A stretch of DNA of 64,000 nt from Artemia franciscana. Lineage: Eukaryota > Arthropoda > Branchiopoda > Anostraca > Artemiidae. Under the pieces are notes generated by a model. The model was not told where the DNA came from. It saw only the letters and a list, made by a program, of their open reading frames with translations, and did no database searches. This document shows positions 1-64,000 of this stretch, in pieces (the first letter of the stretch is position 1; every line of letters starts with the position of its first letter). The position numbers and the translations under genes are program-made. The stretch spans positions 22,124,994-22,188,993 of the forward strand of contig NC_088864.1 in assembly GCF_032884065.1 (NCBI RefSeq), in the 5' to 3' direction.

Positions 1-22
1 GCCTGTGTTCATTTTTTTTAAG

Positions 23-768
23 CGCTTCAAGCTGAAAGACTGAGCGAACTTTTCTTTAACTTCCTGACTTACATTATCCCAGTACATGAGCAGGCGGATG
101 GAGTTCACTTGTCCAAAGAGGAGCAGGTTATATTATCGTTCGTGCACTGTCTGTCAGGGTGTGACACAACGAACTTTTTTTTCGGCGTCGGGAAAGATTC
201 TTTCTTAAACACCGCGGCGTCTCCAACGTTTGCCACAAAAATGGTCTCTGTGACGGAGCGAATCAAGGGTGCAGAAGGGAAGCTTTCAGTCGACGCGTTT
301 AGAGAAGTTTACGACCTATCAAAATCCCTGGTGATTGAAATGCGCTGTAAACAGGCCGGTTTCAATTCACTGGCCAGTGTAAGGGCTTACATTTGGTGCC
401 AGAAACAAGAAGTGAGAAGACTGCCACCTTCTGACGACACCTTAAAGCCATGCATACGAAGAGCCATATTCGCTACACGGATAATCTTGTCGTCAGTACA
501 GGCTCGGCCGAGCATTCCAGATCCACTCCTCCATAAACGGAAGATGGCTGAAGGGGGAGTAGATGCGCTTGTCTCAAGCTATAAAGAAGCATCAAGCCTG
601 GAAGCTTACTGCAGATGCAAAAATGGAAGATGCCGGAAAGGCTGTAGCTGCTCAAAAATGAAAGGTTGCTGCAGCTTATGCTCCTGCCACTTAACGAAGA
701 GGGCGTGCAGGGAGTCTGATGTTGCCCCATCTGAATTCTCGGAAGAAGAAAAAGAGGAATATTTTTGA
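23..768 (+). CDS. 3' exon of an uncharacterised GCDT-motif / Cys-rich-tail protein
   Basis: The frame is open from base 23 to the TGA at 766-768. It is preceded by a pyrimidine-rich tract ending in AG at 21-22, which I read as a splice acceptor. The true exon therefore probably starts at 23 rather than at the internal TTG at 109, and the N-terminal exons lie outside the window. Early in the protein is HCLSGCDTTNFFFGVGKDSF, and in the middle an IRRA motif. The last 50 residues hold CRCKNGRCRKGCSCSK and CCSLCSC, a CXC/tesmin-like cysteine cluster, followed by an acidic tail. Proteins with this order (GCDT..FFG.GK, then IRRA, then Cys-rich tail) are common as uncharacterised, multicopy predictions in cnidarians and arthropods and are often transposon-associated. 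I do not know a named family. There are no frameshifts, so it is either a live gene or a young element copy. No AATAAA is obvious just downstream. Confidence 0.6.
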
Positions 769-2951
769 AAGTTTTATTTGATACCTTTTAATTTTAATTA
801 CAACAGGTCCCTAGTAGGTTACTATTACCCAATTTTACGGGCAGGCCGAGTAAGACAACTCCAGTGCGCCGACTGAATCTATCTGTGAAGCGGAATTCTT
901 TCATGTAGTAAATATCTCAGTGGTATCAGTGGCAAAAAAAAAAACATTCTAAAAAAAACACTTTTTTGAGTCAACATCTTTTTTAAACCTATTTTTATTT
1001 TTAAGTAAAAGTTAAAAATTTTAAAAAGTTAGGAAGTTTAAAGTATTCCTACCCTTTGGAGAAAAACAAAATTATGTCCCTTTTCACGATTCGGCTAGTG
1101 ATCATTTCAGTGACACTACAAAAAAATTGAAGACCTTTTAAAAATAAAAATAGTTTATATTTTTTAGCTCAAATTGTACAGAATTGAATGAACTTTCTTT
1201 TCGAATGTGAAAAAAAAAGTTCGTTACCTTGAAGGAATTTCGAGTTTTTAGCCTTTCTTTGAGATACTTGTCGAATTTTACAGCACTTATTTTGAAACTG
1301 CAGTAAATAGACAAAAAAAATAGTGTTTTTTTTTCAATTTAAAAATCATATTCTTGTAGATCTAGATCTCATCTTTCGATTGACATAACATTACGCCGGA
1401 TTCGTCAACCCCATAACTCGGAAAAAAAAATCCTGAATCGTCACGCTTAGTTATAGGCTAAATTTGGCGTTTTTGGCCTATATCTCAGAAACGCCCCAAA
1501 GGAGAACATACGCCCTACGATATTCGTTATCAGCATGGTCGACTACCCTAATATCCGTCCTCAGCATTTTTGTACCTTCCGGCATGGGTGGGTGCACGAT
1601 ACAGAATCTGGCGCTTTGACTAATAACGTCCCTGCCTTTTTATTCTCCTGATGTGGCAAGATGTAGTCTTTGGTTATATATAGCCTTATAAGACAATTAT
1701 CTATAATGTGTTAGAGGTAATTACTTGGCTAGAACAAAACAAGAGGAAGAAGAAAAGAAGGCCACACATAACGAGTGTGGTCAAATAAACGAAGGAAATC
1801 GGCTGATGTTGCTTTTAGATCAAGAGAAGCTATATGATTTATATGAAAATTGGATTACTTGTTTAGAAATTTTCTACTTACTCAGCGGTTCCATTCACTG
1901 CAACTGTCATTATCGAAAACGATAGTAATTACTATGCCAAAGAATCACAAACTTCACTTTTATATCAGTTCGTGATTCACTTTTCAAAAAAAGGAATAGT
2001 CAATATTTATTGTATTTCTAATTTACTGTTTCTTAATAGCTTCAAGACAAAAATGATTCTAGCCGCTTGACAAGTTTTTTGTTTTACTTCTGTCGATGAT
2101 TCAAAGGAATGGAGATAAAACAAAACTGGTTGTCATGGAAGACATGTTGAAAGATAATGACATGGACTGGAAAAAATTTGAACTTTCTCAAGTATCTTAT
2201 TTACTTATAATCATATTAGGCTTAGCTTACGGCATTCGCTAACTAAGAACTTTGCAGTATTTCGTAGATAAAACACGATTTACACTCCAACACAGGCCTC
2301 GTGAGCCTCGACAATACTTGTGCAAGTCATTAAGTTATGCGGACATTATGCCGATCTTATGATATAGAAAATATTTTCCTTTTTGTAAGACGTGATAGAT
2401 TCGGTTCTGAAAATCAGTTCTAGCAAAAAAGGGATTGAGATTGACCCAAATCCCTGGAGAACAGACTGTTAAGGTTAGAGTCCACGAGGAGGAGACTTTA
2501 AAACAAGGTAAGTTAATAAGTGACTAAATCTTCTATCCTGCCCATGAACTTGCAGGGATAAGTTACTCTAGGGACGGACCAGGAAAAGAACAAAAAATAT
2601 TATTGGTTTTAAACACAAATCACTTATACAACAAATACTCATAATATAAAAAAACGTAATTTCTCGTCGAAAAGCAGATATTTTCATAACTGAGAGATTT
2701 ATTCACTTAAGGTTTTTCTTTCCGGCGTAAATTTCGTAAGTTGTATTTCTGCCGTCAAACTGTTTTAATGTTTCAGCGTAAGATGGCAATTGTACTATTA
2801 GTCAATAGTGATGGAAATTTCTTAGATTGAAACATAGGTTGAAAAGGTTTCAAATAGATGTGAAAAGGGGAAGAGTCCCATTTTTACGCGATCTTAGATC
2901 ATTCCCTGCAAAGCAGTCTAAATAATAACAATATCCTGGCTTTTTGAATGG
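769..2951. other. AT-rich non-coding stretch, no gene recognised
   Basis: I see only AT-rich sequence with many A- and T-runs. The open frame at 1725-1925 is short, highly charged at its start and matches nothing I know. A possible 90-bp exon at 2418-2507 was considered and not accepted. Confidence 0.5.
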
Positions 2952-3480
2952 ATTAAATGAAAAAAAACTAGTTTTTTTTAACTGTAAGTAAGGAGCGACA
3001 TTAAAACTTAAAACGAACAGAAATTACTCCGTATATGAAATGGGTTGTCCCTCCTCAACGCCTCGCTCTTTACGCAAAAGTTTTTAATTGTTTTAAAAAG
3101 TAGAACTGTGGCTAAGAGTCAAACTTTAGTGTAAAGAGCGAGGGATTGCGGAGTGGACAACCCATTTCATATACGGAGTAATTTCTCTTCGTTTTAAGTT
3201 TTAATGTCGCTCCTTACTTTCAGTTAAAAAAACTGTTGTTTTTTATTTACTTTCTGAACGTTTTTGAATTAATGCATGTTTGATTTTGGCTCTCCGCACA
3301 TAAATTATTAAAATGAAATTTGCATATTAATTATTTTTTGGCTAAATGGCTTTCTCATTATTTTAATCGGAAGATTTTGAGAAAAAAGAGCGAGGGAGGA
3401 GGCCTAGTTGCCTCCCTCCCTAATAGCATAAAAGCTTATCGCTCCTTACACGAACAGTTCGTTACCACGAACTGTTTGAT
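2952..3480 (-). mobile_element. Hairpin-rich non-autonomous element, copy 1 (internally deleted)
   Basis: 2966-3235 is an imperfect palindrome of about 270 bp centred near 3100. Its arms begin and end with GTAAGGAGCGAC and its inverse. After it come fragments of the internal body (3240-3420), then the terminal short palindrome CAGTTCGTTACCACGAACTG at 3455-3474, with the outer edge ...TTTGAT at 3480. The middle of the full element, seen in copies 2, 5 and 7, is missing. It is non-coding and the open frame inside is incidental. Confidence 0.8.
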
Positions 3481-4081
3481 AGATCTGAATGTAATGATCC
3501 AGTGACGCAGCATTTTGTCCTTTCAGTGTGAGTTACAGCTCTAGGCTTGGCGCAAAATTGCATGTAACATAAACCTTAAAGCTTCCGAGGATGCTTATTG
3601 GATCGTAAATTGAGAGTTCTAGTCCATTTTTCGTAAGTCATAAGTGATTGTAATTTTAATGAAAACAAAATTGTTTTTTATATCTGGTCCTTTTGTTACT
3701 CCCTAGGGCATATAATACATACTTTGGGGTACCTATTATGAACTTTCTCTGTGTATGCTCAATTATGCGTATGAAGGAATTTTTAACGGGGGAAGGGATT
3801 ATCTGAGAGGGAATTGCTTGTAGGGGGAATTTTCCGGGGGTGAAACTCGCTCCCCTCAAAATAATGGGGGATTCATGTTCAGTGGGTGACTAACTAAAAT
3901 ATTCGGACATAAGTCGAACTGATTAAAATGAAATATACAAAAAGAAAAAGAAAACAGCTACTTCACTACCTGTTTAATACATTTATAGGAGTGAAAAGAA
4001 ACAGGAAGGAGCAAAATACAAAATAGTTTCATGCCTCTAAGTAGTCTTTTTTGTAGTTTGTTTTCAATTTTAATTTTGATC
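3481..4081. other. Spacer between two element copies, nothing recognised
   Basis: Unique-looking AT-rich sequence. A 67-codon open frame on the minus strand has no recognisable motif and I do not support it as a gene. Confidence 0.4.
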
Positions 4082-5780
4082 AAATAAAAAAAAAATTAAC
4101 TGAAAGTAAGGAGCGACATTAAAACTTAAAACGAACAGAAATTACTTCGTATATGAAACGGGCTGCTCCCTCCTCAACGCCCCGCTCTTTATGCTAAAGT
4201 TTGACACTTTCTCTCAACTCTACTTTTTAAACAGTAAAAAACTTTAGGGTAAAGATCGGGGCGTTGAGGAGGGAGCAGCCCCTTTCATATACGAAATAAT
4301 TTCTGTTCGTTTTAAGTTTTAATGTCGCTCCTTACTTTCAGTTAAAAAAAAACTTTTTTATTTAATTTCTGAACGTTTTAGAATTAATGCATGTTTTGAT
4401 TTTGACTCTCCGCAGACGAAAAATTAAAACGAAATTTGCATATTTATTTTTTTGGCTAAATTGTTTTCTCATAGTTTTGATCGAATGATTTTGGGAAAAA
4501 GGAACGGTTGAGGAAGCCTAATTGCCCCCCCCCCCCACCTTCAGTTTTTTTGGTTACTTAAAAAGATAACTAGAAGTTTTAAGTTTTTACAAACGTTTTT
4601 ATTAGTAAAATATATACGTAACTTACAAAATAGCTTACGTAACAAACTTCTGTATTCGTATGTTTTTATTATGTATATGTGGGGTTTACCCCCTCAGCAG
4701 TACCTCGCTCTTTACAATAAAGCTTAAGTTTTGTCCCAGTTCCTTAAGAATGGCCCCTGAATCACAAAGGCCGTAGAAAAATGTTGATATTACTAAAATA
4801 CTTTAGTGTAAAGAGCGAGGTATTAGGAGGAGGTCAACCCCTTATATGCGTAATAATTACTGTTCGTTTTAAGCTTTAATGCTGCTCCTTACTTTCAGAT
4901 GAAAAAACTTTTTCATATTTATTTTTCATTTTTTTTAAATAGTGCTAGAAAATCCTGCGCTCCCTTCATGGAAAATTTCTTCCCACATGACAAATTACTT
5001 TATTGTAATAAAGACCCAACAAGTCCTCCTCTTCTCAACAACTCCCCCCTCCCTGACCAAAAAAATCCCTCTGAAAACGTCTGTACACTTCCCAGTAACC
5101 ATTACTATATGTAAGCACTCGTCAAAGTTTGTAACTTGTAGCTCCTCCCACGGGGACTGTGGGGGAGTAACTAGTCCTCAAAGACATAGTTATAAGGTTT
5201 TTCGACTATGTTGAATAAAAAGGCTATCTCAGAATTTTGATCCGGTGACCTTGGGAAAATTGGGAGGGGGCCTAGGTGCCTTCCATTTTTTGGTCACAAA
5301 AAGGGCACTAGAACTTTTCATTTCCATTAGAGTGAGCCCTCTTGCAAAATTCTAGAATCACTGGGTCGATACGATCACCCCTGGGAAAAAAAACAAAAAA
5401 CAAACAAACAAACAAATAAACATGCATCCGCGATCTGCCTTCTGGCAAAAAATACAAAATTCCACATTTTTGTAGATAGGAGCTTGAAACTTCTACAGTA
5501 TGGTTTAATGATACGCTGAATCTGATGGTGTGATTTTCGTTAAGATTTTACGACTTTTAGAGGGTGTTTTCCGCTATTTTCTAAAATAAGGCAAATTTTT
5601 TCAGGCTCGTAACTTTTGATTGGTAAGACTAAACTTGATTTAACTTATATATTTAAAATCAGGATTAAAATGCGATTCTTTTGATGTAGCTATTGCTATC
5701 AAAATTCCATTTGTCAGAGTTTTGGTTACTATTGAGCCGGATCGCTCCTTACTACAGCTCGTTACCACGAACTGTTTGAT
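4082..5780 (-). mobile_element. Hairpin-rich non-autonomous element, copy 2 (near full length)
   Basis: Inverse orientation, about 1.7 kb. The order from the left is: large foldback (4096-4350); AT-rich body with the 'tgcggagag' tract; a second, weaker palindromic module (about 4600-4900) with GCTCTTTAC and its inverse; G-rich/C-rich tracts with CCCC runs; the ACAAACAAAC tract (about 5390-5425); and the terminal palindrome at about 5753-5774, ending TTTGAT at 5780. No open frame resembles a transposase or Rep protein, so mobilisation would need another element. Copies 5 and 7 have the same order on the other strand. Confidence 0.85.
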
Positions 5781-8700
5781 TTGACTGCTTATTGTTGTGC
5801 AGAAGCGACACTTGGCTTTATTCTGCTTTTTCCCGTTTTTCCTAGTCCAGCAATTTTAGCTTGTTGCTAGAAAGTGGCAAGCTTATAACCTTCACGGTTT
5901 TATGGAAAGAGGGGATCCCATGCCAAACTGATGAATATAACAATAAGTTCGGGAAAAGTGCGTGTAATTCTTGCCTAGGGCCAAAAAGGATGGTTTCCCC
6001 TATTAATTGAGCTAGAACCTACAGTGCGTGAGTTGAAGTGGAGTTTCATAGTATATATTGGAGAGGACTATCTCATGCTTTCCTTCAATTGAGCCATTTT
6101 TTTGCTCTCGCCTGGAAATCTCCGTTCTAGAAGGTAAGTACCAGTTTCAAGTCGAAGTTTGACTAACCATGAACTAACACTGAAGTCTTTCTTTGATCCT
6201 TTCTAATTATTAATGTTCGCGATTCCATATGTGGTAAGAAGTTGTATTTCTGAAAAATTGACAGATAGGTTTTTTCAACTCAAATCAAGAGTCCTTAATG
6301 GGCTGATCAAAATGTATGAGATTTTTTTTTTATGTGCTATAATTCATTTGTGCTAAACACCATTTTAGAAACTTTTATGGGGTGACAAAACTCAGTTTCG
6401 TGGCATACATTAGAAAAAAAAACTAGTTTAAATTTAAGACAAGGGAAGGACATGCAAGTAACATAGGGAAACTCTGACTGGGTCAGTTTTGTGATGAGGG
6501 ATTGGTATATATTGATAGTCCATGCACCTGTTACATGTTTACGATGTATTTGAGAATATAAAAAATTCTATTTTACATCCACTATGGAGAGGAACGTGAA
6601 AGCAAGAGTAAATTTTCAAAGCATGGTTATCTTCTTGGTTGAAGGGTTAGACACACCATGCTGACAACCTTAACGCTATGGTAAGCAACAGAACAAAAGA
6701 TTTAAAGAAAATTATGCACAAACATATATGATACATCACGTATTTTGATTTAGCTCAATGCTCCCCTCAAAAATCTCTGAAAGCTTCGATTTTATATCCA
6801 CTGCGGACAGGAACGTGAAAGCAAGAGTAAATTTTCAAAGCATGGTTATCTTCTTGGTTGAAGGGCTAGACACACCATACTGACAACCTTAACGCTATGG
6901 TAAGCAACAGAACAAAAGATTGTTGTCCAATTTTAAAGACAATGGAAGAACATGTAGGAAACAGCTGGCTGTTGTGCCTTGGCCATCTTTGCGATGAGGA
7001 GCTGTCATCTTCTTCTACTCAGTATACTATTATTTACTTCTGATATTGAGGGTACGAGAAACTAGTTCTTTATGTTAGCTTAGGAGAAGGATGTGCAAGC
7101 AATTATAGATTGTTAGAGCACGGTAATATCTTTTTGGTTCACGGGTTATATTTACTGTTTTGGATATTTTGATTTTTGATTTTAGAACTTTTACTGCTGC
7201 AACACTTTTGTTGGCAATGGCAACAATAGATTGATGCAACACTTCACATTGCCAAGCCAACGTAAATCGAGTTTGTTGGTTTGGTTTGTTCCACGTTTTT
7301 CTTAGTCATTAATAGTAATTTCAATTTCAAAATAAAAGGGGAACGCCCTTAAAATGGGTGTGATCTTTATGAAAACTTCTCTGTCAGATTCAACACGTCT
7401 GCATACCTCAAGAAAATAATAATTGTTGGTTTGGGTTTTATATCACCAGGATTTATGGTATGGAGTAAGCTTGTGAGGAAATGGGGATGGGGCTATTTCG
7501 AATGAAAATTTTTAATCTCAGTACTCTTTTTAGTACCAAAGGAAATATTGCAGGGTGAGGTGCGATGTTGGCGATTTTGTGCCATAATACGATGCTTTGG
7601 TCAAAAATGGGGCCAAGATACTAACGAACAAAAATTCTAAGACGGATGACAAGTTTTATTTACTAAAAACAAAATAACTTCCCAGTTTCTTCGCTAATAC
7701 GACTTATTTGTATTTTCCGTCCCTAAACGCTACGTAATTTTTATTATTCCGTCCCTAAATGCTACAGTCAACCAGTAGTAATAAAAAATGAAAAGAAGTT
7801 CTCTCAGACATATGATTTTGAATTGAAAAGTCCGTTTTAGGTAACAAAAAGAACGTACATCCAAGTGCCTCTTGTGCTCACGAAATACGGTTTTGATCCG
7901 AGTACTGCAAAAATAACAGTGAAAAACCTTTTAGGGATAAAACATCGGTGAGTTTAAAACCGTATATTAAAATATTACACAAAATATCCAGTTTTCAGAA
8001 ACATGATGTAAACGGTGACACATTTGTCCCGAAACTATATGTATTCTCCACAAAACGAAGAGGTTTTACAGTAAATAATTTGGTGGTTTTCTTTTAAATA
8101 GTGAATACTTGCGCACAGCAGTACTTATCAAACTGATTATCGAATTCTGAAGGGGAGCTTTGAAAGTTTTTTTTTTTTTTACAAGGGGGACTATTAAATT
8201 TTTAGCTTTGAAGGTTTGTTCAAAAGTATTTTGTTTTTCCCTAATCTCCAAACTGTTATTGGGAAGTATTTCAACAGGGCTGGCAACATTCACTTACGCA
8301 GCATGAGGGGGGAGGTTCATCCATTGCTCATTTTTAATCTTTCAATAAAGTTTTCTATGATTTTGCTAACTTTCATAGAACTTGCTTAATCATTTTTTTG
8401 GATAAGCAGAAAATAAAGCCTAATATTAATTAAATTAAAAAAAATTTATAAGTTTTACCATTAAACTTAACAGGAATTATCTTCATAACTCCCTCTCTCG
8501 GCGAAAAGCTCAACTTTTGACATATTAAAGGTTTATGAAATATAATTGACAAAGTTAGCTAGTAATCAAAAATTTTTTGTTTAGCTATTCCTTTTTGATG
8601 CATTCGTCCCCTTGTCCATGGTAAAAAGAAAAGAAACAAAAAAGAAAATTCTTGTTCGGAAATTTATTATAAAATGCCGAGTTATTTTTCGTCGAACCCT

Positions 8701-9152
8701 TTTTGTATTAACTTCACTCTTCATTTCCATGTTAAACATGCATTTTGTAATTTAATTGTTTTTAAGTTTAAATAAATATACACCAACTATCAAGGGGAAA
8801 GTCAAGTAATGTTTCTATGGGGAGGGGAGGAGACGTTGCCTTAAACCCCAAAGAGTACATCTTAAGTCCTTATTTTATAACTTTCATCGAGAAGTCGTTT
8901 AGGTAGATACTGAGGAAGGGGACAGTTCACTCTCTGAATCTCCCTTTACTGGAAGCGACTGGAAGGAACATATTAGGAGAGGTCATTCAATTTGGAAACT
9001 GAGAGGAGGGGCGGAGGTAATACCCCAATTTCGTAGATTTTTTCCTTGTAAAATAGAAGATCACATTTATTTGCTTAGGGGCATAGAGATGAGAGGGGTT
9101 TGGGCATACCCAAAGAGTGAAACATCCCCGGTGGATCCATCTATTAGATCCA
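5781..9152. other. AT-rich non-coding stretch with one local tandem repeat
   Basis: Apart from the repeat at 6570-7160 I find no coding signal. The frames at 7075-7260 (-) and 8066-8293 (-) are Lys/Asn/Ile-rich products of AT-rich sequence. The tract 8160-8180 is a T-run. Confidence 0.45.
6570..7160. repeat. Direct repeat, about 219-bp period (two good copies, one weak)
   Basis: 6571-6704 and 6790-6922 are nearly identical, sharing GGAACGTGAAAGCAAGAGTA at 6591 and 6810. A third, more diverged relative is around 7070-7160. The flanks at 6440-6480 and 6945-6990 also resemble each other, which suggests a higher-order unit of about 500 bp. Confidence 0.8.
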
Positions 9153-9629
9153 TGAGCAGCATTAAAACTTAAAATGAACAGAAATTATTACGCATATGAT
9201 GGGTTTACCTCCTCGTAATTACTCTCGCTCTTTAAGCTAAAGTATTTTTAGTAATTTCAACTATTTATTCTACGGACTTTGTGATTCAGGCGTCATTCTT
9301 AAGGAATTGGGACAAAATTTGAGCTTTAGGGTAAAGAGTGAGGTATTGACGAAAGGGTGACCCCCCTTATGTACGCAGTAAAAACATACGAACATAGAAG
9401 TTCGTTATGGAAGTTAATTCGCAAGTTACGTATATTTTTACTGTTTACTCTTTACTTAAGTTTTTTACTGTTTTAAAAAGTAGAGTTAAGAGAAAGAGTC
9501 GAACTTTATCGTAAAGAGTGGGGTGTTGAGGAGGAAAAGCCCCTTTCATATACGGAGTAATTTCTGTTTGTTTTAAGTTTTAATGTCGCTCCTTACTTTT
9601 AGTTAAAAAAAAACTTCTTTTTTTATTTG
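9153..9629 (+). mobile_element. Hairpin-rich non-autonomous element, copy 3 (fragment)
   Basis: Starts at the internal GCAGCATTAAAACTTAAAA module, runs through the first internal palindrome (about 9210-9400), then jumps to the right half of the terminal foldback ending GTCGCTCCTTACTTTTAG at about 9602. The AT-rich body between them is deleted. Confidence 0.75.
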
Positions 9630-11137
9630 ATAACACAGAGATCAGTTTTGGTTCCAAGTGTCATAATAAAAACTTAGAGATAGATGTCGGAATTAAGGCG
9701 CCAAAAACCTCATGAAAATGGACCAGTTTCTAGTTATGCACCCCTTGCGACTCAAATTTTCATTCTTAAGCAATTACTGCGTAATCAATAATTTACTTAT
9801 AAGAAAGAAGATAAAACTGAAAAAATTTAAAAAGAATTCCACGCAACTAAAAGCGGTATTATTACTTAAAACAAATGAAAAGTGTTCTAAATCTGATAGA
9901 AATTGCTTCCCTCTTCTCAATCCCTGCTTTTCCACTAAAGCTTAATGTTACCTTTACTGTAAAATTATTATAATATATCAAAATTATTATAAATTATAAT
10001 AAACTATTATTAAAAATTATTATTAAAAATTATTATTAAAAAATTATTATTAAAAAATTATTATAATATATCAAAATTATTATAAAATTATTATAATATA
10101 TCAGCTTGTTGGTAATTGCAAGTGTTTGATTTAACTGTTGGTCTTTGAAAAAAGTTGAGCTGAATTTTTTTACTTTTTAGACCTCTATTATGGAGCAATT
10201 ACTTATTCTTGAAGTATTGTGATAAAGATTTCACCTTTGAAAATGTGCTTTGATTTTCTCAAAGCGTTTGTTAGACATAAGTGTAAAGACAAGAACGTAT
10301 CCAGGATTTTTTGGGGGCAGGGGGGTGCTTTTTGTAAAAGATCAAAATTCTGTTTATGTTTATTTTTGTTACGTTTTTTGAAGTTAGAAAAAATTTCGTT
10401 GGGAAACTAATTGTTTTCGTTTCAAACCCACTAATCTCCATCCCTAGACACGGACTTGCGTAGAGAATAGGAGATTGACGAGGTGGAAGCCTTCCTAATA
10501 CGAGAAAAACATTGTATTTAGGGATTTTCTTTCTGTTTTAGGTAGACATGTCGCTTTATTTGTTTCATGCAAAAAAGCTATCTTTTTGCAATTGTGCAAT
10601 AAAAATTACGGAATCGTGGATCATCTTATTATGTTTGTTTGCGTATCTTTTTCTTCTGCTAATACACTCACAGTTGTGTCCCATTTTCCTGTGATGGAAA
10701 CTACCCTTAGCCTGTAACGTACGTACAAATTTACTGGGCGAGGGAACTTTTCCAAAGAGTGTAAGAAAGAAAATCGGTAGATCATAAAGAAAGCGCAAAC
10801 AATTATAGGAAAAAGGTTTGAAATTCGAGTTTTTCTGGGGGGAGGGCATAGTCCCAAAACCTACCTTCGTATTTATACCGTCCCTCAGTTCATTGAAATG
10901 GAATTATTAAATACACAAAATTTTGAATTGTGTCACCTTTCTGCTCCATCAAGCGTTTTCACCAGTACGTAATTAACTTTACTATATTCTAAGTCCACCC
11001 ATTCATTGTTTGAATGTTTTACTCTTTCATGCTCGCTGTTCCGCCCCTAATTTGGAAGCTTCCTGTGCCTGATTGGTATACCATACGAACGCTTGTATTT
11101 TACCAGTTTAAGCATCAGTTAGTAGAAATTGATCGTG
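9630..11137. other. Non-coding stretch with an AT-rich simple repeat
   Basis: Contains the AT repeat at 9960-10105 and no recognisable gene. Overlapping minus-strand frames at 10565-10857 have no motif. This would lie directly upstream of the candidate signal-peptide exon at 11138. Confidence 0.4.
9960..10105. repeat. AT-rich tandem repeat (AAATTATTAT-type)
   Basis: Repeated short units such as AAAATTATTATTA and AATTATTATAATATATC over about 145 bp, composed only of A and T except near the ends. Confidence 0.9.
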
Positions 11138-11201
11138 ATGAATAGTATTGTTCTTAGACTTGTCTTCGGAACTGTGATCTCTTTCAGAGCGTTCACTTGT
11201 G
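11138..11201 (+). CDS. Candidate first coding exon with a signal-peptide-like sequence
   Basis: ATG at 11138 opens a 21-codon frame, MNSIVLRLVFGTVISFRAFT then C. It is moderately hydrophobic and signal-peptide-like, although it contains two arginines. It ends with one base of the next codon directly before GTGAGT at 11202, a consensus splice donor, giving intron phase 1. An arthropod initiator-like TCAGTT lies about 25 bases upstream of the ATG. The phase matches the candidate exon at 27183 and the VWC exon at 29537, so it could be the start of that gene. The evidence is only compositional and positional. The alternative is chance. Confidence 0.25.
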
Positions 11202-11355
11202 GTGAGTTCCAGTCACTATATGCCCAGTGGTCCCTCACTGAGGGTAGTCCTCACTCTCAGTGAAAGGGAAATTTTGTAGCCCGGGTCGGTAAATATTTTG
11301 CGGTTTACATAATTTACTTACCAATAAAGTGAACATACCACTCGATACCTTTTTT

Positions 11356-11792
11356 GGTCAATGTTCCTATTACCTAAACAATTGTTTAGGGTCAGGAAAC
11401 TACCGCAAACTCACCGTTATGGAGTTATTATATATTTGCACATTAGGGGGGTGGGGGGTAAAGCATAGCATATATTAAATACAGCAATGGTTGGTTTACG
11501 TGTTTAAATATATGCTATGCTTTACCCCCACCCCCCTAATGTGCAAATATCTAGCCCAAATTGGTTCCTAAACTACTACAGATTCGTGATTTCAAATATC
11601 CGATCAACGAAAACGGAAATGATTGCAATTATATATGGGTAAATACAAGAATATTTGGGCCGGAATAACTCCATAACGGTGAGTTTGCGGTAGTTTTGCA
11701 AGAGAGAAAAGATCTTCCAAAATTCAAAAGGCATCTATTAACAATAGTTTCATGACCCTAAACAATTTTTCAGGTAATAGGAACATTGACCC
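11356..11792. mobile_element. Foldback element with nested inverted repeats
   Basis: The outer arms are GGTCAATGTTCCTATTACCT... at 11356 and its inverse ending at about 11792. They include AACTCACCGTTATGGAGTTA and its inverse at about 11670. Inside is a second, very well conserved palindrome: about 11435-11470 pairs with 11510-11550 (TTTGCACATTAGGGGGGTGG against its complement), with a loop of about 35 bases. Non-coding, MITE or foldback type. Confidence 0.85.
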
Positions 11793-11802
11793 CTTTTTAT
11801 GT

Positions 11803-12232
11803 TCTTAACGGATATTAATAATCGCTTCTATCACAAATTCAAATTTAAGCACTCTCTGAGCTCTTGAAAATGACCAAAATATGGGGGATAAAAAAACTTA
11901 AAACATTTGTCTCAAACCTTAAAACAGTGGTCTCAAACTTACTTTTTCAGTATAAATCCATTTATTTTAACGTTATATAACCCAAAAGCACTGATTTTCC
12001 ACGATTAAGCTGGATAAACAAATTTTATTTGGCCGTTTATGCCGTTTTCTTCTCCCTTGACACCGAATTTCCAATTAAAGTATTAGTTTTGGTTGTTGAG
12101 GATAATACTACGTTTTCTCAGCGTAAAAATTGCTTATAGTTAGGTTAGTTTGTTTAGGTTAGGTAAAAAAGTGCTTAAATTTGAATTTGCGATAGAAGCA
12201 ATTATTATATTTGCAAAGAACATAAAAAAATA
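11803..12232. mobile_element. Second foldback element, about 60-bp arms
   Basis: TTATGTTCTTAACGGATATT... at 11806-11862 pairs with its inverse at about 12172-12228, including GCTTCTATC/GATAGAAGC and TTCAAATTTAAGCAC with its complement. It adjoins the previous foldback and may be part of one composite insertion. A TTAGG-like run (12138-12168) lies inside. Confidence 0.7.
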
Positions 12233-15221
12233 TTAAAAACATAAACATAAAAATAAAAACATAAAAGAACCTGCAAAATGCTTAATAATGGTCTTGTTGT
12301 CATAGAAAGTAGTAGTTATACATATGGGGTTCTCTAACAAGGTGAATCCAATGGTGTTATTTGCGTTAAGATTACTTTGTCTTTGTGGGTGTTTCCCCTC
12401 TTTCTCGAAAATCAGGCCATTTTTCTCAGGCTCTTACCTTTTGATGAGTTTCACAAAAATTAATGAGTTTTATGCGCTATGTTTTTAAATATATATAATT
12501 TGTTTCAAGTTAAAATACATTTTATAGCCTGCACAAAAAGCTGATTCTTTTGACGTTATAAAAACTATAAATTACCAGCTTAAAAAATGGGTTTCCTGAA
12601 GGAAGTGGAGTCAATTGATTGAAACTTTCACAAATGGTTCCAGAGCCTAAATTTTGCTTCGAGGAGGTCTTTCAAAGTATCTACCACCCCACTTCTCTCT
12701 CTTCAAAGGGCACTGGCTGTTCCTAAACTTAGACAAGCTTTATTCAATAGAAGTATAGGTGCTTACGTATTATAGCGACCAAACGTCGTTCTTGATCTGT
12801 AATGAAGCCGGTTTTCTGTGTCCATTCGGAGATAATCAGCTTCGCCTGAGCGATATAAAATACTATGTAGCTATATTTTAATTAAATACTTAATATATAG
12901 AAGTGGTTAGGTTAGCTTAGGGTTGGTTAGGTATATAATGTGTTGCATCCTGGGCGGCCTGCTTTCTATAATTCTCTGTTGTATTTTCCATAACTTTGTT
13001 AGTATAGTATTATATTTTCATCGTTTTTTGGTATATTTCATTATGATTAACCTAGCTTCACTTCTTTGGTGTGGTTACTGTAATATGTAATTACCAAAAT
13101 GTAATCTAGGAAATATATCTGCAGCACAAATGAGGCCACAGGTAAACGTTTCCCTCACTCAATCTAGCAACTCACCGGCATAGTAAAAAGCACAACATTG
13201 ATAATTTTATCCTCCTCCAAAAATAGCCTGTATTTTTAGAAATTTTTCCTTTACTTTAGCTGCTCCTCTTTCAGAAAACATAAGCTGCACATCCTTTGAA
13301 ATCGGATTTTGGCTGAGTTCCTTTTTTACCTCACTTTAACTTAAAAAAAAAAAAAATCCACGCAAACTTCTGCTTACCGTTTTCAATTATATCTACCGTT
13401 CCTTTTCCAACTTTTTGTGCATGCTTGCAAAGTCTTCAATTTTCCCACATAATCTGAGAACCACTTCAAACTTCTTATGCCATATTTAACATAAAAGTAT
13501 TTGATGGGAATTTTAGTAAGTATTTAAGTATTTTAGTAGTTAATTTTAAGTAGTTAAGTATTTGAGTATTTTATAATCTTTGTTGGTGTTGATGTTGGTA
13601 ATTTTAGTTTAAATTTCTTGTTTTTAGCTCATGCAAATACAATCGCTAGTAAAATTGTTAAATAACAAATTATGTCAGGACAACACCGGCAGAAAAACAC
13701 AACCTATAGGAAGAGAAGTGTAAACGATACTTGAAAGTTCGTGGGAAGGGAATTTGTAGCAAAATAACACTGAGACTTTTGATTTCCCCTTTAAAAAGCC
13801 CACTTAAAAGCCTACTTTAAAAGCCTTTAGCCCACCGTCGTGGTCTACTACTTCTCGTTTGACCCGATCATTGCTTGGAAAGAAAAGATTTAAAAAAGGC
13901 AAACACAACAGCCTTACTAACCGTACTAAAATGTGATTTAAGATGAGGAAGTGTAAATCTCATGCTTAGGATTTTTTACAATAAGAAATCGATTGGCTTG
14001 CTCAAAACTTGCTTTCTTTAGCCTCTCGTTTCTATTTTGATTAGAATTAATGTTTTGTGGGGAAAATTACAGAAATGGTACCTTCTTGTGTCACTTTTTA
14101 TCACTTCTTAAAATGCATGGAAAGTGTGAAGTTTCGCTCAAATGGTTGGTTGTGTTCTATGACCAGGGGATCAATATTGATTAATCCTGGTGAAACATAG
14201 AAACAAAAAAATCCTCTTGTCCAAAACTGTGCATAATTGCTTCTTTCTTGCGTCTCTTGTCCATTTTTTTCTGTGCCCAGTATTCGGCCTCCCCTCCTTA
14301 CAAGCGTATAGCCCGAGCTTAAAGTCCCTATTTGGATACATATTTAAAATTGGACTGATCGTTTGTACTTTTAAAACAATTGTTATTTTATTGATTTAAG
14401 CGTCTTATGATTGTGTTTCAACAGATTTTAAATCACGGCTTATTAAAACAAAATTCTGAATTTTATTATCAACTTGGATGTAGATAAAGCTAAATATAGG
14501 GAAAAAAAAAACAAGAATATAAAATGCGTAGGGATTGGTCGTCTTTTTGAATTAAAGACGATTGATTAGAAAAACTAATCACTTTGACTCTCGGATGGGA
14601 TATTGACATTGTATTGTAAGACGACTACAGAGTCTGTCTCTGGGTTAGGACGATTCCTTTCCCGTTGAATTCCAAACATTTCTTTACCAAATAGGATCTA
14701 AAGAGAAAAAAGGGGGTAGCTTTTTGTTAGGCCAATTAGAATGAAAGCATTAACGATGCTTCTTTGCTATTTAGGGTTTGTTTGATGGAAAAAAATTATC
14801 AGGCTTACGTTTCAAGAACCTTAAGTATTTTCAGCCTTTCATACTTCTTTAAGCAGTAATAAACTAATATTTCAAAAATGATTTACTGAGTTGACAATGA
14901 TTACTTCGTATTCTAGTAGATCTAAAAGAATGGTCTCTACACCATTTCCTTTGATGCATCTGTAAGGAGAGGGGGAGGTGTTTTTGATCTGAACTTAACC
15001 ACTGAAATTCCATTTTTACGGTTCCTTCCACATTTTTCAGTTTCTCAACGAATATAATTCTTTATTTTTGGGGCAGGGCCTTTAAGATTTATAACAACCA
15101 AAATATTTACCCCTTTCCACATCGAATAAATTCTTAGTCATGCGCCAGTCTCTCTCCTTAGCTATGCTTGTATATGTATAATGCTGTACTTGTGCTCATA
15201 CTGCTATATCTTGGAAACTAT
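12233..15221. other. AT-rich non-coding stretch, no gene recognised
   Basis: No coding motif found. GGTTAGGTTAGCTTAGGGTT at about 12905 resembles degenerate TTAGG repeats. Short hairpins around 14530-14580 (GTCGTCTTT..AAAGACGAT) are present without a recognisable element boundary. Confidence 0.4.
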
Positions 15222-15592
15222 ATCAAACAGTTCGTGCTAACGAACTGTAGTAAGGAGCGATCCGGCTCAATAGGAACCAAAACTCTAAAAAATTGAATTT
15301 TGATATCAATAGCTACATCAAAAGAATCGCATTTTAATGCTGATTTTAAATATATAAGTTTCATCAAGTTTAGTCTTAGCCATCAAAAGTTACGAGCCTG
15401 AGAAAATTTGCCTTATTTAGGAAAATAGGGGGAAACACCCCCTAAAAGTCGTAGGATCTTAACGAAAATGACACCATCAGATTCAGCGTATCAGAGAACC
15501 CTACTGTAGAAGTTTCAAGCTCCTATCTACAAAAATGTGGAATTTTGCATTTTTTGCCAGAAGACAAATCACGGGTGCGTGTTTATTTGTTT

Positions 15593-15626
<34 letters not shown>

Positions 15627-16062
15627 CCCAGGGGTCATCGTATCGACCAAGTGGTCCTAGAATGTCGCAAGAGGGCTCATTCTAACGGAAATGAAAAGTT
15701 CTAGTGCCCTTTTTAAGTGACCAAAAAAATTGGAGGGCATCTAGGCCCCCTCCCACGCTCATTTTTTCCCAAAGTCAACGGATCAAAATTTTGAGATAGC
15801 CATTTTGTTTAGCATAGTCGAAAATCATAATAACTATGTTTTTGGGGATGACTTACTCCACCACAGTCCCTGGGGGAGGGGTTGCAAGTTACAAACTTCA
15901 ACCAGTGTTTACATATAATAATGGTTATTGGGAAGTGTACAGACGTTTTCAGTTTTTTTTTTTTGGTTTTGGGGGTAGGGTTGAGGGAGGGGGCTATGTG
16001 GGAGGATCTTTCCTTGGAGAAATATGCCATGGGGGAAAAAATTCAATGAAAAGGGCGCAGGA
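15222..16062 (+). mobile_element. Hairpin-rich non-autonomous element, copy 4 (3' truncated)
   Basis: Begins ATCAAACAGTTCGTGCTAAC with the short terminal palindrome and AGTAAGGAGCGA. It continues through the GAGCCTGAGAAAATTTG and GGGGTCATCGTATCGACC tracts, and stops in the tract GGGCGCAGGAC at about 16062, before the two foldback modules. It contains a 33-base T-run at 15594-15626. Confidence 0.85.
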
Positions 16063-16397
16063 CGAATGTGGTCACGTTAGAAAAAAACGTCAAATTAAGA
16101 GCTTAACATACAATGCTGGGTGTTCGGAGCCTCTCTATTATGGAGTATAATTTGAAAATAACACAACTATACGAGCGATAAAACATATATACCACAACCA
16201 TAACTCAACTAACGAAAGAACTGCTAAGAGATAACACAACAATAAAGCGAAAACAGGTGAAAACTAACGGGAAAATAAACGAACTAAGAGGTGGAAGGGG
16301 CCCAGAGAAAAAATATAATCCTTTTTCAATTTTGAGCCTAACTTCCGCAAAGGAGTAATAATGTCAGAAGCCCCGAAATACCGAATTATTTTCTTTT
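16063..16397. other. Spacer between element copies 4 and 5
   Basis: About 335 bp of AT-rich sequence with no recognisable feature. Confidence 0.4.
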
Positions 16398-18138
16398 CAA
16401 ACAGTTCGTGGTAAGGAACTGTAGTAAGGGGCGACCCGGCTCAATAGTAAACGAAATTCTAAAAAACTGAATTTTGATGCTAAAAGATACATCAAAAGAA
16501 TCGAATTTTTACGCTGATTCTAAATATATAAGTTTCAATTAATTTAGTCTTTGTCATCAAAAGTTACGAGCCTGAGAAAATTTGTCCTATTTTGGAAAAA
16601 AGGGGGAAACATCCCCTAAAAGTCATAGAATCTTAACGAAAATCACACTATCGCATTCGATATATCAGAGAACTCTATAGCAAAAATTTCAAGCTCCTAT
16701 CTAAAAAAAGTGGAATTTTGTATTTCTTGCCAGAAGACAAATCACGGGTGCGTGTTTATTTGTTTGTTTTTTTTTCCCAGGGGTCATCTTATCGACCAAG
16801 TGGTCCTAGAATGTCGCGAGAGGGCTCATTCTAACGGAAATGAAAAGTTCTAGTGTCCTTTTTAAGTGACCAAAAAAATTGGAGGGCAAATAGGCCCCCT
16901 CCCATGCTCATTTTTTTCCAAAAGTCAACAGATTAAAATTTTAAGATAGCCATTTTGTTCAGCATAGTCGAAAACCATAATAACTATGTCTTTGGGAATG
17001 ACTTACTCCCCCACAATCCCTGAGGGAGGGGCTGCAAGTTACAAACTTTGACCAATGTTTACATATAGTAATGGTTATTGGGAAGTGTACAGACGTTTTC
17101 ATGGGGATTTTTTGGTTTGGGGGGTGGGGTTGATGGGAGAGGGCTTTGTGGGAGGATCTTTCCTTTGAGGAATATGTCATGGGGGAAGAGAAAATCAATG
17201 AAAAGGACGCAGGATTTTCTAGCATTACTATAAAGAAAACAATGAAAAAATAAACATGAAAACATTTTTTCAAATGAAAGTAAGGAATAGCATTGAAATT
17301 TAAAACGAACAGAGATTATTACGCATATGAAGGGTTCTAAAAATACTTTAGCATAAAGAGCGAGGTATTTAGGAGGAGATAAATACCTCGCTCTTTATGC
17401 AAAAATATTTTTAGTGATTTCAACTATTTATTCTACGGCCTTTTTTATTCAGGGGTCATTCTTAAAGAATTGGGACAAAACTTACGATTTAGTGTAAAGA
17501 GCGAGGTATTAACGAGGGTACAAACCCCCTCGTACACATAATAAAAATATAAGAATATAAAAGTTTGTTACGTAAGTTAATTCTTAAGTTACGTATATTT
17601 TTTGCTAATAAAAACGTTCGTTGAATATTAAAAGTTCTAGTAGCCTTTTTAAGTAACCGAAAAATTGGAGGGCAGCAAGGCCTCCTTCCCCACCCCTTAT
17701 TTCTCAAAATCGTCTGATCAAAACTAAGAGAAAGCCATTTAGCCAAAAAAAAAGAATTAATATACTAATTTTATTTCAATAATTTATGTGCGGAGAGCCA
17801 AAATCAAACATGCATTAATTCAAAAACGTTCAGAAATTAAATAAAAAAAAACTAGTTTTTTTAACTGAAAGTAAGGAGCGACATTAGAACTTAAAACGAA
17901 CAGAAATTACTCCGTATATGAAATGGGTTGTCCCCTCCGCAGTCCCACGCTCTTTACGCTAAAGTTTTTAATTGTTTTAAAAAGTAGAATTGTGGCAAAG
18001 AGTCAAACTTTAGCGTAAAGAGCGTGGGACTGCGGAGGGGACAACCCATTTCATATACGGAGAAATTTCTGTTCGTTTTAAGTTCTAATGTCGCTCCTTA
18101 CTTTCAGTTAAAAAAACTAGTTTTTTTTTTTATTTAAT
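16398..18138 (+). mobile_element. Hairpin-rich non-autonomous element, copy 5 (full length)
   Basis: Begins CAAACAGTTCGTGGTAAGG and ends ...CTAGTTTTTTTTTTTATTTAAT. Sections in order: terminal palindrome; body with TTTGTTTGTTTTTTTTCCC; C-rich/G-rich tract; first palindromic module GTAAGGAATAGC...GCTCTTTA (about 17280-17530); body with TGTGCGGAGAGCC; and the large terminal foldback at 17850-18120, with near-identical arms around CTCTTTACGCTAAAG. The small open frames inside (for example 16959-17273 minus) recur in other copies only because the DNA recurs, and are broken differently in each. Confidence 0.9.
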
Positions 18139-18304
18139 CTTCAAGGTTAAACCGTGCTGAAACCAATCTTTTTCCAACCGGAGTTTTAAGAGTCAGAATA
18201 AGAGGGGAAATCCATTCACAAGACAAATATATTTCATAGATTTTTTTTTCTCCTATTGATTATTTTTACTTTACAAAAGAAACAGTCTACCTAATACTTT
18301 GGTA

Positions 18305-18375
18305 ATCAAATAGTTCGTGGCGACGAACTATAAGTAAGGAGTGACATGGCTCAACAGTAATAGTGTTGCTCATTT
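18305..18375 (+). mobile_element. Hairpin-rich non-autonomous element, copy 6 (terminal fragment)
   Basis: Only the terminal palindrome (ATAGTTCGTGGCGACGAACTAT) region, AAGTAAGGAGTGACATGGCTCA and a few following bases are kept. Confidence 0.7.
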
Positions 18376-21220
18376 CTTTTATTTGAAAAATTTATTCTTA
18401 TTTCATTTCTGATTGTTTTTCAAATAATGCCTGGAAATACCCCCTCCCCCCAATCCTCCTCCGTCTAAACCCTACAACGCAAAAATAGAATACGAAAAAG
18501 AAATACATACGCAGCCCGCCGTAATGAGCTAAACATTCGGCATTACGCGTGCGCAAAGAGGCGAATTCATGAAGAGAGGTCTAGATTGAAGTGTTTCAAA
18601 AATCTTCAATGGAGATTATAGGCTTTTCCACTTCTGTTCATATACTTATGCTTTGGTTCTTCCTTTGCCAAAGGAAACAGCAGTCTACCTAATAATTAGG
18701 CAATAATCAAGAAAGAGGCGTGCCTCCATTCCATGTTTTCCCAAAGCTAAAAAAAAAAAATGGGTTATTCAGGGTGTTGAAATCTAAAGATTATCAAAAT
18801 ATATACACCGTAAGATGTTTGGAAAGCTTTATTATTGTTGTTATTTTTCTGGGAATGTCTATGAATAAGCACACAATTGCACATGAAACTTTAATATAGT
18901 TCAGAATTTTTCTCGGGGGGGGGGAGTGGTTTGAAGTTACCAGAAGTGGATTTCTGGTTTAAAATTTTCTGCTTTTCTTGTAAAGATGTACACTTCAGGT
19001 ATGTGCCAAGAGTGTATATCTCCAAGTATGTACCAATTTTTACTCCGGATATGTACGCTGGTGAGGTTGCACTCTCAATCCAAATACATCACGATTTATA
19101 CGCATTGTCAATATTTCTCGTTATTTTTCATGTAACTCGCCTATCAAACAATAGAATACACAGTAACTATAACCAAAAAGAAATTGAACAACACTGCAAA
19201 GTTTTTCGCACATAAGTAATGAGCGACAATTATTTTGTACAAGCATAAATTATATTTTATATGGGGTTGGTTATACCACCCCTTAAGCCCTCTGCTCAAT
19301 GCTTTAATTTTTCACAGTCTTCACAGTCTTCATCTCAACGCTTTAATGTCTAACTTCCCCCTTTCAGCACATTCGATCCCTCAGGCAAAGTAGACAAAAA
19401 AAAATTAAATGATTGTTAATGTATACTGATTCTTATAAAGAGGGGATGGAGGGGAGTATTTCTCCTCATGTGCTGAGTTATTTCATTTCACTTTATTTTT
19501 CCCGTTACCTTTTACTTTCTTGTGAAAATATGTATGTTATTGATCAGAAAAAATGAGTCTATGAAAAATGCTACGGTGAACTTCTTTTCTCACTTTTTCG
19601 TCAGGTCTATTTTTGCCATATTGAACCACTTTTGAACCTCTTTGTGAACTTTTATTTTTAAGAATTAATAAAATTGGCCTAAGAAAAAAAATCTGGATGA
19701 GCCTCTTTTGTCACTTTCGTGTGCATTGAATGTTTCTCATATGAAAACCCCTTGCACCTTTTCGCATATATTTATCTCTTACAACAAAAGAAAACAACCT
19801 GAAAACACCATGATATTGATCACTTTCTTGCTATGACCATTTTTGTTAAGGAGGTTTACTCCTCTTTTATATAGCTTTTAGAAGTCCTCTCAATAATTCC
19901 CTAATAAAAGTCTTTTTTACTTTTTAGTCATGTGCATTTTTTGTCATATTATTAAGAGATAGTAAATATTAAATTCTTGTTTAAAATTTTCAAGTGTTTG
20001 AAAGGACTTGTACCCTGTTTTAGTGTGTCATGGCTCTTTCTTAGTCATAATAAGTAATTTCAAAGTGAAAAGTGAAAAATAGGAGATCAAACCAGATCTT
20101 TGTTACTAATTTGGTAAACATGGCAAGAATAACGAGTTGCAAATTTGCATATGGTCTTGTATAAACTAGTGAAAGCCAAAAAGGGAAATTTTAAGCATTA
20201 ATCGTTTGTTTCTCTACTTTTGCCAAACATATTTCTTTACATATTTGAAGTTTAATCTCTTCTTGAATTGTTGTATCGAACTTAATATGGGTTACTGGAA
20301 TAAAAGATATTAACTCACTAACCGGATTTGGTGTGTGCTCAGAATTGAGGCTCCTGGGCTAGTGCTTTCCCAGAAATATAGAAATCTGAATGATTGTACC
20401 TATAATGTCTTGTAGTTTTCATATAATTGGCTTATTTTTTGTTTTTGAGCTCTTGGTGCAAGATACTCTTTCTAAGCTAGCTGTAATAGCAGTAAAATAA
20501 TAATATCATTTGATTCCCTTTTCAACGGTCTTTTCAAATATAATATTTGCTACCTTGACAAATGCATCTGTTTCTGTGGCTGTTTAGGCCTCTTTTACGC
20601 CCGGGGAAAAATTTTAATTAGCGCCCCACTTCCCTGTTTCCCAACAATTTTCAGGCCAAATGTAAACAAAATTTTCTTTTATTGACAAAAATTATTTCCA
20701 ATTTATTAACTAATTAACAATCTATTTTTATCATAATTTTGATTTAATTATTATTACTTAATCAATTCCTGTTTTTTATTTAATGTTAATAATTACTTTT
20801 ATTTATTGTTATTAATTACTTTTATTTATTAATTCCACCATCTGTTATTTTCGTTTATCATCCATTTATTATTTATTACTTAATTTTAATAAAAATAATT
20901 TTCAAAAATTACAAAATTATTATAACCATTAAGTTATTTTTTTATTTAGCGCCCTTGAAATGTCTACGTCTGAAGCAAGTGCCCCCTCTGCCCTCCCTTA
21001 TAATCACCTATGGTCTAATCCCTCTATTTTACCTAATAGCTTTTGTTTACTTTTGGTTGTTACTTAATATGACTTGTTAGAGCCCGCTAGTAAAGCGGAG
21101 AAGTCTCGGTTGTAACCAAGAGGACACAAGGGTGCTACATAACATTTTAAGGGATTTCATTGTCTTTCAAGACGTTTTTCTCAGGAAACCCTTATAATCT
21201 AAAGATTCATTGTTCACTTT
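18376..21220. other. AT-rich non-coding stretch
   Basis: No gene recognised. 19550-19990 looks like weakly repeated T-rich units of roughly 120-160 bp (CTTTTGTCACTTT.. motifs). 20690-20945 is extremely AT-rich (TTAATTATTATTACTTAAT type). The 94-codon frame at 18931-19215 has no recognisable motif. Confidence 0.4.
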
Positions 21221-21293
21221 AAGATTTGAACCTAAGACTAGAGATTTCCCCAATGACCGGGCAAGTGTCTTAAGCATCTGTACCAGCAAACCA
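21221..21293 (-). repeat. tRNA-derived SINE-like head
   Basis: Read on the minus strand this starts GGTTTGCTGGTACAGATGC and ends TAGGTTCAAATCTTA. It has a good match to the pol III B box (GGTTCAAATC) about 50 bases after an A-box-like TGGTACAGATGCTTAAG. There is no intact cloverleaf, so I read it as a degenerate tRNA-derived SINE head rather than a functional tRNA gene. Confidence 0.4.
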
Positions 21294-21477
21294 TTCATAA
21301 TCTTTTGATTTGGGAAATAATTCGTACGTTATCACCTTTTAAACGCAAGGAGAATCTCATGTCCTGCTTACGAGAACGATTAAATTGTTCACATGTTTCC
21401 AACCCTTTCCACATAACAGCGCAAGCATCCCAATGCTATTGATTTTTGCTCTAATGCATGTACCTGCCTATTACAGT

Positions 21478-23500
21478 GTTATTAATTTTCTAACGAACTT
21501 TAACTGTACATAATAATTTTATTGATAAAAACAAATTTACAAGCATTATTAAAACAGAGAAAAAGCAATTAAAAAACAACAAACGGAAAAAAACGTGACA
21601 AAAGCTTATAAAGGATAAAATATAAATAAAATAACCGTGAATTAAAGAAAGGTGGGAACCATAGCAAGCCATTGCAGGGTGAAAGGGGCTGGGGTTAGAT
21701 ATTAGAGATAAATTTAATCCGTATTAAGAGTTATTTCTGAGAGGTTTTAATTAAAATACCATGTTTCTACTGCTCTATTAGACGCACCTGCAAGAAAAAG
21801 AAACACATTTTTGCATTCAGTTATTTCTGAGAGGTCTGAATGAAAACGCTACGTTTTTTGACCCAAGACTATGTATGTTTCACCCCACCGTGACAATATG
21901 TGGCTAGCCCACCCTAGAATGCAACCCCAGAAGAGGAGGGTTGCTATTTGAGGTAAAATTTTATGAAAACTTTAGTTCACATTTTTCAAAGTTCCTAAAA
22001 GCAAAAATAAAGAATTTTTGCTAGAAGAAATAACACGGGTGTGCGTGTGCTGTGGGGGGTCTTTTTAGCTAAAATAAATTTCTCTGTTAAATTTTATTTT
22101 GTAGGACAATTTACACCTTTCGAAGCGAATGCACTACAGTACGACATTACTGCTTCTGAAACTCGAGGCTCAATACGCGTATAGATTTTTAATAAAGCGG
22201 TGTCTTCAGCCATTATGTGGCGAAAAGCAACAATTCTATCCAAAAGAAGGCTGAAATGCTATTGTGTGAAAATAATGAGATTTTCAATTGATTTAGAATT
22301 ATTAAAAAACTATACACACGCATATTGCACCTCGAGTTTCAGAAGCAGTGATGCCGTACGGTAGTGTATTAGTTTTTAAAGGTGCAGGTAGTCCTGTAAA
22401 ATAATGGTTAACACAGACACTTATTTTAGCTAAAAAGACTGTCCAACAGCAAAGCAGTGTTTTCTGCCATTTTATGGTGCAAAACAACAATTCTAGTCAA
22501 AAAAGGCTAAATTGCTATTGTGTGAAAATTCTGAGATAGTCCATTAATTTAGAATCACTGAAAAAAAAAACTATACGCATATTGCACCTCGAGTTTCAGA
22601 AGCAGTAATACCGTACGGTAGCATATTCCTTTCTAAAGGTGCAGGTAGTCCTACAAAATAACAGTTAACATAGACATTGACAGCAAAGGGATGTTTTCAG
22701 CCATTTTGTGGTGAAAAACAACAATTCTTGTCTAAAGAAATCCAAAAAGCTATTGTATGAAAATTATGAGATAATTAATTGATTTAGAATTGTCGAAAAT
22801 ATATAAGCATAATGCGCCTCTAGTTTCAGAGGCAGTAATTTAGTCTGGTAGTGCATTCGTTTCTATAGGTGCAGGTAGTCCTACAACATAATGGTAAACA
22901 TAAACATTTACTTTAGCCATAAAGACTGTCCCACAGTACACACGTATCCGTGATCTTTTTTCTAGCAAAAAATGACAAATTCTTTATTTTTGCTTATGGG
23001 AGGTTTTGCAAAACGTAAACACCTTTCCTTGTGTCTAATGTGATTGCTTACTAGATTGGGATAGCTACATTTTGTCACGGTGGCGTAAAATTACCACAGT
23101 CTTTGCTCAAAGAAACGTAGCATTTTGATTAAAACCTCTCGGAAATAATCGAATGTAAAACTACGTCTCTTTTTCTTGCAGTTGCGTCTGATAGATCAGT
23201 AGAAACGTGGCATGTTCATTAAGACCTTTCAGAAATAGCCCTTACTAGGGATTGAATTTATCTCTAATATCAAATTCCCCCCCCATCCTCCCTGGAATTG
23301 CTTACTTGAGTTCCCACCTTTCTTTAATTCATATCCTTTTGCTTATATTTTATGTTTTATTAGCTTTTTTCACGTTTTTTTGTTTGTTTGTTTGTTGTGT
23401 TTTAATTGTTTTTTCTGTGTTTGAATAACGGTTGTATATTTTTTATTAATAAAATGTGTATATATAATCAAAGTTTGCTAGAAAACTAATAACGACACAA
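21478..23500. mobile_element. Long-terminal-inverted-repeat element with internally amplified TIR sequence
   Basis: 21478-22165 and about 22818-23500 are inverted copies of each other. Pairs include AATTTTATTGATAAAAAC with its inverse near 23440, GAATTAAAGAAAGGTGGGAA with its inverse near 23315, and TCTTTTTCTTGCAG pairs. The arms are thus about 690 bp. Between them the inner end of the arm (TGCACCTCGAGTTTCAGAAG) is repeated directly at about 22325 and 22582 and, slightly altered, at about 22812, with periods of about 257 and 230 bp. One further copy, at about 22151, is inverted. There is no transposase frame, so it is non-autonomous. Confidence 0.85.
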
Positions 23501-23509
23501 CAGCCAGGT

Positions 23510-25225
23510 ATGAAACAGTTCGTGGTATCAAACTATAGTAGGCTAAGGAGCGAACCGGCATAATAGTAACCGAAATTCTAAAAAACAGAGTTTTTATAAC
23601 AATAGTTACATCAAAAGAATTTTATTTTAATGCTAATTTCAAATATATAGGTTTCATTAACTTTAGACCTACTCATCAAAAGTTACGAGCCTGAGAAAAT
23701 TTGCCTCATTTTAGGAAATAGAGAGAAACGCCCCTTAAAAGTCTTAGAAGCTTACCGAAAATCGCACCATCAGATTCAGCGTATCAGAGAACCCTACAGT
23801 AGAAGTTTCAAGCTCCTATCTACAAAAATGTGGAATTTTGCATTTTTTGCTACAAGACAGATCACGGATGTGTGTTTAATTTGTTTGTTTTTTCGTTCTA
23901 GTTTTTTCGCCCAGGGGCGATTGTATCGACCCAGTGGTCCTAGAATGTCGTGAGAAGGCTCATTCTAACGGAAATTGAAAGCTCTAGTGCCCTTTTTAAA
24001 TAACCAAAAAAATTGGAGAGCACCTAGGCCCCCTTCCACACTCATTTTTGTCCAAAATCACCAGATCAAAATTTTTAACATAGCCATTTTATTCAGCATA
24101 GTCAAAAAACCAAATAACTATGTTTTTGGGGACGACTTACTCCCCCACGGTCCCCGTGGGAGGGATCGCAAGTTACAAACTTTGACCAGTTTTTATATAT
24201 AGTAATGTAGTAATGGTTATTGGGAAGCGTGCAGACACTTTCAGGGGCATTTTTGGTTGGGGTTGAGGGGTTGAGGGGAGGGGGGGTTTATGCGGGGGGA
24301 ATTTTCCATGGAGGAATTGTCGTGCGGGAGGAAAATTTCCATGAAGGGGACGCAGGATTTCTTAGCATGTTTTTAAAGAACAGTGAAAAAATATGAAAAA
24401 GTTTTTCAACTGAAAGTAAGGAGCAGCATTAAGGCTTAAAACAAACAAAATTATTACGTATATGAGAGGATCACCTCCTCCTAATACCTCGCTCTTTACG
24501 CTATAGTAATTTTATTAATTTCAACTATTTGCTCTACAGCCTTTGTGATTTAGGTTCAATTCTTAAGAAATTGAGAAAAAATTTAAGCTTTAGTGTAAAA
24601 AGCGAGGTATTGACGAGGGGGTGAACCTCCTGATATACGTAATAAAAATATACGAATGTAGAAGTTCGTTACGTAAGTTAATTCGTAAGTTACGTATGTT
24701 TTTACTAATAAAAACATTCGTAAAAAATTAAAATCTCTAGTTGTCTTTTTAAATAACCAAATAATTGGAGGGTAACTAGGCCTACTCCCCTCCTTTTTTC
24801 CCAAAATAGTCCAAACTGTGAGAACGTCATTTAACCATAAAAATAAACTAATATACAAATTTCGTTTTAATTATTCATGTGCGGAGAGCCAAAATCAAAA
24901 CATGCATTAATTCAAAAACGTTCAGAAATTAAATAAAAAACAGGTTTTTTTAACTGAAAGTAAGGAGCGATATTAAAACTTAAAACAAACAGAAATTACT
25001 CCGTATATGTAAGGGGCTGTTCCCTCCTCGGAGTCACGCTCTTTACGCTAAAGTTTTTTACTGTCTTAAAAAGTGGAATTGAGAGAAAGAGTCAAACTTT
25101 AGCGTAAAGAGCAGGGCGTTGAGGAGCGAACAGTCCCTTTTATATACGGAGTAATTTCTGTTCGTTTTAAGTTTTAATATCGCTCCTTACTTTCAGTTAA
25201 AAAAAACCTGTCTTTTTTATTTAAT
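23510..25225 (+). mobile_element. Hairpin-rich non-autonomous element, copy 7 (full length)
   Basis: Same section order as copy 5. It starts ATGAAACAGTTCGTGG, with a decayed terminal palindrome and a small insertion (AGTAGGCTAAGGAGCG). The first palindromic module is at about 24415-24640 and the large foldback at 24940-25205. It abuts the right end of the long-TIR element at 23500, so one inserted at or very near the edge of the other. Confidence 0.9.
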
Positions 25226-27182
25226 ATCTAATAAAGAAAAAATCATGAGCATTGGAATGCTTGCGCTCTCATGTGGAGAGGGTTGGGAACTCGCGAACAA
25301 TTTAATCGTTCTAGTAAGCGGCCAATGGATCCTCCTTGTGTTCAAATGGTTATCATATAGAAAGTATTACCCAAATCAAAATTTATCAATAGTTTACTGG
25401 TCCAGATGTTTAAGGCTCTTGTTCGGTCATTGGGGAGATCTCTGGTTTTACACTCGAATCGTAAAGCGGACAAAAATTTTTAAATTATAAAGGTTTCCAG
25501 AGAAAAATGTCTTGAAAGAAAACGAAATCTCAAAACAAACGTCAAGAACGAAAATGCAATCTCTTAAAGTGTTATGTACACCCTTTTTCACCCCTCAGTT
25601 ACAACCAGGATTTTTCGGCTTGACTAGCAGACTCTAAAAACTCCTTATACGTAACAACAAAAAGTAAACAAAAGGTATTACGCAGCAGACATTACGCTAG
25701 CCCTTCCCTCTAGTGCAATTAGATCCCAGAGGCTCCCATTAGAATTGCTTGCGAAGGGTCCCGTTGGAATCGACTGCTATGACCCCCTTGGAGCTGGTTG
25801 CTAGGCCCCCCGTTAGAATTGCTCGACCCATGGACTACCCATGAAATTGACTGCTAGGGTCCCAACAGTGGAAGAGGTCGTTAGGTTACATTAGTGGTAC
25901 TTCACCGACCGCATGAAAAAGGTTGGTAGGAAACCCGGTGGAAAAGACTGCAAGAGGCCCCGGTAAAACTGGATGCTTGGCCCCCCAGTGAAATTGGATG
26001 CTAGGGGCCCTGGTAGTTAGGTTTGGTTAGGGGGCCCGGTGAATTTGGTTGCTAGTGCTCCGTTGGAATTGCTCGCTAGGGTCAAGTGTCTTGAAGGCTC
26101 CCCTCTGGTGGGCCCTGAAGGTTTAGTCCTGGTCCTCATAGGTTTTTAAACATAACGACTAAAACAAAATATTCAGTGGGGTCCTGAAGGTTTTTCCTTG
26201 CGATCGTGAAATTTTAAGAAAAAATACTCTCTATTAGGTACCAAGCAAAAGCTATTGTGTAACAACCAAAGAAATCCTGATTTGACGGGTTCCTAAAGGT
26301 TTTTCCCTACACTCTTTGGTCTTAAAGTACTTAACACTTTCTTAAGTACTTAACACGTGCATTTTTTAGAAAATATTCCCTATTCTGTAATTAACACCTT
26401 TGTCTCATAGAAAACATCCCCTATTAAATAACATGCACCTGCTTCATGCCCTGAGGGGGTCGTCGTTAAATCTTTTTGTCATCTTACGTCATTAAAGGAA
26501 GGAAAGAGAAGTGATTTTAGGTCCTTCTAAAACTATGGAGGGGATTCTATAGTTATATTCTTAATATCTGCTAACTACGCTCTGTTCATAAACGTTTTTG
26601 CTAAAATAAATAATAATAAATAAATAAAACAGCAATGTTAAATACTCTGTTACTTTCAAACTATGTTAAAAAGTTTAGTGTAGTATTGTTTTCAGTGTTC
26701 TCTCCCTTTAATTTTGTAGGGGGTATTTCATAATTCAAACTTTGATTTGTAAAAGGTTGTGGACCGCTTTCTTACAATAATATTAAATAGAGCCCCGTCT
26801 AGTGGTCATATCACTTAGGAAGGCTCAACTGTCGAAAGTATTTTTCCGTCACATCGCAAAATTGTGTATCTTTCTAACTCAGAAATGCTCCTTGGTTCAG
26901 CCTAACCTTCCTATCAAACTAGGTTAGCTCTACTATGCTGCACTAATAAATTAACAATTTTACTGTTAATGCACTGTCCTTGAAATAAATGAACAAGCAA
27001 AGTCCAAACATTATCCCAGTAGGAATAGCCTATGGAAACAGCCTTCAGTTCCAAAATAATTAATCCAAAAAAGGTAATCTTTAATAACTTTGGGCAAAGT
27101 CATTGAAGTGTGATGTATTATAGTGATTTAATTAGTTCATTGTGTTCTTTCAACAGACGTAGTAATTAAGTCCTTTTTGTAG
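25226..27182. other. Non-coding stretch containing a G/C-rich minisatellite
   Basis: No gene recognised. 25725-26085 is a minisatellite. 26100-26310 has three loose copies of a CCTGAAGGTTTTTCC motif. The frame at 25245-25490 has no recognisable domain. Confidence 0.4.
25725..26085. repeat. Degenerate G/C-rich minisatellite (about 30-36-bp units)
   Basis: Repeated phrase of the type CCCGGTGAAATTGGATGCTAGGGG, seen for example at about 25740, 25800, 25960, 25990, 26035 and 26060. Its base composition is unlike the AT-rich surroundings. Confidence 0.65.
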
Positions 27183-27233
27183 CTACAATCGGAGATGGAA
27201 GAACCAGTTTGATAACAGGAAAAGTCCTTGATT
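27183..27233 (+). CDS. Candidate small internal exon, phase 1-1
   Basis: A pyrimidine-rich acceptor (TCCTTTTTGTAG) is followed by 51 open bases (two bases, 16 codons TIGDGRTSLITGKVLD, one base) and then GTAAGTAA, a perfect donor. The two flanking phases equal those of the VWC exon 2.3 kb downstream, so splicing would keep the frame. Too short for homology reasoning. Confidence 0.35.
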
Positions 27234-29536
27234 GTAAGTAATTGGCGTAAATTGATCCGTTACCAAGCTTTTCTATTTATTTATTATAAGTATTTATTAG
27301 GGGTCAAATAAACGTTCTTGACATATAAGTGCACAGAAATTGTTTACGAAAAGTACAACTACCCCTCCCCCTGCCTCATATTAAATTGATGAATTATACG
27401 AAAAATAGAAGGAATTATAAAAACAAATATTAGTAAGATTTTGCAATGGCAAGGAACCAAAGGTTCTTTCGCCCCTGAAAAAATTATATACCATGAGATT
27501 AAAAATAGATAGAATTATTTTATTTATACTTGGGCCAACATGAGACGTTCATCATGAGCAACATAAAAGCATTGACTGAGTAAAAAGTGAAGTGTCTCAA
27601 AAGATTTGTTCAAGGAGTTTTTACATAAAATGGATGGTCGTAGAAAGTGGGCGAAGGGCTCAGTCGACCTCAAACTCAAGATTTTATTATCCTTCTGAGA
27701 TCATAACCAATGAGAGGGTGGACTGATAGCTTCAGACTTATAGCTAGTTTCTTGGCGCTAGATTACATCAGAGTTTCTGACAGGCCACTAGCTCTTTCAA
27801 TATATCCAAGAAATACAACATCGAGTGTGACATGATAAGTGTAATCAAGGAGCAAGGGTCCCAGATTATATAAATAACCCATATGAAACACACATTTAAT
27901 AAAAAAAAAAAATCAACGTAGAAAAGGTGGCCATGCTGTATCTCGTTGAAACAAAAAAATCATGCAAGGATTTTCAATTTGTATGATTGAAAGTCCCCAA
28001 GAGAGATGCTCCTGAGGCCCATTCAGTTTCCTCCCACCGCACGTCTTTTTTAAATGATTTTCTAATGAGTAATCAAAGATTTTCTAATAGCATAATCAAA
28101 GTAAGGCCCTTGGGACCTTGCTCCCCTATTCCCAACCCTGTTTCCCGATTGAGGGGAAGACATTTTACTATTTGTTGGGATGAGGGTCATACAAGGACCT
28201 TCAATTGGATTTGTGGAAGGACTATGACTTGAGCCCCTGAACTTCTTTGGCTCATTCCCCCTCTGTTTTTTAGAAATGTGAACATTCCATGTCCATTTCA
28301 ATTTCCTTGTCTATTTTTGTTCGTTTTAAGTCTCACTAATGAAATTACTTTATTTCTTTTTGCTTTAGGTTATATTTATCGGTATTTGCTTTTCTTTTCT
28401 TATGAAAATGTTTGTTTTAAACTAACCCTTTAGAGAGCAACAGAAAACTGAAAATCTACTTTGAAAGACCGAGGAATAAGTAGCGGAAAATGAAAAAATG
28501 AAACAGAATTGAAGCCGTTGCGAACTTCGATACCAGACTATGGTCAAACTAACTACTTTTAATAGAGAGGTCTTCTTAAAGACTCCTCACATTCTTAAAA
28601 GTTGAAGACGTTTCACTGTTATTTTTCTACGGTATTTGTGTCTCTTATTAGTTTTATTTATTTGTTTAACACCTACCCTTTTTCTCTTCTCTATTAAAAG
28701 AGAAAAGACAGAAGGGTGGGGGCTCTTAAAGCTGAGACTTATTGTAAAGAACTTAAAATTATTACACCTGCTCGGAAATTGTATGCTGTAAAACTAGACA
28801 AGAAATTCCTAGAAACTAAAAAAACAGACACTTGCAATTATACCCACTTACTATGTCGTTAGCTCAGAAGTGATTTTTCTTTGTTTTACGTTATCACAAA
28901 TATGGCTTTATTTGCATACCAATTTCAAAATCCTTTCTCTGTTTACTTGGTATTAGTAAATGACACGCCCTTGAATTTTAGCACAATCACTATCTAAAGA
29001 TATGCAGGAATGTATTTCATTAGGGTTGAAAGCAGGTCTAGGGTTTTCAGCATATCACCTTAAGAGGTACCGCTTTGGGGGTGGGGGAGAGGCAAATGCC
29101 CTCTAGATTTTGAAAATATTTTTTTACATGTTCATTAAATAAAAAAATCCCCCCCCAAGATGATTGAACACACCATTCGGTGTATCTTTGGATAAAAAGG
29201 GAAAAAATTCCTAGCCCTGTCCATATTTTCGGGAAATGGTAAACTTGATTTTTTTTTTACAGGTGTTTTTATTACCGCTAGTTTTCTACCACATATACGT
29301 ATTTTTGGATCACCATGGAAGATGTAACTAGTAGAAGTTTTAAAAGGAAAGATAAAAAGCGAGGGTATGTTTGAAAAACATGGGTATATTTTGGTGTACC
29401 CATGTTTTGGGTACCAAAAACATGCATACACATGGGTACATTGGGTATATTATGAGTTTAGTTTTGAAAAGTTTAGATACAATCCACATTCCACTCTCAT
29501 CATTTTGTGTCTTTAAATTTGTTCAGTAAATTTCAG
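27234..29536 (+). other. Presumed intron between candidate exon and VWC exon
   Basis: No supported feature inside. Overlapping frames at 27987-28232 (+) and 28062-28301 (-) are shadows of each other without motifs. Palindromic CATGGGTA words cluster at 29370-29450. Confidence 0.3.
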
Positions 29537-29737
29537 TAAACAACACGAATGGCGCATGTCTTCTGGGCCAAGATTTATATCAGTCAGAAACAAGTATACC
29601 AAAACCCGATCCATGTCATTACTGTGTCTGCATTGAAGGAAAAGTAGACTGCTTTTGGAAGCAATGTCCTCCACCGCCAGATGGCTGTGCCAGCTTTGAT
29701 GTAAAAGATGTATGTAATCCCTCCCTCTATATTTGCT
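29537..29737 (+). CDS. Exon encoding a von Willebrand factor type C (VWC) domain
   Basis: The translated 66 residues contain ACLLGQDLY, then IPKPDPCHYCVCIEGKVDC, CFWKQCPPPPDGC and VCNPSLYIC. The CxxCxC motif, the following C-x4-C and the Pro-rich GC stretch are the hallmark of VWC domains, which occur in secreted matrix and BMP-binding proteins (chordin and kielin-like families). The exon is bounded by ...AAATTTCAG at 29536 and a perfect donor GTAAGTGAG at 29738. It begins with two bases and ends with one, so both introns are phase 1, typical of shuffled extracellular modules. Nine cysteines are inside the exon and the tenth may come from the next exon. Reading through the donor gives CK and a stop. 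The next exon was not found; the assembly gap is 1.4 kb downstream. The exact protein cannot be named. Confidence 0.75.
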
Positions 29738-29866
29738 GTAAGTGAGTTCTGTCATTTGATATGAGCATATTCTTTTAGCAAGAGTTAACCTTAACAGATC
29801 GAATGATTAAAATCCGTCTTGTAGATTTTCATCTACGAGGAAGCAAAGATTTTTAGGACTGAAAAT

Positions 29867-29913
<47 letters not shown>

Positions 29914-31132
29914 GCCATTAACCTACTGTATTGACCTACTAACCCTTTTATCATATTTTACAGGAAACATTCTTAGAAATCAATACTCTTTAAGAACAAG
30001 GTGACGATGCTTATGTGTAAATGCACTAATGTAGTTCAGCGGTCAAAAAATTAAAGCAGGGGAAGCCAAAGAAAAGGAATTGGGAAACAAATAAATATCC
30101 ATCTGTACCAAGACGTCTAACAGCCACTATAATGGCTTCAGGACTTGTGTTTTCAGCAATTTGATAAAACTTGATAAATAATTTATCAACTAATCCGTAT
30201 TAAATATTTTTGTCGGATACTCTATACGATACCGAAATTACCAACGGTCATCGGTATCATATCAGGCGATAAAAACAAGTTCTTTTAACATAACAATAGA
30301 AATATACGTTGGCGTCAATTAACTATATGGGGGTAGTTTCGGTAAATCTTTTCAATGAAAATGGTAATGCCAAAAATTTTTTTTTCAAAATCTAGGGGGA
30401 GGGAAAATGTCGTCCTACCCTCCCAATTGACGCCACCGGAAACATAAAGTGAGACAATGATTTTGCAATGCGTAGGAGTGGACATGAACGAAGAATGAAG
30501 CCTACTGCCAAGCGCTTTCATACCAAATTAAAGAACTATTTGTTTTTCAAGTTTCGTACAAAAATTACATTAGAAGCAGTCTGATACTTTATCAAGCCAT
30601 GAACTGTACCTAAACTCAGCTAAAATAAACGTTTTCAGTAAATATCATTATTAATTCATAAATGAAGGAACAATTCTTTTAAAAAGCATATTTGTCTTTA
30701 TAAGAATTTTTGTCTGCTTCGACCTTATTTTCCAGTGTTTTCCCCTGAATCGTCGTTAGTGGAAAATAACAAATAACAATTGGTTTTTGCCTTTTTTTTT
30801 TCCCATCTACATCATTCGGTCAATGTTCTTAGTTTGGTCAGGCCAAATATGGAAAACTTAAAAGTGATGTTTACACACGCTCTGCGTATGACGTATTAGA
30901 ACCGAATTCTTAAAAATCAATGACCCGAAAAAGCTTTAAAACGTTTCCTCTTGTACATTGTTCATTTTCCGTTGGATTGCAAGAAATCAATTTACTATAT
31001 ATGATTTGGCATTGATGTCTATTTGCTGAAATATGGAATCGCCTTACTCAGTTTGACCGAAATATGAAAAACTTGCTTCTACTGTTAAAAATGTGTTAAC
31101 TTTGTATCGTATGAATAGGCTATGCTCATTCT
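29738..31132. other. Region downstream of the VWC exon, no exon established
   Basis: Contains a 42-base A-run (29870-29911). A strong acceptor-like tract (TTTTTGTCTGCTTCGACC...TTTTCCAG) ends at 30735 and could start a phase-compatible terminal exon of 13 codons, but nothing confirms it. The rest is AT-rich. Confidence 0.35.
29870..29911. repeat. Poly(A) run, 42 bases
   Basis: Uninterrupted A. It could be the tail of a retroposed sequence inserted in the plus orientation, but no target duplication is evident, or a simple homopolymer expansion. Confidence 0.95.
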
Positions 31133-31232
31133 NNNNNNNNNNNNNNNNNNNNNNNNNNNNNNNNNNNNNNNNNNNNNNNNNNNNNNNNNNNNNNNNNNNN
31201 NNNNNNNNNNNNNNNNNNNNNNNNNNNNNNNN
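31133..31232. other. Assembly gap (100 N)
   Basis: Exactly 100 N, the usual placeholder for a gap of unknown size. Any frame across it is meaningless. Confidence 0.99.
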
Positions 31233-31299
31233 GATTCTTCTTCCTCAATGCATTTGAGCGCTAAAAAGTTGGACTACGAAAGTCTTTCTAATATTTTGA

Positions 31300-32109
31300 T
31301 TAGGCCAATACATTCTAAATGATAACTTATTTCACGCACGAGGGAATCCCCTGCCCGCCTTATAAAACCGTTAAATTGATCGCATGTTTCAGAACTATCA
31401 TCACCTAGCCGCGTAACTATCCAGCAAAGCTATTGATTTTTGGTCTATTCAACACATCCGCATGCGAAACTACATTAGTGCTCTAGCGTGACATAGATAG
31501 GTTAAGTTACAAAGAAGATGTTACATAGCTCCAGCCTTAGATATATCATTACGTAAACGATTACGTATTGGAGTCTTATCCTAAAACAAGAAATCTAAAG
31601 GACATAAACTTTTGTACATACAAATTTTATTAATAAAACAAATTTATAAAGCATTATTAAAACACAGAAAAAGCAGTTAAACTCAACAACGGAAAAAACA
31701 AAACCTGAAAAAACCTGACGTAGGGTAAAATATAAGAAAAAGAACCATGAATTAAAGAAAGGTGAGAGCCCTAGCAACCAATTCCAGAAGGGAAGATTGA
31801 TATTAGAGGTTAATTTCAACTTATTAGAGGTTATTGGAGAGTTAATTTAAACAAAGAGCTATTTGTGAGAGCTTTTAATGAGAATGCCACATTTTGAGCC
31901 AAGACAACGCATATTCACGCCACCGTGCCAATATATGGCTGACCCACCCTAGAAAGCATTTCTAGAGGGGCGCTTGTTGTTAGCGGTAAATTTAAGCAAT
32001 ATTAAGAGGTATTTCTGAGATATTCAAATGAAAATCCCTCATTTCTTTTTACTCAATCCCCCACTTCCAAAAAATTCTTTTAACACCACCCACCTTAACC
32101 TTAAGCTGT
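31300..32109. mobile_element. One end of a long-TIR element related to 21478-23500
   Basis: AAATTTTATTAATAAAACAAATTTATAA, GCATTATTAAAACA, GAATTAAAGAAAGGTG and CATATTCACGCCACCGTGCC follow the same order as 21505-21930 of the other element. The homology extends left of that element's arm (CTATTGATTTTTGGTCT at about 31430 against about 21437). No opposite inverted arm is found in the window; instead it runs into a tandem satellite. Confidence 0.75.
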
Positions 32110-33392
32110 AGAACATGTTAGTCCAAGCAACTCACGCAACCATGGCAATGTATGGCTAGTCCATGACACTTCTGTGATGCATATTATCATTCCCAAGACA
32201 TTTTTACCAGAAATTGTCATGCTAAAAATCATGCATTAACTCCATCGGTTCATGTTTTTGCAAACCGCCACCAACGTGATGCATCATCTGAATTCACAAC
32301 ACCATGTCGCATTATTACTGACCTTTTGGCACCCTCTGACACCCTCTCATTATTCCTGAGATATTTTACAAATGTTTCCTTGTTAAAAATTATGTAGAAA
32401 ATCCAATGGTTCATGTTTTCATAAGCCAACCCTATGTGACACACCAGCTCAAATCACACCACCCTGCTGTACTGTTACTGAACCTCTGGCACCCTCTAAC
32501 ATCCCCTCATCATTCCTAAGAGATTTTCCCGGATATTTTCTTGATAAAATATAATTTTAATCAATTGGTTCATGTTTCCACCAAAAAACCTCCGGGATAC
32601 ACTATGTCATTTCACACCACCCTATCACATTATGAATGGCCCTCTGGCACCCCCTCGTCATCGCGAAGACACTTTATAGATATTTTGTTGATAAAAATAT
32701 GATTTCAGTCCATTATATCATGTTTCCACAACCCAATCCTCCTTGATACACCATGTCGTCTCAAGCCACCGTGCCAAACAATGACTGGCCCTCTGGTACC
32801 CTTTCATCATTCCTAAGATATTTTCATATATTTTTTTGTTAAAAATCATGCGTTAAATTCATTGGTTTATGTTTTGGCAACCCAACCCTCCGTGATTCAC
32901 CATGTTGATTCACACCACCATGTCACACTATGACTGGACTTCTAGCACCCCTTCATAATTCCTAAGAAAATTTCCAGATGTTTTCTTGTTAAACATTATG
33001 CTTAAAGTCCATTGATTCATGTTTCGCAAGCCAACCGTCTGTGATACACCTTGTCAATTCACACCACATTTCCACACTATCAGTGCCTCTCTGGCAGCCT
33101 CTAGCACCTCGTGTCATTCTTAAGACACTGTCAGATGTTTCTTGCTAAAAATCAAGCATTAAATCCGTTGGTTCGTGTTTTTGCAAGCCAATCCTCTGTG
33201 GTACACCATGTCATCTCACGCCACCGTGACACACTATGACTGACCCTCTGGGACCCTCTATAACCCCTAATCATTCATATTGAATCATGTTTTTGCAAAC
33301 AAGACCTCCGTGATACACCATATCAATTCACACCAACGTGTCACACTATCATTGCCCTTCGGGAGACCTCTAGCATCCCTTATCTAACTGAT
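32110..33392. repeat. Satellite-like tandem repeat, 150-160-bp unit, about eight copies
   Basis: The phrase TCATGTTT(T)GCAA.CCAACC recurs at 32250, 32411, 32570, 32718, 32868, 33017, 33173 and 33285 (spacing 112-161). Each is followed by CACCATGTC..TTCACACCACC, CACTATGACTGGCCCTCTGG, CATTCCTAAGA and TTTCTTGTTAAAAAT. Copies are diverged by substitutions and indels. Non-coding: frames are interrupted in every copy. Confidence 0.9.
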
Positions 33393-33455
33393 AACCTTTA
33401 GCATTTCCTTACCAAATTCATAGAGAGATGAGCCGGATTATTCCAAAATTGGCAC

Positions 33456-33478
33456 ACACATACATACATACAAACACG

Positions 33479-33523
<45 letters not shown>

Positions 33524-33573
33524 AGACACACGCAACCACACAAATTCGGACACACATGCATACACACACACTG
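33456..33573. repeat. (CA)n microsatellite
   Basis: Uninterrupted ACACAC from about 33480 to 33518, with impure flanks. The 71-codon Cys/Val-rich frame on the opposite strand is a by-product. Confidence 0.95.
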
Positions 33574-35806
33574 ACACAGAAATGCCTTGTCTGAGTCTAG
33601 TAGATCTCTCCAATAAGCCTGGAAGTAATAACTTTGTCTCTGAAAATTCCTTTTCTTGCGTCTCTGACTTTTGAATGAGCTTTCTAAACGTTGGATTTGT
33701 TAGCGTACCCTAAGAATAATGGGGATATAACCAAGTAGGACAATAAAATGTTTTTATTGAACAGTGGACCGCGGAATTTCATCGTAAAAAATGAATGTCT
33801 TAAATCTACCCATAAAACACTTCATCATATTTTCCCTTGAGATGTCACATATTTCCATTTTCAATCATAAATAATTTTCAACAACCTCACTATACATTCA
33901 TCGTTGATGAGATCTGGTTAATGGACTGCATCTGTTGGTAGACCCATAATGCTGGTAGTAACGTTTGCAGGTGCTTTGTTTTTGATCAATTAATGTGTAA
34001 TCTCCTTGCTGATAATGTCTGCTAGTGCTCATTTTATTTTACTTTCAATTTAACCGCCTATTACAACATTATTTTTACATAATTTGCAATTTTGGCGCCT
34101 GGATAGGATATGGTTTATGGTATTGGTAGAAGAGTAGGCATGTCCTCTTCTTGTCTTCTATTGAATGTTAATACCGAAAAGATGGCAATAGCATCTATCA
34201 ACAGGTAGCGTGTTACCAGCAGAATAAGCAATAAGTTGGCCTTTCTTATCAACTTAAAGATTTATGTTTGATTTTAAGTATTAAAGATTTTAAGCATTAA
34301 AATCTATGAAAATTCTTACTCTCACATACTCACCCTAATAAGTGTTGAATCTTTTCGATATCCCAAAGGAATTTAACTCCTTACTGTCATGACCATGCAA
34401 GTATAATTTTCCGATATTGTAACCGCTACTACTCCTCGCTCTTTACGCGAAAGTTTTTTATTATTTCAAAATGTAGAGTTGAGGGAAAGAGTCAAACTTT
34501 TGCGCAAAGAATTAAGTGTCGAGGAGGGTGTAATCCCTTTCATAATACAGAATAATTTCTTATTGTTTTAAATTTTAATGTCGCTCCTTACTTTTAGCTG
34601 AAAAACTTGTCTATTTTATTTAATATTAAATAAAATTGGCATGAGCTTAAACAAATAAAATTTTACAAAACGGAATAAGAGGAGGGGGCTAAAAACCCAA
34701 AGCTCACCTTTTAGCTCCATGCATTGTTAAGTTTCGGAAAAATCCTCCTGACCCTAAAATTCTGATTTAAACTAAAGTTTCCACTAAAGTTTTGATTTAA
34801 ACTAAAGTCTCAACGGATCATTTAATAGATTATCAAATAAAAAGCATCCACTGCCGTTCTTGCTCACAAAGCATTTTTTAGAGCTTCAAAATTTTATTGA
34901 AAGTGAACTAGGTTTTTTTAAATTACCCTATGGTTCTGGAAACTGCCAATTCAAGATGAATATACCTTTTCTTTCTATTTTCAACAGATATTTTATAGAA
35001 ATCTTCACTCTCCATATTTGTCATATTCATCAGTTTTGCTTTTGCGTTTCTCTATTTTTGTGATGTTAATTAGATAATTTGGTGAATTATGCCTAACAAA
35101 ACTTTGAATAAAATAGTTTTATTTATTTTAAGTTTTTTATAGCTAGTGAAACGATAAATACTACGTCAAAATTGTAAGATTTTTGCTAAAAGGAACATTT
35201 ACTTGATATATTAGTTGTTTTTGTAATATGCTAAGTGAGAAATAAACCATTTTGTTAGACTAAACTTTGACGACATTTGAGATTAGACTTGAAAATAGAA
35301 AGAATAAACATTACAGCAGACACTGCGGTATGACTCTCCTGAAATATAATAACTAGACAGTTTACACATTCTGAATTTTTATGTTTGGTTTAAATCACAT
35401 ATCATAAAACTGATTTTGTCATTGAAAGTATTTCCGTAACCTAAGCGGCACTACTCTGTAATCTTTTATTATCCAATTTGGTAATTCGTTTCTGTAAATT
35501 TATATTCAGTTTATCATCAATTCTTGATTGTGTTTATACTTGTTCTCAATTTATATTTATTTTCAATTCTTGGAATTCATTTGCAAGTGTGCTTTCTTAG
35601 CTCACCAAATATTATTACAAATTTCAAGAAATTAAAACAAAATTTCCGAAATGAAGAAGTTTTCGTTTCTCTATATCACAACTGGATAAATCTCACCAAA
35701 AAAGATAGTTAAATTTTTCGATGTTTGCTGTACAAGTGTGCAATATGATTTCTTGAGACTACATAAAATTCCAATAGCCCCCAGCCCAATAAAACTACTA
35801 ATATAA
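33574..35806. other. AT-rich non-coding stretch
   Basis: Nothing coding recognised. It includes the foldback fragment at 34430-34625. Frames at 34860-35063 and 35524-35712 are hydrophobic products of AT-rich DNA. Confidence 0.4.
34430..34625 (+). mobile_element. Hairpin-rich non-autonomous element, copy 8 (foldback only)
   Basis: CTCGCTCTTTACGCGAAAGT followed by its partial inverse, then AATTTCTTATTGTTTTAAAT and GTCGCTCCTTACTTTTAG and a TTTTATTTAAT edge. It is the terminal foldback without the body, with the left arm largely missing. Confidence 0.7.
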
Positions 35807-36480
35807 CTAACAACTCACCGCAGCAACAAATCCCCTGAAGTCAACACAGCTACGAACATTCCTTCTCCGGCCCAATCTGTTCAAAGCTTCCTTCTTTACA
35901 CCCTCCCAGTAGGCTCTCATTTCCTTTAAATATTTCTTTATAATATCCTCCCAACACGAAGGCAGACGACCAGCTTTCCATTTAATTCTGAACGGTTGGT
36001 CGAAAAGGAAACTCTTCAGCAATCTATCATGCTTCATCTGCAGAGCATGCCTTAGTCATTTCAAGCCTTCTCTCATGACAGTCCTAGAAAGTGTGATTGA
36101 ACCACATTTTTCTTAGAGCCGACTGTTTGAAATACGGTCAGTCTGGTGGGTACCATAGGCAATTTCTCAGGAAAACATCTAGCAAAACTTCAGACGCTTT
36201 TCGGAGTGCTCATGCTTTAGTACCATAATTGACTAATGTCATCACAGTAGTCTCCGAAATCCTAGTCTTGGTTTGCTGATTTATCTTCTTATTCTTCCAA
36301 TTTTTTGAGAAAACACCCTGAGCTTTGGCTATTCTACTATTAACATCTTCACTGCTCCCACCGTCTTTACTAATAATTCTACCGAGGTATGTGAGCAGTA
36401 TCACTTCAATTGCTCCGAGCACGACTTTATCCCTTCGAATCCCAGTACTAGCACTTTTTTAAAACCATACAGTATGGATT
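35807..36480 (-). pseudogene. Non-LTR retrotransposon (LINE) remnant, C-terminal part of the reverse-transcriptase ORF
   Basis: On the minus strand, two open pieces separated by frameshifts and stops spell the region after the RT core. First comes YLGRIISKDGGSSEDVNSRI..KAQGVFSKNWKNKKI..KTRI and LVNYGTKA. Further downstream is DRLLKSFLFDQP, then GRLPSCWEDIIKKYLKEM, YWEGVKKEALNRLG and VRSCVDFRGF. This order is characteristic of LINE ORF2 C-termini. 59440-59740 carries the same family. The left arm of the large inverted repeat overlaps its upstream end. It is inactive. Confidence 0.85.
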
Positions 36481-36622
36481 TTCTCCCAGTGCTTCCATTT
36501 ACTTAATTGAAGTCACAGATGTCGATATTTTAAACTATAGCTATAAACGGCAACATGTTTTCTTTTCCAACGATACGTTTTTTAGCTTCTAAACAGTCTT
36601 TCCATTGGATTTATGAAATTTA

Positions 36623-36707
36623 TGTCTGGTGTAAGAATCGAACGTGAGACCCAAGATTTGTTTGGTAGAAAAACGACGCATTAGTTATTTGAGCCAACAA
36701 GTCACTG
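36623..36707 (-). repeat. tRNA-derived SINE-like head inside the left arm
   Basis: On the minus strand GGCTCAAATAACTAATGCG resembles an A box and CACGTTCGATTCTTACACC a B box, about 45 bases apart. The homologous segment in the right arm (46105-46186) preserves the same two blocks. Confidence 0.4.
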
Positions 36708-36965
36708 ATACTATTAGATTCTTAGAAACACATTCTAGGCAAACGTTATCAATATTTTTTTCTGGGCACTAGAGAACTGGTGCTAAAAATCCTTGTAATG
36801 TGCCAAGTTAATTGCGTCATCGATTTTTCATTTCGAGTTGAATTTTTTGTAAACACTATTTGTGATTTGCTTTCGGGTGCCTTTGCGGCATCATTCGTAT
36901 ATGCATACCACGGTGACTTGAAAAACTTGCTAGAAAGACTTATTCTTTTGATGGACAGCCCTTGA

Positions 36966-37075
36966 GTACACTCTCTAAACCTAATATCTCTGATCAACAT
37001 TTCCCAAATTCCTATGATGTGTACACTCTCTAAACCTAATATCTATGATCAACATTTCCCAAATTCCTATGATGT
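36966..37075. repeat. 55-bp tandem duplication, nearly perfect
   Basis: 36966-37020 and 37021-37075 differ by a single base (ATCTCTG against ATCTATG). It is far less diverged than the surrounding arm, so it is recent. Confidence 0.95.
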
Positions 37076-37275
37076 AAATATTCTAACAATCCTACGACAC
37101 ACCTATCCTACCATTCCTACAACCCACATACCCAACCATTCCTGCCATACGCACATCCCACCATTTCTAACACACACATACCCTAACATTCCAAAGACAC
37201 ATATATTCCATCCTTCCTATGACAAAAATTTCCCAATATTCCTATAATACACACATCCCACCATTCAGACCATAC
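37040..37275 (+). repeat. Minisatellite of about 26 bp in the left arm
   Basis: Units of the type CACATCCCACCATTCCTA with CAC/TAC steps. The same unit occurs reverse-complemented at 45648-45840 in the right arm. Confidence 0.85.
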
Positions 37276-38117
37276 AAACGGGGGCTGTACTTGAGCCAAA
37301 TAAAACTACCAGTCCCTCTTACCTGATCATTTATATGAGAATGTTCAATAGAATTGAGTCTTCAAAATAATATTTTAATTCGTTGGAAAATTACCAAAAC
37401 AAAACAATTTGATCTTTCGTTAAGTTGATGTAAACCACAGAGTTAATAAAAACAGCTTTAGTATCTATATCAGCAATGACTACCTCTCACTCTGGCTCCA
37501 GCCCCAGCTCAATCTTGATTAGACCCAGTGTTACCATGGACTCTTCTAATTGTAATCTTCTTCTATCTAATTGCAAGAAGCTCCTCAAGGGTAAGAACTA
37601 CTTCTCTTTTCATTTTCATTCCTGGAACATAGAATATGCTCATGTAATTAAATTAAGAACCTCTCACTCCACATACTTCGAATAATAAAGTTTACTGACC
37701 CCCGAGGCAATTATTTAAGAAAATCTATTATTATTGTCACTTTCAATGTCCACACATGTGAGAAAGAAAATTCTATGCTTCAAATAGGTAACTTTATTTG
37801 TTTTTCTGTTTTTTTTATTACGCATTTTTTTATTTCGTTTTTTGCTAATGGTAATTGTATCAAATCATTAGTCCAGGAAATTTAGGAGGGTCTACTTCGA
37901 CTTGAAACAGCGAGTTCCACTTGGACTTAAAAAATTTATCAAAAGCAGCTAGGTTCCCATCACCATTCTTACACCCCTTCTACATATTGCAGAAAAACAT
38001 GGCGTCAATGTCATTATAGTTTTTTATTTGTTTTCGTTTGTTTGTGTTAAAAACGCTTGTTTTTTCTTTTTTTCTGCTAATGGTAATCATAACCAAACAA
38101 TGATCCTGGAATTTTGA

Positions 38118-39398
38118 GACAGAAAAAAAGACACAAAGATACACATACAGACATTCAAAAAGACACATTGTCACACAGAAAAAAGACGGATGGTCATATA
38201 GACACACAGAAAAAGACAGCCAGACACGCATACAGATGGCCATAAGGACAAATGGACAGACAGAGGAAAACACAAAGACACATGGACAGACATAGAAAAA
38301 GACTCACAGATACGCATGCAGACAAACAAAAGGACATAAAGGCAGAAGGACAAAAAGACATACAGACGGAAAAAAACATAGACACAGACGGATGGATAAA
38401 CAAACTCACATGGACAGACAGAAAAAAACAAATAGACACATAAACAGACATATAAAAAGACACACAGACAGAAAAAGACACATAAACACACAGACAAACA
38501 TACAAAAAGACGTATAGACACACAGACAAGCGTAAAAAAGACACAGGCAGAGAAAAAAGAGACACACAGACACGTAGGCAGACTAACAAAAAAGACAAAC
38601 AGTAGACATACTGAAAACGGACAAAAGACACGCAGACATGGAGACATACAGAAAAAAACGCATAGATACACAGATAGACAAAAACACAAATAGACACACA
38701 GACAGACAGACACACAAAAGTATAAGCCGACATACGGACAAAAAGACACATAGTGACACAAAAAGACATACAGGCACACAGACAGACCAAAAAAAAAACA
38801 AAGACAGATGAAAAAACATAGACACATAGTCAGACAGATAGAAAGACAGACGGAATAAAGACACACAGACACAGCACAAAAAAAATTGACAGGCAAAAAT
38901 AAGGCACAGAGACACATAAGAAGGTGGACAAAAAGACACACAAAAAGACAAATAGACAGGCAGGTAAATAGAAACATAGACACGCATACAAAAAGACACG
39001 CAGATACATGGACAAACTGGAATAAGACACATAAGCACGCAGACAGACAAATAAATACATAGACAGATATACGAAGAACACACAAAGGCACATGGGTACA
39101 TAGACATACACGCATAAATATACAAAAACAGAAACACAGACACACCAACAGACATACAGACAAAAAACACAGACCGACATGAAAAGACGCATAAACACAC
39201 AGAAAGACTGAAAAAAGACACTTAGACTCAAAGAAAGATGGACAAAAAGACACAAAGACAGACGGAAGAAGATACATACACATATAAACAAACGGAAAAA
39301 ACAAACACATAGACAGACACACAAATATAAACATAGACAGATTGATAAGAAGACACATTGACATGCAACAAAAGGACACATAGACACACAAACAGACA
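38118..39398 (+). repeat. CAGACA-type minisatellite array, A/C-rich on the plus strand
   Basis: Degenerate units of about 22-32 bp of the type AAAAAGACACATAGACACAC plus AGACAGACGG. There is almost no T on the plus strand, so the minus strand rarely shows a stop. The minus-strand frame 38171-39391 (406 codons, Cys/Val/Phe/Leu/Ser-rich) and its overlapping partners in the other frames arise from this. I do not regard them as genes. Confidence 0.9.
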
Positions 39399-39399
39399 T

Positions 39400-39890
39400 G
39401 TGTGTGTGTGAATATGACTGTTCTTCTATCCGTTTGTCTACGTTTCTTTTTGTCTATTTGTGTATAGTTTTATGAACCTTTTTTGTCTTTTTATGTGTCT
39501 TTTTATACAGCTATCTGTGTGTCTGTGAATCTTTTTTGTCTGTCTGCGTATCGTGCATCTTTTTTTGCGTCTCTTTGTGTGTCTTTTTATTCCCTCTGTC
39601 TGTGTGTCTGTGTGTCTGTGTCTCTGTCGCCGCGTCTTTTTGTCCGTCTTTCTGTGTCCTGATCTGTCTTTATGTCCACCTGCCCATGCCTTTATGCATC
39701 TTTTTGTCCATCTTCTGCATATCTATGTGTTATTTTCTGAGGTTTTGTGGATTTTTCTGTTTGCCAATGAGCGTGTCTGTGTGCCCATGTGTCTAGGTGT
39801 CTTTTTCTGTCTGCCTCTGTGTCAGTGTGTCTTTTTTGTACATCTGTCTGTGTATATGTGTGTCTGTTTATGTGTCTATGCTTCGTATTT
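39400..39890 (-). repeat. CAGACA-type array in inverted orientation (T/G-rich on plus)
   Basis: From about 39400 the plus strand switches to TGTCTGTGTGTCTTTTTGTC units, the complement of the preceding array. The boundary is a GTGTGTGTG run. Confidence 0.9.
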
Positions 39891-39892
39891 CG

Positions 39893-41375
39893 GACACACT
39901 GACAAAAAGCACAGACGGCCAGAAAAAAGACACAGACACCCGACAAACGAACAAAAGGATGCACAGACAGACGGAAAAATGAAACATAGAAACACATATA
40001 GACGGTCATAAGCAAAATCGGACAGACGGACAAAAAGACTCAAATAAACCAAGACAGAATCACAAACACATAGTCAGAGAGAAAAAATACACATAGACAC
40101 ACGGACAGACAAAAAAACATAGACACAGATAAAGACATACAAGCACACCGACCGACCGATACAAACCCACAGACAGATGGAAAAACACAGACACACAGAC
40201 AGGCAGATGGACAAAAAACAAACAAACAGAAACGCACATATACACAAAAAAGACAAATCAACACACAGACATGCAGAAAAAAAACACATAGAAGAAATTA
40301 AAGATGGACTAAAAGACACAGAGACAGACAAAGAAAAATACACATAGATATGCATAGAAAAAGACACACAGACGGACATAAAAAAAATACACAGACAGGA
40401 GCATAGATACATAGACAGACACAGAAAAGCCAGACGGGTACAAAAATACACAGGCATTCAGACACAAAAATAGACACAAATCCAAACAGACACACCAACA
40501 CACACACAGACAAGAAAAACAAAGACATAAAAAAGACACATGAACACACAGAAAGACTGAAAAAGAGCCACATAGACACACAGACATATGGAAAAAAGAC
40601 ACAAAGACTGACGAATAAAAGACACATATACACACGGACAGACGGATAAAATACACACAAAGACACCCAGACCAAAAAACGACACATCGGTAGACGGAAG
40701 AACATTGACACACAAAAGGACACACATAAACACAGCCGTACCAAAAAACACTCAGACACACACACAAAAGACAACATAAGCACACATACCGACAAAACAC
40801 ACACTGACAAACAGACAGATGGACAAAAAGACACACAGACAGACATAAACAAAAGGACATATAGACCCGCCGAAGACCAATACATTAAAAGATACAAACA
40901 AGGAAGAAAAAACCCATAATACACAGAAAGACAGCCGGACATAAAGACTCTCAGACATACACACAAAAAGCCACATAAGCACACAGACAGACAAAACAAG
41001 ACAAACGGACAAACAGACAGACGGACAAAAAGACAAATAGATAGACACACAAAGAGACAAATAGACAGACGGAAAAAAAGACACACAAACGGACACACAC
41101 ACGCATAGTCAGAGAGAAAAAAAGACAAATAAGACAAATAGAAACAAAATAGAAAAATAGAAAAAAAAATAAAATAGAAAACAAATAGTAAAAAAGACAC
41201 ATAGAAACAAAGACGGAAAAAAAGACACATAGACTTATAAAATGACATACAGGCAGATAGACAGACCGAACGGGACGGGACACACAGACAGACAGAAAAA
41301 CATAGAAACACAGACAAACATACAAAAAGACACAGAGACACACTGACAGACAGACTGACAAATAGACATACAGAA
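39893..41375 (+). repeat. CAGACA-type array, A/C-rich again
   Basis: Orientation reverts at about 39890 (GGACACACTGACAAAAAG). Units are the same degenerate 22-32-bp type. An A-rich patch at 41110-41200 is more AAATAG-like. Long minus-strand frames (for example 40298-41410, 370 codons) are repeat artefacts. Confidence 0.9.
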
Positions 41376-41376
41376 A

Positions 41377-41415
41377 TGCTCAACGTCTTGAGCATTGCCC
41401 GTTTGGGCAATGCTC
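41377..41415. repeat. Compound hairpin at the array/LINE junction
   Basis: TGCTCAA-CGTC-TTGAGCA is followed by GAGCATTGCCC-GTTT-GGGCAATGCTC (11-bp perfect stem, 4-base loop). The two hairpins share the TTGAGCA block, so alternative pairings are possible. Confidence 0.85.
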
Positions 41416-42965
41416 AAACAAGCATCAGTATCAGTTTGGCTTTTGCACAAAGTTTTCTACAGAACATGCTTGTAATAGACTTCTTCAGTTTATACCACGA
41501 TCTTTAAATTTTAATCTTATTCTTGCAGCCATTTTTCTTGATTTAAAGAAAGCTTTTGACAGCCTAACACACAAGATCCTCATTGGTAAACTTTCTCATC
41601 TTGGTGTGCGTGGGGAAGCATTGTCTTGCTTCTCGTCATACCTAACTGACAGATCTATCGCCACGGAAGTTCCAGACAAAAAAGTTCCAATTAAATACGG
41701 AGTACTCCAAGGCTCTATTCTTAGGCCAAGCCTCTTCCTCATCCATGTGAATGATCTCTACCGACTTTTTAACACCCCAATTAACAATGTTTGCTGTGGG
41801 TTGTGTCACAAATCTTACTCTCAGACTACGTTGGTGTTCACATCTGATAGTCAAGAAGAATATATAGCATTTTTCAGATGACACTACTTTAGGTGCTGCA
41901 CCTCTGAATGAATTTTCCCCTATTCTAAAGCTTCAAGCAATGACTAAGAAGATACTCTTTTGGTTTGACATAAATCAACTAACTTTAAATGTAAAAAAGT
42001 CATACCTTCTTATTTTTTCTCGTAAAGGTGTGAGCTGTCCCACAATTACTGAGCTTCATACACCAAAAGGTTCCATAAGTCGTCCGCCGGATCGATATTT
42101 GCAATTCCTGGGAGCTCTTTTGGATTAAAATCTATCGTGTAAGAGGCATGTTCAAATAATAAGAGTGAAAATTTCCTGTGGACTTGGGATCATCCGAAAA
42201 TTAAAGCGTTTATTTCCTTCCCCTATCCTCCGTATTTTATACTTCTCTCTCATTTACCCTTATATATGTTACTGTTCGTCTGTGTGAATGTCCACATTTC
42301 CGTTGGTACTTGCTCCTATTCACCATCTTCATGAGAAAACAGTTAGAATTCTCTAGTCGGCTACACACACTCCTCTTGACCTCCTTAAGATTAAAGATAT
42401 TTATGTTTTATCTCTATCTTCGTTGGCATACCAATACTTCTAGGGAGATCTCCCATTTTGTTTTTTGGGACTGCTCAAACTAGTAGGGGAAGTAAATATG
42501 TCTATGGTTCGTAACTGAGAGGATGTGATGATTCCAACTAGTCCCTCGGTTCGTTCAGACTTTGGCCTGGCTGCAACTGCGGGGCGTGCTTGGAACTTGG
42601 TTCCAGCTGAGATCAGGCAGTCACGCAAACTTGGCTCCTTTAAGAGACAGATGAAAAGTTTCTTATTAAAGGTTTCTTATGAATTTTTTTGAGCTGTTGT
42701 TTTGTTGGTGTTGTATCCTCGTTGACGCAGATAATTTTGAATTGTATTTTATTGTCGGGTGATGTGAGGATCACTGGTTCGTGGGGACTGTCGGTGAGTT
42801 GATTTCTTTTCCTTATAGATTTATATTTAGATGTTGGTTAGTATGTGTATGACAAGTTTTATCATTCTTTATTTATTGTATGCTGTTTCCCAAATAACGT
42901 GCCATTGAGACCTTTGGGATATTGTTTTTGTTATTTTATGAAAATAAATAGAACTTGGACTTGAA
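41410..42965 (+). pseudogene. Non-LTR retrotransposon remnant with reverse-transcriptase domain
   Basis: RT blocks in order: QYQFGF and STEHA near 41426-41470; IFLDLKKAFDSLTHKIL at about 41530; GVLQGSILRPSLFLIHVNDL (PQG changed to LQG) at about 41700; then a frameshift before FSDDTTLGAAPL at about 41870 (the usual F/Y-A-D-D box); WFDINQLTLNVKKSYLLIFS; and RYLQFLGALLD followed by a stop. A C-terminal LFNS-like block, GRAWNLVPAEIRQSRKLGSF, is at about 42580-42640. The 3' tail runs to about 42965, where the minisatellite resumes. Frameshifts and stops make it inactive. Confidence 0.85.
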
Positions 42966-43760
42966 GCTTGAAAAATACACAAAAAGAAATATAAATACAC
43001 AGACAGACAGAAAAAACACATAGACACACAGACCGACGAACAAAAAAGACACATAGACAAACATACAAAAAGACACATAGACAGACGGACAAAAAGACAC
43101 ATGAACACGCATACAAAAAAACACACAGACAGACACAAAAAAACATCTAGACACACAAACAGACAGAAAAAGACACGTAGACATGCAGAAACATGGGTAC
43201 ACAGACCTGGAAGCATACAGACACAAGAACAAGCACACAGACACACCGACAAACACACATACACACACACACATACATTTCAAAAAAGAAAAACATACAC
43301 ACACCGACAGATGAAGAAAAACACACAGAGACTAACAGAAAAAGATGCATAGACACACGGACAGACGGACAAAAAAGACAAACAAACAGACAGAGTATAA
43401 AAAGACTAAAAAACACACAGAAAGGCAGAAAAAACACATGCCCAAACACACAAATGGTCAAAGAGACACATAGATACTTGAAAGACGTCGAGCCTGCCCA
43501 CTGATGAATTAAAGGGCCCAACCTTCGTTGAATGTATTCCTTAAAAATTAGACAAAATACTAAAAGAAACACAGACAGGCACAAAAACACGTGGTCAGGG
43601 AGAAAAAAGACATGACAAACAGACAGACAGAAAAAAGACACATAGACACTTAAACGAAAGAAAAATATATTGACACACAGACAGACGAATATATTAAAAG
43701 ATACACACAGAGAAGGATAAAAAGACCCATAGACACACAGAAAGACAACCAGACATAAGT
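42966..43760 (+). repeat. CAGACA-type array, A/C-rich, right of the LINE
   Basis: Same unit type. Around 43080-43130 the period AAAAAGACACATAGACAGAC + GGAC (24 bp) is clear. It is interrupted at 43486-43565 by about 80 bp of unrelated sequence. Confidence 0.9.
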
Positions 43761-43764
43761 ACCA

Positions 43765-45195
43765 CCTGCTTCTATGTGTCTTCATGTGTGTCTGTCCGTC
43801 TGCTTGTATGTTAATGTGTCTTTTCTCAGTCTTTCTGTTATGTCTTTTTTATATCTTTCTCTGTCTCTATATATATTCTTGTCCGTTTGTCTGTGTATGT
43901 GTCTGTCTATGTGTCTTTTTGTGGGTCTATATTTCTTCCGTCTGTCTGTAGGTCGTTTATCGGGCTGGGTGTGTTCGTGTGTTTTTTTTGTATTGCTATC
44001 TGTGTGTTTGTGTATCTTTTTCTATTTGCCCGTATGTTTTTGTGTCTGTCTGTGTGAGTTTTGGTTGTCTATACATATGTATTTGTGTCTTTTTTCTCTA
44101 ACTGTATGTTTATGTGTCTGTCTTTGTGTCTTTTTGTTCCTCTTTCAATGTGGTTATGTGTCTTTTTGTCCATATGCTTATGCGTCTATGTGTTTTTCTT
44201 CTGTCTGTCTGTGTGTCTGTCTGTCTGCCTTTGTGTCAAGACGTCTTTTTTCTATCGGTCACTGTGTCACTGTATCTTATTGTATATCTGCCTATGTGTC
44301 TATGTGTATTCTTTTCAATCTGTCTGTGTTTCTTTGTTTGTCTTTTTACAATACCTGTCGGTGTGTCTGTTTGTCTTTATTTTGTGTTAATTTTTGTATG
44401 TCTGTCTCTGTGCCTATGTGTCATTTTCTTTGTCAGTCTGTGTGTCTGCGTGTCTTTTTGTCGGTGTGTCCGTGTGTCTATTTGTCTTTCTTTTGTCTGT
44501 TTTTTTGTTCATCTGTCTTTGTTTCAATATTTGTTTTTTCAGTCTGTCTGTGTATCTATGTGTCATTTTTCTCTCTGTTTTTTTTTTTTTCTATGTGTCG
44601 GTTGGTGTCTCTGGGTACCTTTATGTTTTGTTATGGGTCTCTATGATTGTGTACCGTAAGTCTGTGTGTTCATGTGTTTGTTTTCTGTCTTTATTTGTGT
44701 TTATATGTATTTTATATGTCTGTCTGTGTATCTATGTGTCTGTATCCGTATCTATGTGTCTTTTTTCGGTCTGTCCGTATGTCTATGTGTTTTCTTTCTC
44801 TGTGTGTTTGTATTATATGTTTATGTGTCAGTTGTTGTGTCTGTTTGCCTGTGTGCCTATTTTGTATCTCTATGGTTGTGTGTATGCATACCCTTCTGTT
44901 TTGTGTCTTTTTATCCATCTCTCTGTGTGTCTATACGTCTCTTTTCAGTTTTTCGGTGTGTCTGTGTGCAGTTTTTTCTGTCTGTCTTCATTTTTTTTTG
45001 TCTATGTGTCTGTTAGTTTGTCTGTGTACCTGTGTGTCTGTATTTTGTGTCTCTTTGCTTTTGTGTCTGTATACCCGTGTGTCTATGCGTCTTTTTGCTG
45101 TCTTTCTGTATGTCTTTTTTGTGGGATTTTTGTGAATCTATGTGTCTGTTTGTGTGTCTATATATCTTTTTTCTGTCTGTCTGTGCGTCCGTTAT
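43765..45195 (-). repeat. CAGACA-type array in inverted orientation (T/G-rich on plus)
   Basis: Orientation flips at about 43762. TGTCTGTCTGTGTGTCTATG-type units continue to the right arm. Plus-strand open frames here (up to 290 codons) have the same Cys/Val/Leu/Phe/Ser composition as the minus-strand ones on the left, as expected of complementary repeats. Confidence 0.9.
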
Positions 45196-45283
45196 TCATT
45201 GAGATTTTTATTGTCCTTGTAAATGCAAGCAAGGTGTTCCAATGAAAACATGTGGAGCGAGGGGCTCTTAAATTCAATGACTT

Positions 45284-45499
45284 ATGCAAATTCTATGTTC
45301 AGTGTATAGAATGATGGGAGAAGGCGTTAGTACCCTTACGGAGCTTTTTGCAATTAGAAGATGGTTGAAAGAGTCCTTGGTAGCACTGGTTCCAATGAAG
45401 CTTGAGCCGGGGCTCGACCATGAGGTAGCCTTCGTTGATATTGATACTGAAATTGTTTTTGTTAAGTCGGTGGTTTACATCGACTTAAAGAAAGATTAA
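45284..45499 (+). other. Short open frame in the right arm, unassigned
   Basis: 71 codons including TELFAIRRWLKESLVALVPM and EIVFVKSVVYIDLKK. The homologous stretch in the left arm (minus strand, about 37440-37680) keeps recognisable pieces (LLAIR, VVYI-like) but has stops, so it could be a relic of an element ORF. I do not recognise the family. Confidence 0.25.
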
Positions 45500-45647
45500 T
45501 TTGTTTGTTTTTTTTGTAGTTTTTCACCAAATTAAAATATTATTTTTAAAATTATATATCTATTGAACATTCTGATCTTAATGATCAGGTGTAAGGAATT
45601 GGTAATTTCATTTGGCTTTAGGATACCCCCATGTGGGTGACCGGAAT

Positions 45648-45840
45648 AGTGGGATATGAGTATCGTGGGAATGGTTGGATAGGTGTGTCGTATGAATGGT
45701 GGGGTGTTTGTCGTAGAAATGGTGGGACATGTATATCGTAGGAATGGTGGGGTATGTGTGTCGTAGAAATGGTAGGAATTTTCTGCTGTAAGAATGTTGG
45801 GATCTGTGTATCATAGGAATGTGGGATATGTATCTCATAG
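45648..45840 (-). repeat. Minisatellite of about 26 bp in the right arm
   Basis: GGAATGGTGGGGTATGTGTG-type units, complement of the left-arm minisatellite. Confidence 0.85.
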
Positions 45841-46104
45841 ATTCCAGGCACTTAGCGTTACCTTAAGGAGTGTCCATTAAAAGAATTTATCTGTCTAGCT
45901 GGCATCTGAAATTACTGATGTATGTATATTCTTGGAATGATGCAAAAAAAGGCATCTGAAAATAGAAAACTGATAACATTTGATTACGTAATTAACTTGG
46001 AACGATACAATGATGCGTAACACCAGTTGGCTAGTGCCTAGAAAAAATGGATTGATAAAATTTGCGTAGAATGTATTTCTAAGAATCTAATAATATTAAT
46101 AACC

Positions 46105-46186
46105 TGTGGGCTTACGTGACTAGCCCTTCGTTCTTTTACCATAAGAAATCTTTGGTATCACGTTCAATTCCTACACCAGACATAAA
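46105..46186 (+). repeat. tRNA-derived SINE-like head inside the right arm
   Basis: GTGGGCTTACGTGACTAGCC (A-box-like) and TATCACGTTCAATTCCTACA (B-box-like), homologous to 36623-36707 on the opposite strand. Confidence 0.4.
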
Positions 46187-46425
46187 TTTCATAAATTCAA
46201 TGGAAAAACCGCTTCGAAGCTAATAAACGTGTCGTTGGAAAAGAAAATATGTTGCTATCAATAATAGTTGAAAATGTCACCATCTATGACTGCCATTAGG
46301 TAGGCTGCACTGGGGAATCTCCATTCTGTGCGGTCTAAAAAAGTGCCAGTACCGGGATTCCAAGGTATAGTTAGTACTCGGAGTCATTGAAGTGCTACTA
46401 CTCAAGTCGAGTGAATTTATCCACC

Positions 46426-49400
46426 TGATTAATTCTTTCAATACCCACCCTGAACTTACAAAACCTCTAGAAGTTTATTTTTTGTGCTCACACTTTCGAA
46501 GACATTGGAAATTTTACAAAGAGGTAATGTAAGCACTGTAGCCATCAAGTAACTATATTCAAGACGAAGTTAGTGCTTGTTTTAAGTTCATTGTATCATT
46601 GTATTAGGTAATTCTACTTTATTCACCATATTTATAAAAAAAACCTTTTCAACCTATCACCGTTACATATAACCGTTACATATAACACCGTAACATATAA
46701 AAATGTCAATTTCACTTGCAAATTTTTGATGATTCTATCAATGGTAAAGATGATTTATAATATATTTAGCAGCTTGAATAGTTCTTAAAAAGACAACTAT
46801 TCCAAAAGCTTTTCTCAAGCTAAAACTCGAGCAGACCCCAACCTAATCAAAGGAATTGGATACACTATAGAGAGGTGTCAAAAGCAGCATAGCTTTCAAC
46901 ACAATTCATAATAGCTTTAAACAGCGTTTTAGGCTCTTTATTTCATTTCGTTAACTAATTTTGCTAAATTCTAATCACCAAATCTCAAAATACTGCTTTA
47001 AGTTAACAAACTTAAGGCAGTTTTTAATCTTTTCACATTAATAATTTGGCTCATTACCAGCAAAAACTTCCAATAGCCCGCAGCCAAGATAAATTCATGG
47101 ATGATGCTGTATTTGTGTCTTGAGATATTGTAGCATTCAAATAAATATGATTAACATGAGGTTAAAATACTGTTGGAACAATGAGTTTTTTGTATCAGCA
47201 AATTTGAAAACTTTTAGCTAAAAAAAAAACGAGAAAAAGGAAGGTAAAACATTTTTACCTTCAAAGAAAGGCTGTTTGGATGTCTCTCAGAAATCTTACC
47301 AAAAATGCAAAATGATCAGTACCATTGGAAGGTGATTAAAAATGGCTAGTGCCACACTAGAGCACAGGCTTCCAGCTATTTTCCAGGTTCTCTTCCCCTT
47401 GGATCTTGTAGCCCCATCTCACAGTCCATTTAGAACACGGTACCAGATTGTTTCTGAAATCTCCCTTCAAATATACCAAATTTTAGACAAACATCCTTTC
47501 TAAGACCAATCCTTGAATTCCTCTCTAAATCCCTTGAAGTCTTTTGCGTATCCCAGAGCTGTTTACACTATTGTTGGAAGCCACTGTACCAGAGTAATAG
47601 ATTTGAGTGTTAATAAATGTCGGTTGATGGTATTTTCCGGTATGAATGGCTTGGATAGTCTCGTCCCTTTTTTTATTTTTAAAATATATTTCAAATATAT
47701 ATTACAAATGTATTTACTAATCATCATTAAATTTGAACTACTCTGGCAACTCCAAAGCCACCGGATGCCTATAATAAGACTTTAAATGTGTGTGGTTAAA
47801 TGTTTGGCACTCCAGTTAATAGTGTTTTTTTCCTTCCTTTTTAGCAGAATTTCAATTTAAAAGATTCACTACTTTCTGAAAAAGCTGCATAATTTAATAT
47901 TCTGAATTTTTGAAAATACGATATAAAAATATTACATAAACAATAATAATAATATGGCATGGATTTTATGGTCCCTACTGGCAGTGCTAATCTCCATTTC
48001 ATGGCCTTTCTGCCAGGAAGCACAATTGCGGCTAGGTGCCAGATATCTTGCGCTTTTGCACATCTTTCCTGTTTACCTTCAGTACATTTCTCCAGGCACA
48101 CATCTAAAGTTGGGTCATACACACTGCCAGGACGTCCGAAGTTAATTAACCATGTTAATTGATTGTTAATTGATTCTTAATCCGATTGTTAATTAACCAT
48201 TTTTGTTTTCGAAAAAAGAATGTTCACGTCACTTTTAGGGAACTAAAGAACTTATTATTAATTATTTTTCTTTACGTATGTTCAAGAAAAGCCATAAATT
48301 ATTATTTGTAATTCAGCTTGTAGTTTAAGAAGTTTCATCATAATAAAACAGTCAGACATCAGCCATTAATAAACTTTTAAAATTCAGTTTCCAATTTAAA
48401 AACAATTTCGTATCTTTTTTTATATTTGCTTTTTTAAACATTTTTTAATGAAACTTTTGCCAGCACCTGGCTGTTTTCCACGTTTTTATTCGTCTCAGAA
48501 AACAATATTTAGAATTCGTTTCAATCTCAAAGAAAATTAGTTTATAATTATGCTTCTTCGTTTAGCCATTGGGCAAATCTTCCTTTAATTATTTCTTATA
48601 AAAACCTAAATAAGTTACTGAAAGCTTTGTGAGTTCAATTTATTTGAAGTTCTGAGGAAGGTCCTAGGCATCAAAAATCAATTTACATTAACAAATATAA
48701 AGAGCCAGGGTAACAACTAGCCGAAATACGTCATGCCCTATTCGAAATGAGATTTTATCAATACCGAGATTTTGCTGGTGCTACTGCAAACCAATCACAA
48801 TTTTTTATAAATGTTTTGCTAATCAGGAAAACAATCGGATTGCCTCAACTTAGTGCCATCTAAATGCTAGCATTAGTAAACTATCTTTGTGAATGAGAAA
48901 ATTCTACAAAAAATCTGATTGACTCGAAGTAGCGCTAGCTACTTTCCGACATTACTGAAATTTCATCATGAATGGACCTTTACACAAACAGTTCTATTTT
49001 GCTTTATTGAGCACCTTATATGGCTTAAAGATATATTATTTTTTGCAGCGCAGTGTACACCTAATAAACATGAATTTGACAAAGGGCCAGAGCCAAGAGG
49101 GAGGTCTATCTAGCCACCTGCATTGTCTGTCAATCCCTTTCAATTGAAGCTTTAACCAGCTTTATTCAATTCAAGAAAATGTAGGTATTTCCGATATCTA
49201 GGGTGAGGGGCTAAACAAATATAACGACAATTACCCCCTGACCTCTAATTGAGATACTTGGCATTGGATGAATGCATTTATTGTAGGTACTTTTACTGCG
49301 ATATTTCAAAGACCATTTTGTTAACTTTTCTGTAAAACAAATTTATAACCCCCCCCCCCCAAACACAACAAGTTTAGTCTAATCTGTTCTCTCAGTAAAA

Positions 49401-49639
49401 TAGAAGTTTTCGTTGAAATTCTAGAACGCGATGTACGTATTCTCTAGCGGACAATGACAGATTATGTTTCCTAGTAGTCAAAGCAGAAGCCACTTTGCTG
49501 TTTCTCCTTGAGCGGGAAAATCTTAGTATTAAAAATCTGCGAAAAATACAAGCCGAAGTGTATTTTTAAGTTTCTGAAAACTTATTTTGGGAAGTTATTA
49601 TATAATGGTCACGGAACAACAAACGGTAAAAAGCTAAAA
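46426..49639. other. AT-rich stretch with minor repeats, no gene recognised
   Basis: 46659-46699 has three copies of CCGTTACATATAA-like words. 48141-48153 and 48188-48200 are direct GTTAATTAACCAT repeats. A minus-strand frame at about 47930-48140 (GRPGSVYDPTLDVCLEKCTE, then an ATT-repeat end) looks like the 3' end of a retroelement rather than a host exon, but I could not assign it. Confidence 0.35.
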
Positions 49640-52111
49640 GAGGCGTGGGGCTTACACCGACCCTTCAATACATTTTTCTTCAAGAGGGACAAAGGAAAGT
49701 TACTATTTAACAAAAATACTACTCGGTTAATTCCAAAAAATCACAAAATATTATTAAAACACTAATTAAACAATGCACATACATCAAACAAACATACAAT
49801 TAAGTCGATAGTCCTGCTTTTACGCCCGTTCGGTAATGGAGGCTCAGCGGCAGATTCTCAGCGCCCGGCATAGATGGCGCGTATCTAATTTTGTACACTT
49901 ACTTTACTCTGTCAAACTTGAAACAAAACTAGCGCTATCGTAATTTTTGCCGCATCAATGTTAATCTGAGATAACGCTATAGCGTTGGTGGTCTCATAAC
50001 TTCATGTGGTGGTGTTATAATCATCGAAGGGGGCTCATGTGATTGGAAATCAGAAGTTCTATTCCCGTTTTTAAGATTCAAAAGTAACCAGAGGGCAACT
50101 AGCCCCCATGTCCTCTTTGCCCAAATGTATCAGAACAAAATTTTGATACAGCCATTCTTTTAAAAAAGTTTCCCGGGTTGAAAAAAAACACACAGCCCAA
50201 GGGCAAGGGTTGTAAGTTATGCAAGTTCTCCATTGTTAATCTATAAGGTTTTTAGAAAAGCGGTGGTCGCATAAATTTCTGAGGAAGTTCATTCAATTTG
50301 AAACCAAAAGTTCTAGTTCCCTTTTTAAGAGTCAAAAGGGATCCGAAGGCACCCAGCCCCCCCCTTCCCGTTGGAGATAGCCATTTTATTCAAAATAGTG
50401 TGAAGGTCATATAATAATACTTCTAGGTTTGAAGACCCCCCCAGCCCCCAGTACAAGGGCTATATGTTCTGCTAGTTGCTCATTGTTAGTATATATGGTT
50501 TTTATGGAAGGGATGTTCGTTCAAACTTCAAGGGGGCTTCTTTGACCGGAAATCAGAAGTTTTAGTGCCCTTTTTAAGAGTCAAAAGTGATCTTGGAGTG
50601 CAACTTCAAAGCAGAAAGAAATTCCTATAATAATTCAAATTCAAAACGATCAGAAATTACTTCTAAAGAATAAATGAAACTCACGACGAACAGAAATTAA
50701 ATAAACAATCATAGCAACCAAATACACAACAGGTACTAACAAAAATGAGTAGATAAATCTTAAAACGAGTAAAACTTGAATTGAATATTCAAATCAAAGA
50801 TAAAACGAACAAAAATCACTACAAACAAGAGGTCAGTAACTTCCCCCTTTTTTCTCCCCTAATTATAAAAGACTAAGGCCTGCTGCGTCATTTGAGCTTT
50901 ACTAAAAACTAATGTATTACAAATATTTTCTTTTGTACTTTAAACTTCAGCGATAAATAAAGTACAGTTTAAACTGTAATTTATTTTCTTTTGTCACATT
51001 AAAAATGTGAGAACAGTGAAAAAATCTTGAATTGCTGACCTTTCAGCGATTTATATCATTATATATTAAATATTAATTAAAATTTTTATTTCTTTCCAAG
51101 GACTGTTTTAAGAGACATAATTTAATTAATTCTTTGCTTTGCCAAATATCAATGAAAAATTGCAATTAAAGAGTATTTTGCACAATTTTTATTTTGAGAC
51201 TAGAATTGCTAGCCGATTGCGCACGCACAAATGGTGCAATAGACTTTACGCTTTTACAATTAGAAGAGGGAGAAGGGGGCAGCAAAACTCTTGCTTGTAG
51301 TGATTTTTCTTCATTTTAAGTTTGATTTGAATATTTGATTTAAGTTTTACTCACTCTAAGATTTATATATTTATTTATATTAGTGCCTATTGCATATTTT
51401 CTTGCTGTGATTGTTCATTTAATTCCTGATCACTTTGGATTTCTAGAAATTTCTGGTCGTTTAGAGTTTGAATTATTATAGAAATTCATTTCTGCTTATC
51501 TTAAGTTCAACGTGGTTCTTTACTATTGTTTTACGAACTTTTTTTTCGGACTGTTGTTCTTAATTAATTCAAAAAAAAATTAATTTAAAATGTATATCAT
51601 AAGTTCTAATTTCATGTTTCGACAAAAAAAATTAACCTGGCAATAGGATAGAACGACAGAAATGGCGGTTTCATTTATTACTACTATAATTAATGATGAT
51701 CTTGATAAAAAGCTTAAGGATAGCTGGTATATTTTCGGAATTAATTAAGGTGTTTGACACTGATGATCATCGAATATTATTAAAAAAAATGTGAAATTTA
51801 TGGATTAAGGGGTGCTACATTGGGTTTGCTTTGCAGTTATCTTCAAAATAGAGAGCAGTATGTCAATTTACAAGGATTTTTGTCTAGTAAAAATGTTGTT
51901 AATTGGGGTTCCTCGAGGATCCGTACTGGGTTTGACTCTGTTTTTAATTTTTGTTAATGATCAGCCGCATGTTGGGATAGCTCTGACCAGAATTGACGAC
52001 TTTGTTGACAACGGTCCGAGTAAGACCCAGGTTACTATGCCATTATTTGCTGATGATACAACCTTGGTGTGTGTTGCCTCTACGGAACAACTGCTCATAT
52101 CAACGATAAAT
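49640..52111 (+). repeat. 2.5-kb tandem duplication, unit 1
   Basis: Begins AGGCGTGGGGCTTACACCGA and ends TCAACGATAAATG. Base-by-base similar to unit 2 at an offset of about 2.53 kb, apart from small indels in homopolymers and scattered substitutions. It contains a triple non-coding module (50030-50600), AT-rich sequence and a truncated RT remnant. Confidence 0.9.
50030..50600. repeat. Three tandem copies of a shared roughly 240-bp module
   Basis: GGAAATCAGAAGTTCTA...CCTTTTTAAGA.TCAAAAG.. followed by a C-rich run and ATAGCCATT occurs at about 50050, 50310 and 50550. The same word order (AAAAGTTCTAGTGCCCTTTTTAAG, C-rich tract, GATCAAAATTTTGAGATAGCC) forms part of the hairpin-rich elements (for example 15690-15810). 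Unit 2 has the matching block at about 52555-53125. Confidence 0.65.
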
Positions 52112-52135
52112 GTAAAAAATTTTTAGTAAATAGTA
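51640..52135 (+). pseudogene. Reverse-transcriptase remnant in duplication unit 1
   Basis: Contains VPRGSVLGLTLFLIFVNDQP and, at about 52040, [13 protein letters not shown], the F-A-D-D catalytic box of non-LTR reverse transcriptases. Upstream KAFD-like and YLQNREQYV pieces are out of frame. It stops soon after the FADD box where homology to unit 2 ends, followed by short AGTAAAAATTTTTGTCT repeats. Confidence 0.8.
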
Positions 52136-52167
52136 AAAATTTTTGTCTAGTAAAAATTTTTGTCTAG

Positions 52168-54649
52168 GAGGCGTGGGGCTTATTCCGACCCTTCAATACA
52201 TTTTTCTTCAAGAGGGACAAAGAAAAGTTACTATTTAACAAAAATACTACTCGGTTAATTCCAAAAAATCATAAAATATTATTAAAACACTAATTAAACA
52301 ATGCACATACATCAAACAAACATACAATTAAGTCAATAGTCCTGCTTTTGCGCCCGTTCGGTAATGGAGGCTCAGCGGCAAATTCTCAGCGCCCGGCATA
52401 GATGTCGCGTATCTAATTTTGTACACTTACTTTACTCTGTCAAACTTGAAAAAAAAAACTAGCGCTATCGTAATTTTTGCCGCATCAATGTTAATCTGAG
52501 ATAACGCTATAGCGTTGGTGGTCTCATAACTTAATGTGATGGTGTTATAATCATCGGAGGGGGCTCATGTGATTGGAAATCAGAAGTTCTATTACCGTTT
52601 TTAAGATTCAAAAGTAACCAGAGGGTAACTAGCCCCCATGTCCTCTTTGCCCAAATGTATCAGTTACAAAATTTTGATACAGCCATTCTTTTAAAAAAGT
52701 TTCCCAGGTTGAAAAAAAAAACACACAGCCCAAGGGCAAGGGTTGTAAGTTATGCAAGTTTTTCATTGTTAATCTATAAGGTTCTTAGAAAAGCGGTGGT
52801 CGCATAAATTTCTGAGGAAGTTCATTCAATTTGAAACCGAAAGTTCTAGTTCCCTTTTTAAGAGTCAAAAGGGATCCGAAGGCACCCAGCCCCCCCTTCC
52901 CGTTCGAGATAGCCATTTTTCAAATAATAATACTTCCAGGTTTGAAGACCCCCCCCCAGCCCCCAGTGCAAGGGCTATATGTTCTGCTAGTTGCTCATTG
53001 TTAGCATATATGGTTTTTACGGAAGGGATGTTCGTTCAAACTTCGAGAGGGCTTCTTTGACCGGAAATCAGAAGTTTTAGTGCCCTTTTTAAGAGTCAAA
53101 AGTGATCTTGGAGTGCAACTTCAAAGCAGAAAGAAATTCCTATAATAATTCAAATTCAAAACGATCAGAAATTACTTCTAAAGAATAAATGAAACTCACG
53201 ACGAACAGAAATTAAATAAACAATCATAGCAACCAAATACACAACAGGTACTAACAAAAATGAGTAGATAAATCTTAAAACGAGTAAAACTTGAATTGAA
53301 TATACAAATCAAAGATAAAACGAACAAAAATCACTACAAATAAGAGGTCGGTAACTTCCCCCTTTCCTCTCCCCTAACTATAAAAGACTAAGGCCTGCTG
53401 CGTCATTTGAGCTTTACTAAAAACGAATGTATTACAAATATTTTCTTTTGTACTTTAAACTTCAGCGATAAATAAAGTACAGTTTAAACTGTACTTTATT
53501 TTCTTTTGTCACATTAAAAATGTGAGAACAGTGAAAAAAATCTTGAATTGCTGACCTTTCAGCGATTTATATTATTATATATTAAATATTAATTAAAAAA
53601 TTTTATTTCTTTCCAAGGACTGTTTTAAGAGACATAATTTAATTAATTCTTTGCTTTGCCAAATATCAATAAAAAAATTGCAATTAAAGAGTATTTTGCA
53701 CAATTTTTATTTTGAGACTAGAATTGCTAACCGATGCGCACGTGCAAATGATGCAGTAGACTTTACACTTTTACAATTAGGAGAGGGAGAAGGGGGAGCA
53801 AAACTCTTGCTTGTAGTGATTTTTCTTCATTTTAAGTTTGATTTGAATGTTTAATTTAAGTTTTACTCACTCTAAGATTTATCTATTTATTTATATTAGT
53901 ATTTTATTATATTTATATTATTCATATTATTGTATATTTTCTTGTGTGATTGTTCATTTAATTTCTGATCACTTTGGATTTCCAGAAATTTCTGGTCGTT
54001 TTGAGTTTGAATTATTATAGAAATTCATTTCTGCTGATCTTAAGTTCAACGTGGTTCTTTGCTATTGTTTTACGAACTTTTTTTCGGACTTTTATTCTTA
54101 ATTAATTAAAAAAAATTAATTTAAAATGTATATCACAAGTTCTAATTTTATGTTTTGACAAAAAAATTAACCTGGCAATTGGATAGAACGATAGAAATGG
54201 CGATTTCATTTATTACTACTATAATTAATGATACTATTGATAAAAAGCTTAGGGTAGCTGATATACTTTCGGAATTAGTTAAGGCGTTTGATACTGTTGA
54301 CCATCGAATACTATTAAAAAAAAAATGTTAATTTTATGGATTAAGGGGTGCTACACTGGGTTTGCTTTGCAGTTATCTTCAAAATAGAGAGCAGTATGTC
54401 AATTTAAAAGGATTTTGTCTAGTAAAAATGTTGTTAATTGGGGGGTTCCTCAAGGATCCGTACTGGGTCCGACTCTGTTTTTAATTTTTATTAATGATCT
54501 GCCGCATGTTGTGAAAGCTCTGCCCAGAATTGACGACTTTGTTGACAACGGTCCGAGGAAGACCCGGGTTACTATGCCCTTATTTGCTGATGATACAACC
54601 TTGGTGTGTGTTGCCTTTACGGAACAACTGCTCATGTCAACGATAAATG
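52168..54649 (+). repeat. 2.5-kb tandem duplication, unit 2
   Basis: AGGCGTGGGGCTTATTCCGA through TCAACGATAAATG. Unlike unit 1, it runs straight on into the remainder of the LINE coding region, so unit 2 looks like the parental arrangement. Confidence 0.9.
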
Positions 54650-55521
54650 CAGCAATGAGCAAGATGTGTACATAGCTTAAAATAAACCATCCTGAATATA
54701 GATAAGTCAATTAAAACATATTTTCCCCCAAATGTTCTAAGATTGGTATACTTTTCCCTGATTCACCCTTACATTTTGTATTGCTCGTCGATTTGGTTTG
54801 GTACTTTCCCTTCGATAGTTCGTCCAATCCGTGTGATCCAGAATAATGCTATCCGAGTTTTTTGTGGTGTTGGGAACCAGGAGTCTTTGAGGTCTGTGTA
54901 AAGAAATTTAAATATAATGCCTGCAGCTGGATTACGTGATTCTTATACGTTGATTTGTATATATAAGTATTACAGTGAGAGCCTTTCTGATTGTTTTACA
55001 GAAATATTTTGTGAGAAGTCTGATGTTCACCACAACTTTACTTGGATACAAGGTAATACTGAGGTTCATCGATTAGTGTCAAGAAGGTCTTCTTTTTCAC
55101 TTATTTACAGAGCTTCAAAACTTTGGAATAAAGTGAGTATAGATAACAAAGAAATAGGTAGCTTTGGACACTTTAAGTCTGATTTACGTGTGGAGTTGCT
55201 CGGTAGGTATACTTTTGAAACAGATTAATTAAAAATAAATTTTCCATAGGTTATTCATTTGTAATATTTATGTATTTTTTTGTTTGTTATTTTTTGTTGT
55301 CTTGGGGTCACGCAAGATAATGTATTACTTATGTTTTTTATTGTTGTTGGTTTTGGTATATGGTCTCATTCTCCATATTCTCTCATTCTCCATATTCTAT
55401 CATTATTTTCCTTGAATTTAGCACAGCCTCGCAAGCTTTGCTTATGTTTTGCTATTGATTAAGAAATGTTTATTTCTAAAAAATTGTTCTACTACTGCTA
55501 ATACTACTACTACTAAATACA
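54130..55521 (+). pseudogene. Non-LTR retrotransposon remnant with 3' end and microsatellite tail
   Basis: MAISFITTIINDTIDKKL and SELVKAFDTVDHRILL at about 54200-54320, then a frameshift in an A-run. Next come [20 protein letters not shown] and [13 protein letters not shown] (54430-54620), then the C-terminal part: RVIQNNAIRVFCGVGNQESL, ICIYKYYSESLSDCF, FTWIQGNTEVHRL, RASKLWNKVS and FKSDLRVELL, ending in a stop at about 55228. A 3' untranslated stretch ends in ACTACT repeats at about 55490-55521, a typical LINE tail. At least two frameshifts make it inactive. Confidence 0.85.
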
Positions 55522-55529
55522 CAAACTGG

Positions 55530-55910
55530 TTTCTTACACGCATCGGTGGTCTTCCTCCTTTGGAAAAAACGATAAATATCACATTTTTGTACAGGGGCTT
55601 GAAACCTTGATTATGCTGAATCTAATGATGTGATTTTCACTAGGATAAGTTGTTCTTTCGGGGGCGTTTTCCCGTGTTTCTAAAATGAGGTGAATTTTTC
55701 AGGCTCATAGCTTTTGAGAAGCCTGAAAAAATTCACTGTTAAATTCATAAAGTTAACAGTAAACTTTATGAATTTAAATATATTTAAAATCAACACAAAA
55801 ATCCACTTCTTTTGATGCATAAATTGCTACAGATTCTGTCTTTTAGAGTTTCAGTTACTGTCAGCCCGAGTCACTCCTTTCTTACAGTTCTTTACCAAGA
55901 ACTGTTTGAT
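55530..55910 (-). mobile_element. Hairpin-rich non-autonomous element, copy 9 (fragment)
   Basis: GGGGCTTGAAACCTTGATTA..., TGATGTGATTTTCACTAGGA, TTTTCAGGCTCATAGCTTTT, TCTTTTGATGCAT and the terminal palindrome AGTTCTTTACCAAGAACT ending TTTGAT at 55910. It directly follows the LINE tail. Confidence 0.8.
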
Positions 55911-57104
55911 AAACCATCAAAATCTGATTTTCAATTGCAGGAAAAGAGAAACACTAGGCTAGTAGCTAAAAGACCAAACGTTCCTATATGTTACAAGGCT
56001 CTTAAGCTTTTTAAAAGGGTTTAGAGTTTCAAAACTTAAGAAAAAGGCTCCCAAGGCTTAAGAAACTTACAAGGCTTTTATTTTGTCTTCTACTGGTAAT
56101 ATCTACTGAGCTTTTGGGTACGAACATCCAGTATCAGAAATGCTTTACTTTTTGCCTAGTGCACTGCCATGAAAAAAAAAATCAAGATTTGTTTTGTACT
56201 TCATAATATCCTCCATAAAACTTCCGTTATGGCTGCCCCCCAATGGTGTCAATGGGAACGGGGTATGTAGCAGCCCCTAATTTTTAACTCACACCTTAGG
56301 GACACTAACCTTTTGGTATTTTTATTGAAAATGACTTCAATTTAGAGTACTTATCAAAAAAAAATTTAAACAACAAAGTCACCCCCCCCCCCCAAGATTT
56401 TTAAAAAAAAATATTTGCCTCTCCCTTGTTTCCATGGATTGACGCCGCTGCGCCTCCCAAGAAATTGCCCAGCCAGACACTAACAGCAAGCAAAATAATT
56501 TTTTTGTTTTGTGTCACTAGCTAATGGTTTAATTTTTTGGGTTAATAATATGGACCCTGCATATTAAGTAAATATGTTTCAAGTTTTTAGAGGGACTTTC
56601 TTAAACTAATTCCTTAATTTAGCAAAAAAAGCATCTTCCAGATATAATTTCGAAAACACTCAAAATCATTACCATCGTACATGGCGTTATTCTGAGAATA
56701 TTTTGACGTTCAGCTATTTAAAAGCTCCAGCAATAGGAATATCAAGATCGGTAATTCAACATGTGAAAATTCTATATATAAAACCAAGAAGGAAAACGCC
56801 GACGAAAAACTCTTTCAAAAATATAAAATTTTGAATTGTACATTAGAAACTGGACACCAAAAATTATTAAAAAACTGTTTTAGGTTTTAAAGCAGTCATT
56901 GTGCTAAAAATATACAAGCGTTGAAGTTACATTGGATCTACCAGACAAACTGAGAAGTTTTAGGAAATGCAAAACACAAACGTTAATAAAATAAAACGTT
57001 ACATAAAAAAGCATGTCAAATCTTACGTTGTGTATCTATTTTGAGCTTAAATGCTGCTTACCTAAATATTTTAACAATAAGGAATTACCGCTATTTCTTG
57101 CAGC
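55911..57104. other. AT-rich non-coding stretch, nothing recognised
   Basis: No supported feature. A C-run lies at 56382-56393 and A-runs nearby. Confidence 0.4.
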
Positions 57105-57330
57105 AATACCGGGCGTTTTCCACCTAACCTGGCATCTAAAATTCAGATGTTACGTAGGGGTTTGTGGAACTGTAAGCTCCCCAAACTCAAGGCAGCTGAA
57201 CTTGAATACATGCTACTGACTCTCATCCCAAGCCAGAGGATTATCGACTCCAAAATTCAAACCTCCATTCAAAAGGACATAGGATTGCAAGTCCAGCATG
57301 CCGTCCACTCGGCTAAGGTAGCTTAGTGCG
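57105..57330 (-). repeat. SINE-like element with a class II tRNA-derived head
   Basis: On the minus strand: GCTACCTTAGCCGAGTGGAC GGCATGCTGGACTTGCAATCC. This shows the A-box region of Ser/Leu tRNAs (GCCGAGTGG), a GCC/GGC D-stem and a GGA/TCC anticodon stem around CTTGCAA. A TCC..GGA variable-arm stem and GGTTTGAATTTT as a weak B box follow. The acceptor stem is not restored at the 3' side, so this is a tRNA-derived repeat or pseudogene, not a working tRNA. The body extends about 130 bp further. Confidence 0.5.
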
Positions 57331-59439
57331 AGATAACACGAAGACGAACTTTTTTCGAATTTGACAAGCTTAGCTTTTTGTGTGCTGTTATACTTTTTTA
57401 GTATTCTGATTAAAAATTAAACTTTTGCATTAATGCCAACTCAGAAAATAGTTGAAACATATTCAATGAATTAATGAGACTTTTATGAAGTAGATGACTC
57501 TAGTAGATGATACCCCTTTTGATACCCGAGAAAGTAATTTAACTAGACTAATTAAAAGTTCAGACATGCGCCTAGAGGGGGTGTTTAAGCTCTTATATAT
57601 CCTCTGAATCTAAAAGAAGCCTACATTTTTTTTTTTACAATAAACCACCAGTTTACACAACGAACCATTTCACGAATGATTAGTAACTGAAGTAAACAGT
57701 ACAGTCTCAATACTAATAAAAACAAAAACAATATTGATATAATTTGTTGATTAGATCATACATACAGAACTTATTTCAGAAGTACTCTAATTAAATAATT
57801 AGTTTTTAAATATTTAACTTACGAAAATCATAACACATCTGGAAATATTATGTGGGAGCATGCACATTTACTACTCGTGAGAGACTTCTCCATATGTTGC
57901 TTTGCTACTCTAGCCCATAGGCAAAATTCTGCAAAACTCCACTGGGTCTTCGCACCAGGGTCTAATTATCTCTAACCCTTCCTCCTTCTTTCCCGGGGTA
58001 CGAACTTCTCGGGAACTATAAGTATACAACTATCAATTAAAGAAAGTCCGAAAGGTTTCAATCGCTAAGAATTCAGATAGATTAGCCGCATTTCTCTATT
58101 TCAACGTGGAAGTCCTTGATAAGCTTCAATAACAATACTTAGCGAAATCCCCCCAACGAGAAAAAGGGTTTTGTAAAGCACATTACGAAGCTTGAAACTT
58201 TTACAAGATTTTCCTTATAAAAGAAGAGAAAAAAATACTAAGACTTGCGCAGCTTATACTAAATTTACAGCAAAACCATGTAATCAGAAAGTGAAATGAT
58301 CCTGCTATATGGGTAATCTTGTTGCTCCATCATAATATGTAACATTACTTGTTACATATTATTATTTAATTTACATATTATAACACTCTGCAATTAATTT
58401 CTAATATCGCTATAAGCTGTATTGTTCATAGGTCTGAATAATATTTTCTCCTCAACGCACTCAATTTTCGCCTCAGAAACATAAATTCAGAGACAGATGA
58501 TAAACCTGAATTATTCTGCAAAAACTGACTTTCTTCCCACGGCCAAGAATTTCAAGGCATTTACGCTACGAAAACAATATTATTCGCAAAAATTTGAAAT
58601 TTTCCCTTAATTATGGTATACCGCATTTTTTTCAAATTTTGATAGCTAAGAACAAGCCAATAAACTTGCGTTGGTCACGAACTTACGTATATAGCCTCTT
58701 GGAATTTTTTTTTGATTTCTTGATATAAAAAGATAATTGTTTGCACCATATAAGATGCACAGTCAAATAAAAAAGCAATGAAGAAAAACGTATGAAAAAT
58801 ATAGAATTCAATAAAATCTGATCTAATCATTACGAAAAAGAAATTAATTATTGTACAAATATTGACAATATGTACATAACATAGTTGTTCATACTTCACT
58901 TTAAGCTAAATTATCACGTTTTATCCTTCTTTAGCCACAACTTACATTGAGATATTTTTTCAAAGGACGTAGTGATTAAATTATAAATGCTGATATTTCT
59001 TCTACATTATGAGCTCTTTGACTTTGTAATGCGTTCGTTAGGCAGTATTTCTTCGTTTATTCCATACCATTTACGGTGATTCCTCCAGAACTTAGCAACC
59101 TAGTCTAAGCAAGTAAAAATGGTCAAATGATTCCGTTTAATAAACAATTAGTAACTTTACTACATCAAATTCGGCTAGCGGGTATGACAGAGACTTGCTA
59201 TGCAAGCAACCAAAACAATGACAATTTAATGTCTCTCCTTCAGCTTCATCCACTCTGAGCATAGGCATTTGTTTACTTGCTCTATTACATTCCAGGAATT
59301 TCTTTGTTTGGTTCATTATGGGCATCTTCAAGTACCTCTTTGCTGTGCAGTTTTTAGAGCACTTTTTTGCAGTTTCTGTGCAGTTTTATAATCAGGAAAT
59401 CTTTGTGCAGTAAGCTGTATGAACAATATTGGCCAACCC
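57331..59439. other. AT-rich non-coding stretch, nothing recognised
   Basis: No coding or structural feature that I can support. The minus-strand frame at 58675-58899 is Phe/Ile-rich from AT-rich sequence. Confidence 0.4.
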
Positions 59440-59740
59440 CGCTTTTAAGGGCCATAATGAGCAAAGGTTGAGATGGCTGGGACACGATCTGCAGATGATA
59501 GACTGCCCAAGATCATCCTTGTCGGACAACCGTCTAAGGCCAAGCAACAAGTAGGTCACCCCATAATGGGGAGGGAGGATTTTGTAAGGAAAGGTTTAAG
59601 GGAAATGGGAACTGCTTGGGAGGGAGGCTTTGAATATGGGATTGAAACGGAGCGTGTGTAGCCGTGTTGGCCTCAGGCCCCTTGGAACTCCAGTGAGTTG
59701 TTAGCAGTGATAAGGAATCTATCCGAGTCATGAATCAAAC
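59440..59740 (+). pseudogene. LINE remnant, ORF2 C-terminus (same family as 35807-36480)
   Basis: RWLGHDLQM is in one frame, then after a shift DDRLPKIILVGQPSKAKQQV, MGREDFVRKGLREMGTAWEG, and after another change RVGLRPLGTPVSC. These align residue by residue with the minus-strand remnant at 35807. It is only the last 90 or so codons, 5'-truncated as is usual for LINEs. Confidence 0.8.
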
Positions 59741-60667
59741 AATCAGCATTTAAAAATGTAAACACTAACAACATATCCAGAAAATATAACAAAATAACTG
59801 TTGGAGAGAGCCATAGTCAAAGGCTTTAGGAATACCGGCCTCTATGGCAGAGACCTGTACAAAACTCTTTGACAACAGGAGATTTTGGTACAGAAGCCCC
59901 CACCCCTCTCTCCTACTTATAATTGTTGTATGTTTGATAGTTTAGAATTCTTTTCATCATTAAGGAAGCGATATTGAATTTCATATAATTAGTAGCTTGT
60001 GATAACACTTTCATGTGATTGAACTTGGAATATATTTTTCGGAAATTATTTATTGATTAAGAATAGCCAGAGCATAATCTTAATGTTATTACGAAAAGGG
60101 TGAAAATTAAATAATCAAGCTCTGGCAAAGAGAAGTATAAGGTCAGTGGCTTAATATCAATTGTTCAATTGCTTCATTATTTAAATATGTTACGTTCTGA
60201 TCCTTTGCATTTCTCTTTTTCTTTGACCTTGTAAAATAAAAATGTATGTGTTTCCAGATTTTCATGTTCATTTTATCTTCTACAAACAAATACTCCCGAG
60301 TTTTAGGGCATTAACATCCAGTTTTAAAATGCAGAGGTCTAACAATAGCTACACAAAAAAGATTTATAGTAAGAAATTTCACTACAAACCATTGAAACGT
60401 AATTTCAACCTGCGATTGTTTTGAATCTGATTTTAAATTCGTAATATTGATGCCTTTATTAGATTACCATTTCCTGTTTAATTTACAGATCTAGCAGTGC
60501 TTTTCTTCCGTTCCGAGTTTGCGACTGGGAGGGATTAGCTTAATTTTTCACAGAAAAGGTAGTATTTTCTTGGAAGATAATTTAAATTAGAAACATGGTC
60601 AAAGCCAAAACCAAGGTTGACCTAGTTTGAGTGGAAAGTTGGCAGAAGGACACGCCAGTATAAAACA

Positions 60668-60669
<2 letters not shown>

Positions 60670-60712
<43 letters not shown>
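60670..60712. repeat. Poly(A) run, 43 bases
   Basis: Uninterrupted A preceded by AAAACAATA. It may be a retroposon tail or a homopolymer. Confidence 0.95.
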
Positions 60713-60713
<1 letters not shown>

Positions 60714-60849
60714 CGACAACTATTCAGTTCCTGATAAAGTGAACTTTTTCAAACTTATTCTAACAGAACGATAACAAAACAACTCTCTAGAGCGACTGGT
60801 TGGATCTTGTTGCAAGTAACAGTAAGCAAAAAATAGGTAAAAAAAACGC

Positions 60850-60855
60850 TTTATT
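60850..60855 (-). terminator. Polyadenylation signal AATAAA of cathepsin L
   Basis: AATAAA on the minus strand, about 130 bases after the stop codon at 60984. It is the first such hexamer downstream that I see, giving a plausible short 3' untranslated region. Confidence 0.5.
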
Positions 60856-60983
60856 CTCGAATATGGTCACAAAATCTGTCATCTACGGAATCAAACTGAA
60901 AACTAGAACTCTCTAAACCTATCAAGAGAATAAGAATTTAACGTATGCAATTAGACACATCACAAAAATTACCACAACCCTAT

Positions 60984-62849
<1,866 letters not shown>

Positions 62850-63063
62850 CTTTAGAATAGAATTGGAAACTTTCATGAGAGGCATCGATGGCAACAGATA
62901 CAGGTCCAACAGTGGCAACAGCTGCCTTAAGCTTATCTTCTTCTCCAGATGGGATATCGACAAAGCCACGGTCAACTGCACCTCGGTTCCTTGGATTATA
63001 ACGACAGACATCGTCTTCAGCTTCATAAGGATACGTATTTTCAGTGTCAATTCCCTTGTTATC
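62850..63063 (-). CDS. Cathepsin L, penultimate coding exon
   Basis: 71 codons plus one base between TTTTTTAG and GTATCAG. It encodes [60 protein letters not shown] and [12 protein letters not shown]. These are the conserved [13 protein letters not shown] and F.FY..GVY blocks of mature cathepsin L. The active-site Cys exon and the propeptide lie further upstream, beyond the window edge. Confidence 0.97.
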
Positions 63064-63633
63064 CTAAAAAACAATAACCAATATGTTTACTAATATGCAT
63101 CGAATTAAATGCTTCAATTAGATCAAGGTGGTAAAAACAATTAAGTCAAGGTGACACGACATAGCCTTCTTAAAAAGGTGTTCAGGTGGTCGCAGAAAGG
63201 CACCGAACGATGTATTTTGCATAGACTAGGTAAGGAAGGGCTACATTTCAGATCTTTCTCCTGTTCTTTAAATAATGGAAAAAAATCAAGCTAGAAAATT
63301 GAACCCAAAATATCAGATTCCTTGAACCTCAGCCAATCTGGCCAAAGATTATGTACAGGCTAACCAAAGCGCAAGTGGTTTCACATTTCATGGATTGAGG
63401 TGAAACCAAGCCCCCTCGAGTACGTCCTTGGCACATGGAAACACTAATTAGGAATATGACCTGTATAATCTTTTTACTGAAGTAAAGGTTTTTTTTACAG
63501 GGAGGGGGGTATTTTTTCTATGCATGCAATATTCTGGCCTAAACTGTTTTATTTATTTTTTTAGAAACTGGCAAGTGAAAATGAAGGTTCCACTTGGAGG
63601 TACCGTATTCCATATCAACAAACATGTACAATA
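63064..63633 (-). other. Cathepsin L upstream intron (partial)
   Basis: Begins with the acceptor at 63064 when read on the minus strand. I found no exon with the active-site CGSCW block from here to the window edge. Confidence 0.6.
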
Positions 63634-64000
63634 GGGGCAGGACAAGGCAGCTAACTCCTAAAATGATATTATAAAAAAGTAAATTTCACTGAAAAAAGGA
63701 GAAATAAGATGTAATAGAGGAAATCATAAGACTAAATCGAAAAGCGGCAGTAGAAACATCTATAGCGTACTACCAGTGGCATGAATTTACAAAATGTAGG
63801 TTGGATTTATATTTCAAACTAGGACAAGGGGCAAGACAAGGCAGCTACCTCCTAAAATAATATTATAAAAAAGTAAATTGCACTGAGAAAAGGAGAAACA
63901 AGATGTAATAGAGGAAATCTTAAGACTAAATCGAAAAGCGGCAATAGAAACATCTATAGCGAACTACCAGTGGCATGAATTTACAAAATGTAGGGTGGAT
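63634..64000. repeat. Tandem duplication with 194-bp period, running off the window
   Basis: 63634-63827 and 63828-64000 are about 93-95% alike by eye (for example GATGTAATAGAGGAAATC and CCAGTGGCATGAATTTACAA in both). It lies within the presumed cathepsin L intron. Confidence 0.95.

Follow-up and report, generated by a model that had tools for sequence, protein, structure and literature searches.

The inverted pairing at 36392–46404 in the 64-kb stretch of Artemia franciscana DNA analyzed here (the window) is real, its two arms are homologous and old, and the mirror symmetry is confined to these arms. Our leading, though tentative, reading derives both arms from a dispersed composite repeat, present here as two old copies in opposite orientation around a microsatellite that was later joined by a LINE fragment.

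Results

Homology and age of the inverted arms

Over its whole length, the left arm aligns with the right arm in reverse complement at 78.3% ungapped identity (BLAST E = 9e-153), and the local score of 445 compares with a maximum of 18 among 60 shuffles. Of the 1293 alignment columns, 896 are identical and 148 contain gaps (K2P 0.259), and identity in bins of 100 columns stays between 0.73 and 0.83, i.e., the arms are collinear and have diverged evenly. This is in agreement with the initial annotation, which had described arms of about 1.2–1.3 kb matched inversely over their full length; its term "large old palindrome" is fair for the two arms, which differ at about 22% of ungapped sites. The arms are 7.6 kb apart, two inverted collinear copies with a spacer, as in an inverted duplication; at 1.16 and 1.28 kb, they also resemble the long inverted terminal arms of foldback and long terminal inverted repeat (long-TIR) elements. 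The arms and their parts are as follows:

36392–37674, + strand: left arm, 1283 bp, by end-to-end alignment with the reverse complement of 45250–46404
45250–46404, − strand: right arm (1155 bp), a copy of the left arm in inverse orientation
36594–36753, − strand: left-arm block in which tRNA-like motifs were read by eye (outward-facing; borders from profile match)
46048–46212, + strand: right-arm counterpart of this block (arm alignment and profile match; no Rfam match)
36966–37075, + strand: 55-bp unit in tandem duplicate (98%), left arm only
37078–37266, + strand: 25-bp minisatellite of the left arm, 7.6 copies (Tandem Repeats Finder)
45643–45831, − strand: 25-bp minisatellite of the right arm, 7.7 copies (Tandem Repeats Finder)

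A third copy of the arm was not found within the 64-kb window. Pattern scans of viral and prokaryotic collections with five arm words and two array words returned no relatives; these scans are weak, since the array words are consensus-like and have no exact occurrence in the window, and since one arm word of the prokaryotic scans matches the right arm only. In a protein search of the viral collection a pattern matched in 15 stretches, none of which was confirmed.

Composition of the arms

The arms are made up of LINE-like, tRNA-like and minisatellite parts, none of which is firmly classified. Tandem repeats within the arms, a feature of foldback and long-TIR elements, are present as the minisatellite in both arms, as the initial annotation had noted, with a period of 25 bp according to Tandem Repeats Finder and not of 26 bp. 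The same annotation had called a further block SINE-like. Box motifs resembling those of a tRNA are visible in it by eye; however, ARAGORN reported no tRNA in the arms and Rfam searches up to E = 5 returned no tRNA match on either arm, though a similar block occurs in a second inverted pair. A tRNA, visible by eye and matched by neither program, was set aside, and a tRNA-like SINE head is at most putative. The Rfam search of the left arm gave two unrelated matches (E = 0.68 and 1.1).

Arm edges and flanks

Three features adjoin or cross the arm borders:

35810–36458, − strand: LINE-like coding remnant with open frames 36213–36458 and 35810–36055, crossing the left outer edge at 36392
37675–38115, + strand: non-homologous stretch from left arm to array, containing a sequence of about 95 bp in two direct copies (75%)
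45190–45249, no strand assigned: non-homologous stretch from array to right arm, 60 bp

The remnant, which we take to be that of a LINE, gave no Pfam match above the cut-off, and its 35810–36055 part has a diverged relative at 59408–59704. An 82-codon frame crosses the left edge; on the right side, homology ends at 46404. In the section of the frame that lies within the arm, differences between the two copies fall on 2 of 22 first, 3 of 22 second and 7 of 22 third codon positions, and the right arm retains two short pieces of the frame (E = 0.40 each). Eleven distinct frames were covered by the Pfam scan, and one, belonging to the LINE fragment within the array, exceeded its cut-off.

The joins between arms and array lack homology, with an inner score of 7.0 against a null mean of 9.3, and the outer flanks are unrelated to each other (score 8.0, null mean 9.4). 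No exact direct repeat of at least 8 bp that could represent a target-site duplication was present at the outer edges, a weak test inasmuch as an exact 8-mer is often lost at this divergence. Beyond the edges, at distances of about 11 and 25 bp, there is a 7-mer match; 19% of random stretch pairs have a 7-mer in common. Inspection by eye revealed no target-site duplication around either single arm.

The array between the arms

A decayed array of the GACA/CACA type fills 5.5 kb (sum of blocks) between the arms, and is the sole GACA-type array found in the window. It is a degenerate microsatellite with a period of 4/8 rather than a clean minisatellite. Its five blocks change strand three times (+, −, +, −) and are broken by a LINE fragment:

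38116–39400, + strand: array block A, A-rich strand +
39401–39885, − strand: array block B, flipped
39891–41378, + strand: array block C
41379–42975, + strand: LINE fragment interrupting the array, with reverse-transcriptase similarity (approximate borders)
42976–43770, + strand: array block D
43775–45190, − strand: array block E, flipped, adjoining the right arm

Block A contains AGAC or GGAC at a density of 71.6 per kb, and frame 41366–41881 of the LINE fragment matches RVT_1 (Pfam, E = 3.5e-10).

Next to the left arm the array is A-rich, next to the right arm T-rich. The suggestion that the arrays continue the mirror symmetry is accordingly correct for the polarity of the arm-adjoining blocks, an arrangement that would arise by chance in about one in two cases for unrelated arrays; beyond this it was not confirmed, as the array flips three times and left and right arrays have no common register above the Markov null. 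The best inverted array–array score (160) falls inside the range of 10 Markov simulations (122–216), and the best direct score is 201 versus 132–202 in the simulations. In block-shuffle tests of the 10 block pairs, A versus E gave z = −0.6, and the highest values, C–D (3.0) and C–E (2.6), are modest and belong to pairs other than the one predicted by the mirror model. Mirror-duplicated arrays were accordingly rejected for want of evidence.

A fold-back origin of the strand flips was likewise rejected, as local palindromy at the three flips does not exceed that of randomly paired array pieces (over 20 tests, the lowest fraction of such pairs to reach the score was 0.12). RNA folding at the two +/− junctions is strong relative to dinucleotide shuffles (z = −7.8 and −6.9) but uninformative, because any A-rich block next to its T-rich complement folds in this way. 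Neither a mirrored array register nor palindromic flip junctions, the further marks of an inverted duplication, were thus found. Array turnover could erase a mirror register, and duplication of the arms only is compatible with these data.

A second inverted pair in the window

With the array interior left out, the window holds 28 direct matches and 20 inverted ones with a length of 150 bp or more, two of the latter being the present arm pair. A second long inverted pair at 21034–25680 likewise surrounds a tandem core and has arms of similar length. Its arm also occurs as an unpaired partial copy covering most of the arm (31256–32046, 77% ungapped identity), and long inverted arms in this window can therefore consist of dispersed repeats.

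The arms of both pairs probably have in common the block with tRNA-like motifs, which lies in the same orientation about 200 bp from the outer end (offsets of about 217–346 and 195–323). Searched with a profile of the block from the 36392–46404 arms, the window yields the second pair's arms as the next matches (E = 5e-4 and 0.12); the reverse profile, in turn, recovers the 36392–46404 arms (E = 0.004 and 0.008), versus best chance matches of E = 3.1 and 1.2 on the reversed window, for a block that had been delimited after the alignment had been seen. With full-arm profiles the block reaches only E = 0.0097, compared with 0.078 for the best reversed-window match. Two of eight arm-to-arm tests between the pairs scored at or above all 60 shuffles (22 and 21); with 1000 shuffles these scores were reached 0 and 11 times, and those of the other-arm comparisons 709 and 465 times. 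The top score of 158 ordinary window pieces against the arms was likewise 22. The two pairs have dissimilar outer ends. Under random insertion an outward-facing block in both long pairs is expected in about 1 in 16 cases.

Discussion

Origin of the inverted pair

In the reading that we favor, a repeat of about 1.2–1.3 kb, presumably mobile and composed of the outward-facing tRNA-like block and the 25-bp minisatellite, would have inserted twice and separately, the copies ending 7.6 kb apart in opposite orientation on either side of the GACA/CACA-type microsatellite. Insertion would probably have been carried out by the machinery of a LINE, as suggested by the tRNA-like block in the arm. The array would have grown and flipped strand by itself, and the LINE fragment may have landed in it later. 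Dispersed repeats are favored because inverted pairs are common in the window and the arm of the second pair is also found unpaired; the same observations do not bear out the earlier preference for a single structure over two chance insertions. Unrelated arm–array joins and outer flanks are as expected from separate insertions, and the block that the two pairs probably share, similar in position and orientation, also counts for this reading. On the other side stand the lack of a third copy of the 36392–37674 arm in 64 kb, the passage of the LINE-like frame across the left outer border, unusual where an element should end, the outward-facing block in both pairs, and the lack of a single-arm target-site duplication by eye. 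No present function is proposed, and the locus is most likely inert.

A local inverted duplication is a possible but doubtful alternative, in which a fold-back or template-switch copy had its breakpoint in the LINE-like remnant, which extends onward only on the left side, and the array is the spacer. The collinear, evenly diverged arms without a third copy in the window, the position of the only GACA-type array found between them, and the frame that passes the left edge, together with its codon-position pattern and the end of right-side homology at 46404, all speak for it; non-homologous joins and flanks and the missing mirror register in the arrays speak against it, as does the block common to the second pair, which it does not predict. 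The LINE label, moreover, is our presumption, with no Pfam match for the remnant and E = 0.40 for each frame piece in the right arm. Inverted copies with a spacer of mostly a few kb are described for human fold-back inverted duplications, where 3 of 21 sequenced junctions are reported to lie in LINE or SINE repeats (PMC3907307); those events are presented as recent chromosome rearrangements, whereas the pair here is old and small with eroded breakpoints.

Unlikely, in our view, is a foldback-like long-TIR DNA transposon, with the arms as TIRs, the array as variable middle and the 21034–25680 pair as a distant relative. It would account for long inverted arms with internal tandem repeats around a variable middle, and for two such pairs in the window with similar arm lengths and a block common to both in place and orientation; it is at odds with the lack of an exact direct repeat of at least 8 bp between the outer flanks, the frame through the left edge, the unpaired copy of the second pair's arm, the dissimilar outer ends of the pairs, and the lack of a transposase among the 11 frames scanned. 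A giant foldback element, as originally proposed, is for these reasons, and on account of the unshared arm–array joins and the arrays lacking mirror register, not supported; it is retained as a rival owing to the weak target-site test at this age and the shared block. We regard as quite improbable a mobile-element class of long inverted repeats with an outward tRNA-like block set about 200 bp in from the outer end, enclosing growing tandem arrays, of which 36392–46404 and 21034–25680 would be members and in which the GACA-type flips would record repeated fold-back copying. An assembly or library artefact (hairpin read, false palindrome) is hardly credible: such artefacts do create inverted repeats, but they would yield near-identical arms, and the 22% of differing ungapped sites and the 148 gap columns therefore indicate an old pair and no assembly hairpin. 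Two non-autonomous, HINE-like Helentrons placed tail to tail with expanded 5′ microsatellites are very improbable. The order of arm, minisatellite and RGAC-type array and the array strand fit the HINE plan; however, no subterminal inverted repeats or 3′ palindrome were found in five inner stretches and two outer arm ends, with no inverted match of at least 8 bp between them, and the short hairpins at the left arm end, absent at the right, occur also in 51 of 100 shuffles.

Comparison with known systems

The statement that no named element has this layout was too strong. Galileo copies, as described, can consist of two long TIRs with tandem repeats and inserted transposable elements (TEs); copy 112, for instance, is 9021 bp long with TIRs of 4.2–4.7 kb that carry tandem repeats and another TE (PMC4168063). 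The Galileo/Foldback elements of Drosophila thus resemble the present locus in their long inverted arms containing tandem repeats; reports include a 9-kb transposase-less copy that carries an inserted TE, as well as copies whose TIRs measure about 1.25 kb (PMC4168063, PMC3573991). According to these accounts, Galileo has target-site duplications of 7–8 bp, of which none was seen at the Artemia locus, and the 4/8-bp microsatellite here sits between the arms and is not demonstrably part of them. Tetris, a foldback element of Drosophila virilis, similarly has inverted repeats, tandem blocks and a variable middle that apparently does not code for protein, but differs by units of about 220 bp and target-site duplications of 8–10 bp in its description, which lists three structurally complete copies (PMC4079207). 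The Cg_HINE elements of the Pacific oyster, i.e., non-autonomous Helentrons, share central tandem repeats and, in several, a GTCY-type tetranucleotide microsatellite in the left flank; their microsatellites are described as short (PMC7492417), compared with the 5.5 kb of blocks here, and subterminal inverted repeats were not found at our locus.

Implications

The locus has the look of ordinary repeat debris and not of a novel type of mobile element. Instability and hairpin RNA can result from long inverted repeats and inverted arrays, which also show how repeats get copied. Since the pair is old and its symmetry confined to the arms, this locus is chiefly of value in illustrating how a giant palindrome can be imitated by dispersed repeats and microsatellite growth. 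If block-bearing arms were found repeatedly across the genome in inverted pairs around arrays, they would constitute a new transposon group.

Arms and intervening array

The left arm pairs end to end with the reverse complement of the right arm in window self-comparison and local alignment, as the initial annotation had proposed. The alignment spans 1293 columns, 896 identical and 148 with gaps (78.3% identity at ungapped sites, K2P 0.259), identity is 0.73-0.83 in every 100-column bin, and the match is far above chance (E = 9e-153; score 445, where 60 shuffles reached 18 at most). The minisatellite reported in both arms is present in each, with a unit of 25 bp, however, and not 26 bp; a 55-bp unit is duplicated in tandem in the left arm only. 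A full-arm profile search found no third copy in the window. Because more than one fifth of the ungapped arm sites differ, a hairpin read or an assembly artefact is very unlikely to lie behind the arms.

Features of the locus and of the other inverted pairs (window coordinates, strand, description)
21034-25680: second pair, arms about 1.15 kb, some 74% identical
36392-37674 (+): left arm, 7.6 copies of the 25-bp minisatellite
38116-39400 (+): array block A
39401-39885 (-): array block B
39891-41378 (+): array block C
about 41379-42975: LINE fragment within the array, RVT_1 match, E = 3.5e-10
42976-43770 (+): array block D
43775-45190 (-): array block E
45250-46404 (-): right arm, 7.7 copies of the 25-bp minisatellite
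50609-51497: third, shorter inverted pair, within a 2.5-kb tandem duplication

Each array block resembles itself at 4- and 8-base shifts (0.44-0.54 versus 0.34-0.38 by chance), and the array is therefore a degenerate GACA/CACA-type microsatellite in which longer stretches are duplicated locally; the threshold applied revealed no further array of this type in the window. Two short, overlapping inverted repeats were seen by eye at 41377-41417, where the 5' end of the LINE fragment meets the array.

Mirror symmetry is restricted to the arms. The suggestion that the arrays continue it holds for block polarity beside the two arms, the chance of which is about one half, but not for the array sequence: the best inverted score between left and right array (160) does not exceed that of simulated arrays (122-216 in 10 simulations), the A-E block pair is not above block-shuffled controls (z = -0.6), and the three strand flips are not notably palindromic. 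Furthermore, the arm-to-array joins differ: unrelated DNA fills 441 bp between the left arm and the array and 60 bp between the array and the right arm, and the inner joins score 7.0 against each other, below the null mean of 9.3. As the join is not common to both sides, the array is not shown to be part of the repeated unit.

Outer edges

The outer flanks are mutually unrelated (score 8.0 versus a null mean of 9.4), and homology on the right ends at 46404. No exact direct repeat of at least 8 bp links the 51-bp stretches at the two edges, although at this age of the copies the test has little power. One 7-mer is shared, at 36374 and 46430, but it does not abut the edges, and 19% of 2000 random stretch pairs also have a 7-mer in common. 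The left edge at 36392 is crossed by an 82-codon minus-strand frame (36213-36458), which has no Pfam match and by its motif resembles the final part of the reverse-transcriptase region of a LINE; the right arm keeps only two short pieces of it (tblastn, E = 0.40 each). The adjacent frame, 35810-36055, is a dispersed repeat, since a diverged relative of it lies at 59408-59704.

Other repeats in the window

Excluding the array interior, self-comparison of the window gives 28 direct and 20 inverted matches of 150 bp or longer; the present pair accounts for two of the inverted ones. The LINE types and repeats present suggest animal DNA. Tandem units some 250 bp long, derived partly from the inner arm end, make up the core of the second pair, whose right arm contains a 1.7-kb dispersed repeat. 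Profile search located an unpaired copy of most of the second pair's arm, 77% identical at ungapped sites, at 31256-32046. The edges of the second pair are closely flanked on the outside by an 8-bp direct repeat (21019, 25705), a match found in 6% of random stretch pairs.

The dispersed repeat of ~1.7 kb occurs at 4078-5780, 15222-18144 and 23510-25229, in both orientations and 78-86% identical; its terminal ~300 bp match on both strands (palindromic, MITE-like) and recur at 2952, 9448 and 34431. The copies of the 2.5-kb tandem duplication (49640-54649) are 93.5% identical, and each contains reverse-transcriptase remnants as well as a small inverted repeat whose arms measure about 290 bp. A C-rich array (32186-33360, 5 copies of units of about 149 bp) is followed by a CA-rich tract (33453-33571), and a 194-bp unit (1.9 copies at 94%) runs from 63633 to the window end at 64000. 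An open frame of 248 codons at 22-768 has a cysteine-rich tail and lacks any Pfam match; it gives the impression of a transposon-derived protein.

A probable block common to both long pairs

A borderline arm-arm score, when re-examined, led to the tRNA-like block of the present arms: it is there that the arms of the two long pairs align best, in the same orientation and with offsets from the outer end of about 217-346 and 195-323. When the block of the present arms is used as a profile, the second pair's arms are the next matches (E = 5e-4 and 0.12), and the reverse profile recovers the present arms (E = 0.004 and 0.008), versus best matches of E = 3.1 and 1.2 in the reversed window. Several points speak against a shared block: it was delimited only after the alignment had been seen, full-arm profiles reach no better than E = 0.0097 versus 0.078 in the reversed window, ordinary window pieces attain pairwise scores equal to that of the inter-pair alignment, and the pairwise score with the present arms is raised for just one of the second pair's arms.

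Comparison with known elements and origin

The arm-array-arm layout is not unheard of. The initial annotation knew of no named element of this kind, a view overtaken by comparable Galileo and Tetris copies described in PMC4168063, PMC3573991 and PMC4079207. According to these, Galileo copy 112 of D. willistoni measures 9021 bp, lacks a transposase and has two TIRs of 4.2-4.7 kb containing tandem repeats and another TE (PMC4168063); the longest TIRs in D. mojavensis are 1260 and 1241 bp (PMC3573991); and Tetris has TIR repeats of about 220 bp and target-site duplications of 8-10 bp (PMC4079207). Oyster HINEs carry central tandem repeats together with a microsatellite, which in several elements is of GTCY type (PMC7492417); motif and strand agree with the present locus, whereas subterminal inverted repeats are not found here. 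The locus is assigned to none of these families. Pattern scans of viral and prokaryotic collections, and a protein scan of the viral ones, found no relatives of the arms or array, and no sign of a present function was seen.

Our data do not separate the candidate origins well. The arms are inverted, as a palindrome or giant foldback element would have it. A foldback-type transposon is the least probable of three readings. A local inverted duplication arising through fold-back or template-switch synthesis, events of the kind described in PMC3907307, is slightly less improbable; it was the favoured reading until the unpaired copy of the second pair's arm and the probable shared block shifted preference to a dispersed composite repeat in two inverted copies, i.e., the two insertions that the initial annotation had discounted. 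We favour this dispersed-repeat origin tentatively, at somewhat less than even odds. The present arms would then be two old copies in opposite orientations, between which the array would have expanded and flipped strand independently of the arms and received a LINE insertion.
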